Virus record (IMG/VR): IMGVR_UViG_3300025082_000007
Location: 1-64,000 of that record
DNA length: 64,000 nucleotides
Direction: 5' to 3' (one strand)
DNA from: a virus
Shown here: positions 1 through 64,000 of the stretch, piece by piece
How positions within the stretch are numbered: position 1 is the first letter of the stretch
Layout of the letters: every line of letters starts with the position of its first letter
Made by a program: the position numbers and the translations under genes
Notes under the pieces: generated by a model
The model's input: only the letters and a program-made list of their open reading frames with translations
The model's database searches: none
Told to the model about the DNA's origin: nothing

Positions 1-2
1 TG

Positions 3-215
3 TTCAAGGTCGTCAACAACGTGTTGGCGCACCTTGAGCGGAAGGAGTTGATGGATGCTGGTGAGTTGAAGGCTATTCAAAAGAACAATGAGGTTGCACT
101 GAAGTCAGTGCAGAAAGCTAATGAAATACGCAACCAAAACAAGCGCCTTAGCGAGTCTGATGTTACTGACGAGCTGTCTAAATACACAAGAAGCTCCGAC
201 AGTGACGATCAATGA
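3..215 (+). CDS. Inner-membrane spanin (Rz-like), 5' end outside window
   Basis: Partial gene: the frame is open to the window edge, and the intact homologue near 54.1 kb shows that about 10 N-terminal residues, including the start of a hydrophobic segment, are missing. The visible part is a charged, helix-forming stretch (ERKELMDAGELKAIQKNNEV) typical of the periplasmic coiled coil of an i-spanin. The o-spanin-like gene starts inside it in another frame, the classical Rz/Rz1 arrangement. The last 30 residues differ from the second copy. The spanin role is inferred from architecture. Confidence 0.6.
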   Translation, partial: FKVVNNVLAHLERKELMDAGELKAIQKNNEVALKSVQKANEIRNQNKRLSESDVTDELSKYTRSSDSDDQ

Positions 216-459
216 TGCTTGCTTGCTGTTCAATCCACTGTATATGTCGGTAGCGACACAACAGTTCTGGGCACAGGGCGCACAAATGGGCCATGCTGGT
301 GTCATTTCAGACCGGCGTGACATTCTAGATCATAACAAGGTCCACCAGAAAGTCTGTCGCAAGGACGATCCTGATGCCAAAGTACAGCCTTCAAAGTCAG
401 ACGAAACTAAGCCAGTGCCATCCACTCCTTCAACAAGTGTTCAACGAAGTAGTGAATGA
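121..459 (+). CDS. Outer-membrane lipoprotein spanin (Rz1-like)
   Basis: 112 residues. The N-terminus is a lipoprotein signal: basic MKYATK, a hydrophobic stretch, then the lipobox LLTSC with Cys about residue 19 as the lipidated residue. The mature part carries a segment (LFNPLYMSVATQQFW) followed by SDRRDILDHNKV and a proline-rich tail. It is nested in the i-spanin gene and overlaps the endolysin gene by 86 bases. With the i-spanin it would bridge inner and outer membrane and fuse them at lysis. Its first 7 bases are identical to the second copy and then the two diverge. Confidence 0.6.
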   Translation: MKYATKTSALASLMLLTSCLNTQEAPTVTINDACLLFNPLYMSVATQQFWAQGAQMGHAGVISDRRDILDHNKVHQKVCRKDDPDAKVQPSKSDETKPVPSTPSTSVQRSSE

Positions 460-772
460 CTTTGACTGTACGATCTTTACAGGACAGCGCGATCAGGAGG
501 AACAAGATGAGTTGTTCCGACAAGGTAAGAGTAAGGTCCAGTTCCCAAACAGTAAGCACAATCAATCTCCATCCCTCGCAGTTGATGCCGCCCCATACCC
601 TATCGATTGGCATGATCGGGAACGTGCATCATACTTCGCTGGATACGTCCTCGGAGTAGCAAGGTCAATGGACATTACATTGCGATGGGGTGGAGATTGG
701 GACCAAGACTGGCAAGTCAGGGATAACAACTTCGATGACTTGTGGCATTTCGAGTACGTTGGCCTCATATAG
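374..772 (+). CDS. Endolysin, M15/VanY-type peptidoglycan peptidase
   Basis: 132 residues. Zinc-binding residues of M15 peptidases can be seen: His62 and Asp71 in SKHNQSPSLAVD, and His125 in LWHFE. These enzymes cut peptide crosslinks in peptidoglycan from the cytoplasmic side once a holin has opened the membrane. There is no signal peptide, as expected for holin-dependent export. The start codon lies inside the o-spanin gene. Two stretches are identical in DNA to the second copy near 54.5-54.9 kb, while the N-terminal third and the last residues (EYVGLI versus ELVM) differ. Confidence 0.82.
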   Translation: MPKYSLQSQTKLSQCHPLLQQVFNEVVNDFDCTIFTGQRDQEEQDELFRQGKSKVQFPNSKHNQSPSLAVDAAPYPIDWHDRERASYFAGYVLGVARSMDITLRWGGDWDQDWQVRDNNFDDLWHFEYVGLI

Positions 773-792
773 CGCCCACATTACATCAGCAC

Positions 793-1230
793 TCATCTGA
801 TCATCTCCTCGATCTCATTCCGCAGGCCTTCCTCATCCTCTGGACCGCCACCCAGGAAATCGATCACGATGATCTTGACGGCTTTGGTATAGAAGGCGTC
901 GAACTCGCCCTGATCCATCTTGGCAAAGCTGATGGACCCCGGCACCATCCTGATCTCGCCGTCAGGCAGGATCACAGGCTCGATCACACCCGTCACGATC
1001 TTGAAGGATTGTACCAGGGCCTCGGTGGTGGGGTAACGGTCCTGCAGGACTGATTGCCGGCGCACGAGGTCCATCATCTTCCAGAACTTGCGATGGTGTT
1101 TGATATTGCGAGGGACGATGATCTCGATCTCACAGGCGTTGTCATCGCCAATCTTCTGGAGCCGCTTTTGACACTCCTCATCTTCGGGCCAGAGGGCTCC
1201 ACCTTTCTGGAGCATGAAGTGCTTGGTCAC
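793..1230 (-). CDS. DUF1367 family phage protein
   Basis: 145 residues from a GTG start preceded by GAGAGG; a longer reading starting at 1263 is possible but would overlap the small upstream gene more. The sequence fits DUF1367: an N-terminal QKGGALWPEDEE, a middle PRNIKHHRKFWKMMDLV and a C-terminal SISFAKMDQGEFDAFY. Members sit in recombination regions of many phages and their biochemical role is not settled. The GTG overlaps the previous stop (GTGA), so translation is probably coupled. Last gene of the leftward recombination operon. Confidence 0.7.
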   Translation of the reverse strand: MTKHFMLQKGGALWPEDEECQKRLQKIGDDNACEIEIIVPRNIKHHRKFWKMMDLVRRQSVLQDRYPTTEALVQSFKIVTGVIEPVILPDGEIRMVPGSISFAKMDQGEFDAFYTKAVKIIVIDFLGGGPEDEEGLRNEIEEMIR

Positions 1231-1331
1231 GCGAGCCTCTCGATCTCCCGGTCGAGATGCCAACGGGCCTTCTTGAGATCCTGGACGGGGTCACCGCCGG
1301 TGTGGAACCCGGGCTGGAAGGCTTCAATCAC
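1227..1331 (-). CDS. Small DUF3310-like protein
   Basis: 34 residues from a GTG start. The end, VQDLKKARWHLDREIERL, is typical of DUF3310 proteins, small phage proteins found near replication and nucleotide genes. The frame also reads IEVIDVIEAF just ahead, the usual DUF3310 opening, but no ATG/GTG lies upstream of it before a stop eight codons back. The gene is therefore either short or has lost its start. It overlaps the DUF1367 gene by four bases. Function unknown. Confidence 0.45.
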   Translation of the reverse strand: MIEAFQPGFHTGGDPVQDLKKARWHLDREIERLA

Positions 1332-1347
1332 GTCAATGACCTCGATG

Positions 1348-1740
1348 TCATTTTACTGCATCCCTTACGTTCTGAACGGGGCTTTTCGAGGCGAACTCGA
1401 TGGCGAGCTTAACGGCGTCTCGTTTGAGAACGTCTCTCTCGAACCGCTTCCATCCCAGCGTGTGTTGGCCGGCATGGTGACTGCGACAGAGACTGATGCA
1501 CGTTGCATCATGCCATTTTTGGCTGGTGCCACCTTTGAGATGGGTCTTTCCCTCGGGCAGAGGGAGGGTGACGTGGGCAGCCTCGATCTGGGTGCTGTTA
1601 CATTCCGGCACTGAACAGCCAAACCCCCTGATCCATTTCCGATGCCGGGGAAAGGAGCGCCTGGGCGAGGCGCTGTGTTTCCCGAGGCCCTTCGGGTGGG
1701 CCGGGCCTTTCGCCTTTTTCTTACGCCGCGCCGGAAGCAT
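1348..1740 (-). CDS. HNH-type (DUF968-like) nuclease protein
   Basis: 130 residues. A Cys-rich metal site (CSVPEC) is followed by IEAAHVTLP and then CRSHHAGQHTLGW, the spacing of the treble-clef HNH fold seen in DUF968-type phage proteins. These lie beside ERF-like annealing proteins and are thought to process recombination intermediates. Its first bases overlap the 3' end of the ERF gene. The N-terminal 40 residues are basic and could bind DNA. Nuclease activity is inferred. Confidence 0.6.
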   Translation of the reverse strand: MLPARRKKKAKGPAHPKGLGKHSASPRRSFPRHRKWIRGFGCSVPECNSTQIEAAHVTLPLPEGKTHLKGGTSQKWHDATCISLCRSHHAGQHTLGWKRFERDVLKRDAVKLAIEFASKSPVQNVRDAVK

Positions 1741-2545
1741 TCCGAGCCCTCGCCAGCGCGCTCTGGTATTCCTCGACCAGATGGTTGTAGCCCGTGGCCG
1801 AGGCAGCCTTGACCTCCTCCAGACGCGCTTGGTTCTGGGGGTTGTTGAAGGTCTGCTCGATGGCCCCCTCGTGCGGTGCGTGGCGGAGCTGGGTCCGCAG
1901 CGTGGTGGCCCAGCCGGCTAGCTCTGGTGAGATGTTGCCCACGGGGGCGGGGGCGGGCGCCTGGGGCTGTTGAGGCTCCTGGGGCGCATCGTTCCACCCC
2001 TGAGGTGGACCCTGGTCCTGTGGCGGCTGCCATGCCGGCTCCTGGGGCGCCTGTCCGCCATAGCCGGCCTGCACTGGCGTGGGCGACTGCGGTGGCGGGG
2101 TGAGCTGGTTCTGCTGGGGGCTGGCGTTGATGCCATCATCATCCTCGCCCTTGACCACGAGGCCCAAGATGGCAGCGTAGGTGTATCTTTTCGCATAGCT
2201 CATCGCCGCACCCTGCGCCTGATTGATATTGACGCCGCGATTGCCAGTGCCCCATGTGACGAGGAAGCCACCGTCAGAAATCCACTGGCCCGAGTTGTGG
2301 ATTATCGTGGTCACCAGCAGCATGCTGTTGGGGGCCTCGTTGGGGAAGGTCCGCTGGACAACGCAGAGGCCGTTCTCCGCCAGGATGGGCCGGGCGACTT
2401 TGACGTAATCAGCGAAGTCGGCGTAATCCTTATTGAGGTGGGGGTTGAGTGCCGTCTTCTCGACGCTCGACACGGCGGCTTGGAAGGCCACCAGGGCGGG
2501 CGCAATCTTGCCCAGGTCGGTGGCTTTGTATTCTTCTTCGTTCAT
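1721..2545 (-). CDS. ERF-family single-strand annealing protein
   Basis: 274 residues; the ATG is chosen over a GTG one codon upstream because GGAGAACAGTG precedes it. Residues 10-140 show the ERF pattern: NPHLNKDYADFADYVKVARP, then a glycine-rich strand region and NINQAQGAAMSYAKRYTYA, ending in EDDDG. ERF proteins anneal complementary strands during phage recombination and genome circularisation. The second half is a proline/glutamine-rich linker followed by a helical tail, as is common in the family. A coiled-coil gene lies upstream and an HNH gene downstream. Confidence 0.85.
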   Translation of the reverse strand: MNEEEYKATDLGKIAPALVAFQAAVSSVEKTALNPHLNKDYADFADYVKVARPILAENGLCVVQRTFPNEAPNSMLLVTTIIHNSGQWISDGGFLVTWGTGNRGVNINQAQGAAMSYAKRYTYAAILGLVVKGEDDDGINASPQQNQLTPPPQSPTPVQAGYGGQAPQEPAWQPPQDQGPPQGWNDAPQEPQQPQAPAPAPVGNISPELAGWATTLRTQLRHAPHEGAIEQTFNNPQNQARLEEVKAASATGYNHLVEEYQSALARARNASGAA

Positions 2546-2719
2546 CACTGTTCTCCATCCAGAGGGGTTGCGGCGGTTGACGCCCTTTGCCCACTAGTAG
2601 CCCCGTGGGGGGTGGGCGGGAGGCAGGACGCCTCTCTTGGCCATTTGAACCCTGCATCGCAGGGGAAAGGAGACGGCCACCTGACCCCGCCGCTGGCCGG
2701 GCCAAAAGCCCCGCCCTTG

Positions 2720-3490
2720 TTAGCGTCCTGTCGCGCTCGTGTGTTCGTAAATCCTCGCGCCGGCAAGCTCAGTCCCGCCGGCCTTGACGAAGGAGCGAAT
2801 GGCCTTTTCGAGGGCGTCCTCGCTGATGTGCTGGCGGAGGGCTTCGAGGTCGAGGGCCTCGCGTGAGATCAGCTCACCCTTCATCGTGGTGGTCAGGCTG
2901 ACCACGGAGCCACGCTGGCCACGGGTGCGAGATAGCTCTGCATTGCTGGCCTCAGCGGCCTCCTTGGCGCGTCTCGCAGCCTCCTCAGCGGCTTGGGCCT
3001 TCTCGGCGGCGACAAGGGCGTCATCGACCTCGGTCTCGGTCTCCATCGCGGCCTCGGCCTCGGCGGCTTTCTTCGCAGCCTCGGCAGCGGCCTCACGGGC
3101 CTCCTTCTCAGCGGCCTCGCGCACCTTGCGCTCCTCAAGTGCCTTGGCCTGCCCATAGACCGTGAGGCGCTGCATCAGCTCGTCCTTCAGTTTCCGCATT
3201 GGCTCAACGAGCTGGGCCTTGAAGAAATTGTCCACGATGCGACCGTTGGTCAGGTACGGCTCTTTCTCTTTTTTGTGAGCGGCCTCCCCACTTTTGATGA
3301 CGGCGGCGAACTGCTTGGCAAAATCGCCAACCTTGCCGGCGGTCTCGTCATCCTCGATCACCGTGGGCGAGCGAGAGAACGCGACGGTCAGCTCCTGGGC
3401 ACGAGCCAGCTCTGTCTGGTAGTTTTCGCGCAGGCCTTCGAGGACTGGCGAGGGCGGATCATTGTGTCCGATTTCGGGGGCATCACTCAT
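2720..3490 (-). CDS. Coiled-coil phage protein beside ERF
   Basis: 256 residues starting at MSDAPEIGHNDPP, preceded by GGAGACAATT; 36 extra codons upstream are open but lack a good start. Residues about 120-195 are an Ala/Glu/Lys/Arg-rich heptad region (EAAEKEAREAAAEAAKKAAE), a long coiled coil. The C-terminal 60 residues form a compact domain (ALRQHISEDALEKAIRSFVK). Similar proteins often lie next to ERF genes and may assist recombination; that role is inferred only from position. Confidence 0.65.
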   Translation of the reverse strand: MSDAPEIGHNDPPSPVLEGLRENYQTELARAQELTVAFSRSPTVIEDDETAGKVGDFAKQFAAVIKSGEAAHKKEKEPYLTNGRIVDNFFKAQLVEPMRKLKDELMQRLTVYGQAKALEERKVREAAEKEAREAAAEAAKKAAEAEAAMETETEVDDALVAAEKAQAAEEAARRAKEAAEASNAELSRTRGQRGSVVSLTTTMKGELISREALDLEALRQHISEDALEKAIRSFVKAGGTELAGARIYEHTSATGR

Positions 3491-3512
3491 AATTGTCTCC
3501 TTCATCCGCTGG

Positions 3513-3830
3513 TTAGAATACAGGTGCGTCAGCAAGCGGGTCAACCGGCATGTTGGCTGCCGGGGCGGAAGGCGCCGAGGACTGCGCGAACAGGGCAAAA
3601 TATTCCTCGGCGCTAATCGGGTTGCCGGCCAACCATGTCCACTCCTTGAACACGTCTACCGGCCTGCCATTGACGAAGCAGCAGAGCGTATCGTCTGAAG
3701 CTAGCTCGCCGGTCTCGGGGTCGATGTCTCCTGGCTCCATCCAGATGACTGCCGGCACCCAGGGTCCGCCGCGCACAAGGCGACGACGATAAAAACCTGA
3801 CAGCGGCTCGTCTTCATGGATACCTGTCAT
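3513..3830 (-). CDS. Conserved phage hypothetical protein
   Basis: 105 residues from MTGIHEDEPLSGFYRRRLVR. The start overlaps the stop of a 10-codon open frame (MKRQETWVHLP) in an ATGA arrangement; that minileader may couple translation. The opening GFYRRRLVRGGPWVPAVIW resembles phage proteins of unknown function that bind or accompany recombination enzymes. The C-terminus is Ala/Pro-rich. No catalytic motif seen. Confidence 0.5.
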   Translation of the reverse strand: MTGIHEDEPLSGFYRRRLVRGGPWVPAVIWMEPGDIDPETGELASDDTLCCFVNGRPVDVFKEWTWLAGNPISAEEYFALFAQSSAPSAPAANMPVDPLADAPVF

Positions 3831-3865
3831 GGTAGGTGGACCCAAGTTTCTTGTCGTTTCATGAT

Positions 3866-4216
3866 TTACTCATACTCAGGCACCCCACAGGGGCCGCAGA
3901 AGCCCTTGCGACGGGTGTAGCAGCTCCCCTGAGGCTCGACCCAGTGGGCAGCCTTCTTGATCATGGGGTTGCCCTCGGCGCCCTTGGCCTCCATCAGCTC
4001 CGCACCCTGAAACTGGTAGCCATCAGGGATGAGGATGATGCCGGCGCGTCCGTCTTCGGCAACGAGGGCGCCCTTGTTCTCGCAGGCGATGGTTATGGGC
4101 TTGGGCAGCTTCTGGCCCCAGCGCCAGCCCATGCAGGCCGAGGCGCGGCAGGCGTTTTCACCGTGGGGTTCGCGGTGGCAGGCCTGCTCGATGGCTTGTT
4201 CTTGCGTCGAGTACAT
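3866..4216 (-). CDS. Small Cys-rich phage protein with CRASACMGWRW motif
   Basis: 116 residues. Cysteines sit in ENACRASACMGWRW and in CYTRRKGFCGPCG near the C-terminus and could bind a metal. Short phage proteins with the pattern CRxSxCMxWRW are frequent in early operons, with no known function. GGAGATAGGA precedes the ATG. It follows the next gene upstream by two bases, so the two are cotranscribed. Confidence 0.55.
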   Translation of the reverse strand: MYSTQEQAIEQACHREPHGENACRASACMGWRWGQKLPKPITIACENKGALVAEDGRAGIILIPDGYQFQGAELMEAKGAEGNPMIKKAAHWVEPQGSCYTRRKGFCGPCGVPEYE

Positions 4217-4218
4217 TC

Positions 4219-4428
4219 CTATCTCCTGGCTTCGCGACGAACATCGCTGAGTGAGTTCCGCACGGCCCTATGATCACTGACCGGGCCGCGACTGATGGTG
4301 ACCATCCTGGCCTCGCCGCTGAGGCTTTGGAACCTCAGTTGACGGTGCCGCGCACGGTCACAGATTTCCCAGTCTCGAATGCCGAGAGTGGTCAGTTCTT
4401 TGGTCAATCGCTTGAGGTGCTTGTCCAT
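4219..4428 (-). CDS. Small phage protein, first gene of leftward operon
   Basis: 69 residues from MDKHLKRLTKELTTLGI, preceded by GGGAGACA; a longer 124-codon frame would read through the promoter region and is rejected. The ending PVSDHRAVRNSLSDVRREAR is typical of a small, widespread phage family with a basic, HicA-like look. It is the first gene after the operator/promoter near 4.53 kb. RNA or DNA binding is possible but unproved. Confidence 0.55.
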   Translation of the reverse strand: MDKHLKRLTKELTTLGIRDWEICDRARHRQLRFQSLSGEARMVTISRGPVSDHRAVRNSLSDVRREARR

Positions 4429-4523
4429 TGTCTCCCTCTGGGTTGGTTGCCTCCCACCCCAGAGTGGGATCGGGGCGGGAGGCGAGGCCGGTCGGCCCCT
4501 GTGGCTGCGTCGCAGCCGTTGCC

Positions 4524-4553
4524 AACATATGTGCATCTTTGCGACGGCGTCAA
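4524..4553 (-). promoter_or_regulatory. Leftward early promoter with operator half-sites
   Basis: Reading leftward: TTGACG as -35, then 17-18 bases to ATATGT/TATGTT as -10. The spacer holds GTCGCAAAGATGCAC, a degenerate copy of the 18-bp palindrome seen at the other early promoters. It would drive the ERF operon and be repressed by the same protein. Confidence 0.5.
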
Positions 4554-4561
4554 GAAAAAAG

Positions 4562-4603
4562 TTGACATTGTCGCGAGAAAGCGCATGTTGCAATGATGGA
4601 CAG
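4562..4603 (+). promoter_or_regulatory. Rightward promoter region of HTH gene with operator-like half-site
   Basis: TTGACA lies 26 bases ahead of the HTH gene start. TGTTGCAATGATG (from 4586), which matches the left half of the common operator, overlaps the start codon. No clear Shine-Dalgarno or -10 is visible. The placement would suit autoregulation. Confidence 0.35.
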
Positions 4604-4793
4604 AGAAATCGAAGACATCAGTCGGCGCATACGTCTCCTCACGATGAACCCCGACGCAGTCTCGAAGCGGGCCGGCATCGCACGCTCGACGCTGCGCCGC
4701 TGGCTCTCGGGGGCTACCCTACCAACCCTTGCCGTGCTGCGAAAGGTGCAGGGCGCGCTCGATGAGATAGAGCAGGAGCGCGTGGATGGCTGA
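4593..4793 (+). CDS. Small helix-turn-helix DNA-binding protein, candidate repressor
   Basis: 66 residues. MNPDAVSKRAGIARSTLRRW is a textbook helix-turn-helix (helix, turn, recognition helix) of the XRE/Cro type, followed by LSGATLPTLAVLRKV, as in lambda-type repressors. It has no cleavage or dimerisation domain, so it is Cro-sized. It lies divergent from the ERF operon, with operator-like half-sites on both sides of the shared intergenic region. It is the best candidate to bind the 18-bp palindrome found at early promoters; that link is inference. Confidence 0.65.
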   Translation: MMDREIEDISRRIRLLTMNPDAVSKRAGIARSTLRRWLSGATLPTLAVLRKVQGALDEIEQERVDG

Positions 4794-5178
4794 CTGGAAG
4801 GTCGCTCATCGCATCTACTTGCCGGCGATACCGCCTCCGCTCTCGGCCTGTTTTACTGACCCCGGTCGTGGAAAGCGGGGCCGGGTAAAAACGAAACGGT
4901 ATAGAGAGTGGATCAAGCTCTGCTTCGAGAGCTTCTTGTCACGCTATGGCGACATCCCAGGTGAAGACGTTGAAATCTTAGCTGGAGATGTGAAGGTCAC
5001 CTACCTCTTCGAGCGCCCTGACCGGCGGAAGAGAGACCTCGGTAACTTGGAGAAGGCAGTCAGTGACCTCCTCACCGACGTCTTCATCGTGGACGACAGT
5101 CAAATTGTTCACATGACGTTGATGTGGAATGAGCGGCAGTCGGCACCCCTGGAGATCATTATCGAGGCGCGGGCATGA
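4786..5178 (+). CDS. rusA: RusA-type Holliday junction resolvase
   Basis: 130 residues. The RusA signature is clear at residues 78-107: PDRRKRDLGNLEKAVSDLL then VFIVDDSQI, with Asp84 and the Asp103-Asp104 pair as likely metal-binding residues. RusA dimers cut four-way junctions made by recombination. The gene overlaps the HTH gene by eight bases and the next gene by four. It complements the ERF annealing protein on the opposite strand. Confidence 0.85.
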   Translation: MADWKVAHRIYLPAIPPPLSACFTDPGRGKRGRVKTKRYREWIKLCFESFLSRYGDIPGEDVEILAGDVKVTYLFERPDRRKRDLGNLEKAVSDLLTDVFIVDDSQIVHMTLMWNERQSAPLEIIIEARA

Positions 5179-5576
5179 GGATCGCTCACATCCAAGCCGA
5201 GACGGCCAAGGCATTCGGCGTGCCGGTCAGCATCATGGCCGGGCGTGGGCGCTTGGGAAAACACTGCGAGGCACGGAACGCTGCGATGTGGCTGGCGTGG
5301 CAACTACTCAAGTGTGGCACCAGCCACATCGGGCGCGAGTTCATGCGCGACCCGGCAACGGCCCTCTCAGGCATTCAGCGTGCCGGCGACCTTATGGAGC
5401 GGCGTGCCGAGTATCGTGCCACCATCATGGGCCTACGCCGGCAGCTTGGCAATGAGTGCGTCTGCGAACTGACTATTGAGGCCGAGGGTGTTGTCCACGA
5501 TGTGATCGATGAACTGATGCCCGCCTTTGTTGATAGCGTGATCGAGGGTGTGATGAGGAGGATGAAGGATGGATGA
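5175..5576 (+). CDS. DnaA domain IV-like DNA-binding protein
   Basis: 133 residues. The first 75 residues follow the C-terminal DNA-binding domain of DnaA: AETAKAFGVPVSIMAGRGR, then EARNAAMWLAWQLL, then SHIGREFMRDPATALSGIQR, matching the basic loop, the helix and the DnaA signature region. No ATPase domain is present. Such short proteins occur in phages of Gram-negative bacteria and may recognise an origin or act as a regulator. The C-terminal helix is acidic. Overlaps both neighbours. Confidence 0.6.
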   Translation: MRIAHIQAETAKAFGVPVSIMAGRGRLGKHCEARNAAMWLAWQLLKCGTSHIGREFMRDPATALSGIQRAGDLMERRAEYRATIMGLRRQLGNECVCELTIEAEGVVHDVIDELMPAFVDSVIEGVMRRMKDG

Positions 5577-5913
5577 CCTCTTTGATTATACTCCGTCAAT
5601 TAAAGTGGCGGACCTTGTGATGGGACGGAGGCCCCCCATCAACAAGTGTGAAAGACAGTGGCTTGAGTTTCATCAAAAGAACCCTCGCGTATATGGTCTG
5701 TTTGATCGGTTCGCTAGGATGATGCTGGACCGTGGATATAAGAACGGGTCGGCCGGGGCCGACATCCGCGAGGTCTACGCCGAGGCCAAGGGCACCGGCT
5801 TCGACACCAAGGCCATGCGGGCGGTGATCCGTCTACGGAAGATGGACGCCGACGCCAGGAGCGAGATGGAGGCCCTCGTGCATCTCTACAAGGATGCGCT
5901 GGGGATTGGGTGA
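5569..5913 (+). CDS. Chimeric protein with C-terminal GapR/DUF2312 segment
   Basis: 114 residues. Residues 64-113 (ADIREVYAEAKGTGFDTKAM followed by RAVIRLRKMDADARSEMEA) match the core of GapR (DUF2312), an alphaproteobacterial protein that binds overtwisted DNA ahead of forks. The N-terminal coiled coil of GapR is replaced by WLEFHQKNPRVYGLFDRFAR, a segment known from small phage proteins. The result looks like a domain swap that keeps the DNA-binding part. It lies among replication genes and overlaps them at both ends. A role in replication or host chromosome control is inference. Confidence 0.65.
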   Translation: MDDLFDYTPSIKVADLVMGRRPPINKCERQWLEFHQKNPRVYGLFDRFARMMLDRGYKNGSAGADIREVYAEAKGTGFDTKAMRAVIRLRKMDADARSEMEALVHLYKDALGIG

Positions 5914-6524
5914 TGCTTACTGGCGTGGGGGCGGGTGATCCCCGCCCCACCAACCTTTATCGGCACTATGATAGCGAGGGGACGCTCCTTTATATTGGGG
6001 TGTCGCTGAATGCAATCGTCCGCCTATCCCAACACAAAACCGCCTCGGGCTGGTTCGAGCAAATATCTCGCGTTGAGATAGAAAAGTTTCCCTCTCGGGC
6101 TGCGGCTCTGAATGCTGAGACTGAGGCTATTAAGCGGGAAGACCCGCTGCATAATGTGCGCCTCGTTGCCACCCCTCCCCACCCGTCTCATGTTGCTGCT
6201 GACAGGGCGTCAGAAAGCAGGGAATATCTTCTCGGGCGGGTCGTGGAATACCACCCCCTATACAGCGTTGATGATCTGTGCCGCGTTCTGGATTGCAGGC
6301 CGGCGCTGGTGCGGCAGCTTATTCAGAGCAGGGAGCTTGGGCATGTACTGATCCCCTCACGGAATGGGACAGGGAAGGTGCGTCAACTGGTCACCGGGTG
6401 GCAATTGATTGATTACCTGGAGAAGGCGCAGTCTGATGCGGTGAGCGCGGGGGAGGAGGAGGCATTAAGAAGGCGGAGGGAGATGATGCCAGCATTAGAA
6501 CTGCTTGCCTCTAAAAATTCTTGA
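5913..6524 (+). CDS. GIY-YIG domain protein with C-terminal DNA-binding region
   Basis: 203 residues; the ATG overlaps the previous stop (TGATG). Residues 15-85 are a GIY-YIG domain: LYRHYD (variant of GIY), LLYIGVS (YIG), Arg37, Glu69 in AETEAIKRE and Asn81. Residues 105-165 look like a helix-turn-helix (LYSVDDLCRVLDCRPALVRQ). The layout resembles small phage-borne GIY-YIG nucleases, some of which are homing enzymes. Cleavage activity is inferred; the GIY triad is altered to YRHY. Confidence 0.65.
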   Translation: MLTGVGAGDPRPTNLYRHYDSEGTLLYIGVSLNAIVRLSQHKTASGWFEQISRVEIEKFPSRAAALNAETEAIKREDPLHNVRLVATPPHPSHVAADRASESREYLLGRVVEYHPLYSVDDLCRVLDCRPALVRQLIQSRELGHVLIPSRNGTGKVRQLVTGWQLIDYLEKAQSDAVSAGEEEALRRRREMMPALELLASKNS

Positions 6525-6659
6525 CCTCCGCCTACATAGTAGACTAGCGTCTAGGGGCTGGGTCATGGGTTAGCTCCCCATGGTCCCTACGGATTGAACC
6601 TCCTGCCTGCATCAGGGGGGACGCCCAGCCTCTTTAACCGCCCGTGCAGGAGGCAACAA

Positions 6660-7388
6660 ATGTCTGAATATCCATCTCTACCGTTGTGGATCGACGCTTA
6701 CACCAGCGACACCCACCATCTTTCTTTTGCAGAACATGGCGCCTATCTCGGCATCCTGATGCTGATGTGGAAGACGCCCGAGTGCCGGGTTCCAAATGAC
6801 CCGGCATGGCTCCAGCGGAAGCTGCGGGCGACCGATGATGAATGGCAGAATTTGATCCTACCCATCATCTCGGAGTTTTGCAAAACGGACGGCAACTGGA
6901 TCACCCAGCCGCGTCTTTCCAGAGAGAGAAAATTTCTCGACAAGCAACGGAAGCAGCGGAGGGCTGCCGCTAAGTCACGGCACAATAAGAATAAAATACC
7001 TTGCGAAAAGCCTACGGCTCCGCAGCCTTCCCGCACTGCACCTACACCTACACCTACACCTACACCTATTGAAGAAGATGTTCCTTCGGAACATCCCGCC
7101 GGCACTCCCTTCGGTCACGAGCTTCGGGCCTCGACCTGGGATAGTGGCAAGCTGGTAGTCGGCCCCGGTCTAATCGGTAAGGCCGTGAAGGCTGGGATGG
7201 ATGATGCTGCCGTTCTTCGGGCCGTAGCGGCCAGCGCCGACAAAGACAATCCTCGGGCATTTTTTGCGGCTTGCGTCCGTGACTTCGAGCCGGTCACCAA
7301 GTTATCCTTCGTGGAGCGGGAGGCGTTGGCCGAGAGGACGGCCCTCCTCCAGGGGATCAGGGATGAGGCGGAGTTTTGGAATGAGTGA
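6660..7388 (+). CDS. DUF1376 replication-associated protein
   Basis: 242 residues from MSEYPSLPLWIDAYTSDTHH, preceded by GGAGGCAACAA. The first 80 residues are a DUF1376 domain (LSFAEHGAYLGILMLMW), often found in phage proteins that replace or assist a replication initiator. A Pro/Thr linker encoded by repeats of CCTACA (near 7.04-7.07 kb) separates it from a C-terminal helical domain. It overlaps the primase-helicase start by eight bases, supporting a job in loading it. About 135 bases before the gene are non-coding and I see no clear element there. Confidence 0.65.
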   Translation: MSEYPSLPLWIDAYTSDTHHLSFAEHGAYLGILMLMWKTPECRVPNDPAWLQRKLRATDDEWQNLILPIISEFCKTDGNWITQPRLSRERKFLDKQRKQRRAAAKSRHNKNKIPCEKPTAPQPSRTAPTPTPTPTPIEEDVPSEHPAGTPFGHELRASTWDSGKLVVGPGLIGKAVKAGMDDAAVLRAVAASADKDNPRAFFAACVRDFEPVTKLSFVEREALAERTALLQGIRDEAEFWNE

Positions 7389-9186
7389 CATCACAGAGAT
7401 CAAGCGGATGCTGGCGGATCGTGCGCTGGCCGTGGGTGAGAAGCTCCTCCCCGGCGGCAAGCTGGTTGGCCACGAGTTCGAGGCCGGCGACACTGACGGC
7501 GGGCCGGGCAAGAGCCTGAGGGTCAACACCCGCAACGGGCTATGGAGTGACTTCGCCACGGGCGAGGGGGGTGACCTCATCGACCTGTGGATGGCATGCC
7601 GGCGCCTGACCGTGGTCGAGGCCCTCGATGAGGCCAGGGCCTACCTCGGCGTCGAGCAGCCCAAGTTCGCCAGGAGCGAGCGCGTCTGGAAGAGACCGGC
7701 CAAGCCACGCTGCACGGCCACGCAATTCATGTCCCAGGTCAGCCAATATCTGACCGACCATCGGGGCATTCCGCTCGATGTGCTGGAGCGGTACAAGGTG
7801 GCCGAGGACGGCGGCGACATCATCTTCCCGTTCATGCGCGGCGATGAGCTGATCATGGCCAAGCGCCGGCCAGCGGTCGATGGCGGGAAGCCAAAGCCCA
7901 CCGAGGCCGAATGCGAAAAAATCCTCTTCGGCTGGCAGGCCCTGCCGCTCAACGCGACCGAGGTAACCATCACCGAGGGTGAGATAGACGCCCTTTCCCT
8001 GGCCACCTACGGTATCCCGGCAATGAGCGTCCCGTTTGGCGGGGGAGGCGGCAACAAGCAGGACTGGATTGAAAATGAATTTGAGGCATTGCAGCGGTTC
8101 GAGGTGATCTACCTCGCGCTCGACAGTGACGCCGAGGGCGAGGCTGCGACCATCGAGATCACGAAGCGCCTCGGCGCCCATCGTTGCCGGGTGGTGAAGC
8201 TCCCGCTCAAGGACGCGAACCAATGCCTCACCGAGGGTGTGCCGGCGGAGGTCATCTGCCAGTGCATCGCGGATGCCGAGACCCTCGACCCCGAGCAGCT
8301 CCAGCGCCCGCCGGTCTACGGTGACAAGGTCATCGAGCTGATGCACCCAGGCGAGAACACCTACCTCGGGCAGACGCTGCCCTTCAGCCAGACCTCGGGG
8401 AAGGTCCACTTTCGTGATGGCGAACTCAGCTTGTGGTCTGGCGAGAGCGGGAGCGGCAAGAGCCAGCTCCTCGGGCAGTGCATCTGCCACTGGCTATCGA
8501 GGGGCGCGAGGGTGTTGCTGGTCAGCCTGGAGATGGCGCCGGCCCAGACGCTGAAGAGAATGGTGAAGCAGTCCACGGGTGGGCATAACCCGAGCGAGCC
8601 GGTGATCAGGCATGCCTTGGAGTGGCTGGGTGACGGGCTGCTGATCTACGACCATGTCGGCAAGGTCAATATCCCAGCCATGCTCGAAGCGTTCGATTAC
8701 GCCAGGGCGCGTTATGGCTGCACCACGTTCGTGATCGATAGCCTGATGAGGTTGGGGGTCAAGAGCGATGACTATGTCGGGCAGGAGGAGTTGGTCTTCC
8801 AGCTCGTGGACTGGGCCATCGAGAAGGGCGTTCATGTCCACCTCGTGGCCCACACGCGGAAGCGCGGCCAGAACAATGCCGGCGCCCCGGTCCAAGACGA
8901 TGTGAAGGGCGCGGCGGAGCTGGTGCAGAACTCGTTCAACGTGCTGTTGATCCATAGAAATCGCAAGAGAGAGGACGCGCTCGACAACCCCGAGCTTCCC
9001 CCTGAGGAGCGCGAGGAAATCATGGGTCAGGCCGGCGTCAGGCTCTCCGTGGTCAAGCAAAGGAATGGCGACTGGGAAGGAAAGCAGCGGCTGTGGTTCA
9101 ATCAGGAAAATTATCAATACCGCGACACTGTTGAAGAACCACTCCACACGCCGTACTATGTGCGGCTCCCTCAAGCAGCGGAATAA
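7381..9186 (+). CDS. Primase-helicase (TOPRIM plus RecA-like, T7 gp4-type)
   Basis: 601 residues starting MSDITEIKRMLADRA. The N-terminal part (LWSDFATGEGGDLIDLW) corresponds to the front of phage primases but lacks zinc cysteines. TOPRIM motifs follow: Glu199 in ITEGEIDA and Asp248-Ser-Asp250 in LALDSDAEGE. The helicase half has a Walker A GESGSGKS at 354-361, SLEMAP, and FVIDSLM as Walker B. The protein would unwind DNA ahead of the fork and may or may not make primers, given the missing zinc site. It lies directly before ssb. Confidence 0.88.
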   Translation: MSDITEIKRMLADRALAVGEKLLPGGKLVGHEFEAGDTDGGPGKSLRVNTRNGLWSDFATGEGGDLIDLWMACRRLTVVEALDEARAYLGVEQPKFARSERVWKRPAKPRCTATQFMSQVSQYLTDHRGIPLDVLERYKVAEDGGDIIFPFMRGDELIMAKRRPAVDGGKPKPTEAECEKILFGWQALPLNATEVTITEGEIDALSLATYGIPAMSVPFGGGGGNKQDWIENEFEALQRFEVIYLALDSDAEGEAATIEITKRLGAHRCRVVKLPLKDANQCLTEGVPAEVICQCIADAETLDPEQLQRPPVYGDKVIELMHPGENTYLGQTLPFSQTSGKVHFRDGELSLWSGESGSGKSQLLGQCICHWLSRGARVLLVSLEMAPAQTLKRMVKQSTGGHNPSEPVIRHALEWLGDGLLIYDHVGKVNIPAMLEAFDYARARYGCTTFVIDSLMRLGVKSDDYVGQEELVFQLVDWAIEKGVHVHLVAHTRKRGQNNAGAPVQDDVKGAAELVQNSFNVLLIHRNRKREDALDNPELPPEEREEIMGQAGVRLSVVKQRNGDWEGKQRLWFNQENYQYRDTVEEPLHTPYYVRLPQAAE

Positions 9187-9198
9187 GGATGAAGAGTG

Positions 9199-9771
9199 AT
9201 GGCAGACGGAGTTAACAAGGTAATCCTGTTGGGCAATCTCGGGCGCGACCCCGAGGTGCGGACCTTCAATGACGGCACCCAGGTGGCGAACATTTCGCTA
9301 GCTGTGGGGTCGAGCTGGAAGGACAAAAATTCGGGCGAGAAAAAGGAGAAGACCGAGTGGGTCCGCGTCAGCGTCTTCGGCCCTCTCGCCGGCATCGCCG
9401 GGCAGTACCTCCGCAAGGGGTCCAAGGTCTACTTCGAGGGCAAGATGGAAACCCGCAAGTATCAGGACCAGTCGGGCCAGGACAAGTACAGCACCGAGGT
9501 GGTGGTTCGTGGCTTCGGCGGTGAGATGCGGATGCTCGACCCGGCACCCCAGCAGGGGCAGCAGCAGCAACAGCAGCAACAGCAGGCACCCCAGCAGCAG
9601 CAGGCCCAACAGCAGCAGTGGCATGGTATCGCCGTCGAGCCAGCGACGCACTGGGGTGGCCAGCAGCCTCAGGGGCAGCCTCCGCAGCAACAGCAGCAGC
9701 AGGGTCAGCAACAGGGGCAGGGTCAGGCTCCGCTGAATGAGCTGGAGGGTGATCTTATCCCTTTTAATTGA
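9199..9771 (+). CDS. ssb: Single-stranded DNA-binding protein
   Basis: 190 residues. The OB fold at residues 1-110 is of the bacterial SSB type ([51 protein letters not shown]). A long glutamine-rich linker encoded by CAG repeats follows. The C-terminal tip GDLIPFN matches the acidic DDIPF-type tail that recruits replication partners. Cotranscribed with the primase-helicase, 12 bases apart. Confidence 0.95.
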
Positions 9772-9823
9772 CCTGTCTTTCCCTTAGAATGGGGGCTTGA
9801 GTAACCCCTGGAGGGACAGGAAG

Positions 9824-10252
9824 ATGAGTGAGAAGCAATGCTTCAAGTGCGGTGAGGTCAAGTCCCTCGCTGAGTTCTACAAGCATAAGGCAATGGCGGA
9901 CGGGCATCTCGGGAAGTGCAAGGACTGCACCAAGCGAGATGTTCGTCTCCACCGGAGGGGCAATGAGAGCGTCCGTGAGTATGACCGGCTTCGCAGCAAG
10001 CGGCCAGAACGGATGGCGGCATCTCGGGCCAATACGGAGCGGTGGCAAAAGGCTCACCCCATTGCGTACAAAGCGCAGACGGCGGTTGGCAACGCGGTGC
10101 GGGATGGACGGCTGGAGAAGGGGCCGTGTGAGGTTTGCCAAAGCACTTCACGCATCCACGCGCACCATGATGATTATTCAAAACCGCTGGAGGTGAGGTG
10201 GCTATGCGCGAAGCACCACCATCGGCATCACGCCTCGGCGGACACTGGTTAG
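9824..10252 (+). CDS. Zinc-finger/HNH-like phage protein
   Basis: 142 residues from MSEKQCFKCGEV, preceded by GGGACAGGAAG. Two metal sites can be seen: CFKCGEV with CKDCTK at the front, and CEVCQS followed by IHAHHDDY and LCAKHHHRHH at the end. The C-terminal group has the treble-clef HNH look. Proteins of this layout are common in phages of Proteobacteria and are usually annotated as HNH nucleases, with no tested activity for most. Confidence 0.6.
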   Translation: MSEKQCFKCGEVKSLAEFYKHKAMADGHLGKCKDCTKRDVRLHRRGNESVREYDRLRSKRPERMAASRANTERWQKAHPIAYKAQTAVGNAVRDGRLEKGPCEVCQSTSRIHAHHDDYSKPLEVRWLCAKHHHRHHASADTG

Positions 10253-10731
10253 ACCCAGGTTGGGTCCGCCGACGCCTTCACCTGATAGGTGCCGAGGATG
10301 CCACCGAGGGGATGTTGGCGCCCATCAAGGCACGCCAGAACCCTCTCCTCCGTCTCCAGAAAAACGGCCTATTGAGCGAGGCTCACCTCTGGGCTGCCGA
10401 TGAGATCGAGGAGGTCTTCGAGGCTATCTCAGCCAGCTACTTTCCTCGTCGCCCCCACCTGGGTGGAGTTAAGGTCAGCGGCTCCCCTGTCGAGCGGCTG
10501 CCGGCGTCAATGCTTGAGCCATTCAATAATTACCGCCCTTGGGCAGAAGAGACTGGGTCAATGGAAATCACGCCCGAGGTGACCGTCCTGGGCGCCACGC
10601 TCCATGCCGTGGTGGACGGCTGGCGCCTCAGGGACATCGAGCGGCTGTGCGAGAAGGCGCAGGGTCACGGGTATGCTGGTGCTATGCTTCAAGATAGCCT
10701 CGACAGGTACGTTGAGCATGCGGGATGGTAG
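10204..10731 (+). CDS. Unrecognised phage protein, possible regulator
   Basis: 175 residues; the ATG follows GAGGTGAGG, and a GTG two codons upstream is possible. NPLLRLQKNGLLSEAHLWAA and the C-terminal helices (TLHAVVDGWRLRDIERLCEK) suggest an all-helical DNA-binding protein, loosely like alphaproteobacterial DUF6456-type regulators. It is the last gene before the promoter of the next operon, where late regulators often lie. I cannot assign a family with certainty. Confidence 0.45.
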   Translation: MREAPPSASRLGGHWLDPGWVRRRLHLIGAEDATEGMLAPIKARQNPLLRLQKNGLLSEAHLWAADEIEEVFEAISASYFPRRPHLGGVKVSGSPVERLPASMLEPFNNYRPWAEETGSMEITPEVTVLGATLHAVVDGWRLRDIERLCEKAQGHGYAGAMLQDSLDRYVEHAGW

Positions 10732-10774
10732 GGGTGGGCAAATTTCCCCACCTGTAACCTATTGATATTACAGA

Positions 10775-10793
10775 CTTTTCCTTATGGGAAAAA
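10775..10793. promoter_or_regulatory. Small hairpin upstream of early promoter
   Basis: TTTTCC and GGAAAA pair around a short loop. It could be the weak terminator of the replication operon or a second protein site; the sequence does not decide. Confidence 0.3.
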
Positions 10794-10827
10794 TAGGTCA
10801 AAAAAATGCCTAATTATCCCATTTAGA

Positions 10828-10858
10828 TGTTGCAACGATGCGACATCGTCCCTATATA
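10828..10858 (+). promoter_or_regulatory. Rightward early promoter with 18-bp palindromic operator
   Basis: The operator TGTTGCAACGATGCGACA fills 10828-10845. TTGCAA within it serves as -35, 17 bases ahead of TATATA (10853-10858) as -10. A repressor on the palindrome would block polymerase. It drives the small early genes that follow. Confidence 0.7.
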
Positions 10859-10882
10859 TGAGGGGCACAAGGGAGAGAGAAC

Positions 10883-11167
10883 ATGACCACCGCGAAATTC
10901 CAGACCGAAACCAAATACGGCTCGCCGCTCAACAACATCAAGATCAATGGCCGCGAGTACACCGTCAGCCGCATCACCGAGATCACGAAGCAGGCCGATG
11001 GCTACACCTTCACTGGGCTGGCCAACGGTTCGCCTTTTGAAATTTACGGCGGCAAGAAGTCTGGCGGAGCGGCCAACGAGTGGTTCGTTGAGTGGCCGGC
11101 AGCTTTCTCCAGCTACATCCGTGCGACCAGCTTGGTCGATGCCGTGAAGCTGATTGAGGGCGCATAG
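10883..11167 (+). CDS. Small early protein, unknown function
   Basis: 94 residues, preceded by GGGAGAGAGAAC. I see no known motif; the middle TGLANGSPFEIYGGKKSGGA suggests a small beta-rich fold. It is the first gene after the operator-controlled promoter, so it is probably made very early. No catalytic residues can be assigned. Confidence 0.55.
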   Translation: MTTAKFQTETKYGSPLNNIKINGREYTVSRITEITKQADGYTFTGLANGSPFEIYGGKKSGGAANEWFVEWPAAFSSYIRATSLVDAVKLIEGA

Positions 11168-11205
11168 GCGCCTTCGGCATCAACCCCAACCCAGGAGACA
11201 GACAG

Positions 11206-11502
11206 ATGACCGACCTCAACATGAATGATCCGAAAATTGAACTGGAACTCGCCCGTCGAGGCGCCGCCAACTGGTACGCGGACAGCACGAGCAGCCTCGA
11301 CCTGATGATGAGCCGTATCCAGAAGACCAGGGACAAGCTGGAGACTTTGGGTGATGACCCTGAGGCCGCGCTGGCTATCATGATGGCTATTTCCGAGTTG
11401 ATGGATGAGTTCCATGTGGCCTCTGGCAAGCTGAACGTGGCCTTCGGTATCGATACCGTTGCTCGCCTCGCCCAGTCTCATGCGAGGGTCCAGGCCGCGT
11501 AG
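11206..11502 (+). CDS. Small helical early protein, unknown function
   Basis: 98 residues, almost all predicted helix (LDLMMSRIQKTRDKLETLGD, then ALAIMMAISELMDEFHVAS). It carries the shared leader AACCCAGGAGACAGA before its ATG. No family recognised. Cotranscribed with its neighbours. Confidence 0.55.
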   Translation: MTDLNMNDPKIELELARRGAANWYADSTSSLDLMMSRIQKTRDKLETLGDDPEAALAIMMAISELMDEFHVASGKLNVAFGIDTVARLAQSHARVQAA

Positions 11503-11536
11503 CCTGCCCACCAATCTCAACCCAGGAGACAGATAG

Positions 11537-11749
11537 ATGACTACAGTAAAATGGAACGGTTACGGATGGCAGGCATCAACCAAGCGACAGGTCCGCATCA
11601 AGGCCGGCGTTCGACCTTATGGCGGACGGCTCGTTGATGTGGTCAGTGAAAACGAGCGCGAGGTCACGGTGATACCGCCGCATCCGGTGAAGCCTATCGA
11701 GCGGGTGTATCAGAGGGATGAGATTGAGGAACTGGGGGGCCGGAAATAA
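11537..11749 (+). CDS. Small basic early protein, unknown function
   Basis: 70 residues, rich in Lys/Arg (STKRQVRIKAGVRPYGGRLV), with an acidic C-terminal helix. The leader before the ATG (AACCCAGGAGACAGA) is nearly the same as that of the gene before it. No family recognised. Confidence 0.5.
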   Translation: MTTVKWNGYGWQASTKRQVRIKAGVRPYGGRLVDVVSENEREVTVIPPHPVKPIERVYQRDEIEELGGRK

Positions 11750-11772
11750 GGGCTTCTTTCCCGAAAGAAAAG

Positions 11773-11803
11773 TGTTGCATCTTTGCTCCAAAGCTCCTAT
11801 ATA
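11773..11803 (+). promoter_or_regulatory. Second rightward early promoter with degenerate operator
   Basis: TGTTGCATCTTTGCTCCA fits the operator consensus at 12 of its 14 fixed bases. TTGCAT acts as -35 and TATATA, 17 bases on, as -10: the same geometry as the promoter near 10.83 kb. Confidence 0.6.
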
Positions 11804-11824
11804 GAAGGGGAAGGAGAAACCCAG

Positions 11825-12067
11825 ATGACCGCACCCATCCGCAAGATCATTCACACCACGGGCGCCCCCGACCGCAGCACCGCCCGCATGATCCGTCGCT
11901 CCGGCAAGATCACCTCCGCCACCCTGGAATGTGGCCATGAGTTGTGGGCCAACGCGGGCGATGTCAGGCAGGGCAAAATGTATTGCTTCGATTGTTTTTA
12001 CAACAAGCCCGTCACGGGCAACGCCCAGATCACTCTCGACATGCTTGGCCTGACCGCCGTCCAGTAA
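11825..12067 (+). CDS. Small zinc-ribbon-like protein
   Basis: 80 residues. CGHELWANAGDVRQGKMYC followed by FDC gives a CxH...CxxC set suited to binding zinc. First gene after the promoter near 11.8 kb; GGAGAAACCCAG precedes its start. Such short ribbons are common among phage and plasmid early genes. Role unknown. Confidence 0.55.
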   Translation: MTAPIRKIIHTTGAPDRSTARMIRRSGKITSATLECGHELWANAGDVRQGKMYCFDCFYNKPVTGNAQITLDMLGLTAVQ

Positions 12068-12091
12068 CCACCCCAACCCAGGAGCCATCTG

Positions 12092-13345
12092 ATGCAGTAC
12101 AACATCCCCCGCGCCAACCTCAGCCACCTGCGGAAGCGGATCGAGAAGATCTCCCGCAAGGCCGAGAAGCTGGGCTGCGAGCCCGTCACCCTGACCGAAG
12201 GCGAGACCTTCACCACCGTGAAGCTGCCGGGTCAGGATGCTTTCAACACCACCTCGACTGAGAAGATCGAAGAGGCCTCCCGCAGCGAGGGCGCCTCCAT
12301 CCGCACCTACACCAAGGTCACGGTCGAGGGTGCCGCACCGCAGATCAAGGGCTGGACCCTGATCGCCGCGCTCGATCACAAGAGCCACTCCGAGACCATC
12401 GTCAAGACCACCGTCGATGATCTGCCGGTCAAGTACCGCCAGCACGACGGTTCCTGCGACCACTGCCAGACCAAACGTCGCCGCAACGACACCTACGTCC
12501 TGCGGAACGATGCCGGCGAGACCAAGGCCGTTGGCCGGCAGTGCCTGAAAGACTTCCTGGGCTACAACGATCCCCAGAAGGTTGCTGAGTGGCAGACCTT
12601 TCACAAGATCGTGGACATCTGCCGCGATGCCGAGGAGTGGGGTTGGGCCGGCGAGCGTGTCAATCCCGAGATTGGCCTGGAGCGGTTCCTGGCCCAGACC
12701 AGCGCCTGCGTCCGCAAGAATGGCTGGGTCTCTCGCGGCGCTGCCAGGAACATTCCTGAGTACACTGCCACTGCTGACACCGCCTGGGGCCAGTTCTTCC
12801 TCTCCCCGGAGCAGGTTGCCAAGGGCATCAAGATCCATACCGATGAGAAGGACATCGAGGTTGCTCGCGATACCATCCAGCACATCGCCTCCCGCGAAGT
12901 CCGCAGCGATTTCGATCACAACCTCAGCGTCGCGCTCAAGGATGACTTCGTGACCTACGCCACTGCCGGGATCGTCGCCTCAGCCATCAGCGTCTACCAG
13001 CGTTGGCAGGAAGCGGAGATCAAGAAGGCAGTCGAAGCCGCCCGCCGCGAAGCCCGCCCCAGCAGCCACATCGGAGAGGCCAAGCAACGCCTGGACCTGG
13101 GCGAGGTCACCCTGGTTCACAAGTCCTGGCATGACAGCCAGTGGGGCAGCACCGCGCTGCATCGCTTCGAGGACGCCGATGGCAACGTGATCATCTGGTG
13201 GGCCTCGGGCTCTGGTTCTGCCGCTGACGTGCTGGAGCAAGGTGACACCGCCCATGTGACGGCGACCGTCAAAAAGCATGACGACTACAAGGGCACGCCG
13301 CAGACGGTGGTGACCCGCCTGACGATCCACGAGGAGGCGGCTTAG
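12092..13345 (+). CDS. Large conserved phage/plasmid protein with Cys cluster
   Basis: 417 residues. A zinc-like site CDHCQTKRRRNDTYVL with a later Cys (VGRQCLKDFLGY) lies at about residues 127-160. A helical centre follows, and the end (SAADVLEQGDTAHVTATVKK, then DDYKGTPQTVVTRL) looks like an OB-type nucleic acid-binding fold. Proteins of this design occur on plasmids and large phages beside antirestriction genes, with no assigned biochemical role. A DNA or RNA transaction is plausible. Confidence 0.55.
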   Translation: MQYNIPRANLSHLRKRIEKISRKAEKLGCEPVTLTEGETFTTVKLPGQDAFNTTSTEKIEEASRSEGASIRTYTKVTVEGAAPQIKGWTLIAALDHKSHSETIVKTTVDDLPVKYRQHDGSCDHCQTKRRRNDTYVLRNDAGETKAVGRQCLKDFLGYNDPQKVAEWQTFHKIVDICRDAEEWGWAGERVNPEIGLERFLAQTSACVRKNGWVSRGAARNIPEYTATADTAWGQFFLSPEQVAKGIKIHTDEKDIEVARDTIQHIASREVRSDFDHNLSVALKDDFVTYATAGIVASAISVYQRWQEAEIKKAVEAARREARPSSHIGEAKQRLDLGEVTLVHKSWHDSQWGSTALHRFEDADGNVIIWWASGSGSAADVLEQGDTAHVTATVKKHDDYKGTPQTVVTRLTIHEEAA

Positions 13346-13367
13346 GCCGTCTCCATTTTTTTACACA

Positions 13368-13399
13368 ATCTTCCGACAAACCAAGGACTGTCGGAAGAT
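13368..13399. promoter_or_regulatory. Perfect 11-bp inverted repeat before small gene
   Basis: ATCTTCCGACA and TGTCGGAAGAT flank a 10-base spacer. A T-run precedes it rather than follows it, so on the top strand it is not a standard terminator. It ends a few bases before the AGGAG of the next gene. It could be an RNA hairpin guarding translation or a protein site. Confidence 0.5.
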
Positions 13400-13416
13400 A
13401 AACAGGAGATGATGTG

Positions 13417-13614
13417 ATGTCCGACTTCAAAGCAACAGACCACGGCACTGTGGTGGGGTTCGCCCCTCTCACTGAAGCCGCCCAGGAGTTCCTCGATGAG
13501 AACGTCCACATCGAGGACTGGCAGTGGGTTGGCCAGCAGTTCTATGTCGACCACCGCCCCGCCCAGAACCTGATCGACGGTATCGTGTCGGCGGGTCTGT
13601 CGGTAGGAGGGTGA
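13417..13614 (+). CDS. Small phage/plasmid protein, unknown function
   Basis: 65 residues. FKATDHGTVVGFAPLTEAAQ then EFLDENVHIEDWQWVG resembles a group of small plasmid and phage proteins known only as hypothetical. AGGAG lies eight bases before the ATG. It follows the inverted repeat at 13.37 kb and may be controlled by it. Confidence 0.55.
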   Translation: MSDFKATDHGTVVGFAPLTEAAQEFLDENVHIEDWQWVGQQFYVDHRPAQNLIDGIVSAGLSVGG

Positions 13615-13615
13615 T

Positions 13616-13864
13616 ATGACCATCCTGAAGCACAACGAATACGACCGCCTCCTCCGCGAACTCTGGTACGACGAGGTTCACGGAGACAACGGCCTCGCCC
13701 CCGGCGATGTCGGCTCGAACCCCAATGCTCGCATTGCCCGTCACAACCACCTCGAACGCGCCCTTCATGAGGGCTGGGCCGAGGTGCGCTACAGCGGCCC
13801 CCGTGGCGGCAGGCGCTACCACTCCGTCAAGGCGGTGAAGGCTGAGGCGGCGAACGATGCCTGA
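13616..13864 (+). CDS. Small early protein, unknown function
   Basis: 82 residues; basic C-terminus (SGPRGGRRYHSVKAVKAEA). It starts one base after the previous stop, so translation is probably coupled. No family recognised; the charge pattern would suit nucleic acid binding. Confidence 0.5.
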   Translation: MTILKHNEYDRLLRELWYDEVHGDNGLAPGDVGSNPNARIARHNHLERALHEGWAEVRYSGPRGGRRYHSVKAVKAEAANDA

Positions 13865-14084
13865 CACCTTCCGCAAGGTTGTCCGCTGGATAGAGCAGGA
13901 CCACGATGGCCTCTGGTGCGTTCGCGAGATCAACTACGGCAGGCAGATTGCCTGGGCGCACCATGACCAGCCGACGATGTCCATCGGGACTGGCCATGTC
14001 TATACGCCGGTCAGGTCGAGCAAGCTGGAGGGGGCCGTGGCCTTCCTTCGGCAGTTTGACAAGACCCCCCTTCAAGGAGGATAA
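13857..14084 (+). CDS. Small early protein, unknown function
   Basis: 75 residues (VVRWIEQDHDGLWCVREINY). Overlaps the previous gene by eight bases. A compact alpha/beta fold is likely; no motif recognised. Confidence 0.45.
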   Translation: MPDTFRKVVRWIEQDHDGLWCVREINYGRQIAWAHHDQPTMSIGTGHVYTPVRSSKLEGAVAFLRQFDKTPLQGG

Positions 14085-14090
14085 TTCGGC

Positions 14091-14393
14091 ATGTGTATTG
14101 TCTGCGACGTGAAGGAAGTCATCGCTGAAATCGAGGCCTCGAACGATGCCACGAGGGTGGCCATGGACTTTCTGGCCGACAGCTACATCGACCTGATGGA
14201 TCACTCCATCGTGGATGCGAAGGAGGGCATGGCCGGCGAGCTTTACGCCTCCCTGCTCGAAGGTGCCGAGGTGCTGGCCGTCGAGCGCAAACGCAACGCC
14301 GAGCTGATGGCGAAGCTGAACGGCATGGATGGCGTCGAGGCTATCTACTCAGATGAGGATGACCACGATGGCCATCGTCCAACGGTTCATTAG
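14091..14393 (+). CDS. Small acidic early protein, unknown function
   Basis: 100 residues, opening MCIVCDVKEVIAEIEASNDA with a CxxC that could bind metal, then long helices and an acidic end (YSDEDDHDGH). AAGGAGG precedes the start. No family recognised. Confidence 0.5.
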   Translation: MCIVCDVKEVIAEIEASNDATRVAMDFLADSYIDLMDHSIVDAKEGMAGELYASLLEGAEVLAVERKRNAELMAKLNGMDGVEAIYSDEDDHDGHRPTVH

Positions 14394-14403
14394 GAAAATC
14401 ACC

Positions 14404-14802
14404 ATGAGTGAAATCGAGTTCGCGAAAATTGGCGACGGCTATGATGTACTTGCCGGCGGCAAAAAGATTGGCGCCGTAGCGCGCCTCGGCTCCAAGGAGT
14501 GGGAGGCCACCCAGAACGGCATCAGCACGGGCGGCTACGAGACCCGGCAGATGGCGGGGCAGTTTCTCCTCGGCAACGCCGACACCGTCCCCGATGAGCC
14601 GGATGCCGTGGTCGATGAGACCAACGACAGCAAGGTCTATCGGGTCATCAAGGAGGCCAAGGCAAAAGACCGGATGGTCAACGCCCGCGAGGTGGCCAAG
14701 AAGTCCGGCCTCGATTTGCTGGCGGTCAGGGTCATCCTGATGCGCCTCCACCAGCGGGGCCGCATCATCCGCCCCAAAGCGATGAGGTATACGATCAAGT
14801 AG
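14404..14802 (+). CDS. Two-domain protein with C-terminal winged helix
   Basis: 132 residues from MSEIEFAKIGDGYDVLAGG. The first half is a small beta-rich domain; the second (SKVYRVIKEAKAKDRMVNAR, then EVAKKSGLDLLAVRVILMRL) has the form of a winged-helix DNA-binding unit ending in a basic tail. It lies just before the terminase genes and may regulate the early-to-late switch. That role is inference. Confidence 0.5.
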   Translation: MSEIEFAKIGDGYDVLAGGKKIGAVARLGSKEWEATQNGISTGGYETRQMAGQFLLGNADTVPDEPDAVVDETNDSKVYRVIKEAKAKDRMVNAREVAKKSGLDLLAVRVILMRLHQRGRIIRPKAMRYTIK

Positions 14803-14826
14803 ACCGACCTACTGAAGGGATGAGTG

Positions 14827-15096
14827 ATGTCATCAAGCAACCTATCTCCCGGTGTCCATGAGGGGATGATCCCCGGCAACCGGCCACAAGACCAGGACTG
14901 GGAAGATCTCTGGGCCTGGATTGGCAAAATCGACATCGATGCACACGATCTCCTGCTACTGGTTGTTGACTGGTGTCGGCAGAACGACATAGAAGAGCAT
15001 TGGAAGATTAGCCATGGCAGAGACAGCGAAGAAGAAAGCCAATCGATCCAAGGCCATGAAGGCAGCTTGGGCGAGACGGAAGAAGAGGGAAGTTGA
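14827..15096 (+). CDS. Small acidic protein overlapping terminase small subunit
   Basis: 89 residues. The first 58 (VHEGMIPGNRPQDQDWEDLW, then IDAHDLLLLVVDWCR) look like a real folded segment; the last third is low-complexity and reads across the start of the terminase small-subunit gene for 83 bases. GAAGGGATGAGTG precedes it. The true end may be as read, but the overlap is long. Function unknown. Confidence 0.45.
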   Translation: MSSSNLSPGVHEGMIPGNRPQDQDWEDLWAWIGKIDIDAHDLLLLVVDWCRQNDIEEHWKISHGRDSEEESQSIQGHEGSLGETEEEGS

Positions 15097-15559
15097 GGTG
15101 AGGCAAAAGTCGGACCTCACACCCAAGCAGGCGGCGTTCATTCAGGAGTACCTGATCGACCTCAATGCGACCCAGGCGGCAATCCGCGCCGGGTACAGCA
15201 AGAAGACGGCCTACCAGATGGGCGCGGAGAACTTGAGGAAACCTCAGATAATGGCGGCAATCAAGGTCGCTCAAGGTAAGAGGGCGGAGAAAACTGAGGT
15301 TAGTGCCGCATGGGTACTGGAGAGCCTTGTGAATGTGGCCAATCGATGCATGGGCGAGGAGCATTACAACGCGGCAGCGGCCAGTCGAGCCCTGGAGCTT
15401 GTGGGCAAGCACCTCGGCATGTTCGTGGAGCGGAAACAGATCGATGTTCGCGACCTAAGCAAGCTCTCGGATGCAGAGCTTCAAGCCATTCTCGATGACG
15501 AGATAGATGCAGCCACAGCTTTAGCCAGACACTATGCAGGCGCCCCAACAGTTCACTGA
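15014..15559 (+). CDS. terS: Terminase small subunit
   Basis: 181 residues. A basic N-terminus is followed by LTPKQAAFIQEYLIDLNATQ and AAIRAGYSKKTAYQMGAENL, the helix-turn-helix signature of the Terminase_2 family, which recognises the packaging site on phage DNA. The middle is helical, for ring assembly, and the C-terminus (DLSKLSDAELQAIL) contacts the large subunit in relatives. The large-subunit gene starts within its last codons. Confidence 0.9.
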   Translation: MAETAKKKANRSKAMKAAWARRKKREVEVRQKSDLTPKQAAFIQEYLIDLNATQAAIRAGYSKKTAYQMGAENLRKPQIMAAIKVAQGKRAEKTEVSAAWVLESLVNVANRCMGEEHYNAAAASRALELVGKHLGMFVERKQIDVRDLSKLSDAELQAILDDEIDAATALARHYAGAPTVH

Positions 15560-18290
15560 CACTCGTGAGGTTCGCGAGGAGAAGGTGTTGGTCAAGTTAC
15601 TCTTAGGCCAGCGTCAGAAGCGCAAGAAGTATCGGCGCAAGCCGCCCCGCTTCTGGCGCGACTGTGTGAAGATCAAAACGAAGAAGGGTGAGGTCATTCC
15701 CTTCGTGATGAACCGTGCCCAGGTGGTTGTACACGAGGCCCTGGAGAAGCAGAAGCGCGAGACGGGTAGGGTCAGGGCACTGATACCTAAAGCGCGTCAG
15801 CTTGGCGTCTCAACCTATGTGGCGGCACGCTTCTATGCCAACACCACGCTCAATGAAGGCCGACGTACCTACATCCTGACGCACGAGGATCAAGCCACCC
15901 AGGAAATGTTCCAGATGGCCGGGCGCATTCACGCCGGTGTGCCGGATGGCATCAGGGCGGAGGCCTCGACCGACAACGCCAACGAGATGGACTTCGCCGC
16001 CATCAGCAGCGGCTATCGCATTGGCACAGCCAGGACGAAAGCTAAGGGGCGCGGAGGCACTGTCCAGAACTTTCATGGGTGTCTTGCTGAGGGTACTCTT
16101 GTCGTGGACCCACTCACAGCGCGGTTGAGGGAGATCGAGACCTATCGTGTTGGTGATTTGGTGAGAACGCATACTAATGAGACTGCGCCTATATCTCACA
16201 TCTCCACAGGAATGAAGGAGTGTGTCACTCTGATGATGAAGGGGCTGACTAACTTCCCCCTTACCCTCACAAACAACCACCGCCTTTGGACGCGGACTGG
16301 CTGGGCGAAGGCTGGAGCTTTAGATGAGGGGGATGTGGTTGGCTTTCCTGTGCGCGAGATCCATCACGATATTACCCACCTCCCCTTTAGAGTTGAGGGA
16401 GGATATCGCCCGCAAGGAGGAGGCAGTCAGCCCTCTGGCCCAGCCGCCGTCGAAACAGACCATAACCTTGGTCGAGTGGTGGGGCTGTATCTAGCTGAGG
16501 GGTCAATCAAAAGACAACAGACGGGACAGAGGAGGCCGGCGAGTGTAGATTTTGGAGTCCATGAGGATGAAGTCGAAAGAACCATTGAGTGGCTTCAGGC
16601 ATTGGGGGATTGCTGCACCTCAATAAAAGCTCGTCAAGCCAAGGACACAAAAACCGTCCATGTGGTGTCTCGTGGTAGATCGTTCGCAGAGTTTATAGAA
16701 GGTTTGGTTGGTTCAACGGATGCAAAAAGGTTACCGGAGTATTGGTGGTTGATGGGTAAGGAGTTTGTGAGGGGTATGGTTCATGGCTATCTATCTGGTG
16801 ATGGTCATTTCGCTGCCAAAAGAGATCGTCGCATCTCAGCCACATCAATACGGGAAGCTATTTCTATTGGGATGCGTGATGCTATAGCTTCCCTTGGTTA
16901 TGGTTGGGCAGCTATAGCATACAAACCCCCAGGCATCAGGTATGGGCGAGAGGAGCGGCCCGCATACATTCTTCGTCTCACAGGGGAGGGTGTGGAGCGA
17001 TTAAGCCAAGAGTGTGGAAAGCCTTATGTTAAGCGCCAGCGCCCAGACAGGGGCAACTACGGTACGATTAGGGTGGAAGATGGATACGCATGGATGCCCA
17101 TCGTGTCGAAGGTTGTTGCCGGCATGAAACGCATCTTCGACTTTGAGGTTAGTCACAAGGACCACTCCTTCTGCCTCCTCCAGGGTGCCAGCCACAACTC
17201 CGAGATGGCCTACTGGGCCAATGCCGGCGACCACATGGCTGGCGTGATGCAGTCGATCCCCGAGGAGGACGGCACCGAGGTCATCTTCGAGAGTACGGGG
17301 GCCGGCATCGGCAACCTCTTCTACGACCTCTGCATCGAGGCCATGGAGGGGAACGGCGACTTCATCCTGATCTTCCTGCCGTGGCATCTCGATGACGACT
17401 ACCGGCGCACGCCTCCCGAGGACTGGGTGCCGGCGAGCGAGTGGCTCGACTACGGTGCAATGCATGACCTCGACCCCGACCAACTCTACTGGGCTTGGAA
17501 CAAGAACATCGTCTTGGCCAAATCGTGTGGCGGCTCGACCGAGGAGCCCTCGTGGCTGTTCCGTCAGGAGTACCCGGCGACCCTCGATGAGGCCTTCCAG
17601 CTTGTCACCGACGACAGCTTCATCCGACCCGAGATCGTGCTGGCGGCGAGGAAGGCGAGCTTCCCGGCAGCCAACGAGATCATGCCGGTGATCCTCGGGG
17701 TCGACGTGGCTCACGGTGGCAACGACAAGACACGCATCCTCGACCGCCATGGCAGGCGCCTGGGCAGTCTCGTCAACGAGACCTGGGATGAGAGCGATGA
17801 GATGGTGATGGCCGGCATGTTGGCCCAGAAGATCGATGAACTCACCGACATGGGGCGGGGGCCGAAGGCGGTCAACATCGACACCACGGGTGGTTACGGT
17901 GCCGGCCTCGCTGATCGCCTGCTGGAGCGCGGCTACAAGATGGTCAACAAGATCAACTTCGGTCGCAGGGCCAACAACGTTGATAAGCACGCCAACATGC
18001 GGGCGCAGATGTGGGACGACCTCAGGGCGTGGCTGGAGGACGGGGCCGACATCCCCGACGATGAAAAGATCCAGATGCACTTCTGTGCCCCGAAGTCGAA
18101 GCCCGACAGTGGTGGCAGGCTGCTGCTGGAGGCCAAGGAGAAGATCAAGAAGCGCCTCAAATTTTCACCGGATGCCGGGGACGCTGCTGGACTGACCTTC
18201 GCAGTTGCTGTATACGCAGAGCCTAAGAAGATGGATCGATATGAGAGGGCAGCAGCGAAGAGTAAAAGGGGCTCTTCCTGGGCTGCCTAG
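15534..18290 (+). CDS. terL: Terminase large subunit precursor containing an intein
   Basis: 918 residues; about 545 after removal of the 373-residue intein (183-555). The ATPase half has PKARQLGVS at 85-93 as Walker A-like P-loop and, once spliced, FHGSEMAYW as the Walker B region. The nuclease half keeps the RNase H-like acids: Asp724 (GVDVAHGG), Asp783 (NIDTTGG) and Asp880/Asp883 (SPDAGDAAG). It packages DNA into the prohead at the portal and cuts concatemers. The intein sits at the catalytic Walker B segment, so splicing must come first. The start overlaps terS. Confidence 0.93.
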   Translation: MQAPQQFTDTREVREEKVLVKLLLGQRQKRKKYRRKPPRFWRDCVKIKTKKGEVIPFVMNRAQVVVHEALEKQKRETGRVRALIPKARQLGVSTYVAARFYANTTLNEGRRTYILTHEDQATQEMFQMAGRIHAGVPDGIRAEASTDNANEMDFAAISSGYRIGTARTKAKGRGGTVQNFHGCLAEGTLVVDPLTARLREIETYRVGDLVRTHTNETAPISHISTGMKECVTLMMKGLTNFPLTLTNNHRLWTRTGWAKAGALDEGDVVGFPVREIHHDITHLPFRVEGGYRPQGGGSQPSGPAAVETDHNLGRVVGLYLAEGSIKRQQTGQRRPASVDFGVHEDEVERTIEWLQALGDCCTSIKARQAKDTKTVHVVSRGRSFAEFIEGLVGSTDAKRLPEYWWLMGKEFVRGMVHGYLSGDGHFAAKRDRRISATSIREAISIGMRDAIASLGYGWAAIAYKPPGIRYGREERPAYILRLTGEGVERLSQECGKPYVKRQRPDRGNYGTIRVEDGYAWMPIVSKVVAGMKRIFDFEVSHKDHSFCLLQGASHNSEMAYWANAGDHMAGVMQSIPEEDGTEVIFESTGAGIGNLFYDLCIEAMEGNGDFILIFLPWHLDDDYRRTPPEDWVPASEWLDYGAMHDLDPDQLYWAWNKNIVLAKSCGGSTEEPSWLFRQEYPATLDEAFQLVTDDSFIRPEIVLAARKASFPAANEIMPVILGVDVAHGGNDKTRILDRHGRRLGSLVNETWDESDEMVMAGMLAQKIDELTDMGRGPKAVNIDTTGGYGAGLADRLLERGYKMVNKINFGRRANNVDKHANMRAQMWDDLRAWLEDGADIPDDEKIQMHFCAPKSKPDSGGRLLLEAKEKIKKRLKFSPDAGDAAGLTFAVAVYAEPKKMDRYERAAAKSKRGSSWAA
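16080..17198 (+). other. Intein with LAGLIDADG homing endonuclease inside terL
   Basis: 373 residues, first residue Cys (CLAEGTLVVDP), last His-Asn, followed by Ser as +1 residue. Splicing block B is seen as TLTNNHRLW, block F as FDFEVSHKDHSFCL and block G as GASHN. Two LAGLIDADG helices appear as LGRVVGLYLAEGS and MVHGYLSGDG, so a homing endonuclease is present and looks complete. Base use is visibly more AT-rich than the flanking extein, a sign of separate origin. Insertion follows FHG and precedes SEMAYW. Confidence 0.92.
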
Positions 18291-18301
18291 ACGGATGAGT
18301 G

Positions 18302-18436
18302 ATGACCGAGATGATCCAGAAGGTGGCCACCGCAGACCTTGTGGTAGCGTTCCCAGGTGGAAAGGGCACTGCCATGATGGTGAGGGTTGCGGAGAAAACT
18401 GGTGGGAAAGTACAGAGGGTGACAGAAGGCTTGTAA
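18302..18436 (+). CDS. Short SLOG/DUF2493-like protein
   Basis: 44 residues from an ATG after GGATGAGTG. VATADLVVAFPGGKGTAMMV followed by RVAEKTGGKVQRV matches the nucleotide-binding end of DUF2493/SLOG proteins, which bind nucleotides through the Pro-Gly-Gly-x-Gly-Thr loop. The front half of that domain is missing, so it is either a minimal version or a remnant. It lies between terL and the gene before portal. Confidence 0.5.
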   Translation: MTEMIQKVATADLVVAFPGGKGTAMMVRVAEKTGGKVQRVTEGL

Positions 18437-18472
18437 CCAGCTACACTTCCCGCCTCCAGCCAGGAGAACGGC

Positions 18473-19114
18473 ATGGGCTTACTCTGCAAGGTGCTTGGTC
18501 ACAAGTTCGAGGCGCTCCCCCTCTCGGGAGGTGTCGTTCGTTGTGTGCGCTGTCAGACCAAGAGCCTCTCGATCACGGAGCAGATGAAAAAGATAGCGCA
18601 GGGTGAGATTGAGTACGCCTCACGGGTCAGTGCCGTCACCTCACCCCTCGAAGGTGTTTCCGAGGAGGAGTTCACAAAGGCCCGGCGTGAGGCCCATGAG
18701 GAGGGTAAGGCACCCCCACCGCTGGGGGTGAGCATGCTGGGCCTTATCGGGGAAGACGGGAAACAACTCCCAGGAATGACGTGGCCTCCAGGCTCTCTCC
18801 CTCGTGCTGGTGAGGGCGACTTATTTGCAGTGCGCATTATTAGGGTTCGCGCCCTCCTCGCAGATCGCAACACCACCATCTCCAAGCTCCGCTCCAAAAA
18901 CGAGCGCCTCTGGCGCCGGCAGCGCCGGCTGCATAAGGAGATCAAGGAGCTTCACGAGATGATCGATGCGGTCCCCCATGAGGTGAGGATGGCGTGTCTT
19001 AAGGCGACAGTCGAGGATGTAGCAAAGGTCGAGGGTATGATGTCTTGGCCATGGCTCGTCCCGGATGACGACGACGTGGTGAAGGACCAGACCCTTGTTG
19101 GAGGCACAGCCTGA
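18473..19114 (+). CDS. Coiled-coil protein with N-terminal Cys pair, before portal
   Basis: 213 residues, preceded by CAGGAGAACGGC. The opening LLCKVLGHKFEALPLSGGVV, then RCVRCQ, resembles small phage proteins with a GHK/CxxC metal site. Residues about 118-165 (LLADRNTTISKLRSKNERLW) form a coiled coil. The stop overlaps the portal start. It might be a head-completion or assembly factor, by position only. Confidence 0.5.
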   Translation: MGLLCKVLGHKFEALPLSGGVVRCVRCQTKSLSITEQMKKIAQGEIEYASRVSAVTSPLEGVSEEEFTKARREAHEEGKAPPPLGVSMLGLIGEDGKQLPGMTWPPGSLPRAGEGDLFAVRIIRVRALLADRNTTISKLRSKNERLWRRQRRLHKEIKELHEMIDAVPHEVRMACLKATVEDVAKVEGMMSWPWLVPDDDDVVKDQTLVGGTA

Positions 19115-21225
19115 TGCCCCTTGCTGACGACGAACTTATCAATCAAATTACCCGCAACCGCAAGCGAGCCGAGAGCCATTCAGGTGACTGGCGCAGCGAG
19201 GCCAGGATGGCTTTTGACATGGTTGCCGGCGAACAGTGGGATGACAAGGACAAGGCCCTCCTAACAGAGCAGCTTCGACCCGTGATCACGTTCAACCGCA
19301 TCGGCCCCGTGGTTGATGTCGTTGCTGGCATGGAAGTCGGCAATCGACAAGAGGTCCGATACTATCCCCGCGAGGAGGGTGATGCTGCCGTCAACGAGTT
19401 GTTCACAGGCGCAGCGAGTTGGGTTCGAGACCTTTGTGATGCCGAGGATGAGGAGAGTGACGCCTTCCTTGATTGTGTCACATGCGGCATGGGGTGGACC
19501 GAGACCCATCTGGAGTATGACGTTGACCCTGAAGGCAGGATCAACATAGATCGAACTGATCCCCTTGAGATGTGGTGGGACGCCACGGCGAAGCGCAACA
19601 ACCTTGGGGATGCCCGATGGCTGCAGCGGGTCAAGAAGTTCTCGATCAACGGCTTCGAGGCACGCTGGCCCAACAAGCTAGAGATGGTTGGGAACAGAGC
19701 CCTGTGGAAGGACAAGGAGGTGCTACCCGACACCCACGATGCCAGTGAGGCCTGGAAATACGAGACTGACCAGGGCGACAAGATCAATCGAGATGACCCC
19801 AGCATCTGGGTGGTCGAGCAGCAGTGGTTCGAACTAGAGACAATCTACAAAGTGGCTGACCCCGAGAGCCAAAAAATCGTCACCTTCAAGCACGCTGAGT
19901 TCTCGAAGGTCAAGGACCAACTCGATGCCCTTGGCGTGAAGTATGTCAAGACCAAGAGCCGGGTCTACTATCGAGCCTACGCTGCCGGCAAGACCATTCT
20001 CGAAAACAAGAAGTCATCCTCGCAGACAGGCTTCACCTATCGCGCCATCACAGGCAAGCGAGATAGGAACAAAAACACTTGGTACGGCCTCGTTCGAGGC
20101 ATGACGGACCCACAGAAGTGGGCCAATAAATTTTTTAGCCAGATCCTCCACATCATCAATGCCAACTCCAAGGGTGGCATCATCGCGGAGGAGGACGCCT
20201 TCGCAGATCCTCGCAAGGCGGAGGCGGAGTGGGCCAAGCCCGATGCCGTCACGCTGGTCAAGCCCAACAGCCTGGACAAGGTCCGTGACAAGGCCATGGC
20301 CCAATTCCCTGCCGGCATTGACCGCATGATGGAGTTTGCCATCCAGTCGATCCGTGACACTGGCGGCGTCAATCTTGAGATCCTCGGTATGGCTGACCGC
20401 AACCAGCCGGGTGTGTTGGAACACCAGAGGAAGAAGGCCGGTTACAATATTTTGGCTCGCGTCTTTGACAGCCTTCGAAGATATCGCAAAGAACAGGGCC
20501 GGACGTTGCTGGAGTTCATCCAGGAACATCTCACTGATGGCCGCTTGATCCGCATCGACAGCGAGCTTGGCCCCCAGTACGTCAAGCTGACGCGTAACAA
20601 GGCAGTGGTGACCTACGACGTGGTCGTGGACGAGGCTGCCTCCAGTCCCAACCAGAAGGAGGAGGTCTTCGCCGTCCTGACGCAACTCATGCCCTTCCTC
20701 ACCCAGATTGGCATCACGCCACCCATCGACACCATCGACTATCTGCCACTGCCGGCGACGTTGTTGGCCAAGTGGAAGAAAGAGATGGCTGAGAACAAAG
20801 AAAATCCCGAGATGCAGCGCATGCAGCAAGAGATGCAGCAGATGCAGCAGATGTTGGCCAAGGCCGAGATCGAGAAGGACTTCGCCAAGGCGGAACTCGA
20901 CAAGGCCAAGGTTGCCCTCACCCAGGCACAGACGCAGACGGAGTTGGCCAAGACGGACCTCGACGCCACCAAACTGGGCATCGAGGCCAACAAGCTCGAA
21001 GTCTCGATGGCGCAGCACGACGACCACATGGGCAAGGCTCGCGAGGACCACGGCGACCGTATGGGCCTTGACCTCCTTAGGCACGACGACGGCATAGCTG
21101 ACCGGGCCGAGGAGCGAATGGTTGCTGGTGCCAGGGAAGTGGCCAAGACAGAAATCGAGGAGATGAAGATCGAGGCCTCTCGTCCTCAGGAGGGGGTGGG
21201 TTACGAGACCGGGCCGAGGTTCTAG
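19114..21225 (+). CDS. Portal protein, P22-like
   Basis: 703 residues, near the usual size of P22-type portals. Recognisable segments are AFDMVAGEQWDDKDKALL, PVITFNRIGPVVDVVAGMEV, the acidic cap region, and GGVNLEILGMADRNQPGVLE. A long Gln/Glu/Lys-rich helix near residues 550-640 would form the barrel seen in P22. Twelve copies form the ring through which terminase pumps DNA and to which the tail attaches. It follows the terminase genes. Confidence 0.9.
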   Translation: MPLADDELINQITRNRKRAESHSGDWRSEARMAFDMVAGEQWDDKDKALLTEQLRPVITFNRIGPVVDVVAGMEVGNRQEVRYYPREEGDAAVNELFTGAASWVRDLCDAEDEESDAFLDCVTCGMGWTETHLEYDVDPEGRINIDRTDPLEMWWDATAKRNNLGDARWLQRVKKFSINGFEARWPNKLEMVGNRALWKDKEVLPDTHDASEAWKYETDQGDKINRDDPSIWVVEQQWFELETIYKVADPESQKIVTFKHAEFSKVKDQLDALGVKYVKTKSRVYYRAYAAGKTILENKKSSSQTGFTYRAITGKRDRNKNTWYGLVRGMTDPQKWANKFFSQILHIINANSKGGIIAEEDAFADPRKAEAEWAKPDAVTLVKPNSLDKVRDKAMAQFPAGIDRMMEFAIQSIRDTGGVNLEILGMADRNQPGVLEHQRKKAGYNILARVFDSLRRYRKEQGRTLLEFIQEHLTDGRLIRIDSELGPQYVKLTRNKAVVTYDVVVDEAASSPNQKEEVFAVLTQLMPFLTQIGITPPIDTIDYLPLPATLLAKWKKEMAENKENPEMQRMQQEMQQMQQMLAKAEIEKDFAKAELDKAKVALTQAQTQTELAKTDLDATKLGIEANKLEVSMAQHDDHMGKAREDHGDRMGLDLLRHDDGIADRAEERMVAGAREVAKTEIEEMKIEASRPQEGVGYETGPRF

Positions 21226-21228
21226 ACT

Positions 21229-23691
21229 ATGGCCCTCAACACCATGCTCAACACGAACACCAACGTCCCCTCGTGGGCGGGGGACGCTCTTGGTGTGGGT
21301 GCGACAACCCAGCCCGTCTGGGCAACTGACTCTGGTTGGCCACAGAGCAACCGTCTCCGAGAGGGCAGCAAGAAGAGCCCCTCACAGACGCTGAAAGAGG
21401 CTTATGCGTCCACCCGCCTGGGAGAGATCTACAAAGCTCCCAGCACCACACTCGCTCCCATAGTGTCGGCCCCACCCTCCCCCGCGCCGGCACCAGTGGC
21501 CACCCCAGCCTCGTGGTTGCCCCCGGTAGGGGCCAGTGGGGCTGGGGGAGGGAGCATGCCTATGGGAGGCAGCACGGTCACGACAGGGGGTGGTGGGGGC
21601 GGCATTGACGCCGGCAGCATGCTCAGCGGCCTCGGGAGCTTGGCCTCTGGTGGCCCCGGGAGCTTGGCCTCTGGTGGCTCCGACATACTAGAGCAAATCT
21701 CAGACTGGTTCAGCCCCAAATTTGGCCTAGGCTCAAGCACAATGAATGCAGGGGGAGCAACATTTGCTGAAGCCGCTGGCGCTCTAGGAATGACACCTTC
21801 TGCACTAGCTGCCATGGGTCCAGAAGGTATGGCCTTAGCGCAAGGTGTAGGTATCCCAGGTACGGCCGGAAACGCAGCATCAGTCTTTGGTGCTGGGGGT
21901 GGTAGTTTGGGTAGCGGAGCTGCCTATCCTACCGACACCCTTGCCGGCGACTATGGTCAGAACACGACTTTTGGTGGGTCTGGCGGTGATGACATCCTCG
22001 GTGGTGTCGGGGACTACTTCAGCCCCTCGGCTGGGTCGCAGACTTTGGCAGATTATGCTGCTTCTCAGGGGCTTGCTTCGACAGCGGCGGCGCCCTGGAT
22101 TGGGGCGCCGCTTCCCGCTAGCAGCAATACAATCGGCACGATGCTGGCTGGGTGGGGCGGGTTGAGTGCCCCAGGCACTGCCTCCTTGGTGGCTGCTGGC
22201 ATGCCCAGCCTTCCTGCTGGCATGCTCGCCGGCCTCGCCAGCCCCGCCGCCTGGGCCGCACTCCCCATCACACTGGGTATCCAATCACTCCTCACCCGAG
22301 GCGACACCAAGGAGGAGGAAGCGGCCAAGGCAAAATGGATTGCCCGCGTCGAGAAGAACCTCAGCGACATCCGCCACGGTCGCATCGACAGCGCCTCGGG
22401 CTTGGCCAACATCACCATGGGCCGGCGCAACGAAAGCAACCGTCACCTCCTCGAACGCACGGCCGCCGGCAGCCATGATGTCTCCCCGCTTGGGGCCGAC
22501 AAGCTCCGTGCGAACCAAGCCTGGGGCGGACTGAAAGACGTTGCCCTACTCGACAGCTATCAGGCGGAGGGTCACTTCGATGACCCGTCTCAGATCGCGG
22601 AACTCGACAGGTGGCGGAAGAAGCTGCTGGCTGATGCCGGCATCGCTGACCGGGCTGAATACGACAAGCTCTTCGCTGATTGGAAGAAGCTCCAGCAGCA
22701 GGGGGCCACGCAGGGCGGGGAGGGGGCAGACTATTGGCGGCAGCAGACAGCCACTGCCTACCTTAACAACCCTGAGACGCGCCGCCTCATCGATCTCTTT
22801 GGGGGCAATGAGTTCCGCGATAACTTGGGCCTGGAGCGGATGAATATAATGAATAACCCCGGCGATGGTGGGGGGCCACCGCCCAGCATCCCCATCACCC
22901 AGGTGCCGCTGGACTACCGCGACAACGAGTTCATCAACCCCAACTACCAGCCGCCTCGACCCGACCTCATGGAGGGTATCGAGCAGTTGCCTGACGGGCG
23001 CTACTGGCGCTCAGAAGGGCCAGGAGACATTCCGTCCAGCGGTAACATGGTGCCTGCCTCTGAGTTTGCTTCGTTGCAGCAGCAGATGGCTGCTCCTGTG
23101 CCCACCACTGACCACCGCTCCGCCGGGTTGGAGCGTCTCCTCGCCGAGCGGAAAGTTGCCCCGGCAGGCCAACCTGCCAACCTGGAGGGTCTGAAGCAAC
23201 TCCCTGGCGGCGGTGGTTGGTGGCGACCCGAGGGGCCAAACGACATTCCGTCCAGCGGCAACACCATCGACCCGGCTTCGTATGGCGGGGGCGCGCCTTC
23301 GGAGATATGGCGGGGGTTGCCACCACCCACAACCGCGTTGTCCGATCTCTCGGGCGCATCGGGTCCATTGACGAACGCCCAGATCCAGTCGAAGGTATCC
23401 GCAGGCGCTAACCCGGCTGGCCTTATGGGCTGGGCAACTGACGGATCATTCGGCACGCCGCCTGACCCTTCGGCTTCCATGCTCAACCTCCAGAGCTTTA
23501 CGGACATCCCAGGCATGGCTGGCCGCTCCTCGGGAGATCTCATTGGCATCAACCCCGGCTTCACTGATCCAGCGGTCCAACAGGCCTATACTGGGTTCAC
23601 CGGAAACGTGCCGGGTGCCGGTCGCACCCTCCTCGATCTCTTCAACGCCAACCCCACGGCTTACTCTCGCTTCCAGCAGGCGCTGGCCTAG
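21229..23691 (+). CDS. Large low-complexity virion-region protein
   Basis: 820 residues, Gly/Pro/Ser-rich, with collagen-like stretches at the front. Two related segments stand out near residues 580-605 and 655-680: IEQLPDGRYWRSEGPGDIPS and LKQLPGGGGWWRPEGPNDIP, each ending in SSGN. The middle holds helical segments (RIDSASGLANITMGRRNESN). It starts three bases after portal. I expect an internal or ejected virion protein from position and composition, but no domain is certain. Confidence 0.5.
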   Translation: MALNTMLNTNTNVPSWAGDALGVGATTQPVWATDSGWPQSNRLREGSKKSPSQTLKEAYASTRLGEIYKAPSTTLAPIVSAPPSPAPAPVATPASWLPPVGASGAGGGSMPMGGSTVTTGGGGGGIDAGSMLSGLGSLASGGPGSLASGGSDILEQISDWFSPKFGLGSSTMNAGGATFAEAAGALGMTPSALAAMGPEGMALAQGVGIPGTAGNAASVFGAGGGSLGSGAAYPTDTLAGDYGQNTTFGGSGGDDILGGVGDYFSPSAGSQTLADYAASQGLASTAAAPWIGAPLPASSNTIGTMLAGWGGLSAPGTASLVAAGMPSLPAGMLAGLASPAAWAALPITLGIQSLLTRGDTKEEEAAKAKWIARVEKNLSDIRHGRIDSASGLANITMGRRNESNRHLLERTAAGSHDVSPLGADKLRANQAWGGLKDVALLDSYQAEGHFDDPSQIAELDRWRKKLLADAGIADRAEYDKLFADWKKLQQQGATQGGEGADYWRQQTATAYLNNPETRRLIDLFGGNEFRDNLGLERMNIMNNPGDGGGPPPSIPITQVPLDYRDNEFINPNYQPPRPDLMEGIEQLPDGRYWRSEGPGDIPSSGNMVPASEFASLQQQMAAPVPTTDHRSAGLERLLAERKVAPAGQPANLEGLKQLPGGGGWWRPEGPNDIPSSGNTIDPASYGGGAPSEIWRGLPPPTTALSDLSGASGPLTNAQIQSKVSAGANPAGLMGWATDGSFGTPPDPSASMLNLQSFTDIPGMAGRSSGDLIGINPGFTDPAVQQAYTGFTGNVPGAGRTLLDLFNANPTAYSRFQQALA

Positions 23692-23694
23692 AAA

Positions 23695-26600
23695 ATGGTT
23701 TACCCTGATCACATTTTACGGCAAAACCCCACAATGACAGGCATGCCGGCAGAAATGCTGCTCTCGCCCGTCTACCCAGGAGAGGCGCCCATGCAGGCGC
23801 CGCCGGGAGCGGTTTCATCCCCCGCTCCGCTGCCTAGTGCAGCCGCCGCCCCTTCAGCCGCATCACCTGATGGGCCGGGCGCCTCTCCGCCTCAGCTCAA
23901 TCAAGCCGGCTTCGACAAGATGTTCGGGCCGAAGCCTCAAGGGCTTCAGCCCAATCCCACCGTGGAGAAGGTGAAGGCGCAGGTGGCGGAGCAGTCGGAG
24001 AAGATCAAAGGTCGCCGCGATGCGCTCAAGACCGGGGGCTTCCGCATGCCTCACACCCCGACGATGGCGGAGCAGGCGCGGCAGGCCATAGCGGCCCAGC
24101 CGCCGCCCTCGCGCACGGACCTGGGCTACCCCGCCGCCGAGGTCGAGGCTGCCGCTGCCCAGGCTCGTCAGGCTGCCGGCATCACGCCTGCGATGATGGC
24201 GCAGCCGGTCAATCCGCTGGCGTCAGTGCCTTCGCCAGACGCCCTCATCGAGAGGCAGATGGAAGGCATGCAGCCGGGCCAGTCCATGTTCTTCAATCAG
24301 CATGGGCAGCAGTACGCCCCCAACGCGACATCGGTGACGGCGGGCGGGCCGTCCTGGCGTGCCGAGAACCCCTGGTACGATCCCAAGTTCGACTACCTGC
24401 CCTTCCTCGGCATGTACGGCGTTACGCGAGACCTGATGGAGAAGGTCGAGGCCGGCCAGCCAGCCGCCGTCGAGAAGTTCGTCATGGCGGCGTCCCTGGC
24501 TGGTTTGCCATCGCTGTTCCGAGGCCTCGCGCCCGGCAAGCTGGGGTCGGCTTTGAAGACTGCCGGCGCCCTCCCCTCGACCTCACCAGCTCCTTACGGC
24601 ACGAAGTACGCTAAGGCCCTGGAGAGGCTCGCTGACGATTTCGTCAAAGATGAACGCGGCACGCTCGCTGGCTCTAAGGCGGTTGGCGCCAATCTGCCGG
24701 CGATGCAGCGGGCGAGGGGCGCTCTTGCTGAAGGCACTGATCCCAAGAAGGTGGTCAAGCAGACGGGCTGGCACGAGGCCCCCGGCGGTCGCATGGCCTT
24801 CGAGATCAGCGACAAGAACGCCAAGCTGAAGCCGTGGCCTGCGGACATTGGCAACAGGAGGCAGGCGAGGCGGCGCGTGAAGCTGAGTGAATTATTGGAT
24901 CACGAGGAGCTTTACGAACTCTACCCTGAACTCAAGGACATCGAGGTGGTCAGCCTTGGTAGGTCTGCCCTCGGTGGTGTGATCCTTCCCAATGCGAAGA
25001 CCAACTGGAAGCCCCTAGTCTTCGTGAACGCTATGGACCTTGTCTCGAGGCCCAAACGGGTCAGGACGACGCTGCTGCACGAGATCCAACACCTCATCCA
25101 GGGTATAGAGGGTTGGCCCAGGGGGACAAGCACCTCGATCCAGGCCGACAAGTTCCGCGAGGCCATTGAGAGTGCTGATGATGCCGTGAGGGCGGGGGCT
25201 GAGGCGGAGTTGTCGGCACAGGTTCGAGCGATAGAGAATGCGAACGGCTTTCGATTTCGCGAGCTATCCGTGGATCAACAAGGGCGTGTCATTGATATGG
25301 CGGTGAATAACGTCGTCATCGACCGATACAACTTGAGTGCCGGCGAGGCGATGGCGAGAGCCGTAGAGTTGAGGTCGAACCAAGCGCCCGCCACCCAGGC
25401 CAAGAAGCCCTTCTGGGAGGCCTACCGGAGCGAAGGCAAGCCTGTCGATCAGAAGGAGTTGATCGTTGAGTGGGATGTACCCGGCGAACTCCCCTCGGGT
25501 GAGATGCGACCGTGGCGGATGTCGTTGCCGGCGATGCTCAAGGAAGAGCCCGCCTCCATGGTCCCAGGCCCAGCCCGGTCATTGATGACGGCGCCCGTTC
25601 TTGTTGAGAGGAAATACGCAGCCGACCTCCGGGCCGCTGCCGGTGTCGAGAGCCTCCCCACCCACATGGCCTCAACCTTAGCGAAGCCCGTGACCTCGAT
25701 GGTGCCGGATGGGCCTGTGAGGGCAGCCTCGATGACGGACCCACCCATGCCTGAGCTTGGGGCGCGGTATCCTGAGGTCGGGCCGGCGGTTGAGCGAACC
25801 AACGCAGGCGGTGGCAAATACCTGGGCAAGGGTTACTCTGATGAAGAGGAGGCCCTCAAGAAGATAATGCCTGACATTCAGGACAGCATCGATGCTGGTG
25901 ACTACAGGCCCTACTTTGACATATCGAAGCGGGCCGATGTTGACCCGAAGAGGTATCCCCTCGAAGGGGACACGCTGAAGTCTAGGCCGGCGAAGGACGC
26001 CACCATCGCCAAGCACATGCCCAAGGCTCGCAACCCTGAGGCCAGGAAGCGCATTCTGGCAGCCTTCGAGCGTGGCAAGCAATTGCCGGGCGCTGCTGAC
26101 TGGTACTTTATGGCCCAGCTTGAGAAGGAGTTCATCAAAGAGCTTGGCGCCAAGGCTGGCCGGGAGGCCTTCAGGAAGAAGTTCTCCGTGGCCATGGCGG
26201 CGACCACTGGCGGCGCTGATCCGAGGGCCAACTTTCGCATGGCTATGTATGGGAACTGGCTTGATGAGAGGGGCCTTCCCTATCCCCAGGCGACCCATGA
26301 GATACCGTACCCGGCAGGAGGCAAGACGGTTGTCGGGAATTACAAGCAGCATCGGAAGGCCATGGAGGAAATGGGTTTCAGTTGGGACAAGAACTCGAAG
26401 CGGTTCAATTTCCAGGGCGCCTTCGAGGGCCACCGTAAGGTTACCATTGATGAGCAAATTGGGACGGAACTGTTCGGCCTTAAGGGCGCACCTTCAGAGA
26501 CGCATACCTATGGCCTCTTTGAGGAGGTTCTGAGGGAGATGGCTGCTGAGGCCGGTGTCGATCCGCGCTATTTCCAAGAGATCATCTGGGCTGGTGCTAA

Positions 26601-26826
26601 GGCCCTGAAGGATGAGCGAAAGGGCAAGGTCGTTTCCTCAGGCAAGCCCATGATCCAGTTCGTCAACGAGGCCATCGAGCGCACACGTCGCGTCACCGGC
26701 CTCGACGCCAAGACCATCGTCCGCGATGGCATCATCAAGAGCAAGATACCCATCTACGGCCTCGCCGGCATCGTCGCCGGGAAGGCTGCCTCGGATCAGA
26801 TGGGCGGGGATGAGGGGCCGCTCTGA
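23695..26826 (+). CDS. Large polyvalent-type protein with metallopeptidase-like HEIQH
   Basis: 1043 residues. An N-terminal Pro/Ala-rich linker leads to a region with TLLHEIQHLIQ, where His462, Glu463 and His466 form a HExxH zinc-peptidase motif, preceded by a strand LVFVNAMD. Later, ANFRMAMYGNWLDERGLPYP and YKQHRKAMEEMGFSW resemble large polyvalent-protein domains that phages inject with DNA. The likely role is an ejected effector that protects phage DNA or alters the host. No Shine-Dalgarno is clear before the ATG. Confidence 0.55.
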   Translation: MVYPDHILRQNPTMTGMPAEMLLSPVYPGEAPMQAPPGAVSSPAPLPSAAAAPSAASPDGPGASPPQLNQAGFDKMFGPKPQGLQPNPTVEKVKAQVAEQSEKIKGRRDALKTGGFRMPHTPTMAEQARQAIAAQPPPSRTDLGYPAAEVEAAAAQARQAAGITPAMMAQPVNPLASVPSPDALIERQMEGMQPGQSMFFNQHGQQYAPNATSVTAGGPSWRAENPWYDPKFDYLPFLGMYGVTRDLMEKVEAGQPAAVEKFVMAASLAGLPSLFRGLAPGKLGSALKTAGALPSTSPAPYGTKYAKALERLADDFVKDERGTLAGSKAVGANLPAMQRARGALAEGTDPKKVVKQTGWHEAPGGRMAFEISDKNAKLKPWPADIGNRRQARRRVKLSELLDHEELYELYPELKDIEVVSLGRSALGGVILPNAKTNWKPLVFVNAMDLVSRPKRVRTTLLHEIQHLIQGIEGWPRGTSTSIQADKFREAIESADDAVRAGAEAELSAQVRAIENANGFRFRELSVDQQGRVIDMAVNNVVIDRYNLSAGEAMARAVELRSNQAPATQAKKPFWEAYRSEGKPVDQKELIVEWDVPGELPSGEMRPWRMSLPAMLKEEPASMVPGPARSLMTAPVLVERKYAADLRAAAGVESLPTHMASTLAKPVTSMVPDGPVRAASMTDPPMPELGARYPEVGPAVERTNAGGGKYLGKGYSDEEEALKKIMPDIQDSIDAGDYRPYFDISKRADVDPKRYPLEGDTLKSRPAKDATIAKHMPKARNPEARKRILAAFERGKQLPGAADWYFMAQLEKEFIKELGAKAGREAFRKKFSVAMAATTGGADPRANFRMAMYGNWLDERGLPYPQATHEIPYPAGGKTVVGNYKQHRKAMEEMGFSWDKNSKRFNFQGAFEGHRKVTIDEQIGTELFGLKGAPSETHTYGLFEEVLREMAAEAGVDPRYFQEIIWAGAKALKDERKGKVVSSGKPMIQFVNEAIERTRRVTGLDAKTIVRDGIIKSKIPIYGLAGIVAGKAASDQMGGDEGPL

Positions 26827-29800
26827 TGCCCATGGAAGAAGGCCCCCTCATATCTGAATACCTCAGGGCACAGCACCCTGACCTTCAGCTACGCCTAAGC
26901 AAGGCCCTCCAGAACACGGCACAGCGCGGCGAGGAGCGCAGGGCAAAGACCTACCTCGGCTTCGGCCAGCCCAGCCTCGCAGCCATGGCAGCCGAGGCCG
27001 GTGCCGGCGGCGTTGTGGCTGGTACGGCTGGTGGCGCTGGCCTTGAGTTCCTCCCCGGCGCAGGCATCAACGACTACATTCAGAGGGGCCACAAATTCTG
27101 GGGTGAGGGCGCTGATGCCGCTGCGGCTGGCGATTATGGCAAGATGTCGAGCGACTGGCTCCAGGGCCTCATGTCTGCCGGCGACGCCACCCTCGACGTG
27201 GCACCCCTCGCCATGGGTATGGCCGCACCCCTTGGCTACGCAGCCGTTGCCGGCGCGAGGCGCATCCCCAAAATGCTGCGTGGATTTGGCGACATGATGG
27301 CCGACACCTCAGGCTCCCTGAAGGGGACCGGCCCCGACGCCCCCAGGCGGTCGATGCTCGATGAGTACGGCATCAACATCGATACGCCCGAGACCTATCG
27401 CCCCGCCTCCTACTCCCCCGCCGAGGTCTCTGTGGCCGAGATGCAGGGCAAGTACGAGGAGGGCAACTTCGATATGACGCCGCCAGCCGTCCTCAAGCGC
27501 CTCAAGAACGCTGCCGGCGCGGAGCTGAAAGCTGCCGGCTACGATGACACCAGAATGCTCGAAGCCCTCCAGGGCCTCATCCCAGAGGGCAGCAACAGCA
27601 AGCACATCAACCCCCTCAAGCTCGAAGACTTCATGGCGCAGAACATCTACGCGCCGTCACTGACGCGGGTCGAGGACGCCTCGATGACGAGCGGTGTAGG
27701 CCTTGAGGATGAAGCTGGTGATTATGAGCGGGTGTTCTGGGAGGCCAGTGATGAGCCGTGGGATGCTCGTGCGGCTCCGATGGGCTTGATGAATATGTCT
27801 GACGGTCAGGTCCGCGAGGTCGTATTCGATGCCTCGGAGTATTCCGAGATGACTGATGACATCGACACCACCGGCAACATGATACACACGCGGGTTATTC
27901 AGACCATCGGCGACTTCAGCGACCCCGCCCATAACAAGGCCATTGCCGACGCCTTCGAGGCTGAGGCTGGGGTCACATCTGACCACCGTCAGGTCTCGAT
28001 GATCTTCGGCCAGGACGTGGAGGCGGGCGCCATAGCCAGCCCCTTTGTCAGCCGTAGCGTTGACGGTCAGCCGGTCGATACATCCATGCTCCCTGAGGTG
28101 GACGCGGCCAGCCCCGTCAAGCAGATTGGTGCTGGCCCTGAGAACCAGTACACGCCCCTGATGCTCGCCCAGGTCAAGCCATCGGGTAGGCATGAGGCCG
28201 TCACCGCCTTTCGTGAAAACCCAAGCCAGGAGACGTTGCACGCCATGGAGCAGGCCTTCGGGTCGGAGAACTTCGACAGGCTCATCGAGCCTCACTCGAC
28301 CTACAATACCTACGACACTGAGGGGAACCACGTTAATGAGTATGAGGGCGTTGACGAGGCCACTGGTGCCAGCAACCGCAGCCGGGCGCTCGATGAGGCC
28401 CAGGATGTTCTCTCGGACAACATGCCGGCGGAACGGGTAACGGGCGAGATTGCAGGCGAGGGCGACGCTCCCCTCCCCCCAGGCGTAGGCACCGATGTCC
28501 ACTGGAAGACCTACGCCCTCAAGGGAGGCGAACGCTACACGGAACTCAAGTTCCAGCTAGAGCCGGGGGCACCGCACGCGGGGAGGCGGACCTTCATCGA
28601 AGAGCCTGACATGACGGGCTGGAAGTTCAAGCCGACAGGAGATGGTCGGGTAGTGGCCTTCACACCACAAGGTCCGAATGCTGGTCTCTTTGAGACCATG
28701 GAGCAGGCCCAGGCCCAGGCCAGGGCGGTTCAGTTTGAGTTCCAGAACCGTCACACCAAGCCCGGCACCTTCCGCTCCCCCCACTCCTACCCCACCAACA
28801 CCACCTACACCATGAGGGGAGCAGAACACATCGATGAGCATGGCAACAAGGTCTGGAACATCGATGAGATACAGAATGACTGGGTGGCGAAGGGGGAGGA
28901 TGAGGGGTTTGTTAATCCGGCCAGGGATGCCGCGCTGGTAAGGGTTGAAGACAGACTGGGTGCGCTGAAAGTTGAGTACAGAAACCACAAGGATAGACTG
29001 TGGAAGGAGGTCACCGGCTTCAAGCAAACGGAAGCCAGGGGGCTCGGAAGAGGGGAGGGCGTCCCCTACGGTAAAATGGATGCCGCCGAGGAAAAGGTAA
29101 TGGATTTGATGGAGACTGATCCTGCCTTCAATAAGGTTCTGGAAGAGCGGGCGAGCCTCATTGCGGCAAAGCTGGAGTTGAAGGATCAGGGTGGCACCGT
29201 CCCCCGCCCACCCAACATAGAGAACTGGCACAAGCAAGCCATGCAGCAAACCATCCGCTGGGCCACAGAGAACGGCTACGACCGGGTCACATGGACAACG
29301 GGCAAGCAGCAGATCGACCGATACGATGCGACCCTTCGGCAGAATGTGGATGAGATCACATGGCGGACGGACCCGGCTTCGTATGGCGGCGCAGTCGGAC
29401 CACGGATAGTAGTTCACGCCAACAAGGAAGGGCGCCAAGCTTACGCCGGTCTCTTCGACGTGGACGGCATGTCTCAGGATGAGTTTATTCTTACTCAAGG
29501 CGGCGAGCGCAAGAAGCATCACCTCTCGAAGCTCATCGGCAAAGAGCAGGCCGACCAGATACTCACGGGCGGCAGTGGCACCATCTCGGGCGACGATCTC
29601 ACCGTGGGCGGTCGAGGTATGATCGCCTTCTACGATGACAAGATGGTCAACACCATGCGGAAGCTTGCCAAGCAATTCGGCGGGACCGTGGGCAAGACCA
29701 AGATAGACACCGGCCCCGATGGCATGCAGGAGGTCTGGACTATGGACCTCACACCGAAGATGAAGGAGAAGTCGGCCATGGGCTGGGCACGCTACGCTGT

Positions 29801-29864
29801 CCCACTCGCGGCCACTGCCGGCGCCGCAGCCGCGACCCAGCGAGAAGACCGCCCCGGCATCTAG
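26826..29864 (+). CDS. Large polyvalent protein, probably co-injected
   Basis: 1012 residues; the start overlaps the previous stop (TGATG). The N-terminus has glycine-rich hydrophobic helices (AGAGGVVAGTAGGAGLEF, VAPLAMGMAAPLGYAAVAGA) that could cross membranes. Residues about 650-900 match a domain common in phage polyvalent proteins: NIDEIQNDW, MQQTIRWATENGYDRVTW, TTGKQQIDRYD. These are thought to act in the newly infected cell. Function inferred from domain type and position. Confidence 0.55.
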   Translation: MPMEEGPLISEYLRAQHPDLQLRLSKALQNTAQRGEERRAKTYLGFGQPSLAAMAAEAGAGGVVAGTAGGAGLEFLPGAGINDYIQRGHKFWGEGADAAAAGDYGKMSSDWLQGLMSAGDATLDVAPLAMGMAAPLGYAAVAGARRIPKMLRGFGDMMADTSGSLKGTGPDAPRRSMLDEYGINIDTPETYRPASYSPAEVSVAEMQGKYEEGNFDMTPPAVLKRLKNAAGAELKAAGYDDTRMLEALQGLIPEGSNSKHINPLKLEDFMAQNIYAPSLTRVEDASMTSGVGLEDEAGDYERVFWEASDEPWDARAAPMGLMNMSDGQVREVVFDASEYSEMTDDIDTTGNMIHTRVIQTIGDFSDPAHNKAIADAFEAEAGVTSDHRQVSMIFGQDVEAGAIASPFVSRSVDGQPVDTSMLPEVDAASPVKQIGAGPENQYTPLMLAQVKPSGRHEAVTAFRENPSQETLHAMEQAFGSENFDRLIEPHSTYNTYDTEGNHVNEYEGVDEATGASNRSRALDEAQDVLSDNMPAERVTGEIAGEGDAPLPPGVGTDVHWKTYALKGGERYTELKFQLEPGAPHAGRRTFIEEPDMTGWKFKPTGDGRVVAFTPQGPNAGLFETMEQAQAQARAVQFEFQNRHTKPGTFRSPHSYPTNTTYTMRGAEHIDEHGNKVWNIDEIQNDWVAKGEDEGFVNPARDAALVRVEDRLGALKVEYRNHKDRLWKEVTGFKQTEARGLGRGEGVPYGKMDAAEEKVMDLMETDPAFNKVLEERASLIAAKLELKDQGGTVPRPPNIENWHKQAMQQTIRWATENGYDRVTWTTGKQQIDRYDATLRQNVDEITWRTDPASYGGAVGPRIVVHANKEGRQAYAGLFDVDGMSQDEFILTQGGERKKHHLSKLIGKEQADQILTGGSGTISGDDLTVGGRGMIAFYDDKMVNTMRKLAKQFGGTVGKTKIDTGPDGMQEVWTMDLTPKMKEKSAMGWARYAVPLAATAGAAAATQREDRPGI

Positions 29865-29908
29865 CCTTGACCCCAGCGCGCAGGGATGCTACGAAAAGGT
29901 AGAGTGAC

Positions 29909-29928
29909 ATACGTCCTCCCAGACGTAT
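29909..29928. promoter_or_regulatory. Inverted repeat upstream of scaffold gene
   Basis: ATACGTC and GACGTAT flank a six-base loop, 18 bases before the terminator stem. A comparable repeat precedes the terminator near 36.9 kb. Confidence 0.4.
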
Positions 29929-29946
29929 TGCCTCCCTGTTGAACTA

Positions 29947-29974
29947 CCCCTGCCTCGCGGCGGGGGTTTTTTTT
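29947..29974 (+). terminator. Intrinsic terminator/attenuator before scaffold gene
   Basis: CCCCTGCC, loop TCGC, GGCGGGGG, then eight Ts. It lies only 12 bases before the scaffold start. It ends the portal-polyvalent transcript and could meter read-through into the head genes. Confidence 0.8.
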
Positions 29975-29985
29975 GGAGAAGAGAG

Positions 29986-31068
29986 ATGGCGAAGAAGCCT
30001 ACCGAGAACCAAGAGCCGGCTGCCCCAAGCATCATCGATGAGCTTGCGCCCGTCGATGAGGAAACACAGAAGTATTTCGATGCCGGCGGTGAGGTGGACG
30101 AGGACGTTCTCGCCCAGGCCACCCAAGGCGAAGCACCAGAGGTGCCGGCGGAAGAGCCCACCGCTGAGGAGCCTGAGCTTCCCGCAGAAGAGCCCCCTTC
30201 AGAGCCGGCAGCGGAAGCCGAGGAAGAGCCTGCGGCTGCTGAGGCCGAAGCTGAAGCCGAGGAACCCACCGATGCGCCGAAACGTCAGGTGCCTCTGGCG
30301 GAGCTTCTGGAAGAGCGCAAGGCTCGACAAGAGGCCCAGAAGGACGCCCAGGATGTCAAGGAGCGCATGGCTCGAATGGAGGGCTCGTTCGCCACCATTA
30401 TGGACGGTCTCAAGCCTCAGGCAGACCCCGAGGTGCCCGAGGTCGAGCCGGAACCCGACTACGAGGAAGACCCGGCGCAGTGGCTTCGATGGAGCCAGGA
30501 GCAGACGGCTGCCAAGGTCGATGCCCTGACAACGAAACAGTGGGAGGGTGAGCAGCGTGGCGCCCAGGCCGGGCAGCAGCAGGAGTTCTACAACGCCATC
30601 CAGAACGCGGAGCAGACCTACACCATCGAGCATCCCGACTACCCCCAGGCCCTGGCCCACATCCAGAGCTTCCGCATGGGTCAGTTCATGGCCATGGGGA
30701 TGCCTCAGGAACAGGCCCAGCAGGCGCTCCTCGGGGACACGCTCTTCACCGCCGACAATGCCTTTCGTGCTGGCAAAAACCCCGCCGGTGTGATGTACGA
30801 AATGGCCAAGATGGTTGGCTATGTTCCAGGTGGTGCCCCACCGGCAGAACAGATGCCGGAACCTGCTGCGGCTGTCGAGGAGTCGGCAGCAGAGACCGCC
30901 GAGACCCAGGTCGAGCGTCTTCAGAAGGGTGCCGAGGCATCATCGGCCATGGCTGGGGGTGGCGGCGCCGAGGTTGACAACGTCACCCTGGAGAGCCTTT
31001 CCATGCTCGAAGGAGAGGAGTTCGATCAAGCATGGGAGAGGGCGAGGAAGCAGGGGTTGTTGGGCTAG
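29986..31068 (+). CDS. Scaffolding protein (probable)
   Basis: 360 residues, very acidic with many Glu/Ala/Pro repeats in the first 100 (AEEPTAEEPELPAEEPPSEP). A helical region follows (PLAELLEERKARQEAQKDAQ) and a compact C-terminal part. This composition and its place between portal and coat genes are typical of podovirus scaffolds, which guide coat assembly and then leave. The coat gene is delayed by the 4-kb leftward island. GGAGAAGAGAG precedes the ATG. Confidence 0.75.
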   Translation: MAKKPTENQEPAAPSIIDELAPVDEETQKYFDAGGEVDEDVLAQATQGEAPEVPAEEPTAEEPELPAEEPPSEPAAEAEEEPAAAEAEAEAEEPTDAPKRQVPLAELLEERKARQEAQKDAQDVKERMARMEGSFATIMDGLKPQADPEVPEVEPEPDYEEDPAQWLRWSQEQTAAKVDALTTKQWEGEQRGAQAGQQQEFYNAIQNAEQTYTIEHPDYPQALAHIQSFRMGQFMAMGMPQEQAQQALLGDTLFTADNAFRAGKNPAGVMYEMAKMVGYVPGGAPPAEQMPEPAAAVEESAAETAETQVERLQKGAEASSAMAGGGGAEVDNVTLESLSMLEGEEFDQAWERARKQGLLG

Positions 31069-31125
31069 TCGGCGTAGACCACCCGCCACTCACGGATGGC
31101 GGTCGACTTTGTACATGGTCATCTC

Positions 31126-31401
31126 CTAGATGTATTTGGTGGTGAAAGAAACGTAGCCGTTCCCCTCCATGATCTCGTGGCACTGGCGTGTGGTGTCTTC
31201 GTTGCGGAGATCGAAGTCTCCGTTGACGTGGCAAAGGCCCCAGGCCTCGATGAGCTTGAAGACGGCCCCGCCCAGCGACTGCTGGAGGGTCCGATGGTCG
31301 CGCATCACGACGGCGACGAACTCATCGGCGTTGAAATCCATCCGGTTGACGGCGTTCAACAGGTCGGTCGCGGCTTGTTCTGAGTGGGTCAGGTCGGGCA
31401 T
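31126..31401 (-). CDS. Small early protein, unknown function
   Basis: 91 residues (VNRMDFNADEFVAVVMRDHR, then TLQQSLGGAVFKLIEAW). It is the last gene of the leftward island and is separated by one base from the gene before it. No family recognised. The fold appears mostly helical. Confidence 0.5.
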   Translation of the reverse strand: MPDLTHSEQAATDLLNAVNRMDFNADEFVAVVMRDHRTLQQSLGGAVFKLIEAWGLCHVNGDFDLRNEDTTRQCHEIMEGNGYVSFTTKYI

Positions 31402-31402
31402 C

Positions 31403-31744
31403 TCACACCGCCCTGTAGGTGCGCCGAGAGACGCGGTTGACTTTGTCCTTCTCGATCAACCGCTTCAGGGCCAACTTGGTCACATTCTTGTGCAGGTTGG
31501 CAGTCGCGGAAATGATCCCCAGGCGACCGGACTTCGCCGGCAAGCACGTCAGGGCATCGAGGGTCAGTTTGTCGGTCACGTTCTGGACCGCCTCACGCTG
31601 GGCCACAGAGGACGTGCCGGTCTTCTTCCAGCGGCTCTGGACCTTCCGGTCACGGGGCACCGGCTCACCCCTCGGGATGTAGTCGGGGCTGGTGCGTTTC
31701 AGGAACGAGGGGATCTCGCTCGCTTCGAGGTCATCGGTGTGCAT
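31403..31744 (-). CDS. Small basic early protein, unknown function
   Basis: 113 residues, Lys/Arg-rich. SATANLHKNVTKLALKRLIE followed by KDKVNRVSRRTYRAV has the shape of a winged-helix DNA-binding end, so a regulatory or DNA-binding role is possible. It shares its start region with the end of the next gene (ATG overlapping a stop). Confidence 0.5.
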   Translation of the reverse strand: MHTDDLEASEIPSFLKRTSPDYIPRGEPVPRDRKVQSRWKKTGTSSVAQREAVQNVTDKLTLDALTCLPAKSGRLGIISATANLHKNVTKLALKRLIEKDKVNRVSRRTYRAV

Positions 31745-31989
31745 TACAGGTTCCTCAGGAATTTGCGGGCATAGGCCACGGTGGCGAAGCCCTTGACGTG
31801 GGAAAATTTGATGCCGAGTTTGGCGGCTGTCGAGCCAGGGGACGGCGCGAACTGGTGCCCCGGCAGACTGAGCATCCAGCCTTGGGGCGTCTTCCGCATG
31901 GCTCCGACGCGCCTGCCGGCGTCATCGAGGACGTTGTAGGCGCGGGCGCTGCGGGCGCCGGGGCGGATGGGGTCCAGGGCGAAGGTCAT
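31744..31989 (-). CDS. Small early protein, paralogue of the gene at 32.6-32.9 kb
   Basis: 81 residues. It shares a pattern with the 91-residue product encoded near 32.7 kb: Y-x-VL-x2-AG-x-RVG-x2-RK, then W-x-L, F-x-P-x2-GS, and VKGF-x-T with R-x-FLR at the end. Its role is unknown. The duplication suggests the family matters to the island. Confidence 0.55.
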   Translation of the reverse strand: MTFALDPIRPGARSARAYNVLDDAGRRVGAMRKTPQGWMLSLPGHQFAPSPGSTAAKLGIKFSHVKGFATVAYARKFLRNL

Positions 31990-32213
31990 GCGACTAGCTC
32001 CTCTTCGATGTCCCAGGCGCCTTCGCGGCTCTCGATGCCGGCGACCTGAAAGGTGCGGCCCTGGAGCTTCACGGTGCCAACCAGCAGGGCGCCCATCTCA
32101 TCGGCCTCGACGTTGGAGATGGTCCGCTTGGCCCACTCCCCTTTGATCCGCAGGCCCAGGCGATGCTGGAGGGTGCAGTTGATGTCGATGGTCTGGTTGG
32201 CGATGGTGGTCAT
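31986..32213 (-). CDS. Small early protein, unknown function
   Basis: 75 residues, beta-rich (LQHRLGLRIKGEWAKRTISN, then GTVKLQGRTFQVAGIESREG). Overlaps the following gene by four bases. No family recognised. Confidence 0.5.
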   Translation of the reverse strand: MTTIANQTIDINCTLQHRLGLRIKGEWAKRTISNVEADEMGALLVGTVKLQGRTFQVAGIESREGAWDIEEELVA

Positions 32214-32223
32214 GTTGGCCTCT

Positions 32224-32442
32224 CTACTTGATCAAGGCGTTGCGGGCGGTGGCGCTTTTCTCGGCAGCGGCCAGGGCCTCTTCACGGGTGGTGAAGGTGG
32301 CGCGGTGCCGGCGGTCGGCTGAGAGGCCTACCTTGTGGCGCTGCTTGGTGGTGACGCCGTTGACGGTCTTGGCATCGACCAGAATGGCGATGAACCCGAA
32401 GTGGCCGGCGCTCTCGGTGGAGGCTGAAAAAGTGCGGATCAT
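32224..32442 (-). CDS. Small early protein, first gene of its leftward unit
   Basis: 72 residues, basic centre (TTKQRHKVGLSADRRHRATF) with a helical end (EEALAAAEKSATARNAL). GGAGACCGTT precedes the ATG. It is the first gene after the operator-controlled promoter near 32.5 kb. Confidence 0.5.
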   Translation of the reverse strand: MIRTFSASTESAGHFGFIAILVDAKTVNGVTTKQRHKVGLSADRRHRATFTTREEALAAAEKSATARNALIK

Positions 32443-32479
32443 AACGGTCTCCTGAAGGGGCTGCGCTGTCTCTGTCTAG

Positions 32480-32508
32480 TATGTAGCAACGATGCGACAC
32501 CTTTTCAA
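32480..32508 (-). promoter_or_regulatory. Leftward promoter with operator between -35 and -10
   Basis: Reading leftward: TTGAAA, 17 bases, TACATA. The 18-bp operator (top strand TGTAGCAACGATGCGACA, 32482-32499) fills the spacer and covers most of the -10. Confidence 0.75.
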
Positions 32509-32616
32509 GTGCCGCATCGCTCTTTTTTTACGCTGCCAGTGCTTTTTCTTCCTGAAGCCCGTCGAGGTAGTCAGCAGCCGATCCTTCGGTGGGGCGAAAC
32601 ATCTTGCCGGGCATTC

Positions 32617-32892
32617 TCATTTTGAGGGTGCAAAGTCAGGGTCGCGCAAGAAGACGCGAACGGCGGCGAGGGTCTTGAAGCCTTTGACAGGGGCGTTGGT
32701 GATGCCGGCCCAGTCGGCCATGGAGCCTTTGGTGGGGATGAATTGCTTCTGCATTATCGCCAGCACCCAAGAGGTGCGGCGCTTCCTCACCACGCCCACT
32801 CGCTCGCCGGCATTGTTGAGGACGCTGTAGCACCAAGAGCGGCGACCTCGGAGGGTCTGCTTGCTAATGGCGTTCTCCAGGGTGTAGCTCAC
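32617..32892 (-). CDS. Small early protein, paralogue of the gene at 31.7-32.0 kb
   Basis: 91 residues from a GTG preceded by AGGAGGGGA; the GTG overlaps the upstream stop. Residues 15-90 share Y-x-VL-x2-AG-x-RVG-x2-RK, W-x-L, F-x-P-x2-GS and VKGF-x-T with the 81-residue island protein. Function unknown. About 115 bases lie between its stop and the promoter of the next unit, with no gene seen there. Confidence 0.55.
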   Translation of the reverse strand: MSYTLENAISKQTLRGRRSWCYSVLNNAGERVGVVRKRRTSWVLAIMQKQFIPTKGSMADWAGITNAPVKGFKTLAAVRVFLRDPDFAPSK

Positions 32893-33083
32893 ACTCCCCT
32901 CCTCTTCTGAAGCTCGACCACATACGCATCCCACTCAGCATAGAGCTTGCGCTGGTACGGATGCTCTGCCGGCTCATCTCTCCAGAGCGGCAGGGTCTCG
33001 CGGATGTCATCGAGGGCGAAGATCAGGGAGTGCGTGTCCATGGTCTTCGCCTTCTCCTCGTAAGTGGCCAGGAGGGAGGTCAT
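32889..33083 (-). CDS. Small early protein, unknown function
   Basis: 64 residues, helical and charged (LDDIRETLPLWRDEPAEHPY, then AEWDAYVVELQKRRG). Overlaps both neighbours by four bases, so the three genes form one translational unit. No family recognised. Confidence 0.5.
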   Translation of the reverse strand: MTSLLATYEEKAKTMDTHSLIFALDDIRETLPLWRDEPAEHPYQRKLYAEWDAYVVELQKRRGV

Positions 33084-33295
33084 GCGTCCATCCTCTCGAC
33101 CTCGGCATTCGGGAAGCGCCTCTCGACGGCCTTCACGATGTTCTCGTAAGGGCGGGCGCTGCGGCTTCTGCCGGCACCACTGGGAAGCTGGCTGATGAAC
33201 AGGCAGCCATCGTGGATGGGGTAATAGACGATCCCGCCGATGGTCATTCCGTTGATGCTGACCTTGGCGAGGGTGGTGGGCTTACGGTCGGTCAT
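33080..33295 (-). CDS. Small early protein, unknown function
   Basis: 71 residues from MTDRKPTTLAKVSINGMTIG, preceded by GGAGACCATC. A compact alpha/beta fold is likely (YYPIHDGCLFISQLPSG, then PYENIVKAVERRFP). First gene after the perfect operator palindrome near 33.34 kb. Confidence 0.5.
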   Translation of the reverse strand: MTDRKPTTLAKVSINGMTIGGIVYYPIHDGCLFISQLPSGAGRSRSARPYENIVKAVERRFPNAEVERMDA

Positions 33296-33333
33296 GATGG
33301 TCTCCAAAAGGGGTGGGCGCTGTCTCTGTCTAA

Positions 33334-33362
33334 GATGTAGCATCGATGCTACAGCTTTTCAA
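33334..33362 (-). promoter_or_regulatory. Leftward promoter with perfect 18-bp operator palindrome
   Basis: TTGAAA, 17 bases, TACATC reading leftward. The operator TGTAGCATCGATGCTACA (33336-33353) is a perfect palindrome, the best copy in the window. Confidence 0.8.
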
Positions 33363-33381
33363 GGGGCAGCACCCACTTTTT

Positions 33382-34251
33382 TTATGCGGCCTTTTCGAGC
33401 GTCTCTTGCAGCCCGTCGAGGTAGTCAGCAGCCTTCTGGGCAGCAGCAGCGGCGCGGAAGATGGCCTTCTTGTCGCCCTTCAGGACTTCGAGCCAGGAGG
33501 CGAGGTAGGAGGCGTGGTCCTCGCGGGGCTCGATCTCGATGCCCAGCGTGGCGGAGAGGAAGGAAGCGGTGATCTCAGCCACCAACTCCTCCTTGGCGTA
33601 GTCAGGGTCACCCTTGGCAGCGCCGAAGAGCCGGTCGAGGCGTTTTTTGGCGCCGGTCCAGTGGGCCAACTCGTGCAGGGTGGTGCCGTAGTAGGAGACG
33701 GCATCCTCGAACTGATCGAACTCAGGGAGTTGGATCTCATCCGTCGAGGGGCGGTAGTAGGCCCGGTCGCCACCGTGTTGGATGACGGCCTGGGTGTTGG
33801 TGACATAGGCCTCGATGTCATCCAGGCGGGCGTCGCCGTTCTGGCTCTCGGCAGCCTCAGGATAGAAGCGTGCCGGCAGCCCCTCGATCTGCTCGACGTT
33901 GAAGACCGAGTAGAAGCGCAGCAGCGGGATCTGCTTGGCCTCTTCCTCGCCGGCATCGTTGGTCTCGGTGATGCGAAGCTGTTTGAAGAAGACGACCATC
34001 GAGCCCTTCTCGCCCTTCTTGACCTGACCGCCAAGCTTCTTGGCCTGATTGTAGGTCATCCAGGTCGGGGCGGAGCGGCCCTGGAGCCACAGCAGCAGGA
34101 CGTTGATGCCGTTGTAGCGTTGGCCGTTGAAGCGGACTGGTAGTCCGCCGAAGCCGCTGACTGACCAGGGGCGCTGCCAGGGAGCCGCACCGGCTTCGAG
34201 GGAGGCGATAATCTGGTCGGTGACTTTCTGGTAGGCATCGATCTTGGGCAT
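33382..34251 (-). CDS. ardC: ArdC-type antirestriction protein
   Basis: 289 residues from MPKIDAYQKVTDQIIASLEA, preceded by GGAGACAGTG. Residues 1-130 form the ssDNA-binding DUF1738/ArdC-N domain (APWQRPWSVSGFGGLPVRFN, YNGINVLLLW, MTYNQAKKLGGQVKKGEKGS). The C-terminal domain is a zinc peptidase-like fold with HELAH at 193-197 and a later Glu in ELVAEITASFL. ArdC proteins protect incoming DNA from type I restriction. Its own operator-promoter would let it be made as soon as DNA enters, before repressor builds up. Confidence 0.85.
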   Translation of the reverse strand: MPKIDAYQKVTDQIIASLEAGAAPWQRPWSVSGFGGLPVRFNGQRYNGINVLLLWLQGRSAPTWMTYNQAKKLGGQVKKGEKGSMVVFFKQLRITETNDAGEEEAKQIPLLRFYSVFNVEQIEGLPARFYPEAAESQNGDARLDDIEAYVTNTQAVIQHGGDRAYYRPSTDEIQLPEFDQFEDAVSYYGTTLHELAHWTGAKKRLDRLFGAAKGDPDYAKEELVAEITASFLSATLGIEIEPREDHASYLASWLEVLKGDKKAIFRAAAAAQKAADYLDGLQETLEKAA

Positions 34252-34285
34252 CACTGTCTCCGGGTTCGAGTGCGTGTCTGGTTGG

Positions 34286-34314
34286 TATGTAGCAACGATG
34301 CGACACGAGTTCAA
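34286..34314 (-). promoter_or_regulatory. Leftward promoter of ardC with operator
   Basis: TTGAAC, 17 bases, TACATA reading leftward, with TGTAGCAACGATGCGACA (34288-34305, top strand) in the spacer. The -35 lies in the last codons of the upstream gene. Confidence 0.75.
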
Positions 34315-34532
34315 GCTTTTTCTTTCATCTCCATGCGCTGGCGAAAGGTCTGGGCCTCCCAGTGGTCTTCGTGTTTCGTGCAGTAGCGCATCATCTTGAC
34401 ATCGAAGGCCGTCACAGCATCGTGCCGGCAAGGGCGGGCACGGTTGCCATTTGAGTTGGTGACTACGGCGCAGCAGCCGCCATGCTCTGCGCGAGCGCGA
34501 CGGGCGGCGTAGAGGGCGAGGCCACGGCGCAT
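34311..34532 (-). CDS. Small Cys/His-rich early protein, unknown function
   Basis: 73 residues. Basic front (MRRGLALYAARRARAEHG), then CC, PCRHDAVTAFD and RYCTKHEDHW, a set of Cys and His residues that could bind zinc. The start abuts the previous gene's stop. No family recognised. Confidence 0.5.
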   Translation of the reverse strand: MRRGLALYAARRARAEHGGCCAVVTNSNGNRARPCRHDAVTAFDVKMMRYCTKHEDHWEAQTFRQRMEMKEKA

Positions 34533-34720
34533 CAGGCTACCCTCTCCACGATGGCGCCGCAGGTATAGCCACCGGCCATGTTCTTGGCATCGGCCTCGCT
34601 GTAGAAGATGATGGCCTTGCTGCGCTCTGGGGTCCAGCAGGCAACGCCGTGAAGGGCCAGAACGAATTTGGGGTTGATGGCGTTGCGGACGATGAATTTG
34701 GGATGCGTGGGGGCGGTCAT
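34532..34720 (-). CDS. Small early protein, unknown function
   Basis: 62 residues (HPKFIVRNAINPKFVLALHG, then KAIIFYSEADAKNMAGG). It looks like a small beta-hairpin plus helix fold. AGGAGACTGAC precedes the ATG. Confidence 0.5.
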   Translation of the reverse strand: MTAPTHPKFIVRNAINPKFVLALHGVACWTPERSKAIIFYSEADAKNMAGGYTCGAIVERVA

Positions 34721-34754
34721 GTCAGTCTCCTGTTTGAGGTGGTCCTACCCCTTA

Positions 34755-34781
34755 AGGCCCGTCCCTTGCGGGTACGGGCCT
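34755..34781. promoter_or_regulatory. Hairpin between two leftward genes
   Basis: AGGCCCGT and ACGGGCCT pair around an 11-base loop. No T-run follows on either strand, so it is not a clear terminator; it may slow polymerase or protect mRNA. Confidence 0.4.
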
Positions 34782-34802
34782 GTTGGGGCTGGGGTGCGGG
34801 GG

Positions 34803-35009
34803 TTAGAGGGTGGCGGCGAACTCTTTGGCGACGCGGAAGGCGGTGACCCAGGCGACGCTCATGTCGTTGATGTTGGTGTAGGTCACGTCGGTGCCCGTCT
34901 CGCGGTCGAAGCGCATATAGATGGGGCCGTTGGTGACTTCGATTTCGACGCCGTCATCGGAAGCTACTAGGCCGAAGTTTTTAAGGTTGGGGTTTATGAA
35001 GGTGGTCAT
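34803..35009 (-). CDS. Small early protein, first gene of the island
   Basis: 68 residues, beta-rich (LVASDDGVEIEVTNGPIYMR, then FDRETGTDVTYTNIND). It is the first gene downstream of the operator near 35.05 kb and so probably the first product of the island. CAGGAGCAAGCGC precedes the ATG. Confidence 0.5.
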   Translation of the reverse strand: MTTFINPNLKNFGLVASDDGVEIEVTNGPIYMRFDRETGTDVTYTNINDMSVAWVTAFRVAKEFAATL

Positions 35010-35048
35010 GCGCTTGCTCCTGGGTGGGTGTTGCTGTCTGCTGTCTAA

Positions 35049-35077
35049 GATGTAGCAACGATGCTACAGCATTACAA
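35049..35077 (-). promoter_or_regulatory. Leftward promoter heading the island, with operator
   Basis: TTGTAA, 17 bases, TACATC reading leftward. TGTAGCAACGATGCTACA (35051-35068) in the spacer differs from a perfect palindrome at a single base pair. Confidence 0.75.
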
Positions 35078-35179
35078 GGGGTAAAATGGTTGACAGCGCA
35101 AAAAAAATGCCTCAAGCTCCAACCTCGCCCGCGTCGAGGGCGTAAAAATCGACGGTTCGTCTCGCTCACGTCATAGAGC

Positions 35180-35218
35180 GGTCTCGCCGACACCAGCGAT
35201 ATTGGTGTGCGATAGACC
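35180..35218 (+). promoter_or_regulatory. Structured leader of the coat gene
   Basis: ACACCA and TGGTGT form an inner stem around a seven-base loop; GGTCT and AGACC extend it outward past a small bulge. It ends 24 bases before the coat start and may stabilise this highly expressed mRNA. It could also be a processing site. Confidence 0.4.
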
Positions 35219-35242
35219 AATAGACGTGAGGAAATCAGTACC

Positions 35243-36319
35243 ATGGCGACGACACAACATGGGGTTAACCACCCTCTTGCGGTCAAAGTCTGGTCAACGA
35301 AGTTGATGCGGGAGGCCCTGAAAGAGACCTTCGCATCACGCTTCATGGGTCGATCCAAGGACAGTCTCATCTACGTCAAGGACGAACTGACCAAGGGTCC
35401 AGGTGACCGCATCACATCCGGCCTCCGTGTCCAACTCTCTGGAGCCGGTATCGCGGGTGACGGAACCCTCGAAGGAAACGAGGAAGCTCTCGTCACCTAC
35501 AACGACAACCTGTACATCGATCAGCTACGCCACGCCGTCCGAAGCGATGGACGCATGTCGGAGCAACGCATCCCTTTCAGCATCCGCGAGGAGAGCATGG
35601 ATGGGCTGCGTGATTGGTGGGCAGACCGTATCGACACGGCGTTTTTCAATCAGATTGCCGGCAACACGGGTCAAGGCGACACTCGTTATACCGGCCTTCA
35701 GGCAGCCATCGCGGCCTCCACTGACACGGGCAACACCCGTATCATCTTCGGCCCCGGCGCTGCCACGACTGAGAACTCCCTGTCGGCCTCGGAAAGTGCA
35801 TCGGCCAACTTCCAACTCACCATGATCGACAAAGCCATCAACATCGCCAAGACGGCGAGCCCGTTGATCCGGCCCCTGGTCGTAAACGGTGCGAAGAAGT
35901 ATGTCGCGTTCCTACATCCCAACCAAGTTTACAACTTGAGGACGGATGCCACGACAGCCCGTGTCACTTGGTACGACACGCAGCGTGCCCTGGTGGAAGG
36001 CGGCAAGACCGATAGCCCAATCTACAACGGCGCTCTAGGTGAGTACAACGGTGTCATCCTTCACGAAAGCACCCGCGTGCCCCTTGCGCCTTCCACAACC
36101 ACCGTGCGTCGAGCCGTCTTCTGCGGCGCCCAGGCGGCATGTTTTGCAACCGGGCGTGAGAACCCCACTGACCAACAGATGACGTGGGTTGAAGAACTGT
36201 TCGATTACGGCAACCAGCTAGGCGTCAGCGCCGGCCTCATCTTTGGTCTCAAGAAGTCGCGGTACAATGCCATCGACTTCGGGACCGTTGTGATGGCATC
36301 GCACGCTGAAGCCCCGTAG
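35243..36319 (+). CDS. Major capsid protein, N4-gp56 family
   Basis: 358 residues, a usual length for the family. The N-terminal third carries the family pattern: STKLMREALKETFASRFMGR, DSLIYVKDELTKGPGDRITS, GLRVQLSGAGIAGDGTLEGN, YNDNLYIDQLRHAV. The fold is the HK97-like coat fold, forming the shell. Late segments (KKYVAFLHPNQVYNLRTDA, ARVTWYDTQRALVEG) also fit. It is separated from the scaffold gene by the antisense island, so it needs its own promoter or read-through; I do not see a strong promoter. Confidence 0.88.
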   Translation: MATTQHGVNHPLAVKVWSTKLMREALKETFASRFMGRSKDSLIYVKDELTKGPGDRITSGLRVQLSGAGIAGDGTLEGNEEALVTYNDNLYIDQLRHAVRSDGRMSEQRIPFSIREESMDGLRDWWADRIDTAFFNQIAGNTGQGDTRYTGLQAAIAASTDTGNTRIIFGPGAATTENSLSASESASANFQLTMIDKAINIAKTASPLIRPLVVNGAKKYVAFLHPNQVYNLRTDATTARVTWYDTQRALVEGGKTDSPIYNGALGEYNGVILHESTRVPLAPSTTTVRRAVFCGAQAACFATGRENPTDQQMTWVEELFDYGNQLGVSAGLIFGLKKSRYNAIDFGTVVMASHAEAP

Positions 36320-36330
36320 GAGGTGATGAG

Positions 36331-36792
36331 ATGACCACATTCACCGCATCCCTCCACCAAAGCCAGCCTCGTGAAATCCACGCTGGGCTCCAGACTGCAA
36401 GCTCCAAGCTCACCACATCGGCCACCGGCACTGCCGGCTCCGTTTTTTTGGTGGCCAAGGTGCCCAATCAGGCGCACATCAAGGATTTCTGGCTGTTTGC
36501 CGACGATGCCGGCGCGGACCAGACTTGGTCCGTGGGTATCGTGCGTCCCGAGGGGTCGACCTCAGGGTCGATCACCATCCTGGCAGCCGTTCTCTTGGCG
36601 GCGACCTCGACCTCGGGTGGCTCGACTACCATCCGGCCTGCCGGCGGTTTGCTGCCGTACAAGATATCCATCTCCGACGAGGCCCTGCCTCGATGGGCAT
36701 GGATTGCCGTCACGGCAGCGGCAGCCATCTCGGCTTCTGCTGACCTACGCTTTGTCGCCACCTACGACATGGACGACGACAACATGGGTTAG
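36331..36792 (+). CDS. Accessory head protein (probable decoration)
   Basis: 153 residues, beta-rich and full of Thr/Ser/Ala (SKLTTSATGTAGSVFLVAKV). It follows the coat gene by 11 bases, the usual place of a head decoration or stabilising protein. No family motif recognised, so the role rests on position. Confidence 0.5.
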   Translation: MTTFTASLHQSQPREIHAGLQTASSKLTTSATGTAGSVFLVAKVPNQAHIKDFWLFADDAGADQTWSVGIVRPEGSTSGSITILAAVLLAATSTSGGSTTIRPAGGLLPYKISISDEALPRWAWIAVTAAAAISASADLRFVATYDMDDDNMG

Positions 36793-36822
36793 CCGGCCTG
36801 AGTGAGGCCTGGAGGAGGAGAC

Positions 36823-36838
36823 CACGTCGCACGACGTG
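36823..36838. promoter_or_regulatory. Palindrome upstream of terminator
   Basis: CACGTCG and CGACGTG flank two bases. Together with the next two hairpins it makes a dense structured zone after the head genes. Confidence 0.4.
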
Positions 36839-36845
36839 ACGAGTT

Positions 36846-36907
36846 GGGAGGGGTGGCGTTCGCGCCCCTCCCACTCCCTGCCCCGCCTGCGTGCGGGGTT
36901 TATTTTT
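36846..36907 (+). terminator. Tandem hairpins with terminator after head genes
   Basis: First stem: GGGAGGGG with CCCCTCCC. Second: CCCCGC, loop CTGCGT, GCGGGG, then TTTATTTTT. The second is a standard intrinsic terminator; it lies 18 bases before the next gene. It would strongly favour coat production over the cassette that follows. Confidence 0.8.
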
Positions 36908-36925
36908 GGCAGAAGGGCAAGAGTG

Positions 36926-38431
36926 ATGGCAGATACAGCGGCTAAGGGGTATCGCTACCAGTCAGCCAACGAGAGGCTGGAGATGGCCAAAGAGACCCAC
37001 TCCAAGGCCATGGACAGTTCTGACCCCAAAGAGGTTCACGAGCTTATGACGCGGGCTGAGAACCTCTACAACAGCATCCTCAACAAGAGGTTCGATGAGC
37101 CCATCCTCCTCTATTTCATGGGCCTGCTCTACTGCCAGAAGGGCTTCCACGGTCTGGGGGCTCTCATCCTCCACCGCTGTCTCGAAAGTCTGCCAGACCT
37201 GGGTGATGCCTGGAACAATTTGGGCATCTGTTACTATAGAGAGTACAGAATCGATCAGGCGGCTGCCTGCTTCGAGAAGGCGGCGGAGCTATTACCAGAT
37301 GGTCGGGCTGACATCTACGCCAACATGGCGGGTCTCTTCATCAACCGGAACACGCCCGAGAAATGTATTGAGTGGGCCAACAAATCCTTGATCGAGGAGC
37401 CCGGTCATCCCATCGGAAAGTGGAACAAGGCTCTTGCCCAACTGGAGCTTCAGGACTGGGCCAACGGGTGGGACAACTACGAGGCTCGCCTCGATCCAGG
37501 GTCGAACTGTCCCATCGCACTGCGGAACTATGAGGATGAGCCCGGCCAGATGACGCCCTGGTGGGACGGCAAGAGCGACGGCCTCGTGGTCATCCATGGC
37601 GAGCAGGGTGTGGGCGATGAGGTGATGTTCGCAACGTGCATCCCGGAGCTTGCGGCAAAGCATCCCGGCGTCGAGTGGGTGGTCGAAAGCACACCCATCA
37701 TGCATGACCTCCTGGAAAGGAGCTTCGCAGGTCTACCAACCGTGACGGTCTTCGGCACGCACATGGTCGATGGCAAGGAGTGGCGCAACGGGCGCAAGGT
37801 GGACTACAAGGTCGCCCTCGGCTCTCTTCCCAGGACCATTCGCCGGAAGGATGAAGACTTCCCCGGTACGCCAATCCTCATCCCCAGCCCGAAGCTGCAA
37901 CGCGAGTTCCGCAGGAAGTTCGACAAGATGCGGGACGGGCCGAAGGTTGGCATCGCATGGCAAGGGGGTGTCCAAAAGACGCGGATCGATCTTCGTTCCG
38001 TCATGCCCGACGATCTCATCCCCATCCTCACCCAGGACGCTGACTTCATTTCCCTCCAGTACACGGACGATGCCCAGCGCATCCTGCAGGAGTTCGAGAA
38101 GGACACCGGCCTCCACCTTCATCACTGGAAACATGGTGCCGGCCCAGACGACATGGAGGCCAAGGCGGCGCTGATCAGCGAACTCGACTTGGTCATCTCC
38201 GTCTGCCAGTCAGCCATCCACATCGGTGGTGCCGTTGGCACGCCGACATGGGTTATGGTTCCCTCGGGAGCCGCGTGGCGATATGGTATCAAGGGCAACA
38301 TGCCCTGGTACAACTCGGTCGACCTCAAGCGCCAGAAGGAAGGCGACCCGTGGGCCATCATCATCGGACAGGTGGCGGCGGAGTTCGCGTCATGGCGTCA
38401 GAATGAATGGAACGACCGGGGGGCTGCGTGA
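36926..38431 (+). CDS. TPR protein with C-terminal glycosyltransferase domain
   Basis: 501 residues from MADTAAKGYRYQSANERLEM. Residues about 45-190 are tetratricopeptide repeats (DAWNNLGICYYREYRIDQAA, ADIYANMAGLFINRNTPEKC). Residues 215-500 resemble a GT-B transferase like the heptosyl/O-GlcNAc groups: GEQGVGDEVMFAT, KVGIAWQGGVQKTRIDLRSV, then ISELDLVISVCQSAIHIGGA with PTWVMVPSGAAWR. Such fusions transfer a sugar to protein or glycan chosen by the TPR part. First gene of a five-gene overlapping cassette, after a terminator. Confidence 0.75.
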   Translation: MADTAAKGYRYQSANERLEMAKETHSKAMDSSDPKEVHELMTRAENLYNSILNKRFDEPILLYFMGLLYCQKGFHGLGALILHRCLESLPDLGDAWNNLGICYYREYRIDQAAACFEKAAELLPDGRADIYANMAGLFINRNTPEKCIEWANKSLIEEPGHPIGKWNKALAQLELQDWANGWDNYEARLDPGSNCPIALRNYEDEPGQMTPWWDGKSDGLVVIHGEQGVGDEVMFATCIPELAAKHPGVEWVVESTPIMHDLLERSFAGLPTVTVFGTHMVDGKEWRNGRKVDYKVALGSLPRTIRRKDEDFPGTPILIPSPKLQREFRRKFDKMRDGPKVGIAWQGGVQKTRIDLRSVMPDDLIPILTQDADFISLQYTDDAQRILQEFEKDTGLHLHHWKHGAGPDDMEAKAALISELDLVISVCQSAIHIGGAVGTPTWVMVPSGAAWRYGIKGNMPWYNSVDLKRQKEGDPWAIIIGQVAAEFASWRQNEWNDRGAA

Positions 38432-38874
38432 TGGATGATGCAAGACACATGAGGGGAGCCCTCAAGTTTGCTGAGGAGCATGGCAAGTGTCGGCGGCGGA
38501 AAATAGCTTGCGTACTTGTTAATGCCGAGGGTGTGGAGATGGCCGGTGGGGCCAATGGCCCTCCTGGGTGGTCATGCCTCGACAAGCCTTGTCCCGATGC
38601 AGATGTCCCGGCGGGCGATGGTGCGTATCGGCGTGTGAGGTGCCATGGCATCCATGCCGAGGTGGATGCTCTCATCGATCTAAAGTCGGAGCCTTACCCC
38701 ATCGATGACATCCACACCATCTATTGCACCAAAGCCCCCTGTCTCGCCTGTGCGGAGATGCTTTTGATGACGCCGGCACAACGCCTCGTCTTCGCCGTCT
38801 GGCCCAACGACAAGTCAGGCCTTGAAGCCTGGAGCGATGCCGGGCGTGCCTACTCCTGTCTGGGGGATGGTTGA
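38431..38874 (+). CDS. Cytidine/dCMP deaminase-like protein
   Basis: 147 residues; the ATG overlaps the previous stop. The zinc deaminase signature is present: His75-Ala-Glu77 in CHGIHAEVDA and Cys104-x2-Cys107 in KAPCLACAEM. NGPPGWSCLDKPCPD resembles the substrate loop of dCMP deaminases. It could supply dUMP, or act on a modified base or sugar nucleotide given its neighbours, two glycosyltransferases and a methyltransferase. The length suits a single-domain enzyme. Confidence 0.78.
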   Translation: MDDARHMRGALKFAEEHGKCRRRKIACVLVNAEGVEMAGGANGPPGWSCLDKPCPDADVPAGDGAYRRVRCHGIHAEVDALIDLKSEPYPIDDIHTIYCTKAPCLACAEMLLMTPAQRLVFAVWPNDKSGLEAWSDAGRAYSCLGDG

Positions 38875-39416
38875 TGTTGATCACCGACGAGTATCGTAGG
38901 CTCAACGCTGAACTCCACGACATCAACCCGGCGTATGGCGTCAAGGGACAGGAGCAGGTGCCTTTCGTCATGGAACTTTTCTCCGCCTTCGATGCGACGA
39001 CGATCCTCGACTACGGTTGCGGCAAGGGGAAACTAAAGATGTCGCTCATGGCATCCGGCTTCCCCGAGGTGGCTGCCAGGATGCAGGAGTATGACCCCGC
39101 CATCCCCGGCAAGGACCACGCTCCAGACCCGGCAGACATCGTGATCTGCTCAGACGTGTTGGAGCATGTCGAGCCGGTTTGCCTCGAAGAGGTGCTGGAT
39201 GATCTCCAGCGCCTGACGAGGCTTGCGGCCTTCGCCCTGATCTCCACGATCCCTGCGGAGAAGGAACTGACGGACGGGCGCAACACGCACCTCATCATCG
39301 AGCCGTCACAGTGGTGGATGCCGAAGCTCCAGGAACGCTTCGACCTGATGAGATTTGATGCCGGGGAACGGGAGACGTTCAGATGCTTTCTGACACCGTA
39401 TGCCGCGTCTTCATAG
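38874..39416 (+). CDS. SAM-dependent methyltransferase-like protein
   Basis: 180 residues from an ATG overlapping the previous stop. Motif I appears as ILDYGCGKGKLK (about 44-55), with an acidic loop YDPAIPG (73-79) and IVICSDVLEHVE (89-100) as motif II/III, the class I methyltransferase pattern. The substrate cannot be told. C-terminal HLIIEPSQWWMPKLQERFDL resembles small-molecule or sugar methyltransferases more than DNA ones. Overlaps the next gene by 34 bases. Confidence 0.75.
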   Translation: MLITDEYRRLNAELHDINPAYGVKGQEQVPFVMELFSAFDATTILDYGCGKGKLKMSLMASGFPEVAARMQEYDPAIPGKDHAPDPADIVICSDVLEHVEPVCLEEVLDDLQRLTRLAAFALISTIPAEKELTDGRNTHLIIEPSQWWMPKLQERFDLMRFDAGERETFRCFLTPYAASS

Positions 39417-40099
39417 GCTACGACGAACGGCAGCACGATGCCTATGAGGTGTGCCGGCACACATTGCTGAAGCATGCCTCGATCCCTCTCCTGGTCGAGC
39501 AAATCGATCAGACGGCACTCCGACACGCCGGCCTCTACCGTCGCGCCCCGCATCCAGGGACGTGGATCGACACGGTTGACGGCAAGAGTTTCTCCTCCCA
39601 GTTCAGCTTCACCCGCTTCCTCGTGCCGGCGTTGTGCCAGTTCAAGGGGTGGGCTCTCTACATGGATTGTGACTTCCTCTGGCGCCGGGATGTGAGGGCG
39701 ATCTTCGATCTGGTTGAAGAGAACCGGAACAAGTCAGCCTTGGTGGTGCATCACGACTTCAAGCCCAGCGAGATGGTCAAGATGGATGGCAAGGAACAGA
39801 CCGTCTACACCAACAAGAACTGGTCGAGCCTGATGCTCCTCAACAACAAGGCTTGCAATGCGCTGACGCCAGACGTGGTCAACACACGTCCTGGTCAGTG
39901 GTTACACACCTTTCGCTGGGTGGGAGCGATCTACAGCTTAGGTTCGATTGATGGACGGTGGAACTGGATACCGGGCCACTCGACGCACACTGAACCGGGT
40001 GCCGTCCATTTTACCAAAGGCGTCCCCTCGATGGAGGGGTATGCAGATCAACCCTACGCGGACGAATGGTTCGCAGCACTTGAAGAGGTGAGACCATGA
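39383..40099 (+). CDS. Glycosyltransferase-like protein (GT-A, DxD)
   Basis: 238 residues. RVFIGYDERQHDAYEVC opens a Rossmann-like fold; ALYMDCDFLWRRDVRAIFDL carries the Asp95-x-Asp97 metal motif of GT-A enzymes, resembling GT8-type proteins. HFTKGVPSME near the end fits the late His of that group. It would add a sugar from a nucleotide sugar to glycan or protein. Overlaps neighbours on both sides by 34 and 4 bases. Confidence 0.75.
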   Translation: MLSDTVCRVFIGYDERQHDAYEVCRHTLLKHASIPLLVEQIDQTALRHAGLYRRAPHPGTWIDTVDGKSFSSQFSFTRFLVPALCQFKGWALYMDCDFLWRRDVRAIFDLVEENRNKSALVVHHDFKPSEMVKMDGKEQTVYTNKNWSSLMLLNNKACNALTPDVVNTRPGQWLHTFRWVGAIYSLGSIDGRWNWIPGHSTHTEPGAVHFTKGVPSMEGYADQPYADEWFAALEEVRP

Positions 40100-41052
40100 C
40101 AGCCCTTGAAAACACGATCACCGAGAGGATAGACCGCATTACCAAGATGTCGGCGGACTATTATGTGCCGGCACCCCCCATCCCTCGATCCTGCAAGATC
40201 GAACTGACGGGGCGCTGCAACTTCGCCTGTGCCTTCTGTGCCCGGTCACTTCTTCTTCGAGATCAGAAAGACATGGACCGGGCGCTCTACTCCCGGCTCA
40301 TCAGAGAGCTTCATGATGCCGGCGTTCATGACCTCGGGTTCTTCCACCTGGGTGAAAGTTTCATGGTCTCCTGGCTGCCTGAGGCCATCCAAGAGGCGAA
40401 CGATGTCGGTTTTGGCCTGACCTTCCTGACGACCAACGGCTCCCTCTCGACGGGCAAGCGGGTCGAGGCTTGCATGGAGGCAGGACTGCAATCCCTGAAG
40501 TTCTCTCTCAACTACGCCGACAAGCAGCAGTTCGTGGACATCGCCAGGGTCAAGGGCGACCTCTTCGATGTGATGGTCAACAACATCAAGGATGCTTACC
40601 GGGTGCGCGAGGCCGGCGGCTACAGGTGCCAACTCTCGGCCTCCTATATCACCTACGATGAGGATCAAGGTGAGCGCATGCAGGCGCTGATCTATGAACT
40701 CGATCCCTTCCTCGATGAGATCTACGAACTCCCCCTCTATAATCAGGCTGACTTGATGACGGAGGAGGAGCAGTCGAGGGGCTGGGTGCCGTCCGCCGGC
40801 AACCGTGGCCGTAAGGATATGATGCGGGCTCCGCTCCCGTGCTGGGTGCTATTCACGGAAGCGCACATCAGTTGGCAGGGGCAGCTTGCGGCCTGCTGCT
40901 TTGATCACAACATCACCTTCGATATGGGTAATCTGAAAGAGATGTCTTTCAAGGAAGCTTGGCACTCAGAAGCCTTTCAAAAACTCCGGGCTGCTAGTCT
41001 GGCCAAAGACGTGAGGGGAACACCATGCGAAAATTGTGTAGTTGGAGGTTAG
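40096..41052 (+). CDS. Radical SAM protein with SPASM-type C-terminus
   Basis: 318 residues. The [4Fe-4S] motif is Cys41-x3-Cys45-x2-Cys48 in LTGRCNFACAFCAR. The barrel continues with LGFFHLGES, FLTTNGSL and LQSLKFSLNYA. A C-terminal group, Cys249, Cys267/Cys268 and Cys311-x2-Cys314, suggests an auxiliary cluster of the SPASM kind, used in peptide or protein modification and in some sugar chemistry. The end GNLKEMSFKEAWHSEAFQKL is typical of SPASM enzymes. Last gene of the cassette; its substrate is unknown. Confidence 0.85.
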   Translation: MTALENTITERIDRITKMSADYYVPAPPIPRSCKIELTGRCNFACAFCARSLLLRDQKDMDRALYSRLIRELHDAGVHDLGFFHLGESFMVSWLPEAIQEANDVGFGLTFLTTNGSLSTGKRVEACMEAGLQSLKFSLNYADKQQFVDIARVKGDLFDVMVNNIKDAYRVREAGGYRCQLSASYITYDEDQGERMQALIYELDPFLDEIYELPLYNQADLMTEEEQSRGWVPSAGNRGRKDMMRAPLPCWVLFTEAHISWQGQLAACCFDHNITFDMGNLKEMSFKEAWHSEAFQKLRAASLAKDVRGTPCENCVVGG

Positions 41053-41164
41053 CCACGGCTCAAGACAGCCCTCCAAGATTGCCGGCGTCGTGAGCCAGAA
41101 ATCGCCGTAGGTGGGTGACTTGTGGCTCTGGATGGGGTAGGGTTCTTCCAAGAAGGAGATGACC

Positions 41165-41335
41165 ATGGTCCTCAGGTTACCTCAAATGGTTGCCGGCGCT
41201 AGCGGTGGTGGGCTTTGGAACGGTGCCCTTGGTGCTGCCGCTCCTCTGACACCCCCAATGTTCGGTGATAGTGTTTTCACAGGGCCTTACACCGCCCCAG
41301 GTGATGTCAGCGCCCTTTCCGAGGCCCGGAGTTAG
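41165..41335 (+). CDS. Small hypothetical protein before adaptor genes
   Basis: 56 residues, Gly/Ala/Pro-rich (LPQMVAGASGGGLWNGALGA). AAGGAG lies six bases before the ATG; an in-frame ATG two codons upstream is too close to it. It shares MVAGAS with the N-terminus of the next product, so the two may be related. About 110 bases between the radical SAM gene and this one are non-coding. Confidence 0.5.
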   Translation: MVLRLPQMVAGASGGGLWNGALGAAAPLTPPMFGDSVFTGPYTAPGDVSALSEARS

Positions 41336-41337
41336 TC

Positions 41338-41778
41338 ATGGCCTACCAGCCCCAACGCCTTCCTATGATGGTTGCTGGCGCATCGCCCGCCCAGCCTGTC
41401 GGGATCGATGTTGGCCCTCAGCCCCTTACCCCAGTGCAGGAAGAGTTTTGGAGGACGTTTGGAACACCCCCCAAGCGAGTTTCAAACTATCCTGGGGAGC
41501 CTCTCAGCAGAAGCTATCAGGTTGATCCCGATGTTCCTCCCGAGGCCTTCCACGATTATATCCGCAGGCAACACCCAGACATGATGGGTGATTTTTACCG
41601 GGGGGAAGAGGCTTCTGGGGCTAGCTTCTTGGACACAATCCGCAAGAGGGCTGAGTTGTATACCCCCTTCCTGGCTGATGGTGAAGACCCCAGGATGGTT
41701 GCCCTGAGAAAGCGTTTGTTCATGATCGAAATGCAGAAGAAGCTCATGGGGCGTGCCCCAGGTGAGTTCGATATTTGA
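41338..41778 (+). CDS. Structural-region hypothetical protein
   Basis: 146 residues. A proline-rich front (LPMMVAGASPAQPVGIDVGP) leads to a helical C-terminal half (SFLDTIRKRAELYTPFLADG, RMVALRKRLFMIEMQKKLMG). It begins two bases after the previous stop. Probably a minor virion or assembly protein by position. Confidence 0.5.
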   Translation: MAYQPQRLPMMVAGASPAQPVGIDVGPQPLTPVQEEFWRTFGTPPKRVSNYPGEPLSRSYQVDPDVPPEAFHDYIRRQHPDMMGDFYRGEEASGASFLDTIRKRAELYTPFLADGEDPRMVALRKRLFMIEMQKKLMGRAPGEFDI

Positions 41779-41833
41779 CCAGGGTGACACAGCCCTCGGC
41801 ATCGAGTACAATCCCAACAGATAGAGGTGACCC

Positions 41834-42346
41834 ATGAGCCGACGCTCACAGATTGCGGCGAACCCCGGCCTCCAAGCGACGACGCCTCAGGCCGAAAACC
41901 CAGCCCCACCCCCGGTGGTCAATCCAACCGTGGACGGGGTTTCTTCTCCACGTCGCCGCCACTTCTTCAAAGCAAACGGTGTGGCGGGCCAGGAGACACC
42001 CAACAACCGCCGCATCCGGGAACTTGAGCAGGAGCTTTCAACGCTCCGTGGCCATGAGAGACAGAAACAAGAGGAGAGAGACCATGAAGAGCGGGAACAG
42101 CGTGAAGATCTCGAAGGGCGGTCACACCGGGGACGTGAAGAACACGCCGGGTGGGAAGTCGAACCAAGCGAACTTGGCGGCGAGCGCAGTGGCGGGCCGG
42201 GACGGCAATCCGGGTCGAACGACGGACAACAGCGGCAAAGCCAAGCTGCCGAAGGGGGCCAAGAGCTACTAGCTTGCCCCCATTGCGGGCAGGCCTGCAA
42301 GAACAAGGCAGGCCTTTCTGCCCATGTGAGGTACAAGCACAAGTAG
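41834..42346 (+). CDS. Protein with C-terminal C2H2 zinc finger
   Basis: 170 residues. Pro-rich front, then a highly charged coiled-coil stretch (RRIRELEQELSTLRGHERQK), then CPHCGQACKNKAGLSAHVRY with a final His, a C2H2 zinc finger. A second gene appears to be encoded in another frame across residues 84-146, where this product is low-complexity. GAGGTGACCC precedes the start. Function unknown; the finger may bind DNA or the portal vertex. Confidence 0.55.
   Translation: MSRRSQIAANPGLQATTPQAENPAPPPVVNPTVDGVSSPRRRHFFKANGVAGQETPNNRRIRELEQELSTLRGHERQKQEERDHEEREQREDLEGRSHRGREEHAGWEVEPSELGGERSGGPGRQSGSNDGQQRQSQAAEGGQELLACPHCGQACKNKAGLSAHVRYKHK
42084..42272 (+). CDS. Small basic protein in overlapping frame
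   Basis: 62 residues (MKSGNSVKISKGGHTGDVKN, then ANLAASAVAGRDGNPGRTTD), basic and with phage-like composition, preceded by GAGGAGAGAGACC. It lies wholly inside the zinc-finger gene in a different frame. Its sequence looks more like a real protein than the surrounding frame does here. Could also be fused to it by frameshifting. Confidence 0.45.
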   Translation: MKSGNSVKISKGGHTGDVKNTPGGKSNQANLAASAVAGRDGNPGRTTDNSGKAKLPKGAKSY

Positions 42347-42358
42347 GGGGCCGCATCG

Positions 42359-43024
42359 ATGTCCACTTATCTCACGATGCGGACCCGCATCCAAAACGAA
42401 CTCGTTCGAACCGACATCGACGCCCGCATTAACGAGGCAATAGTCACAGCCATCCAGCACTGGGAGCGTGAACGGTTCTTTTTCAACGAGGCTCGAACCA
42501 CCCTGGTCACGGTCGCGGACCAGGAGAACTACTCGACCAGTGACGGCGTGCCGACAGGTCTTGTCGGTATCGATACGCTGAAGATCACGGTCAACGGAAA
42601 CCTCTATCCGCTGACACTTCGATCCTACGCAGAGATAGAAAACAAAAAGACAAACTTGAGCTTTACCGGGTGGCCATACGAGTACGCTTACTACCAGGAA
42701 GATCTCTGGCCCTACCCCATTCCCAACGCTTCCCTCACCCTCGTCATGTCGTACATCGCAAGGCTGCCTGAGATCAGTCTTTCGGCCACCAATGCCGCGA
42801 CCAATGCTTGGATGGTGGATGCCGAGGCTCTAATCAGGTCTCGCGCCAAGGCGATCATCAAGATTGATGTGGGAGAGAACGAGAGTTCAAAAACCGAGGC
42901 GATGATGATGCTGCAGAAAGGGTCGGCCTCCCTTTCGTTGATGGAAGAAAGCATCAAGGTCAAACTCCAGGCAGAGGTCACGCGGCGGGTTCAGACTGGA
43001 CGCATCACTCCAACGCAGTTCTGA
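42359..43024 (+). CDS. Head-tail adaptor protein (gp4-like)
   Basis: 221 residues. The helical N-terminus (MRTRIQNELVRTDIDARINE, AIVTAIQHWERERFFFNEAR) and later WPYEYAYYQEDLWPYPIPNA are typical of podovirus adaptors that sit under the P22-type portal. They close the packaged head and receive the tail hub. It is followed three bases later by the hub-like gene, as in related phages. Confidence 0.65.
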   Translation: MSTYLTMRTRIQNELVRTDIDARINEAIVTAIQHWERERFFFNEARTTLVTVADQENYSTSDGVPTGLVGIDTLKITVNGNLYPLTLRSYAEIENKKTNLSFTGWPYEYAYYQEDLWPYPIPNASLTLVMSYIARLPEISLSATNAATNAWMVDAEALIRSRAKAIIKIDVGENESSKTEAMMMLQKGSASLSLMEESIKVKLQAEVTRRVQTGRITPTQF

Positions 43025-43026
43025 TC

Positions 43027-44583
43027 ATGGCGACCTTCCCGTCAGACAAAGCCTCGTTTCCCTTCGCGGCATGGCTGCCAGACCAGCCAGCCCTGGAAAA
43101 CCCAGGCTCGACGCAGGCATCCAACTGCCGGCCCGCTGCCATTGGCTACAGACCCATGCCAGACATCAAGGCCTTCACGACGGCAGCCCTCGATGCGTTC
43201 GCTCAAGGTGCTATCAGTGTCACGGACAGGGTTGGTGCTGTCACAACCTATATTGGAGACGCTGCAAAACTTTATGATGTGACATCGAGTGCAGCGACTG
43301 ATGTCTCCATTGCCGGCGGCTACTCGACGGCGTCAGACGGTATTTGGGACTTTGCCAAATGGGCGAACACAGTGATTGCGACCAACCTTTCAGAAGAAGT
43401 TCAAACCATCACCATTGGGGGTGCGAACTTTGCCAACCTTATCACCTCGACCGACACGCCTTCCGCCAGATACGTCGCTGTCGAGGATAATGGGTTCGTC
43501 ATCCTTGGGAACATTTCTGACGAGAGTGGTGTCGCGCCGACGAGAGTTCGTTGGTCGGCCCAAAATGATCCTACGGACTTCGATGAAGATGCAGCCACCC
43601 TTGCTGACAAACAGGATCTCCAGGGCGGCGGTGGTCACATACAAGGGCTCCTAGATGGTGGTGATTTTGTCACCATCTTCCGGGAACTTTCTATACATCG
43701 CATGCAGTTTGTTGGACCTCCAATTATCTTCCAAATCGATCAGGTTGTGACGGAGCTTGGCCTTCGAACCCCAGGCGCGGCGGCTGCCTTTGGACGCCTG
43801 CACTACTTCCTGGCCTCTTCGGGTTTCTACGTTTTTGATGGGGCTCAGGCTCTCAACATCGGCAGTGAGCAGGTTGACCGTCTCTTCTGGGACGCGCAGA
43901 GTGGGGCCAATACTGATGCCGTTGATGTGGCGAATATCCATCGTGTTCGATGCACGGTGGACGCGGATTCTCATCAGGTGTTCTGGTCCTACCCCACATC
44001 GGACGCCCCGGCAAACGCCTGTGATCGTATCCTTTGCTACGACTGGGTCGTTAAAAGGTGGACCCTCATCTCCATCAACACCCAGCTCATCTTCCGTCAC
44101 CTTTCCGAGGGATATACCCTCGAAGGCCTCGATGCCGTCAGCGCAGACATCGACAATTTCCCCTCTGCCGGGGCTGAGATTTCTCTCGACAGTAAGGCCT
44201 GGATGGGTGGAGCCATCAAGCTTGGTGCCGTCGATACGGCCAACAAGCTGGCCACCTTCGAGGGTGACAACCTCGCTGCCGTGATGGCAACGGGCGAGTT
44301 CAACCTCGCCGCCTCAGCAGGCTCTCCTGGCTATCGATCAAAGCTCACGGAGGTCATCAGCCTCGTTGACGGGGGCACGCCAACCATGCGGATTGGTTAT
44401 CGCAACCTTCCAGGTGACAACATCACATGGTCCTCAGCGGTTACCCAAAACGCTTCCGGCTATCATCCCTTCCTGATCGACAGCCGCTACTTCCGCTCCG
44501 AGGTCACCGTGCCGGCGGCTTCAACCTGGACGCATGCCATAGGGATCAGTGCGGCTGACTTCACGGTGACGAGCAAGAACTGA
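43027..44583 (+). CDS. Tail hub/DNA stabilisation protein (P22 gp10-like)
   Basis: 518 residues. QASNCRPAAIGYRPMPDIKA at the front is a common opening of podovirus hub proteins that report on the genome end. Repeated beta-propeller-like strands follow (TVIATNLSEEVQTI, YVAVEDNGFVILGNISDESG, FLASSGFYVFDGAQALNIGS). It would extend the head-to-tail channel below the adaptor. Assignment rests on order and overall look. Confidence 0.6.
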   Translation: MATFPSDKASFPFAAWLPDQPALENPGSTQASNCRPAAIGYRPMPDIKAFTTAALDAFAQGAISVTDRVGAVTTYIGDAAKLYDVTSSAATDVSIAGGYSTASDGIWDFAKWANTVIATNLSEEVQTITIGGANFANLITSTDTPSARYVAVEDNGFVILGNISDESGVAPTRVRWSAQNDPTDFDEDAATLADKQDLQGGGGHIQGLLDGGDFVTIFRELSIHRMQFVGPPIIFQIDQVVTELGLRTPGAAAAFGRLHYFLASSGFYVFDGAQALNIGSEQVDRLFWDAQSGANTDAVDVANIHRVRCTVDADSHQVFWSYPTSDAPANACDRILCYDWVVKRWTLISINTQLIFRHLSEGYTLEGLDAVSADIDNFPSAGAEISLDSKAWMGGAIKLGAVDTANKLATFEGDNLAAVMATGEFNLAASAGSPGYRSKLTEVISLVDGGTPTMRIGYRNLPGDNITWSSAVTQNASGYHPFLIDSRYFRSEVTVPAASTWTHAIGISAADFTVTSKN

Positions 44584-44912
44584 TGGCCTTCGCCGGCAGG
44601 AAAAATCTACCACTGACGTGGCATGACGCCACCCAGTTCTATCGACTGATCGTCACGACGATCAATGGCATGATGAATGGCGGCTGGTCGAATGCCAAAG
44701 GAGAGGTGACCCTGACGGCATCAGCCACCACGACAACGATCACTCATTTCCAGATCTCGCAGGAGAGTGTTTTTAATTTTGAGCCAACAAGCTCTGACGC
44801 GGCAGAAGCCCTCCCCTCCCTCTTTGTATCGAGCAAAGCCAATGGAAGCGCAGTCATTGCCCACAACTCCCGAGAAACAACCCGCACCTTCAACTACTCC
44901 TTCCAGGGATGA
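44583..44912 (+). CDS. Tail-region hypothetical protein
   Basis: 109 residues, beta-rich (GEVTLTASATTTTITHFQIS). The start overlaps the previous stop by one base and its end overlaps the next gene by 71 bases. Probably a small tail component; no family recognised. Confidence 0.5.
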   Translation: MAFAGRKNLPLTWHDATQFYRLIVTTINGMMNGGWSNAKGEVTLTASATTTTITHFQISQESVFNFEPTSSDAAEALPSLFVSSKANGSAVIAHNSRETTRTFNYSFQG

Positions 44913-45324
44913 TAGCTGGGTCTTCTCAAGCGTCGTTGACTTCTCGATCTGGCCAGCTATCGAGGATGACATCTCGGCTGCCCTTGACCGTTCCGAAGGC
45001 CGGCTATGGGCAGAGGATGTGTTGGCCAAGCTGCAGCAAGGCTTCATGCAGCTTTGGCTGGGGGCCGACAGTGAAGGCATCAAACTCATCATCGTGACGG
45101 AGGTCACACAGTGGCCCCGCAAGAAGACCCTCAGCATTGTGGTCTTGACGGGGCGGGAAAGAGGAAGGTGGCTTCACCACGTCGAGGATTTGGAGGCCTT
45201 TGCAAGAGAGCTAGGATGCGATATGATCGAGGCCTGGGCGCGGCCAGGATGGGAGCGTGTGACGGGATGGAAACGCACCCACGTCCTTCTTGAGCATCCT
45301 CTGACGGAGGAGACCGCCTCGTGA
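44842..45324 (+). CDS. Phage protein with GNAT-like fold
   Basis: 160 residues from MEAQSLPTTPEKQPAP; the frame is open 25 codons further up. Residues 50-150 (LWLGADSEGIKLIIVTEVTQ, LSIVVLTGRERGRWLHHVED, LGCDMIEAWARPGWERV) match a family found in podovirus tail regions that looks like an acetyltransferase fold, without a clear CoA-binding loop. Catalysis is doubtful. Overlaps both neighbours. Confidence 0.55.
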   Translation: MEAQSLPTTPEKQPAPSTTPSRDDSWVFSSVVDFSIWPAIEDDISAALDRSEGRLWAEDVLAKLQQGFMQLWLGADSEGIKLIIVTEVTQWPRKKTLSIVVLTGRERGRWLHHVEDLEAFARELGCDMIEAWARPGWERVTGWKRTHVLLEHPLTEETAS

Positions 45325-46391
45325 GCAGACAGACAGGTACACAGCAGCAAGTAAGCCTCCAAGAGCCGTGGGCGCCACAACAGGGGCACCTGGAGGACAT
45401 CTTCGGTTCCGCGAAGAGCCTCTACGGCAGCGGTGGCCCGAGTTATTACCCCGGCCAGACGGTCGTCCCCTTCGCGTCCGATACGCAGAAGGCCATCGAC
45501 CTCACTCGAAGTCGAGCCTTGGGCGGCAGTCCCCTAGAGGATGCCGCCCAGTCCGCCGCTCTCCAGACGCTGACGGGTGACCCCACCGCCAACCCAGCCT
45601 TCGGCTACATGGGTGATATCGCCTCGGGCAACGTGGGACCGACAGCGGCTAATCAATATCTCGCTCCAACGGCTGCCGGTGCCAACCTCTCTGGCAACCC
45701 CTACCTCGATGCCATGTGGGGGAACGCCTCACAGAAGATCACAGACCAGTACCAGAAGGCCACTCTTCCCGGCATCAACTCGATGTTCAGCATGGCAGGG
45801 CGCTATGGATCAGAGGCAGGCCACCAAGCGGCCATCGAGCGTGCGGACGAGACTTTGGCGGATAGTCTGGCTGGCACGGCTGCTAATATCTACGGCAGCG
45901 AGTATGGCATGGAGCGTGCCCGCCAGATGGAAGCCGCCGGCATGATCGATGCCTCGGAGGCAGGCCAGCGTCGAGATCGATTGTCGGCTGCCGGCGATCT
46001 CGGCGGCATGTACGATACTGGCACCGGGAGAAAACTCCAGACGGCGCAGCTCGCACCTCAGCTCGCGGGCATCGACTACTCCAACATCGGCAAATTGGCG
46101 GGCATCGGAGGCGCCCTCGAAGACCTGACGGCGCGACAGCAGGCCGATGCCCAGTTGCGCCACGCCTTCGGTCAGGAGCAGCCCTACGACGCCCTCAACC
46201 GCTACCTCGCGGCTGTCCAGGGCGGCTACGGTGGCACGGGCACCACGATCAGCCCGCTCTACTCGAACCCGGCCTCGGGCGCCCTCGGTGGCGGTGTGGC
46301 CGGCGCGGGCATGGCGAAGCTGCTGGATGTCAGCCCTGGCTGGGGTGGCGCGCTGGCTGGCGGTGGCGCCCTCCTCGGGGCCTTTGGGTAG
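45321..46391 (+). CDS. Ejection/tail-region structural protein
   Basis: 356 residues; GTG start overlapping the previous stop. SLQEPWAPQQGHLEDIFGSA, then YYPGQTVVPFASDTQKAIDL, is a common opening of podovirus internal proteins annotated as DNA-transfer proteins. A long helical centre and a glycine-rich hydrophobic end (GGGVAGAGMAKLLDVSPGWG) follow, which could insert in membrane. It is followed by two more large proteins of similar composition, probably the ejected set. Confidence 0.55.
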   Translation: MSRQTGTQQQVSLQEPWAPQQGHLEDIFGSAKSLYGSGGPSYYPGQTVVPFASDTQKAIDLTRSRALGGSPLEDAAQSAALQTLTGDPTANPAFGYMGDIASGNVGPTAANQYLAPTAAGANLSGNPYLDAMWGNASQKITDQYQKATLPGINSMFSMAGRYGSEAGHQAAIERADETLADSLAGTAANIYGSEYGMERARQMEAAGMIDASEAGQRRDRLSAAGDLGGMYDTGTGRKLQTAQLAPQLAGIDYSNIGKLAGIGGALEDLTARQQADAQLRHAFGQEQPYDALNRYLAAVQGGYGGTGTTISPLYSNPASGALGGGVAGAGMAKLLDVSPGWGGALAGGGALLGAFG

Positions 46392-46400
46392 GAGCTGATC

Positions 46401-47909
46401 ATGGGCATGGCAGATATGTTTGGTGGCCCCGGATGGCCCACGCCCCAGTCAATCTATGGCCCTCGCCCTCAAGCCCCAAACTACGGGACGACCCCAGGCA
46501 CGCAGCCTCCCAATTTTGACATGACACCTGAGGAGCGGATGCGCCGCGCTGCTGAACTCAAGGCCTGGGACAAGAAGGCGGCTGGTCTAGGGGATGCCAA
46601 GAATATGAGCGGCGGCATGAGCATGCTCGCCCTCGCGCAGGGGCTGCTTGCCGGCGCAAGCAACACCCCTCGCCCCGTCAGCATCGGCCAGGGCATCGCG
46701 GCAGGCCTCCCCGGCATGCTCCAGCAGATGCGCCAGGGGCCGAAGGACTTCATGGCCAATGAGATGGGCGCGATGAAGATGCAGGACGCCTTGACGGCTC
46801 GCAGGACTGCTGCTGCAAACCTCGCCGCAACGAAGAAATGGCAAGCGACATTGAAGTCTGACCATCCAGCTTATGGGCTGCCTCCAGAGGCGGCAATGTC
46901 AATCTATCTTGAGATGGTCAAGGCCAAGATAAAGCCCGAGAAGTTCAACAGAGGAGTGAAGGGCGTGAAGAATGGCGTGCCTGGGGTCTGGCGCTTCAGT
47001 ACAACCGACGCCGGCAAGAAAGAGTTCGTCCCCACGCCAGGGATTAAGACGGGTTCTGCTTCGGAGAGAATACGAGAGAGGCTCCAGCGGTCAAGGTCCG
47101 ACCCCTCCTCGGAGGAATATGGGCAGGCCTTCGCGGACCTCTATCTGCGGCCCCATATGTCACAGGATGCCGGCGGGAAAAGCGTTCTCATCCCAGCCTC
47201 GCCCGTTCCCCGCAATGCCATCCTGCCCACCCTTCCCGACAATGGTGGCCAGAGGTTCAGCCCTGAGGCCTACGAGGGCGCTGGGTACAAGTTCCATGCC
47301 GGTACGGAGGGCAAGGGGCCTTGGTTGGCGCGAACCCTGGAGCGGAAGAAGACCCTTACGCAGCAGCAGCAGATGGTGCTGGATGATGAAGTCTCCAACG
47401 CGAGGCAGGGCCTTGAGGATGTGGACACGGCCCTCCAGATGGCCCGTCAGCCTGCCGTTGTCGGTATGCTTGCTGAGGCGAGGGGCGCGGCTGAGTGGTT
47501 CAGCTCTCAATTCAATGTGGGCGAGGAAGTTTCCACCCCAGTGATGGATTTCCGCAAGGCCATTACGAATATCAAATCTGTGGATTGGAAGAATTATGTC
47601 GGCGGCGGGGGCCTCTCCTCTGGCGACAAGGAGTGGCTTAACACTGTTGTCCCCGGCAGCAGCGCCTGGGATACGCCGAAGAAGGCTGTTCAGACCCTTG
47701 AGCGTCTGAAGAGGATAGGTCAGAAAAAGCTCTACCGGAAGCTCATCCAATCTGGCGACATCAATGTTACGAGGAATTATGTGCCGCCAGCGGGCGTCCT
47801 GCCGGCAGATATGGATGGAGAAGAGTATGAGCGTTTCACGGCATGGCGCTTGGTGTTCCCAGAGCGGTTCCGTCGCTGGCGGGATAAGATGAGAAAGGGG
47901 GTGGAGTGA
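46401..47909 (+). CDS. Probable internal/ejection protein
   Basis: 502 residues; TAGGAGCTGATC precedes the ATG. It has a Pro-rich front, helical segments (MSMLALAQGLLAGASNTPRP) and a charged C-terminal half (EVSNARQGLEDVDTALQMAR). It ends exactly where the next large gene starts (TGATG). No catalytic motif seen. The role is inferred from position between the transfer protein and fibres. Confidence 0.5.
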   Translation: MGMADMFGGPGWPTPQSIYGPRPQAPNYGTTPGTQPPNFDMTPEERMRRAAELKAWDKKAAGLGDAKNMSGGMSMLALAQGLLAGASNTPRPVSIGQGIAAGLPGMLQQMRQGPKDFMANEMGAMKMQDALTARRTAAANLAATKKWQATLKSDHPAYGLPPEAAMSIYLEMVKAKIKPEKFNRGVKGVKNGVPGVWRFSTTDAGKKEFVPTPGIKTGSASERIRERLQRSRSDPSSEEYGQAFADLYLRPHMSQDAGGKSVLIPASPVPRNAILPTLPDNGGQRFSPEAYEGAGYKFHAGTEGKGPWLARTLERKKTLTQQQQMVLDDEVSNARQGLEDVDTALQMARQPAVVGMLAEARGAAEWFSSQFNVGEEVSTPVMDFRKAITNIKSVDWKNYVGGGGLSSGDKEWLNTVVPGSSAWDTPKKAVQTLERLKRIGQKKLYRKLIQSGDINVTRNYVPPAGVLPADMDGEEYERFTAWRLVFPERFRRWRDKMRKGVE

Positions 47910-50695
47910 TGGCTGACACCGGGTACGCTGATGCCTTCTCTGACGGCGCTCTTGAGGCTGAGGGCCGCCGCCGCGAGCATCCCACTGCGCCTGCCGGCGC
48001 CCCGTTCTCCCCTGAGGCATTGAAGGCGGAGGCGGCAAGGCGGGTCCAAGGCGGCACTATTAGCTCTGCTCTGGACACCCCTGGCCGGCTGGCTGCTGCG
48101 GCGGCGGCTGACTTTGAGCGCCTCAACCAGCGCCAGGAAGGCATCGACTACTGGACCGGCGTGAGGGATGGCGGCTTCCGCTTCGCTTACTCCCGCATGG
48201 ACACGCCCGAGGAGAAGGCTCTCTGGCTCTCTCAGAATGTCGGCGCCAATGATCCCGATGACCCTGAAGGCCCCTTCTGGGGTACGGACAAGTTTGGCAC
48301 CTTCGCTCTGACGCCAAGGGCTATGGACAAACTGGGCCTCCCCCACAAGGGTATGCCGGTGGTTATCGATGAGCATTCTGGAAGCTGGCAGGACGTGGCC
48401 GACTTCGGGGGAGACCTCCCCACTATGCTGGGCGAAGTCGGTGCCGGCCTTCGCGCTTCGAGGTATGGCTTCATCCCAGGCGTGATCGCGTCAGGCCTCG
48501 GTGCCGCTGCCGGCAAGGTGATGGATGAGGGAATAGAAACCTTCCAGGGATACCAGCAACAGACCCCTGGCGAGGTCGGCATGGACGCCCTCCAGGCGGC
48601 GGGGTATGGCATCCTTGGCGAGGGCGCTGTTCGCGCCGCTCGACCCATTGGTCGCTACGCCCTCGGTCCCAATACGACCCAACCCCCGGCACCAGGGCTG
48701 ACGTTGAAACAGCCCATTCCACAGAAGATGCCTCCTCGCGTTTCTACCATCGACCCGGCACGTCTTGCGGCGACGGATGAGGTACTGGAGGCTGGCGGGC
48801 GCCCGCGCATCGGAACGGCCACGGACAAGAGGCTTGCGGGGATGTTCGAAAACATCACGCATCTCATCTTCGGCGACCCTTTGGAGGCGCAGAACAGGAA
48901 GGTCATTCTCCAGGGCATCGGTGAATTAGAGGTGGATGCCGCTGGTGGCTGGCCCGGCGGCGTTGACCCGCTGGGTGTTGGCGGGATGGTCGAGGGCAAG
49001 GTTCTTGGTCGAACGGGTGCCCTGGCCCAAAGGGTGGACGACGCCACCAAGCGAGCCAACCAATACCAGGAGGATGCGGCAAGGCAACTCTCTGGCCAAG
49101 ACCCCAAGTTTCTTGGCGAGGTCGGGCAGGAGAGTATCGACTTGCTGGCGGCCTCGCGAGAGCAATTTGCTGTTGCCGCCTCAGGCCGCTACGGTCGTTT
49201 CGATGAGATGATTGGTGGCGCTGCTGTGGTGCCCACGCAGCACCTCAAGGACACGGCTCACCTCATTGCCTCTCGGGTGCCACCCACCAAGAGCGGCAAG
49301 GCCTCCGTCTTCCAGAACAAAGAGACGGCGGAGTTTATCGCTGGCGTCGATGACCTTCCCGACTACATCACTGCACAGCAGATGCAGGCCATACGAACCA
49401 CATTGCGCGAGGCAGCCTACGACCCCAACATCCTGGTTGGCATCTCGAAGAAACATGCCGGCGATTTGAAGCATGCCGCAGACCGTGCCTTTAGTGAGGT
49501 GGGTGAGGAGCAGTTACGCAATGCTCAAGGCCAGTTCGCCAGCGCCGGGAGGACGCAGGATGAACTCAAGGACGCCATTGCCTATCTCAGCGACACCACG
49601 AAGTGGTACGCGGAGGGTATCGGGAAATACGACAACACCTTCATCCTGAAGCTCACCAGGGAAGCTGGTAAGGGTGGTATCGAGCCCGATGATGTTGTCA
49701 ATTACATCATCAGACCCAAGAAACGGGCAGCCATCCTGGCCGTCAAGAAACTCCTCTCGCCAGAGCAATGGGAGAAAATTGCCGACACTCACTTCCAACG
49801 GATGCTGGACGATGCCAGGGACATCGAGGGTTTTGTTGACGGCGCTGCCATCAGCCGTGCAGTGAAGAAGATGGGCTTCACCTTGGACGAGGTCTATGGC
49901 CCCTCCAGGGCAGGGCAGATACGCCGGTTTGCTGAAGAGGCTGCATCAAAGAACGGCAAGTATCCTGTCGATGATTTGGCCGACAGCCCGATGAAAGACG
50001 CCATCGCGGCTATGAGGGCGGCTGACGAGGAGCTTGCAGCTTGGGGGAAGCTGCCCTTCGTCAAGCGTTTCAGTGCTGACGCTTTCGACCCCGAGAAGGA
50101 GGCTCGCCTCCTGCTGGCACCCAACAGTTCTAGGGACATTTCACAAGTGCGAAGTTTCCTTGGAGAGAACTCCCCTGAGTGGGACCGCATCCGAGAGACC
50201 TCAATGGGGCTTCTCTTGAAGAAGGCCTTCACCACTCTCGATGACCCCGTGGTCGAGGTCATCCTCGGGAAGGGGCTGAGGAAGGCTGTTGACGATGTTG
50301 GAGAGAACACCCTGACGGCGATGTTTGGTCGCCAGCAGACAGCCGACTTGCAGAAGTTCTCCAGGGTCGCCCACTTCCTGACTACTAAAAAGAAGGGAAG
50401 TTCAGGCGCTCTCATAGCTGCCGCCATTGCTGTCCACCCCCTCCGCAACCTTGGTAAGCTGGCCAAATTCTTCCTTCTCAGAAAATGGTTCGCGGCTGGT
50501 GGCTTGCGACACATGACGGTAGGCTTCGACCTCCCCAAGACGCGCTGGACCGCCGACAACATCACTCGCATGTTGACCGCTATCATGGCGCAGGAGCGTC
50601 CAGCCTTGACGGACATTCGCCTGCCTCAAATGTCAGAGCCGCCGCCCATCGAGGGTGGCCCTGAATTAAACCACCCAGCGCCTCCGCCGCAGTAG
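47909..50695 (+). CDS. Large internal virion protein
   Basis: 928 residues. Front: acidic/helical with YTDGA-like short repeats. Glycine-rich hydrophobic stretches near residue 190-210 (SRYGFIPGVIASGLGAAAGK) could cross the inner membrane. Long helical regions and a basic hydrophobic segment at about 830-870 (GALIAAAIAVHPLRNLGKLA) follow. Size and place match the large ejected proteins of podoviruses that form a DNA channel in the envelope. No lytic motif is clear. Confidence 0.5.
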   Translation: MADTGYADAFSDGALEAEGRRREHPTAPAGAPFSPEALKAEAARRVQGGTISSALDTPGRLAAAAAADFERLNQRQEGIDYWTGVRDGGFRFAYSRMDTPEEKALWLSQNVGANDPDDPEGPFWGTDKFGTFALTPRAMDKLGLPHKGMPVVIDEHSGSWQDVADFGGDLPTMLGEVGAGLRASRYGFIPGVIASGLGAAAGKVMDEGIETFQGYQQQTPGEVGMDALQAAGYGILGEGAVRAARPIGRYALGPNTTQPPAPGLTLKQPIPQKMPPRVSTIDPARLAATDEVLEAGGRPRIGTATDKRLAGMFENITHLIFGDPLEAQNRKVILQGIGELEVDAAGGWPGGVDPLGVGGMVEGKVLGRTGALAQRVDDATKRANQYQEDAARQLSGQDPKFLGEVGQESIDLLAASREQFAVAASGRYGRFDEMIGGAAVVPTQHLKDTAHLIASRVPPTKSGKASVFQNKETAEFIAGVDDLPDYITAQQMQAIRTTLREAAYDPNILVGISKKHAGDLKHAADRAFSEVGEEQLRNAQGQFASAGRTQDELKDAIAYLSDTTKWYAEGIGKYDNTFILKLTREAGKGGIEPDDVVNYIIRPKKRAAILAVKKLLSPEQWEKIADTHFQRMLDDARDIEGFVDGAAISRAVKKMGFTLDEVYGPSRAGQIRRFAEEAASKNGKYPVDDLADSPMKDAIAAMRAADEELAAWGKLPFVKRFSADAFDPEKEARLLLAPNSSRDISQVRSFLGENSPEWDRIRETSMGLLLKKAFTTLDDPVVEVILGKGLRKAVDDVGENTLTAMFGRQQTADLQKFSRVAHFLTTKKKGSSGALIAAAIAVHPLRNLGKLAKFFLLRKWFAAGGLRHMTVGFDLPKTRWTADNITRMLTAIMAQERPALTDIRLPQMSEPPPIEGGPELNHPAPPPQ

Positions 50696-50704
50696 GATAC
50701 GACC

Positions 50705-50929
50705 ATGGCAGACATTCGAAGCTGTTCACAACCAGAGGGAGGCCGGGTAGAGACGGGTCCAGTCAGGTTTGGTGATGATTGGCCGGGCGTCTTCATTCGA
50801 GGCGATAATGCTGGAGGTCTTGCTAATGAGGTAGGGATAGTCTTGGCTGGCATATCACCGTCAAAGCAGTTTTTGGAGAGGTTACAAAACTTGTTCTCTT
50901 CGTGCGAGATAGGGCAGAAAAATGGCTGA
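50705..50929 (+). CDS. Small protein sharing its start with the fibre gene
   Basis: 74 residues opening MADIRSCSQPEGG; the DNA of the first 20 bases is nearly the same as that of the fibre gene 217 bases on (MADIRSW). It may be a remnant of a duplicated fibre N-terminus with a new ending, or a separate small tail protein. It overlaps the fibre gene by eight bases. Confidence 0.4.
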   Translation: MADIRSCSQPEGGRVETGPVRFGDDWPGVFIRGDNAGGLANEVGIVLAGISPSKQFLERLQNLFSSCEIGQKNG

Positions 50930-51719
50930 CATTCGAAGCTGGTCAACGACCGCAGCATCCAACAACTCTTCGCCTCCTGATGGATGGCCCGAGGGGCAGG
51001 CACCTTCAACCGTAAATAATTCGGCCAGAGAGAACATGCGTGCCATTAAGAAGCAGTGGTCGCAGGGCGAGTGGTTCTCCCACGGCGATGACGTTGACAC
51101 CTCGATCATCCGCAAGGACGGCACGAACATCAGCCTCAGCGGCACCCACACCGCCACCTACCACGTTGGCCGGCGCCTTCGAGCCAGGGACACTGCCGGC
51201 GACCTCTACGGCACCATCGAGGCGGTCACTTTCAGTGGCGGTACTCAGGTCACGATGAACTGGGATACCGGCTCTCTCACCGCGACCGTGACGGCGGTCG
51301 AGCTTGCCCTCTTGAGCAAGACCAACCCCTCGTCGCCGCCACAGCTTACAACGATAGAACTGGGCCACGCGAGCGATACGACAATCGCAAGAGCATCTGC
51401 CGGTGAGATTTCTGTAGAGGGCACACAGTTAGCAAAACTTGATGGCAACCTTCAAGATTTGGACACACTCGGCGCAGCATCATCTGATGGGGAGTTTGCA
51501 GTAGCCACTGGTGCTGGTGCTTTGGCCTGGGAGAGTGGCGCTACTCTACGAACGTCGGTTGGCGTTGGTACTGGAGACAGCCCGCAATTCACCGGAATTG
51601 AACTGGGTCACGCTACTGATACCACTATTGCACGGGCGTCCGCTGGTGAGATTTCTGTCGAGGGCGCACAGTTAGCCAAAGAGAGTACGGCAACAGCATT
51701 AGCGATTGCGTTGGGATAA
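50922..51719 (+). CDS. Tail fibre protein with internal repeats
   Basis: 265 residues. The first 50 (MADIRSWSTTAASNNSSPPD, NNSARENMRAIKKQW) are the virion-binding end shared by many podovirus fibres. Residues 146-172 and 227-253 repeat ELGHATDTTIARASAGEISV, a beta-helix-like fibre repeat. There is no receptor-binding tip here; the next two genes probably supply it. GC content starts to fall from this gene on. Confidence 0.7.
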   Translation: MADIRSWSTTAASNNSSPPDGWPEGQAPSTVNNSARENMRAIKKQWSQGEWFSHGDDVDTSIIRKDGTNISLSGTHTATYHVGRRLRARDTAGDLYGTIEAVTFSGGTQVTMNWDTGSLTATVTAVELALLSKTNPSSPPQLTTIELGHASDTTIARASAGEISVEGTQLAKLDGNLQDLDTLGAASSDGEFAVATGAGALAWESGATLRTSVGVGTGDSPQFTGIELGHATDTTIARASAGEISVEGAQLAKESTATALAIALG

Positions 51720-51741
51720 TATAGAAAGAGAGAGCAAAGTC

Positions 51742-52089
51742 ATGGCTAACACCTTCAAACTCGTCACAAAGGCGAATGTGACCAGCCTAGATGTCATTTA
51801 TACTGTTGCCGCTAGTACAACCACCGTTGTTCTCGGGCTTATGCTGGGCAACACAACTGGGGCCGCAACAACTGCCACTGTGACATTGGGGTCTGATACT
51901 GCCGGGCGCTCAGGGAATAACGATGAGGCAAACCAGACGGTTGAACTGGTCACGAGCGTGCCTGTGCTTGGAAACGCAACGCTAGAGCTGCTTGCGGGAA
52001 ATAAGATCGTCATGGAGGCCACTGATACACTCAGTGTGTCGGCTGGAGCATCCACCGATGTCACCCTGTCTATCATGGAGATAACGTGA
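51742..52089 (+). CDS. Fibre-associated beta-rich protein
   Basis: 115 residues (VTSLDVIYTVAASTTTVVLG), Thr/Val-rich throughout like a jelly-roll or fibre subunit. It follows the fibre gene and is followed by the C1q-like protein. It may cap or attach to fibres; no family recognised. Confidence 0.5.
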   Translation: MANTFKLVTKANVTSLDVIYTVAASTTTVVLGLMLGNTTGAATTATVTLGSDTAGRSGNNDEANQTVELVTSVPVLGNATLELLAGNKIVMEATDTLSVSAGASTDVTLSIMEIT

Positions 52090-52910
52090 TGCGTTATATT
52101 GGGACGACTCCAAACCAGTACGGTGATACGCTCCTTACATCTGATGCGGACGACCAGATAAATGTCAAAGTCGGTGGCGCTGAGGATTTCAGGATATCTG
52201 CTAATACACTGAGTGTGCTGTCTGGCACGACCCTCAATATTGATAGTGGCGCGACCATAGCGAATAGTGGGACTGCTACTGGGTTTGGCAGCGGCCTTGC
52301 TTCCGGTGATGTAATTCCAGCGGATGATGGATCAGTTGGTGCGCCAGGATTATCGTTTGCCGATGATACAGACAACGGCCTTTACCGCATTGGCGCTGAC
52401 AATTTCGGCGTGGCCGTTGCTGGCGCTTTGGCGATGGAGTTTGACCCCATTGGCGCGGTGCAACTGCCCTTGCAGCCCAGCTTCAATGCCTATAGTGGCA
52501 CCAACCAAGCCTCCGCAACTGGCGACGGCACTGTTGTAACTGTAGGCTTTGACGTTGAGCGACACGATATCAATGCTGATTACAACACTAGCACCTTCAC
52601 ATTTACAGCACCAGTGGACGGTACTTATCTGCTTACGTTTAGTGTCCGTTTTGATGATGCCACGACTGCTAACGATGAAGCTACCTTCAATATCAATACG
52701 TCAAACTACCTTTATAATCATATAATCCATCCCGGCTATTTGGTAGAGCAAGACAGTGGAGCGGAACGGGTCTACTGGAGAATGCAAGCGTTGGTTTATA
52801 TGGACGCGGCGGACACTTCAACCTGTAGTATGGCAGTGAAAGGCGCGACCAAGATTGTTGATGTACGAAACGATCAGGCGACTACATTCAGTGGCGTTCT
52901 GATAGCTTAG
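52089..52910 (+). CDS. Tail fibre tip protein with C1q-like domain
   Basis: 273 residues from an ATG overlapping the previous stop. The front 130 residues are fibre-like (QINVKVGGAEDFRISANTLS, LNIDSGATIANSGTATG). The C-terminal 140 (PSFNAYSGTNQA, STFTFTAPVDGTYLLTFSVR, ATFNINTSNYLYNHII) resemble the C1q/TNF-type trimer domain used by phage receptor-binding tips. Likely the adhesion protein. Confidence 0.65.
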   Translation: MRYIGTTPNQYGDTLLTSDADDQINVKVGGAEDFRISANTLSVLSGTTLNIDSGATIANSGTATGFGSGLASGDVIPADDGSVGAPGLSFADDTDNGLYRIGADNFGVAVAGALAMEFDPIGAVQLPLQPSFNAYSGTNQASATGDGTVVTVGFDVERHDINADYNTSTFTFTAPVDGTYLLTFSVRFDDATTANDEATFNINTSNYLYNHIIHPGYLVEQDSGAERVYWRMQALVYMDAADTSTCSMAVKGATKIVDVRNDQATTFSGVLIA

Positions 52911-52919
52911 GAGAGAGTT

Positions 52920-53252
52920 ATGGCCGATATGCTTACGATCACCGTCGAATATAAGGGCAAGACATTCACTAAGTCTGTGGATGGGAGCGCCCTCAAGGCT
53001 TTGGAAAACGACCTGCGCGACACGGGCGATATGGATGACCCCTGTGATGTTGTTGGCTGGATATTCGCCGGGCCATTCGCTGGGAAAATCAACAACTGCG
53101 CCAAGAAGATGGCGAGGGCTGAAGTTGAACGGCTCAAGGCTGACCCTGCCGTGACCACGATGCCAGCAACAGATGATGCTCTTGTTGAGTCTGCTGCTGC
53201 CGCGCCGGGGTACAAAAACCGTTCAGCACGGGATGCTGAGGTGAACGAATAG
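52920..53252 (+). CDS. Small protein between fibre and lysis genes
   Basis: 110 residues (MADMLTITVEYKGKTFTKSV, then VEYKGKTF, GPFAGKINNCAKKMARAEVE). GGAGAGAGTT precedes it. No family recognised; small acidic/helical protein. Confidence 0.5.
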   Translation: MADMLTITVEYKGKTFTKSVDGSALKALENDLRDTGDMDDPCDVVGWIFAGPFAGKINNCAKKMARAEVERLKADPAVTTMPATDDALVESAAAAPGYKNRSARDAEVNE

Positions 53253-53292
53253 GGCACCAAGGCCGCGCACCCCAAACCAGAGGGAGCCGAGG

Positions 53293-53457
53293 ATGACTGA
53301 TCAGCACGTATATCCCGTGGGCGATCTGAGGGAACACGAGACCGAGGGTGGCGACTGCTGGTGTAAGCCACGGGTGTTCTGGACGTCCCGACAGGATCGG
53401 CTGGTGGCGCACAACAGCCTGGACCGGCGCGAGGACTACGAGGGGGCGGTACATTGA
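53293..53457 (+). CDS. Short conserved phage protein (DLREH motif)
   Basis: 54 residues; GGAGCCGAGG precedes the ATG. VYPVGDLREHETEGGDCWCK with PRVFW matches short phage proteins of the pattern DLxxH...CWCxP, common near lysis genes. The two cysteines (CWC) may bind metal. Function unknown. Confidence 0.6.
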   Translation: MTDQHVYPVGDLREHETEGGDCWCKPRVFWTSRQDRLVAHNSLDRREDYEGAVH

Positions 53458-53470
53458 CCATAGGTGATAC

Positions 53471-53599
53471 ATGACCCAATCTCTAGCCCTCATCGCCCTT
53501 GGTATCGTCGCGGCTCTCCGTCGTTTTCGATGGACGCTGATGCTCGTCTGCGCGGGGTTCTTGATCGGGCTGGGCTACTACGTTGCAGGGCTGGTATAG
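53471..53599 (+). CDS. Small two-helix membrane protein, holin candidate
   Basis: 42 residues. LALIALGIVAALRRFRWTLM has a short hydrophobic helix, then a basic loop, then LVCAGFLIGLGYYVAGLV as a second. Such two-segment proteins at the head of a lysis cassette can be holins. TAGGTGAT precedes the ATG but a Shine-Dalgarno is weak. Confidence 0.45.
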   Translation: MTQSLALIALGIVAALRRFRWTLMLVCAGFLIGLGYYVAGLV

Positions 53600-53601
53600 C
53601 C

Positions 53602-53952
53602 ATGACGCCCACCAACTCTCCTGTCCTACCAGTGTCGTGTCCGTTGCGACGACCGAACTGGGTACAGTATGTCCTGACAATCGTCATTGTTATAGTCGGC
53701 GGCGTTTTCGTGTATGGACAGTTGACACAAAAGGTTATCTCATTGTCTGAAGCTCATGCAGCGAGCGAGAAGGTCACCGCAGAGGTCACAGTGGCTGTGC
53801 AAAATCAGAGCATTGAACAGGCTGTGCTAAAACAGCAAGTCGAGAACATTCAGACGGAACAACGAGAGTTTCGTGCAGAAGTGAAGGACTCCCTAAAGGA
53901 GATAGTGCGTAAGATCGATGGTCGCTTCACAAGAAGAGGAGATATCCCATGA
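53602..53952 (+). CDS. Membrane-anchored coiled-coil lysis-cassette protein
   Basis: 116 residues from MTPTNSPVLPVSCPLRRPNW; a longer 162-codon frame lacks support. One transmembrane helix (YVLTIVIVIVGGVFVYGQL) is followed by a coiled coil (AVLKQQVENIQTEQREFRAE). It overlaps the holin-like gene that follows by four bases. It may be a holin-associated or antiholin-type protein; a similar layout occurs in the product at 55.1-55.4 kb. Confidence 0.5.
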   Translation: MTPTNSPVLPVSCPLRRPNWVQYVLTIVIVIVGGVFVYGQLTQKVISLSEAHAASEKVTAEVTVAVQNQSIEQAVLKQQVENIQTEQREFRAEVKDSLKEIVRKIDGRFTRRGDIP

Positions 53953-54128
53953 CGTTTCTTTCAGGTAAGAAGACGTATATCATTGCAACTCTAATGGTTG
54001 CTGTCGGTATCGTTCAAGGTTTAACTGGTGAAGTCGCGGCGTGGCAAGGTGTGATTGATAATGCATTGATCATCTTGAACGGTGTCGGTTTCGCTGCGAT
54101 TCGTGCTGGTGTTGCGAAAGCATCGTAA
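53949..54128 (+). CDS. Holin-like small membrane protein
   Basis: 59 residues starting MTFLSGKKTYIIATLMVAVG. There is a hydrophobic helix (IIATLMVAVGIVQGLTG), then a less hydrophobic one (NALIILNGVGFAAIRAGV), no signal peptide and a short basic end. Small membrane proteins of this kind before an endolysin form lesions that release it. Starts in an overlap with the previous gene and ends in TAATG with the spanin gene. Confidence 0.65.
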   Translation: MTFLSGKKTYIIATLMVAVGIVQGLTGEVAAWQGVIDNALIILNGVGFAAIRAGVAKAS

Positions 54129-54373
54129 TGTTCTCTTGGCTATCACTAGCCAATATTCTGTTCAAGGTCGTCAACAACGTGTTGGCGCACCTTGAGCGGA
54201 AGGAGTTGATGGATGCTGGTGAGTTGAAGGCTATTCAAAAGAACAATGAGGTTGCACTGAAGTCAGTGCAGAAAGCTAATGAAATCGAACGTGAGATTGA
54301 TAGGGCTAGTGAGTCTGCTATTACTAAGCGGATGCTTCGGTGGACCCGCCGCTGGAGTAGTAACGATACATGA
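54128..54373 (+). CDS. Inner-membrane spanin (Rz-like), complete copy
   Basis: 81 residues. MFSWLSLANILFKVVNNVLA is a membrane anchor, then HLERKELMDAGELKAIQKNN starts the coiled coil. The ending (EREIDRASESAITKRMLRW) differs from the left copy. The o-spanin gene is nested in its 3' part. The one-base overlap with the holin-like stop indicates coupled translation. Confidence 0.7.
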   Translation: MFSWLSLANILFKVVNNVLAHLERKELMDAGELKAIQKNNEVALKSVQKANEIEREIDRASESAITKRMLRWTRRWSSNDT

Positions 54374-54905
54374 TGCATGTGTCCTGTTTGGACCGCTGTA
54401 CATGTCTCCTGCTACTCAGTCGTTTTGGCAACAGGGTGCTATTCGCGGACATGCGGGTGTAATCAGTGATCGGCGTGATGTTGTGAAGCATAACCAGAAA
54501 TACGCTGACATTTGCGAGAAGGGCGATCCCAATGCCAAATTTCAGTTCCCGAAGCCAGATAAATCTAGCCCAGTGCCACCCAAACCTTCAGCGCGTATTC
54601 AATGAAGTAGTCAAGACATTTGACTGTACAATATTCACTGGTGAACGTGGACAAGAGCAACAAGATGAGTTGTTTCGACAAGGCAAAACAAAGGTCAAGT
54701 TCCCTGGAAGCAAACACAATCAATCTCCATCCCTCGCAGTTGATGCCGCCCCATACCCTATCGATTGGCATGATCGGGAACGTGCATCCTTCTTTGCTGG
54801 ATACGTCTTGGGCATTGCCAGCGAACTGGACATTGAGCTACGATGGGGTGGAGATTGGGACCAAGACTGGCAAGTCAGGGATAACAACTTCGATGACTTG
54901 TGGCA
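54159..54905 (+). repeat. Right copy of duplicated lysis cassette
   Basis: Partner of the repeat at the window start, with identical blocks of 127, 74 and 65 bases separated by diverged DNA. Downstream of the endolysin stop the two copies share nothing that I can see. Confidence 0.9.
54279..54605 (+). CDS. Outer-membrane lipoprotein spanin (Rz1-like), second copy
   Basis: 108 residues. The lipoprotein signal ends in LLLLSGC, Cys about residue 19. The mature part (VTIHDACVLFGPLYMSPATQ, then SDRRDVVKHNQKYADIC) aligns with the left copy. A proline-rich tail PVPPKPS suits a spanin that spans the cell wall. Nested in the i-spanin frame and overlapping the endolysin. Confidence 0.65.
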   Translation: MKSNVRLIGLVSLLLLSGCFGGPAAGVVTIHDACVLFGPLYMSPATQSFWQQGAIRGHAGVISDRRDVVKHNQKYADICEKGDPNAKFQFPKPDKSSPVPPKPSARIQ

Positions 54906-54924
54906 CTTTGAGTTGGTGATGTAA
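54532..54924 (+). CDS. Endolysin, M15/VanY-type peptidase, second copy
   Basis: 130 residues. Catalytic zinc residues His62, Asp71 and His125 are all kept (SKHNQSPSLAVD, LWHFE). Two DNA blocks are identical to the left copy, and the front and the last four residues differ. Starts inside the o-spanin gene. Which copy belongs to which replication region cannot be told from sequence alone. Confidence 0.82.
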   Translation: MPNFSSRSQINLAQCHPNLQRVFNEVVKTFDCTIFTGERGQEQQDELFRQGKTKVKFPGSKHNQSPSLAVDAAPYPIDWHDRERASFFAGYVLGIASELDIELRWGGDWDQDWQVRDNNFDDLWHFELVM

Positions 54925-54925
54925 G

Positions 54926-55111
54926 ATGGTAGGCCAATTCGATTTTGGATTTGGGCCTGGGATGGAAGATCCTGGGAGTGCCTTTGACTTTGGTCTTGGT
55001 CCCGCATCAGGTCCACCTACTGAATTAGAACTTAGAGAAAAAGACCCTCAGTTTAATATCTCTGAGAGAGAGAATGCTGAATTAGATGCTATCTTTGGTC
55101 GGACCTCCTAG
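54926..55111 (+). CDS. Small hypothetical protein with GFGPG repeats
   Basis: 61 residues with two similar units, FDFGFGPG and FDFGLGPASG, then an acidic tail. It starts one base after the endolysin stop. No family recognised. Confidence 0.45.
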   Translation: MVGQFDFGFGPGMEDPGSAFDFGLGPASGPPTELELREKDPQFNISERENAELDAIFGRTS

Positions 55112-55394
55112 TGAGGGGTTAGGTCCAGGTGTGGAAGAGTTAGACACCTTCCGAACTCTTATAACTGTCGGTGGCGCTTTACTAACGCTGGCGGGAGCTT
55201 GGTTCGCTGTCAAATATGGGCTGAAGTCCAATACTGAAAAGATCGATAAACTCTCAAGACAAGTCGAGGTGCAGTGGAAGCGCCTCGATGAGGTTAGTGT
55301 TGAAACTCAGAAGTTTGAAACTACGATTTCATGGCAGCGTAAAGATATTGATGACCTACGTGAAGAACAGAGATACCAGAGTCGTAAATCTTAA
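55086..55394 (+). CDS. Membrane-anchored coiled-coil protein
   Basis: 102 residues; a GTG at 55131 is an alternative start and better placed after GAGGGG. FRTLITVGGALLTLAGAWFA is one membrane helix, then a coiled coil (NTEKIDKLSRQVEVQWKRLD). Layout similar to the product at 53.6-53.95 kb. Possibly a second holin-associated protein. Overlaps the previous gene by 26 bases. Confidence 0.5.
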   Translation: MLSLVGPPSEGLGPGVEELDTFRTLITVGGALLTLAGAWFAVKYGLKSNTEKIDKLSRQVEVQWKRLDEVSVETQKFETTISWQRKDIDDLREEQRYQSRKS

Positions 55395-55437
55395 CCCCGG
55401 TTACTTCCTTACAGCCAGACGATGATCGTCAGCTTTG

Positions 55438-56064
55438 CTATAGTTCTGAGCTGCCCTCTCCAGACGGATCTGTATTGCTGAATGTAGCAGTTCTTCTTTT
55501 CTTCCTGAGCCCAGGTCTATGCCCTGGTCTAACGCACCCAACCTCACCCTCTACAAAGCCGTGGTCGGGATCACGTGATCCCAATTTTACTAACTCTTCA
55601 TCAGTGTGCTTGTATGTAGCAGCTATATCTAGCTCAGGCTCAGAGCCGTCAACCATTGTCATCGCTTCGACGCGCATGAAATGAGGCTGACGAACACTCT
55701 TGATCTTCCCTTCATTACGCAACATGATCTCCAGGCGAGCTAGCGCACACCAAGCTACTTGAGCAGCATGAAGCACATCAAAATCTTCTGAGTTCTGCTT
55801 CATCCCTCCTGTATCGTCTAGCATATGTCCTAAGAGAGCGTCAGAATAACGTTCGATACCGTTCTCCACCTCCAAGTAGCCCATGTCGCCAGAGCTAGTA
55901 TTATACTTTTTCACAGCACACTCATTTGAAACTATAGCCACTTCCCGGAGTGCTAGAGGAAAGCGAGCTACACAGCCGGTATATATCGGCACCTTCTCAC
56001 CATCCTTCTTGGACTTGCTATCGTCTTTAGTGGGGCCGTAGTTATCTAAATGCCTATCTTTCAT
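55438..56064 (-). CDS. DUF5664 (dATP/dGTP diphosphohydrolase-like) protein
   Basis: 208 residues. GEKVPIYTGCVARFPLALRE, VEVENG-type strand, IERYSDALLGHMLD and DFDVLHAAQVAWCALARLEI fit the DUF5664 pattern, a MazG-related nucleotide pyrophosphohydrolase-like family. It could tune dATP/dGTP during phage replication. The C-terminal 60 residues are basic and hold the 16-bp palindrome in frame as SRDPD. ATG overlaps the previous stop (ATGA). Confidence 0.65.
   Translation of the reverse strand: MKDRHLDNYGPTKDDSKSKKDGEKVPIYTGCVARFPLALREVAIVSNECAVKKYNTSSGDMGYLEVENGIERYSDALLGHMLDDTGGMKQNSEDFDVLHAAQVAWCALARLEIMLRNEGKIKSVRQPHFMRVEAMTMVDGSEPELDIAATYKHTDEELVKLGSRDPDHGFVEGEVGCVRPGHRPGLRKKRRTATFSNTDPSGEGSSEL
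55567..55582. repeat. 16-bp palindrome, copy 1 of 4
   Basis: GGGATCACGTGATCCC, perfect palindrome, inside the DUF5664 gene where it encodes GSRDPD. Confidence 0.9.
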
Positions 56065-56435
56065 TCTAGATCTCCTATTTCTTCAAAATTGTGCATATAG
56101 TGAACGATCTCCAGAAAATCGTCAGCGCTGAGAGTGACGAGCCAAGGCTTGTGATCCTTGCGGTGGAACACTACTGGTGTCATCCCAGCGTCAGGGTCTT
56201 GCTCTCCCTCCAGTTTTTCGAGAGCATCATAAAGGTTCAATTGCTGGCGAAGCTTTATCTCAAGAGCGAAGCTGATCCCTGCTGGGCGAAGGTTGTGCAT
56301 GTTATGGATTACGTCAGGGCTATCTGGTCCTCCCTTCCGTTGTTTCCCTCGCTCAGCTTCCCATCCCCACCCTTTCAGAAGCTTGGAAACCTCTAGCTCC
56401 CCTCGTATACCTTTGTCGCGGCTAAACTTACTCAT
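56061..56435 (-). CDS. Hjc-like Holliday junction resolvase/PD-(D/E)XK nuclease
   Basis: 124 residues. RDKGIRGELEVSKLLKGWGW has the early Glu13; Asp41 in GPDSPDVI and Glu59-x-Lys61 in FALEIKLRQQ complete the PD-(D/E)XK site, as in archaeal-type Hjc resolvases. It would resolve junctions for this second replication set, parallel to RusA in the first. Overlaps the DUF5664 gene by four bases. Confidence 0.7.
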   Translation of the reverse strand: MSKFSRDKGIRGELEVSKLLKGWGWEAERGKQRKGGPDSPDVIHNMHNLRPAGISFALEIKLRQQLNLYDALEKLEGEQDPDAGMTPVVFHRKDHKPWLVTLSADDFLEIVHYMHNFEEIGDLE

Positions 56436-56494
56436 TTGCAATCCCTAAACCTAGCCATTTTTCGAAAGATGCGCCTTTGATACCCCAGTCCGTA

Positions 56495-56740
56495 TCAGCC
56501 TCCATTCAAGCTTGCGGCAAGAGCCTCGGCCTCGATGACGGCGATGGCGAAAGCGCAGCGGTTGCTCTTGCCCCAAAATTGGCGGTCCCAGACCTCGACC
56601 ACGCGGATAGCTCCACGAGCGCGGTCACTGATCATGGCGACATCTTCGACGCCATCTTCGACCTCGATGACGGCGACCTTGCCGTAGCGGCCCCAGCAAC
56701 TGCCGGGCATCTGGGCGGTGGCGGTTTTGGTGATGAACAT
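56495..56740 (-). CDS. Small conserved phage protein
   Basis: 81 residues (VAVIEVEDGVEDVAMISDRA, then GAIRVVEVW and FAIAVIEAEALAASLN), a short family found near phage replication genes. Its base composition is GC-richer than its neighbours. GGAGACAGCAG precedes the ATG. Function unknown. Confidence 0.55.
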   Translation of the reverse strand: MFITKTATAQMPGSCWGRYGKVAVIEVEDGVEDVAMISDRARGAIRVVEVWDRQFWGKSNRCAFAIAVIEAEALAASLNGG

Positions 56741-56806
56741 CTGCTGTCTCCTATCTCGGGGTTGCGAATACTGGAACCACTACTATTATTTTAGGATGTT
56801 CCCAAG

Positions 56807-58813
56807 TCATTTGCGGTATCTCTCTCCTTCCCATACCTCACCGCGTATAGGCCAATTTCGATACCACTTCGCGGTGCGGGTTTCCATGATCTCTTGAAAC
56901 TCCTCAACAGAGCCATAGCCATTTGGTACGTCGCACACCACCTCATCATAGACAGAGAGGATCACAGGATACCCAGCCTTCTCTGCGGCCAGCTCAGCGA
57001 GCTTTAGTATCTCACGGCTCATAGCCTGGACAGCGTTTTCTGTCAGCTTCCCACCATAGGTGTGAACACGCTGCCATCGCCCTTCTTTATGCGACATATA
57101 GGTGAGCTTGGGGACAGGCTCGCAATCACATTCCCCATTCATACAATCCTCCCTCTCTTTCGGCTTGTGCCAGGGGGGCATACCCAAGCGGATGTCAGGT
57201 GCCCAGTACCACAGACGTTTACCGTTGGGGAGGATCATCGTGAGCCAACCATCAACACGCTCAAAAGAGATGCCGCTTACTTCATCCCAAAAAAGTTTAT
57301 CAGGATATATGACCGCATCGAAAGCTAGCTCCTGAAGATTATGCCAGAGGTCCACAGTCATAGGATGCTCATCTCTCCAAGCTCGGCATATTTTAATGAC
57401 CCGTCCATCCGTGTGACGATCACTGTCATCGAAATTTCGCCACGCACCTAAAGCGCCTTGATATCCAAATGCAAGTTCCCCTGTCTTTCCATCCTGGCGT
57501 TCAAGAGGGTGGGACTTTTTAGTAATTGTTCCGGTAGGTAGTCCATGGATTTTCTCTCCCATCCTCTCATAGATTAGTTCGCCGTCAATAAACGCTTGCA
57601 TCTTCCACTCTTCCCTGGCCACAAAAGCCAGGACGATAGCTTCGATGCTAGCAAAATCCCCTGCGATGATACGACTACCCTCTGATGCTGTGATCCAATG
57701 CCGCGAAGCATTACCCACCGCTTCCATAGCGTCACCATAGAGAGCATCAAGAAACTTAGCGCTGCCATGATTGATGTCGCTCACCATCTGATCAGGGTCT
57801 ACTCCATCCCCGCGAGTGAGATTTAGCGGCTGAAATCCTGATCCCGTATTACGACCAGTAGCGGCACCGTGATATCTAGTTTGCCATCGCGCTCTACCAT
57901 CATTGCCACAGTGACGGATCATCGCATCCATCTTCTTTGTGCTTGCGCGAGCATAGCGGCGGCGGATGTTGAGAGCCTTCCTCACCTCCCCCTGTGGACT
58001 ATCAGGACCATCAAGGAGATCATCGATAGTGTCCTTTTGAAGGTTCTCCATCTCCAGCCCGCGCTCAGCTAACCAATCTAATACCTTGTCTCGCTGCCCA
58101 GGCTTCAACCCAGTCATCTCTTTGAACTCGTCCTCCAGGTCAGCAGCCCTATCCTCAACGATACGTCGAGCGCCAACGATCCCAGATCGATCCAGCCTCA
58201 TTCCCCGGTGCGCCACTTTGAAATCGTGTAGCCAGATATCTTCCTCCGGTTCCGGCAGCAAGCCTAGGAAGTTCCCAACCTGACGTTCAAGGTGTACGTC
58301 CCGATCACAATACTTCACAAACTTGGCCAAGTCCTCAGGAGGTATCTCGATCTTGGATGTCTTGAGATGAAGCTTGCTGTATTTGGTGATGAGCCGCCCA
58401 CCTTCTGGGTCCTTACCAGGGAGCCCAAGAGGGCCACAGAGGCGGTCCAGTGCCGCGGGGAGGGCATAGTAGCAAGCGAGAGCCATACTGTCCCTCCAGC
58501 GATCTAAAGGTATCTCAGGCCACCCCAGGCACTTGACACCTATGTTCTCCCAGATTGAAACTTCGAAGGCTGCGTTGTGCGCTTCAATCAGTTGGTGTTT
58601 ACATTGTACCAGCTCCATTAGACTGAAGAGGTTATCTTCGTGGCGACCGTTTATTTTACCCACGGCAGGGTTCAACCAGTTGTATATCGGGCTGTCGCCC
58701 ACTGCCCAACTAGCGCAGATGATTTCGGTGCTGGGATGTTCGGAATAAGACCATGCACCGACCTTAGTTAGGTCAGCCTCGCTGCGGGTTTCGAAGTCGA
58801 GGACGATGGTCAT
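56807..58813 (-). CDS. Family A DNA polymerase with 3'-5' exonuclease
   Basis: 668 residues from MTIVLDFETRSEADLTKVGA. The exonuclease domain has Asp6-x-Glu8 (LDFETRS), NAAFEVSIWEN, and YCDRDVHLE at 168-176. The polymerase domain has motif A GDFASIEAIVL (Asp386), motif B DGKTGELAFGYQGALGA and motif C SVYDEVVCDVP, where His of HDE is Tyr. This is the replicative polymerase type of many siphophages. It has no 5' nuclease domain. It lies with ssDNA-binding, nuclease and helicase genes. Confidence 0.9.
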   Translation of the reverse strand: MTIVLDFETRSEADLTKVGAWSYSEHPSTEIICASWAVGDSPIYNWLNPAVGKINGRHEDNLFSLMELVQCKHQLIEAHNAAFEVSIWENIGVKCLGWPEIPLDRWRDSMALACYYALPAALDRLCGPLGLPGKDPEGGRLITKYSKLHLKTSKIEIPPEDLAKFVKYCDRDVHLERQVGNFLGLLPEPEEDIWLHDFKVAHRGMRLDRSGIVGARRIVEDRAADLEDEFKEMTGLKPGQRDKVLDWLAERGLEMENLQKDTIDDLLDGPDSPQGEVRKALNIRRRYARASTKKMDAMIRHCGNDGRARWQTRYHGAATGRNTGSGFQPLNLTRGDGVDPDQMVSDINHGSAKFLDALYGDAMEAVGNASRHWITASEGSRIIAGDFASIEAIVLAFVAREEWKMQAFIDGELIYERMGEKIHGLPTGTITKKSHPLERQDGKTGELAFGYQGALGAWRNFDDSDRHTDGRVIKICRAWRDEHPMTVDLWHNLQELAFDAVIYPDKLFWDEVSGISFERVDGWLTMILPNGKRLWYWAPDIRLGMPPWHKPKEREDCMNGECDCEPVPKLTYMSHKEGRWQRVHTYGGKLTENAVQAMSREILKLAELAAEKAGYPVILSVYDEVVCDVPNGYGSVEEFQEIMETRTAKWYRNWPIRGEVWEGERYRK

Positions 58814-58847
58814 TTGTATCTCTCTACCCAGTTTAGGTCTTTCGTCA

Positions 58848-59342
58848 TCAGGCATCTTCCTTTGGGATCACGTGATCCCGCCACTTGTGGCACATCTCCA
58901 GCATTTCTTTCGCAGCGCTCTTGCTGATCAAACGCCCGTAGAGTGGCCCAGCCAAGCGCCGTGAAATCTCACTTATCGCTCGCCGCCTCTCAGGACGGTG
59001 CGCCCCGTTCTGGAGGAACCACAGGTACTCAGCTTGGTGCGCCGGTAACTCCTCATCGAAGCGAAATTTTATATCGTTGATGTAGCAGTTCCACCAATCC
59101 CAGACACCTTTCTCACGGCTAGCGTCAGTGATACCCTCCCATATAGCACCATGGAGATTTATCACGAAAGCTCTCTGGCGAGCCATATGGACAGCCTCAT
59201 GTGCGATCAAATGCTTTGGTATCTGCACTCCATTAGGATTATAGATGTCTTCCCCCCAAGCAAAAATAACCGACTTCCCTTTGACAGGAAATGACTTACG
59301 TATCTCGTTGATGTTCGGTGGATACTCGCGGATAATATTCAT
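58848..59342 (-). CDS. Metallopeptidase-like protein (HEAVH)
   Basis: 164 residues from MNIIREYPPNINEIRKSFPV, preceded by GAGGAAGGAAGT. His48-Glu49-x2-His52 (IAHEAVHMARQ) is a zincin HExxH motif, but a third ligand is unclear. Found as a small conserved protein in phage replication clusters. The palindrome GGGATCACGTGATCCC lies in its last codons. A terminator upstream separates it from DUF2815. Confidence 0.55.
   Translation of the reverse strand: MNIIREYPPNINEIRKSFPVKGKSVIFAWGEDIYNPNGVQIPKHLIAHEAVHMARQRAFVINLHGAIWEGITDASREKGVWDWWNCYINDIKFRFDEELPAHQAEYLWFLQNGAHRPERRRAISEISRRLAGPLYGRLISKSAAKEMLEMCHKWRDHVIPKEDA
58864..58879. repeat. 16-bp palindrome, copy 2 of 4
   Basis: GGGATCACGTGATCCC, in the last codons of the metallopeptidase-like gene, read in a different frame from the other coding copies (DHVIP). 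Confidence 0.9.
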
Positions 59343-59354
59343 ACTTCCTTCCTC

Positions 59355-59391
59355 AAAAGAAAAGGGGTGTGCCTGTGGGAAGACACACCCC
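59355..59391 (-). terminator. Intrinsic terminator within the leftward operon
   Basis: Reading leftward: GGGGTGTG, 12-base loop, CACACCCC, then TTTTCTTTT. It follows DUF2815 and precedes the metallopeptidase-like gene by 13 bases, so it would reduce expression of polymerase and later genes relative to DUF2815. Confidence 0.8.
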
Positions 59392-59409
59392 TCAAGATCG
59401 ACGCCTAAA

Positions 59410-60063
59410 CTACTTACCCCTGCGGCGCCGACCTTTTCCCTCACTCTCCTCATTCACCTTGGAGGTGAACATGGAAGCGCCCGCATTGGAGCCACGCAAA
59501 GGATCACCATCCCTGGTGAACTGGTACGCCTGAAGGTAGAGACTAACGCCCCGCACCGTACCATCGCGTCCCTCCATCTCATACGCATTGGGAGTGAGGA
59601 TAGCAATGCCGTAACTGCCATTGTAGACCTTCCCACGCTCTTCAAAGGTCATCTGCTCAGCGGCAGCATCCGCAACATAGACACCACCACTATCATCATA
59701 GCCATTAGCGTTGTAGATGGTAGCTGCGCGAATGACATCAAAGCCCTGGTAAGCTTCACCATTCTTACCTTTCTTCTCCCTCTTCTTGGCCATCTCATCG
59801 CCGTCCAGGATTGGACTACGGATATCTCCGTCGTCATACTCCTGCTCTGCATCCTCGCCCCACTCCTCGACAGCACAGGCAACGATAGCGTTCTCCAACT
59901 CCTCCAAGTCGTCAGGATTGAAAGCCATCTCAACCTTGTACTGGGGTGTTCCCTCCTTCCCCCTCTCAGGGGTGTAGACATCTTTTGTCCACAAAGAGCC
60001 GTTGATCAACCGCCCCTCAGGGGTCATGATCTTTTTCTTCTTGTCTTCGGTCGCTTTGGCCAT
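59410..60063 (-). CDS. DUF2815 single-stranded DNA-binding protein
   Basis: 217 residues. IMTPEGRLINGSLWTKDVYT, then QYKVEMAFNPDDLEELENAI, QGFDVIRAATIYNANGYDD and NGSYGIAILTPNAYE follow DUF2815, an OB-fold ssDNA-binding group like T7 gp2.5. The C-terminus is basic rather than acidic. It works with the family A polymerase. This is a second, unrelated ssDNA-binding protein in the window beside SSB at 9.2 kb. Confidence 0.8.
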   Translation of the reverse strand: MAKATEDKKKKIMTPEGRLINGSLWTKDVYTPERGKEGTPQYKVEMAFNPDDLEELENAIVACAVEEWGEDAEQEYDDGDIRSPILDGDEMAKKREKKGKNGEAYQGFDVIRAATIYNANGYDDSGGVYVADAAAEQMTFEERGKVYNGSYGIAILTPNAYEMEGRDGTVRGVSLYLQAYQFTRDGDPLRGSNAGASMFTSKVNEESEGKGRRRRGK

Positions 60064-60077
60064 AGTCAATCTTCCTT

Positions 60078-61277
60078 CTAATTATTGTGTTGGGGTTTGA
60101 ACATAGACCTAGTGCTAGGTCCAGCTTCGTTACGGGCATCACTGGCTTGAGCCAGTTGCATACCTTTCTCAGGCTTGAAAGCGTACTCAGCCGTGAACTT
60201 CTTCCCTCCTGGCAACTTATCGATCTTGGCTGGAGACTTTAACTCAGGTGTCGTGAAAGCTTTCGCCTTGCCGAACTTTTTGATCGCTGCCTTTTCAGCG
60301 GTTTCTTTGAACTCACGATTGGAGCGAGCTTTCACCAGCTTCCACCCTGGTATCTCCGCTCCTCCCTCTGCGCGAGCGAAGCCATTCTCCCTAGCCGCCT
60401 TGATGGAGATTTTCATCACCTCACCAAGGTCTAGCAAGCGAGCGATATCCTTGTTGGATAGCTTCTTCGCCCCTCCCTTTTTTTCCATTTTAGTCATGAG
60501 TTCCGTTAGCTCCTCCTCGTCAGCAACGAGTTGCGGGCAAGCTCTCCAGCGAGCGGGACAGAAACGACAGTGATCACCACTGGCTGTGTCAGTCGAAGTC
60601 TGAGCGCGGTTCATAGCTGGCTTCAAAATGTTATCCAACCATTTCGCTAGTTCACTTTTTCCAAGCGACCACTCACGCAACGGGCCGTCACTATGCCACC
60701 CTCTGGGTTGAGCCACGTGCAGGACTATGGTTTCAACCTCATCCCACAAGTCCAAATCCTCAAGCGCCCCTACAGCGTAGTACATAAGCTGAGGGTTGCC
60801 CTCCACATCTACAACAATCCCAGCACCATGCTTGTAATCCCACACATGGAGCTTACTATTGGCCTTGTCATAGTGGATGAAATCAGCGGTGCCGTAGAAT
60901 AGCTCATGGATATCTGGGCAGTGAAAATTACGCTCTACCCAGGTGTTGCCCTGGTTCTGGTTAGGGTGTTCGTGGCGAATGGCGTCAAGATAGACCTGGG
61001 CGGCATCCGCCATATCCTTATCTACTACTAACGCTCCATCGCATGGAGTACCAGCAAGTACGATATCTTGCCCGTCATACCAGGAGCCAATGAGTGGCCA
61101 AGCATCTTTAGCGCTTTCAAGGCAGTCAGATGCTAAGGTATGAGCAGCAGTGCCGACTGCGGCGAACTCACTCTCTGGATCAATAACCCCTTCGCTATTG
61201 CCCACGGAGCCGGGGCATACCATCCAACGATATGCCCCGCTCGCTCCCAGAGGAGAGTGAGCTTGTAGTTCGCTCAC
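60078..61277 (-). CDS. DUF2800 RecB/Cas4-like nuclease
   Basis: 399 residues; GTG start overlapping the previous stop. The N-terminal RecB-like nuclease has GTAAHTLASDCL, LFYGTADFIHYDKANSKLHV with Asp in ADF, and VWDYKHGAGI with the DxK set. CRFCPARWRACPQL provides an iron-sulfur-type cysteine group as in Cas4/DUF2800. The C-terminus is a separate helical/basic region. It would process DNA ends in replication or recombination. Confidence 0.8.
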   Translation of the reverse strand: MSELQAHSPLGASGAYRWMVCPGSVGNSEGVIDPESEFAAVGTAAHTLASDCLESAKDAWPLIGSWYDGQDIVLAGTPCDGALVVDKDMADAAQVYLDAIRHEHPNQNQGNTWVERNFHCPDIHELFYGTADFIHYDKANSKLHVWDYKHGAGIVVDVEGNPQLMYYAVGALEDLDLWDEVETIVLHVAQPRGWHSDGPLREWSLGKSELAKWLDNILKPAMNRAQTSTDTASGDHCRFCPARWRACPQLVADEEELTELMTKMEKKGGAKKLSNKDIARLLDLGEVMKISIKAARENGFARAEGGAEIPGWKLVKARSNREFKETAEKAAIKKFGKAKAFTTPELKSPAKIDKLPGGKKFTAEYAFKPEKGMQLAQASDARNEAGPSTRSMFKPQHNN

Positions 61278-61996
61278 TCGCCAACCCCGTCGGCAACCAT
61301 TTCATCGAGAACATCAAGGAACTCCTGACGCTGGTCGCCTTCAAGCTCATTCACCTTATCAACTTTGAAGACCTCTAGCGCAGCCAAGACACCAGGGGCA
61401 CCAATATCGCGAGCGGCATCAGAGCAAGCCTTGGTCAGGTCTTCGTCACTAGGCTCGTCATCAGAAGGGGATTTCTTTGACTTTCCTTTCTTGCCAGTCG
61501 TAGTACCAGCCTTGCCTCTGCGACCGCGCCGCCCCTTCTTCTTGGGAGGGTCTTCCTCTTCTTCCTCTTCCTCTTCGTCATCAGAGGTATCCGTCTTTGC
61601 AGACTTCTTCGCTGCACCCTTCCCCCGTCTGCCCCTTCGCCCAGCAGTACGGGCAGGAGTAGGTTCCTCTTCCTCCTCTTCCTCCTCTTCCTCCTCTTCC
61701 TCTTCTTCCTCTTCTTCAGCCTTAGCGTCACTGGTAGCCTCATCAATGGCTTCCATCTCTGCCTTCGTCCTGCGCTTGCGCTGCTTCTTAGGTTTGGGAT
61801 CACGTGATCCCTCTTCCTCACCAATGCGAGCATCCTTGAACATAGCAAGGATCAGCTTTTCCATAGCTGCCGCAGCACGGCCAACGCCAGTTGTTGGGCC
61901 ATCGTCATTCGACCCCAACCAACCTGGCGCAAACATACCTACGGTGATCTGGTAGCCGGAGCCGTGTTCTTCCACGGCGATCTTATTCACGTTCAT
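61274..61996 (-). CDS. Acidic protein with long Glu tracts
   Basis: 240 residues. The front 55 (KIAVEEHGSGYQITVGMFAP) is a small fold, the middle is Lys/Arg blocks and a tract of 18 consecutive Glu plus a shorter one, and the C-terminal 60 (LTKACSDAARDIGAPGVLAA) is helical. The Glu tract is encoded by a CTC/TTC-type repeat on the top strand and is prone to slippage. It may be a DNA mimic or spacer; role unknown. Confidence 0.55.
   Translation of the reverse strand: MNVNKIAVEEHGSGYQITVGMFAPGWLGSNDDGPTTGVGRAAAAMEKLILAMFKDARIGEEEGSRDPKPKKQRKRRTKAEMEAIDEATSDAKAEEEEEEEEEEEEEEEEEEPTPARTAGRRGRRGKGAAKKSAKTDTSDDEEEEEEEEDPPKKKGRRGRRGKAGTTTGKKGKSKKSPSDDEPSDEDLTKACSDAARDIGAPGVLAALEVFKVDKVNELEGDQRQEFLDVLDEMVADGVGE
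61796..61811. repeat. 16-bp palindrome, copy 3 of 4
   Basis: GGGATCACGTGATCCC, in the acidic protein gene, encoding GSRDPK in the same frame as copy 1. Confidence 0.9.
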
Positions 61997-62049
61997 GATT
62001 TCCCTCCTTCATGGATAACTTCAGGAATTGTAAGCGAATTTTTACTCAT
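61993..62049 (-). CDS. 18-residue leader peptide, possible coupler
   Basis: Sequence MSKNSLTIPEVIHEGGKS. AAGGAG lies 9 bases before its ATG and its stop overlaps the next start (ATGA). Ribosomes ending here would start the acidic protein. It follows the SNF2 gene. Confidence 0.4.
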   Translation of the reverse strand: MSKNSLTIPEVIHEGGKS

Positions 62050-62064
62050 GGTCAACACTCCTTT

Positions 62065-63522
62065 CTAGTCTCTCATATCCAAAGTTTCGTAGATATTCTT
62101 ATCCTTTGCCACCACCTGGCTAATGATCTTCTCATGCAGGGTGCCGGGAACGAATGGCATATGGCCAAGGACCCTATCTCCTTCCTGGCCAATGCGGTGG
62201 GTCCTCTCCAGCAATTGATCATTCTTCCCCGGCACCCACCAGGGTTCAGCCTGAACTACATCTTGCGCTGCCGTTAAGGTCCACCCCTCCCCTAGAGGCA
62301 GCACTTGCCCAAGTATGATACGAGTATCAATATCCTCTTGAAATAGATCGACTTGGGCTTGTTTCTTCTTAGGGCTGGTGTTACCGTCTATATATGCCAC
62401 ACCATATTTGGTTAGCCTTTCCTTTAGATAGTCCAAAACTGATATATGCCATGCTCCCACTACCAGCTTCTCTATCCCACTATCAAAGAGGTTTTCGATG
62501 TAGTCCGCGATGGCAGGTGCCGTGGCCTCACCCAAGAGCCTGAAGGCAGTAGAGATAGCACCATCAATAGGGATACCTTCATCAAAGGCATCAGCGTCAA
62601 GCTCATACAGCTTTTCCACCTTACCCCAACTATCGTCAGCCATCGCCTTCCTGACCTCCTTCGACGCAGCTAGAGGGAACACGTGCCATTGCTTTTCAGG
62701 AAGCTCCTTCAGTACATCCTCTTTAAGACGGCGTACCATAATATCCCCGCGCAAGATGGTGCGAAGCTGATCTAAGTTACAAGGGACGTTGCGAACCTCA
62801 TCTGACCAGTGCGGGCCGTACTTCATTACCGTTTCCCCATTCTTGAGAGTAGTTTCATACCTTCCCGTCACAAAGCCCTGCCCCTTCTCATAAAAATAAT
62901 CACGAAATCCCTCGACGCTCATGTAATCAATCGCGCTCCAATCCAAGAGCCTGATAGCGTTGTAGCATTCGATAGGTTGGTTGGGGAGAATTGTTCCACT
63001 GGCCATGGTAATCCTACCTACCACTGACCTCAGCCCATCAGCAGCGCAGATAGCTGCCGTTCTCTTGTTGCCTTTTGGGTCCTTGAGATAGTGAGCCTCA
63101 TCAAGGATAAGGTGATCCCACCGCAAATCGAGGAGTGCTTGAAGAATGTTCTTGTTCCGCAGCATATCATAGGAAATGATGAGGTAGTTCGCCTCTGGGC
63201 TAACCCCATCTTGCGCCTTGAGAACTGGATAGGTACGGACGTTGGGAAGCATAGACCAGCGCCAGACCTCTCGCTCCCAATTGAGCCTCAGACTGGCGGG
63301 ACATACGACTAGAATTCGCTTAGCCTCTATAGCATTCGAGAGCATCAATAGCTCTATCGTTTTACCCAACCCTGGTGCGTCTCCTATGAGAGCGTGATCG
63401 CGAGCGAGACAGTATTCCACACTAGCATGTTGGTACTGCCTTGGTTCCTGCCCAGGCGGGCAAGGAGCCTCATAGAACAAAGGCTCCGTTGCCCAGCTAG
63501 CCTCTATGTCATGATCTTTCAT
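62065..63522 (-). CDS. SNF2-type helicase/translocase
   Basis: 485 residues. Walker A GDAPGLGKT (48-56, where DE usually stands), ILDEAHYLKD (138-147), ASGTI for motif III, and ERTHRIGQ near the end as motif VI: a complete single-chain SNF2 engine. Common in phages with DUF2800 and DUF2815 genes, where it is thought to remodel DNA for replication or packaging. A transmembrane micro-ORF overlaps its start. Confidence 0.88.
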   Translation of the reverse strand: MKDHDIEASWATEPLFYEAPCPPGQEPRQYQHASVEYCLARDHALIGDAPGLGKTIELLMLSNAIEAKRILVVCPASLRLNWEREVWRWSMLPNVRTYPVLKAQDGVSPEANYLIISYDMLRNKNILQALLDLRWDHLILDEAHYLKDPKGNKRTAAICAADGLRSVVGRITMASGTILPNQPIECYNAIRLLDWSAIDYMSVEGFRDYFYEKGQGFVTGRYETTLKNGETVMKYGPHWSDEVRNVPCNLDQLRTILRGDIMVRRLKEDVLKELPEKQWHVFPLAASKEVRKAMADDSWGKVEKLYELDADAFDEGIPIDGAISTAFRLLGEATAPAIADYIENLFDSGIEKLVVGAWHISVLDYLKERLTKYGVAYIDGNTSPKKKQAQVDLFQEDIDTRIILGQVLPLGEGWTLTAAQDVVQAEPWWVPGKNDQLLERTHRIGQEGDRVLGHMPFVPGTLHEKIISQVVAKDKNIYETLDMRD

Positions 63523-63584
63523 GCAGAGTTTCCGAAGATTGCTGCAAGAACGACGAGAACAATAGTAATCGTAACTATATCCAT
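63519..63584 (-). CDS. 21-residue membrane micro-protein
   Basis: Sequence MDIVTITIVLVVLAAIFGNS plus Ala: one membrane helix with almost no tail. GAGGAG precedes the ATG and the stop overlaps the SNF2 start (ATGA). It may couple translation or act in the membrane. Confidence 0.4.
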   Translation of the reverse strand: MDIVTITIVLVVLAAIFGNSA

Positions 63585-63629
63585 AATCTTACTCCTCTAT
63601 CGTACGTCGATTTTCATTTTTCCCTCCAG

Positions 63630-63665
63630 AAAAAAAAGAGCCTGGGATCACGTGATCCCAAGCTC
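63630..63665 (-). terminator. Terminator built on 16-bp palindrome, copy 4 of 4
   Basis: Reading leftward, the stem contains GGGATCACGTGATCCC (63644-63659), extended by GAGC/GCTC, followed by eight Ts. It ends the short lysine-rich gene's transcript. The other three copies of the palindrome have no T-run. Confidence 0.75.
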
Positions 63666-63677
63666 AGTTGCCACAAG

Positions 63678-63995
63678 CTACTTCAGTCCCTTCACAGCCT
63701 TGTGAATATCCTCATCGAAGATGGTAACAGTAGCATCCATCTTCCCAGCCATGTGAGCCATGAGACGCATCTTATCCTTCGCGTCCAGATCCTCGAAAGC
63801 CGCGATAGCACCATCAAGACCTTTATCGGCGCTACCCTTACCAAGACCAAGCTTGTGCTTTTTATTCGCCTTCTTCAGCACCTTCACTGCATCTTCCTTC
63901 GACATATTGTCGAAAGCTTCCTCAGCGACCTTGGGGGCGGACTTGACCGCAGCCTTCTTACCCTCTTCCTTGTCTTTCTTGCGCTTCTTCTCCAT
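63678..63995 (-). CDS. Small lysine-rich protein
   Basis: 105 residues. KKDKEEGKKAAVKSAPKVAE is a basic linker; the rest (SKEDAVKVLKKANKKHKLGL, AIAAFEDLDAKDKMRLMAH) is helical. It lies just before a strong terminator, so it ends its own transcript. Start near the window edge. Function unknown, nucleic acid binding possible. Confidence 0.5.
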   Translation of the reverse strand: MEKKRKKDKEEGKKAAVKSAPKVAEEAFDNMSKEDAVKVLKKANKKHKLGLGKGSADKGLDGAIAAFEDLDAKDKMRLMAHMAGKMDATVTIFDEDIHKAVKGLK

Positions 63996-64000
63996 AGCCT

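Follow-up and report, generated by a model that had tools for sequence, protein, structure and literature searches.

What do five enzyme genes do in the midst of the virion genes of a podovirus? The window, i.e. the whole 64,000-nt stretch of DNA analysed here, comes from the 70.8-kb record of a short-tailed virus of bacteria (IMG/VR record IMGVR_UViG_3300025082_000007). A preliminary description of it proposed that the cassette builds and attaches a modified sugar, or modifies a virion protein. We examined the gene set and its borders, the occupancy of the same position in related phages and the architecture of each enzyme, and weighed the proposal against three alternatives.

Gene content and borders of the cassette

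The cassette consists of five intact genes on the + strand (36926-41052; Table 1). Neighboring genes overlap by 1, 1, 34 and 4 nt, in gene order, and identical overlaps were found in a second phage, L009, which carries all five genes in the same order at 59-74% identity. These findings support the view that the genes form one translational unit, and answer the call of the preliminary description to look for the same gene order in other phages. In a comparison including L009, the five genes displayed 0.18-0.30 substitutions per site at codon positions 1+2 compared to 0.41-0.57 at position 3, indicating that all five proteins are under selection.

Table 1. Positions of the cassette genes and flanking features within the window.
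Feature	Position	Strand	Basis and remarks
Major capsid protein (MCP)	35243..36319	+	phrog_334 major head protein, E 1e-77
Small decoration-like virion protein	36331..36792	+	phrog_8455 virion structural protein, weak match, E 8e-4
Tandem hairpin terminator	about 36841..36899	+	Between decoration gene and cassette; two hairpins, then UUUAUUUUU
TPR-GT	36926..38431	+	Start corrected; N-terminal TPR array fused to GT-B glycosyltransferase
dCMP-deaminase-fold protein	38431..38874	+	Start corrected; PF00383, E 8e-14
SAM methyltransferase (MT)	38874..39416	+	Start corrected; Methyltransf_23, phrog_24759, family alignment
GT-A glycosyltransferase, GT8/GT24-like	39383..40099	+	Start corrected; AlphaFold model
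Radical SAM enzyme, C-terminal twitch domain	40096..41052	+	Start corrected; PF04055 (Radical_SAM), PF13186 (SPASM)
Head-tail adaptor, downstream slot border	42359..43024	+	Matches Paracoccus phage KLEP18-1 'putative tail adaptor'
Nozzle/stabilisation-like virion protein	43027..44583	+	phrog_3287 virion structural protein; KLEP18-1 'nozzle' match, E 8e-78

The placement of the cassette between head and tail genes was likewise borne out, with the genes for MCP and the decoration-like protein upstream, and those for the adaptor and the nozzle-like protein downstream. MCP, which is 85% identical in L009, is the anchor of the slot and a possible acceptor of a modification. The decoration-like protein is rich in Ser and Thr (Ser+Thr 22%), and represents a candidate acceptor. 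The terminator said to precede the cassette is present as two hairpins (z = -3.8), and is retained in L009. This conservation is better evidence for the terminator than the pattern scan alone, by which 5 such sites were found in the region compared to 4.4 expected by chance. A promoter scan returned one weak site, which was not above chance.

Occupancy of the slot in related phages

The position of the cassette was surveyed in 58 contigs that were picked solely by a related MCP. Cassette enzymes occupied the interval between MCP and the adaptor in 23 of these contigs, each time including TPR-GT (23/23), while no cassette enzymes were found in this interval in the remaining 35. The median gap between MCP and the adaptor was 3.9 kb for filled slots, compared to 0.78 kb for unfilled ones. 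Thus, the cassette is a modular insert, gained and lost among relatives, at a constant position behind the capsid genes: this slot holds either a TPR-GT-led set or none of these enzymes. In a non-redundant set the slot was filled in 20/44 cases, the most common order being TPRGT-MT-GTA (11), and the radical enzyme was present in 5 of these 20 cassettes. TPR-GT, the methyltransferase and GT-A form the core of the cassette, and the radical enzyme is an optional member that recurs. Relatives of the deaminase were found only in L009-type contigs. Deaminase was rejected as a core member on account of its absence from other filled slots, and is treated as a lineage-specific accessory. The linkage expected by the preliminary description therefore holds for TPR-GT, the methyltransferase and GT-A in most relatives, and extends in some of them to the radical enzyme; the deaminase is not a regular member.

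Loci selected by TPR-GT (11 IMG/VR contigs together with podovirus ctDrO704) placed this enzyme behind MCP in 12/12 cases, with the capsid proteins belonging to two MCP families. Among 80 loci selected by GT-A, one had such an MCP, and the same locus also encoded TPR-GT. Relatives of GT-A and the methyltransferase also occur away from capsid genes, in Stenotrophomonas phage DLP_6 and Caulobacter Ccr phages, and the radical enzyme is repeatedly paired with GT-A in unrelated phages. The annotation of three cultured phages whose MCP is related (Paracoccus KLEP18-1, Microcystis Mae-JY35 and Rhizobium RHph_Y1_10) shows no cassette in the slot. The isolate Roseobacter phage CRP-9 encodes a methyltransferase relative immediately after its coat gene. 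The podovirus ctDrO704 (MW202512.1) shares the order MCP, small virion genes, TPR-GT, methyltransferase, GT-A, adaptor and stabilisation protein. In contrast to the window, it has neither deaminase nor radical enzyme, and bears an HNH endonuclease between TPR-GT and the methyltransferase; its annotated gene names give no pointer to a virion modification system.

We also considered whether the decoration gene is a partner specific to the cassette, since a first HMM detected it in 22/23 filled and 4/35 unfilled slots. This link was dropped: most unfilled slots also contain a divergent gene of similar size, and the pattern mostly reflects subfamily phylogeny. A gene of similar size lies 3' of MCP in most related loci examined, whether the cassette is present or absent.

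A literature search, for which subscription papers were mostly beyond reach, found no description of the cassette. The preliminary description named no described system with exactly this set; the set is one local variant within a broader modular family rather than a unique five-gene system.

Architecture and predicted activities of the enzymes

AlphaFold models agree with the earlier claim of two glycosyltransferases with different folds, namely the GT-B half of TPR-GT and GT-A. TPR-GT displays the GT41-type architecture of a TPR array and a GT-B catalytic domain. Its TPR repeats have Pfam matches, while its GT-B half matches no Pfam family, GT41 included. The best whole-chain structural matches of its model (pLDDT 90.3) were SPINDLY and OGT, albeit with TM-scores of only 0.3-0.36. 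Like TPR-GT, these proteins join a TPR array to a GT-B enzyme; in contrast to them, the catalytic half of TPR-GT, compared as a single domain, is closer to heptosyltransferase II (1psw), its nearest fold, and the Pfam GT41 match is absent. Heptosyltransferase II acts on LPS. Based on its model, TPR-GT is predicted to be an initiating protein glycosyltransferase.

The GT-A protein has no Pfam match and belongs to phrog_28018, itself without an assigned function. Its model (pLDDT 93.7) best matched GlyE, WbbM, XXYLT1, LgtC and UGGT in the PDB, and also resembles glycogenin and LARGE1. GlyE is a GT8 enzyme, and several of the group GlyE, UGGT, glycogenin and LARGE1 act on proteins or glycoproteins. 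Residues D95 and D97 (DxD), H209, G213 and P215 are invariant, such that the protein combines a GT-A fold, a DxD motif and a C-terminal HxxG-type motif, as expected of a GT8/GT24-like enzyme. It is predicted from the model to extend or branch a glycan. The methyltransferase, whose family alignment contains the motif DGRNxHLIxExxxWW, is predicted to be a sugar O-methyltransferase. The zinc motifs HAE and PCxxC and the substrate-loop NGxP of the deaminase are intact, and HAE/PCxxC is kept in the L009-type protein; both fold and motifs are those of a dCMP deaminase, and this activity is accordingly a prediction. The deaminase does not fit the proposed glycan pathway, and the suggestion that it acts on a nucleotide precursor found no support.

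The radical enzyme had been described as a SPASM enzyme. The seven-cysteine SPASM motif, CX9-15GX4C-gap-CX2CX5CX3C-gap-C, corresponds to two auxiliary clusters (PMC6231123). This full motif is absent from the radical enzyme, which has one auxiliary-cluster motif only, C249-X12-G-X4-C267 followed by C311-X2-C314, with the protein ending four residues after. Since it bears a single such motif, we reassign its C-terminal domain as twitch. Both the CxxxCxxC core (C41/C45/C48) and the cysteines for one auxiliary cluster (C249/C267/C268/C311/C314) are retained in 34/34 homologs. The closest solved structure is BtrN, with which the enzyme aligns over both the core and auxiliary domains. BtrN is a twitch radical SAM dehydrogenase of the cyclitol 2-deoxy-scyllo-inosamine. 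The two enzymes share the radical SAM core, a four-cysteine auxiliary-cluster site, a similar size and the lack of an N-terminal peptide-binding domain; in contrast to BtrN, to which its sequence identity is low, the radical enzyme has a conserved CC pair and a different context. Its core starts at about residue 32, and neither of the RiPP-maturase features sought at the locus, an N-terminal element for recognition and a gene for a precursor peptide, was found. We predict that it oxidizes or epimerizes a sugar. It adjoins GT-A, the methyltransferase or TPR-GT in 16/32 loci, an association that requires a minimum of 6 changes on the tree. For the other half of these loci, among them chromosomal copies remote from glycan genes, the models used showed no cassette partner, and thus the substrate of the enzyme need not be a sugar. 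Transfer of function from the radical enzymes of bacterial genomes was rejected, as half of the loci were partnerless and several lay near unrelated genes. Two small conserved proteins encoded just downstream of the radical enzyme share the N-terminal motif LPxMVAGA. They were rejected as its substrates: the motif was found only in window-type phages.

Proposed modification of the virion and its alternatives

The locus is still best read as serving to build a modified sugar on a virion protein or to attach it there; this part of the preliminary description is backed by the capsid-adaptor slot pattern, while the part assigned to the deaminase is not. We consider it probable that the cassette is a virion-modification operon, by which a capsid protein is given an O-methylated, radical-modified glycan; we infer the glycan, its acceptor, the succession of the steps and the chemistry of the radical enzyme. 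The TPR array of TPR-GT would recognize a capsid protein (the decoration protein or MCP), to which TPR-GT would attach the first sugar. The GT8/24-like GT-A would add a further sugar, the methyltransferase would O-methylate the glycan, and the twitch radical SAM enzyme would alter a sugar position, either by two-electron oxidation or by epimerization. The tandem terminator behind the capsid genes would keep enzyme levels below those of the structural proteins.

Hydroxymethylated-base routes need a thymidylate-synthase-family enzyme. The 70.8-kb record, which may be incomplete, contains no PF00303 match, and neither PurZ nor a tyrosine integrase was found in it, which counts against DNA modification and lysogeny. 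A bulk Pfam scan of the record yielded no polysaccharide-export or DNA-hypermodification families. Of the features of seroconversion by temperate phages, flippase and membrane-anchored transferase were likewise not among the Pfam matches.

It is unlikely that the cassette instead alters the surface polysaccharide of the host during infection, e.g. to block superinfection or to keep new particles from sticking to debris. Glycosyltransferase clusters of jumbo cyanophages were interpreted in this way (PMC7824862), one half of TPR-GT resembles an LPS enzyme, and the GT-A/methyltransferase pairs of the Ccr phages and DLP_6 lie away from capsid genes. However, every TPR-GT locus examined is fixed behind MCP, no flippase, polymerase, lipid-carrier enzyme or membrane-anchored transferase was recognized in the cassette or by the bulk Pfam scan, and the record lacks a tyrosine integrase match. 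Somewhat less likely still is direct modification of a protein or peptide by the radical enzyme (RiPP-like or by side-chain oxidation), independent of the transferases. Peptides are the substrates of many SPASM/twitch enzymes (PMC6231123, PMC9012708), and the LPxMVAGA proteins are encoded close by; yet the ~30 residues ahead of the core leave no space for an SkfB-like N-terminal recognition domain, the closest structure is that of a cyclitol dehydrogenase, pairing with GT-A recurs in unrelated phages, and no LPxMVAGA motif lies next to other radical-enzyme loci. Modification of phage DNA bases, with the deaminase acting on a nucleotide and the transferases glycosylating DNA, is very improbable, despite the dCMP-deaminase-fold gene in the cassette and the DNA-glycosylating transferases known from phages (Pyle 2024, as cited in PMC12619734), given the missing thymidylate synthase family protein and PurZ, the absence of the deaminase from other filled slots and a slot that is part of the capsid genes, not the replication genes.

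The proposed virion modification by the cassette has a precedent in mycobacteriophages, in which phage-encoded glycosyltransferases decorate capsid and tail-tube proteins with glycans (Freeman 2023, as cited in PMC12619734 and PMC12691614). Here, too, phage-encoded glycosyltransferases are linked to virion structural genes, and glycosylation of a virion protein is predicted. In contrast to the mycobacteriophage system, the cassette combines a TPR/GT-B enzyme with a methyltransferase and a radical SAM enzyme in a fixed post-capsid slot; no description of such a radical enzyme was found for the former. More tentatively, the slot may hold a swappable capsid-decoration module behind MCP, some versions of which use a twitch radical SAM enzyme for a radical-modified glycan or a directly modified residue on the virion. 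The searchable literature yielded no description of either for any virus.

Beyond actinobacterial phages, the occurrence of particle glycosylation in bacterial viruses and the reasons for it have been sampled poorly, and filled and enzyme-free slots provide natural pairs of related phages for comparison. The slot yields a candidate protein glycosyltransferase family tied to capsid genes, and the cassette offers a testable function for a radical SAM subfamily without a known substrate. As a rule of syntax, a location of enzyme genes between MCP and the adaptor may help to find virion-modifying enzymes in uncultured phages.

Gene content and conservation of the cassette

All five cassette genes were intact, with corrected coordinates, and, in agreement with the preliminary description, they overlap end to start, neighbours sharing 1 to 34 bases at each junction. 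The viral record is 70,755 bp long, possibly incomplete, with the window covering its bases 1-64000, and the module types are those of a podovirus. The decoration gene and the cassette are separated by a pair of conserved hairpins with a T tract. Close to the capsid gene on its upstream side, the opposite strand encodes an ArdC-type antirestriction protein with a zincin domain. Just past the downstream end of the cassette, two consecutive small ORFs have an N-terminal LPxMVAGA motif in common; the pair is conserved at the same place in L009, a second phage with the full gene set, where the first ORF is much longer.

Coordinates of cassette genes (corrected), other window features and related loci
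Feature	Sequence	Position	Strand
Terminase	window	15534	
Portal	window	19114	
ArdC-type antirestriction protein	window	33382-34431	-
Major capsid protein (MCP)	window	35243	
Decoration-like protein	window	36331	
TPR-GT	window	36926-38431	
Deaminase	window	38431-38874	
Methyltransferase (MT)	window	38874-39416	
GT-A	window	39383-40099	
Radical SAM	window	40096-41052	
LPxMVAGA ORF pair	window	41165-41778	
Adaptor	window	42359	
Nozzle-like protein	window	43027	
PF18909 protein	window	55438-56064	-
Apparently split capsid gene	ctDrO704 (L002, MW202512.1)	11265-12962	
MT relative behind coat gene	CRP-9 (L006)	6863-11151	
MT domain in 461-aa ORF, then GT-A	L012	8607-9992	
Radical enzyme, sulfotransferase-like ORF, GT-A	L028	9992-12443	

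Our evidence comes almost entirely from uncultured viral contigs. In those numbered L009-L011 the complete set of five is present, in the order and place seen in the window, with 85% identity in the MCP and 59-74% in the cassette proteins. Because substitutions at codon positions 1 and 2 were far fewer than at position 3 in every cassette gene, all five proteins have been maintained. In the podovirus ctDrO704 the MCP is followed by TPR-GT, an HNH endonuclease, MT and GT-A, the HNH gene inside the cassette being its second. Its capsid gene is apparently split: the first 34 residues were matched at 11265-11366 and the remainder from 11898, and the intervening ORF is annotated as 'icea protein', a layout that would fit interruption by an intron or a mobile endonuclease. 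The cultured Roseobacter phage CRP-9 has a relative of the cassette MT directly behind its coat gene, then a ParB-like ORF (judged by eye) and structural genes; its coat protein gave no match to the window MCP model.

The interval between MCP and adaptor

Searches with TPR-GT yielded 12 distinct loci (11 IMG/VR contigs and ctDrO704). Each of the 12 has the gene behind an MCP, and these MCPs fall into two families without a match to each other. Among 80 control loci picked by GT-A, only 43 of them longer than 10 kb, an MCP of those families was present in one, on a contig that also carries TPR-GT; other MCP families would escape detection. Conversely, 58 contigs picked by MCP alone had both MCP and adaptor. 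Cassette enzymes occupied the interval in 23, always including TPR-GT (23/23), and the profile models through which absence was judged found none there in the other 35. After removal of near-copies (MCP identity of at least 95%), 20 filled slots and 24 without cassette enzymes were retained. Gene order in the 20 was TPRGT-MT-GTA in 11; TPRGT-GTA, TPRGT-MT and TPRGT-MT-SPASM-GTA in two each; and TPRGT-DEAM-MT-GTA-SPASM, TPRGT-SPASM-GTA and TPRGT-SPASM in one each (DEAM, deaminase; SPASM, radical enzyme). Gaps without cassette enzymes mostly measured 0.5-1 kb, room for the small virion gene alone; the two that exceeded 2 kb may contain further genes. The cassette is a modular insert, and TPR-GT is its constant part.

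Virion glycosylation by phage enzymes is already known in mycobacteriophages (cited in PMC12619734 and PMC12691614). A literature search, with subscription papers mostly outside its reach, returned no account of the slot rule, no description of TPR-GT as a constant slot member and no mention of a radical SAM enzyme within a cassette of this kind.

Folds and motifs of the cassette enzymes

The TPR-GT model (pLDDT 90.3) best matched SPINDLY and OGT over the whole chain (TM 0.3-0.36) and heptosyltransferase II as a single domain. The GT-A model (pLDDT 93.7) matched GT8 GlyE, WbbM, XXYLT1, LgtC, UGGT, LARGE1 and glycogenin, and D95, D97 and H209 are invariant. The MT is a small Methyltransf_23 relative with the motif DGRNxHLIxExxxWW. 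In contig L012 a 461-aa ORF has the MT domain at its N-terminus and is followed by GT-A, which suggests that MT and GT-A act together. The deaminase retains intact HAE, PCxxC and NGPP motifs, but relatives of it turned up in L009-type contigs alone.

In the radical enzyme, C249, C267, C268, C311, C314 and three core cysteines were kept in 34/34 homologs. Since the auxiliary spacing CX12GX4C...CX2C, where the protein ends, leaves one auxiliary cluster, the enzyme is of the twitch rather than the SPASM type (PMC6231123; PMC9012708), and its earlier SPASM label does not hold. The closest solved structure, aligned across both domains, is BtrN, which performs a two-electron oxidation of a cyclitol. 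Sugar oxidation is a guess of moderate strength, because similarity networks predict function poorly in this superfamily (PMC6231123). Of 32 radical-enzyme loci, 16 have GT-A, MT or TPR-GT at a distance of up to 6 kb. On the tree this partner label needs 9 changes, of which well-supported branches force 6, and its weak clustering fits repeated shuffling. More distant radical SAM genes come after GT-A genes in several marine contigs. Phage contig L028 has an ORF that by eye resembles a sulfotransferase between radical enzyme and GT-A, followed downstream by genes of tail type; it possibly points to a further sugar modification. Other radical-enzyme loci are chromosomal and near unrelated genes, so a non-sugar substrate is possible. 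Cassette partners are mostly missing beside close relatives of the radical enzyme (~54-63% identity; L129-L134, L138-L142, L152) in genomes of Ferrovibrio, Burkholderiales and others; some of these relatives lie near respiration or stress genes.

A candidate virion glycan pathway

The slot, the gene coupling, the conservation and the enzymes' folds and motifs are established. We consider it probable that the cassette makes a virion glycan, and hold each individual step with much lower confidence. TPR-GT would bind a capsid protein and add the first sugar, GT-A would extend the glycan, MT would methylate it and the radical enzyme may oxidise or epimerise it. Host-surface modification, as proposed for cyanophage clusters (PMC7824862), is improbable: the cassette's position is locked to capsid genes, and no flippase, polymerase or integrase was recognised. 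That the radical enzyme modifies a protein directly is also improbable. DNA modification is unlikely because neither thymidylate synthase nor PurZ was found in the record. A protein encoded near the DNA polymerase has an N-terminal dATP/dGTP diphosphohydrolase domain (PF18909). The simplest acceptor for a virion glycan would be the decoration protein, rich in Ser/Thr (22% Ser+Thr), or the MCP; the genes of both lie directly upstream of the cassette.
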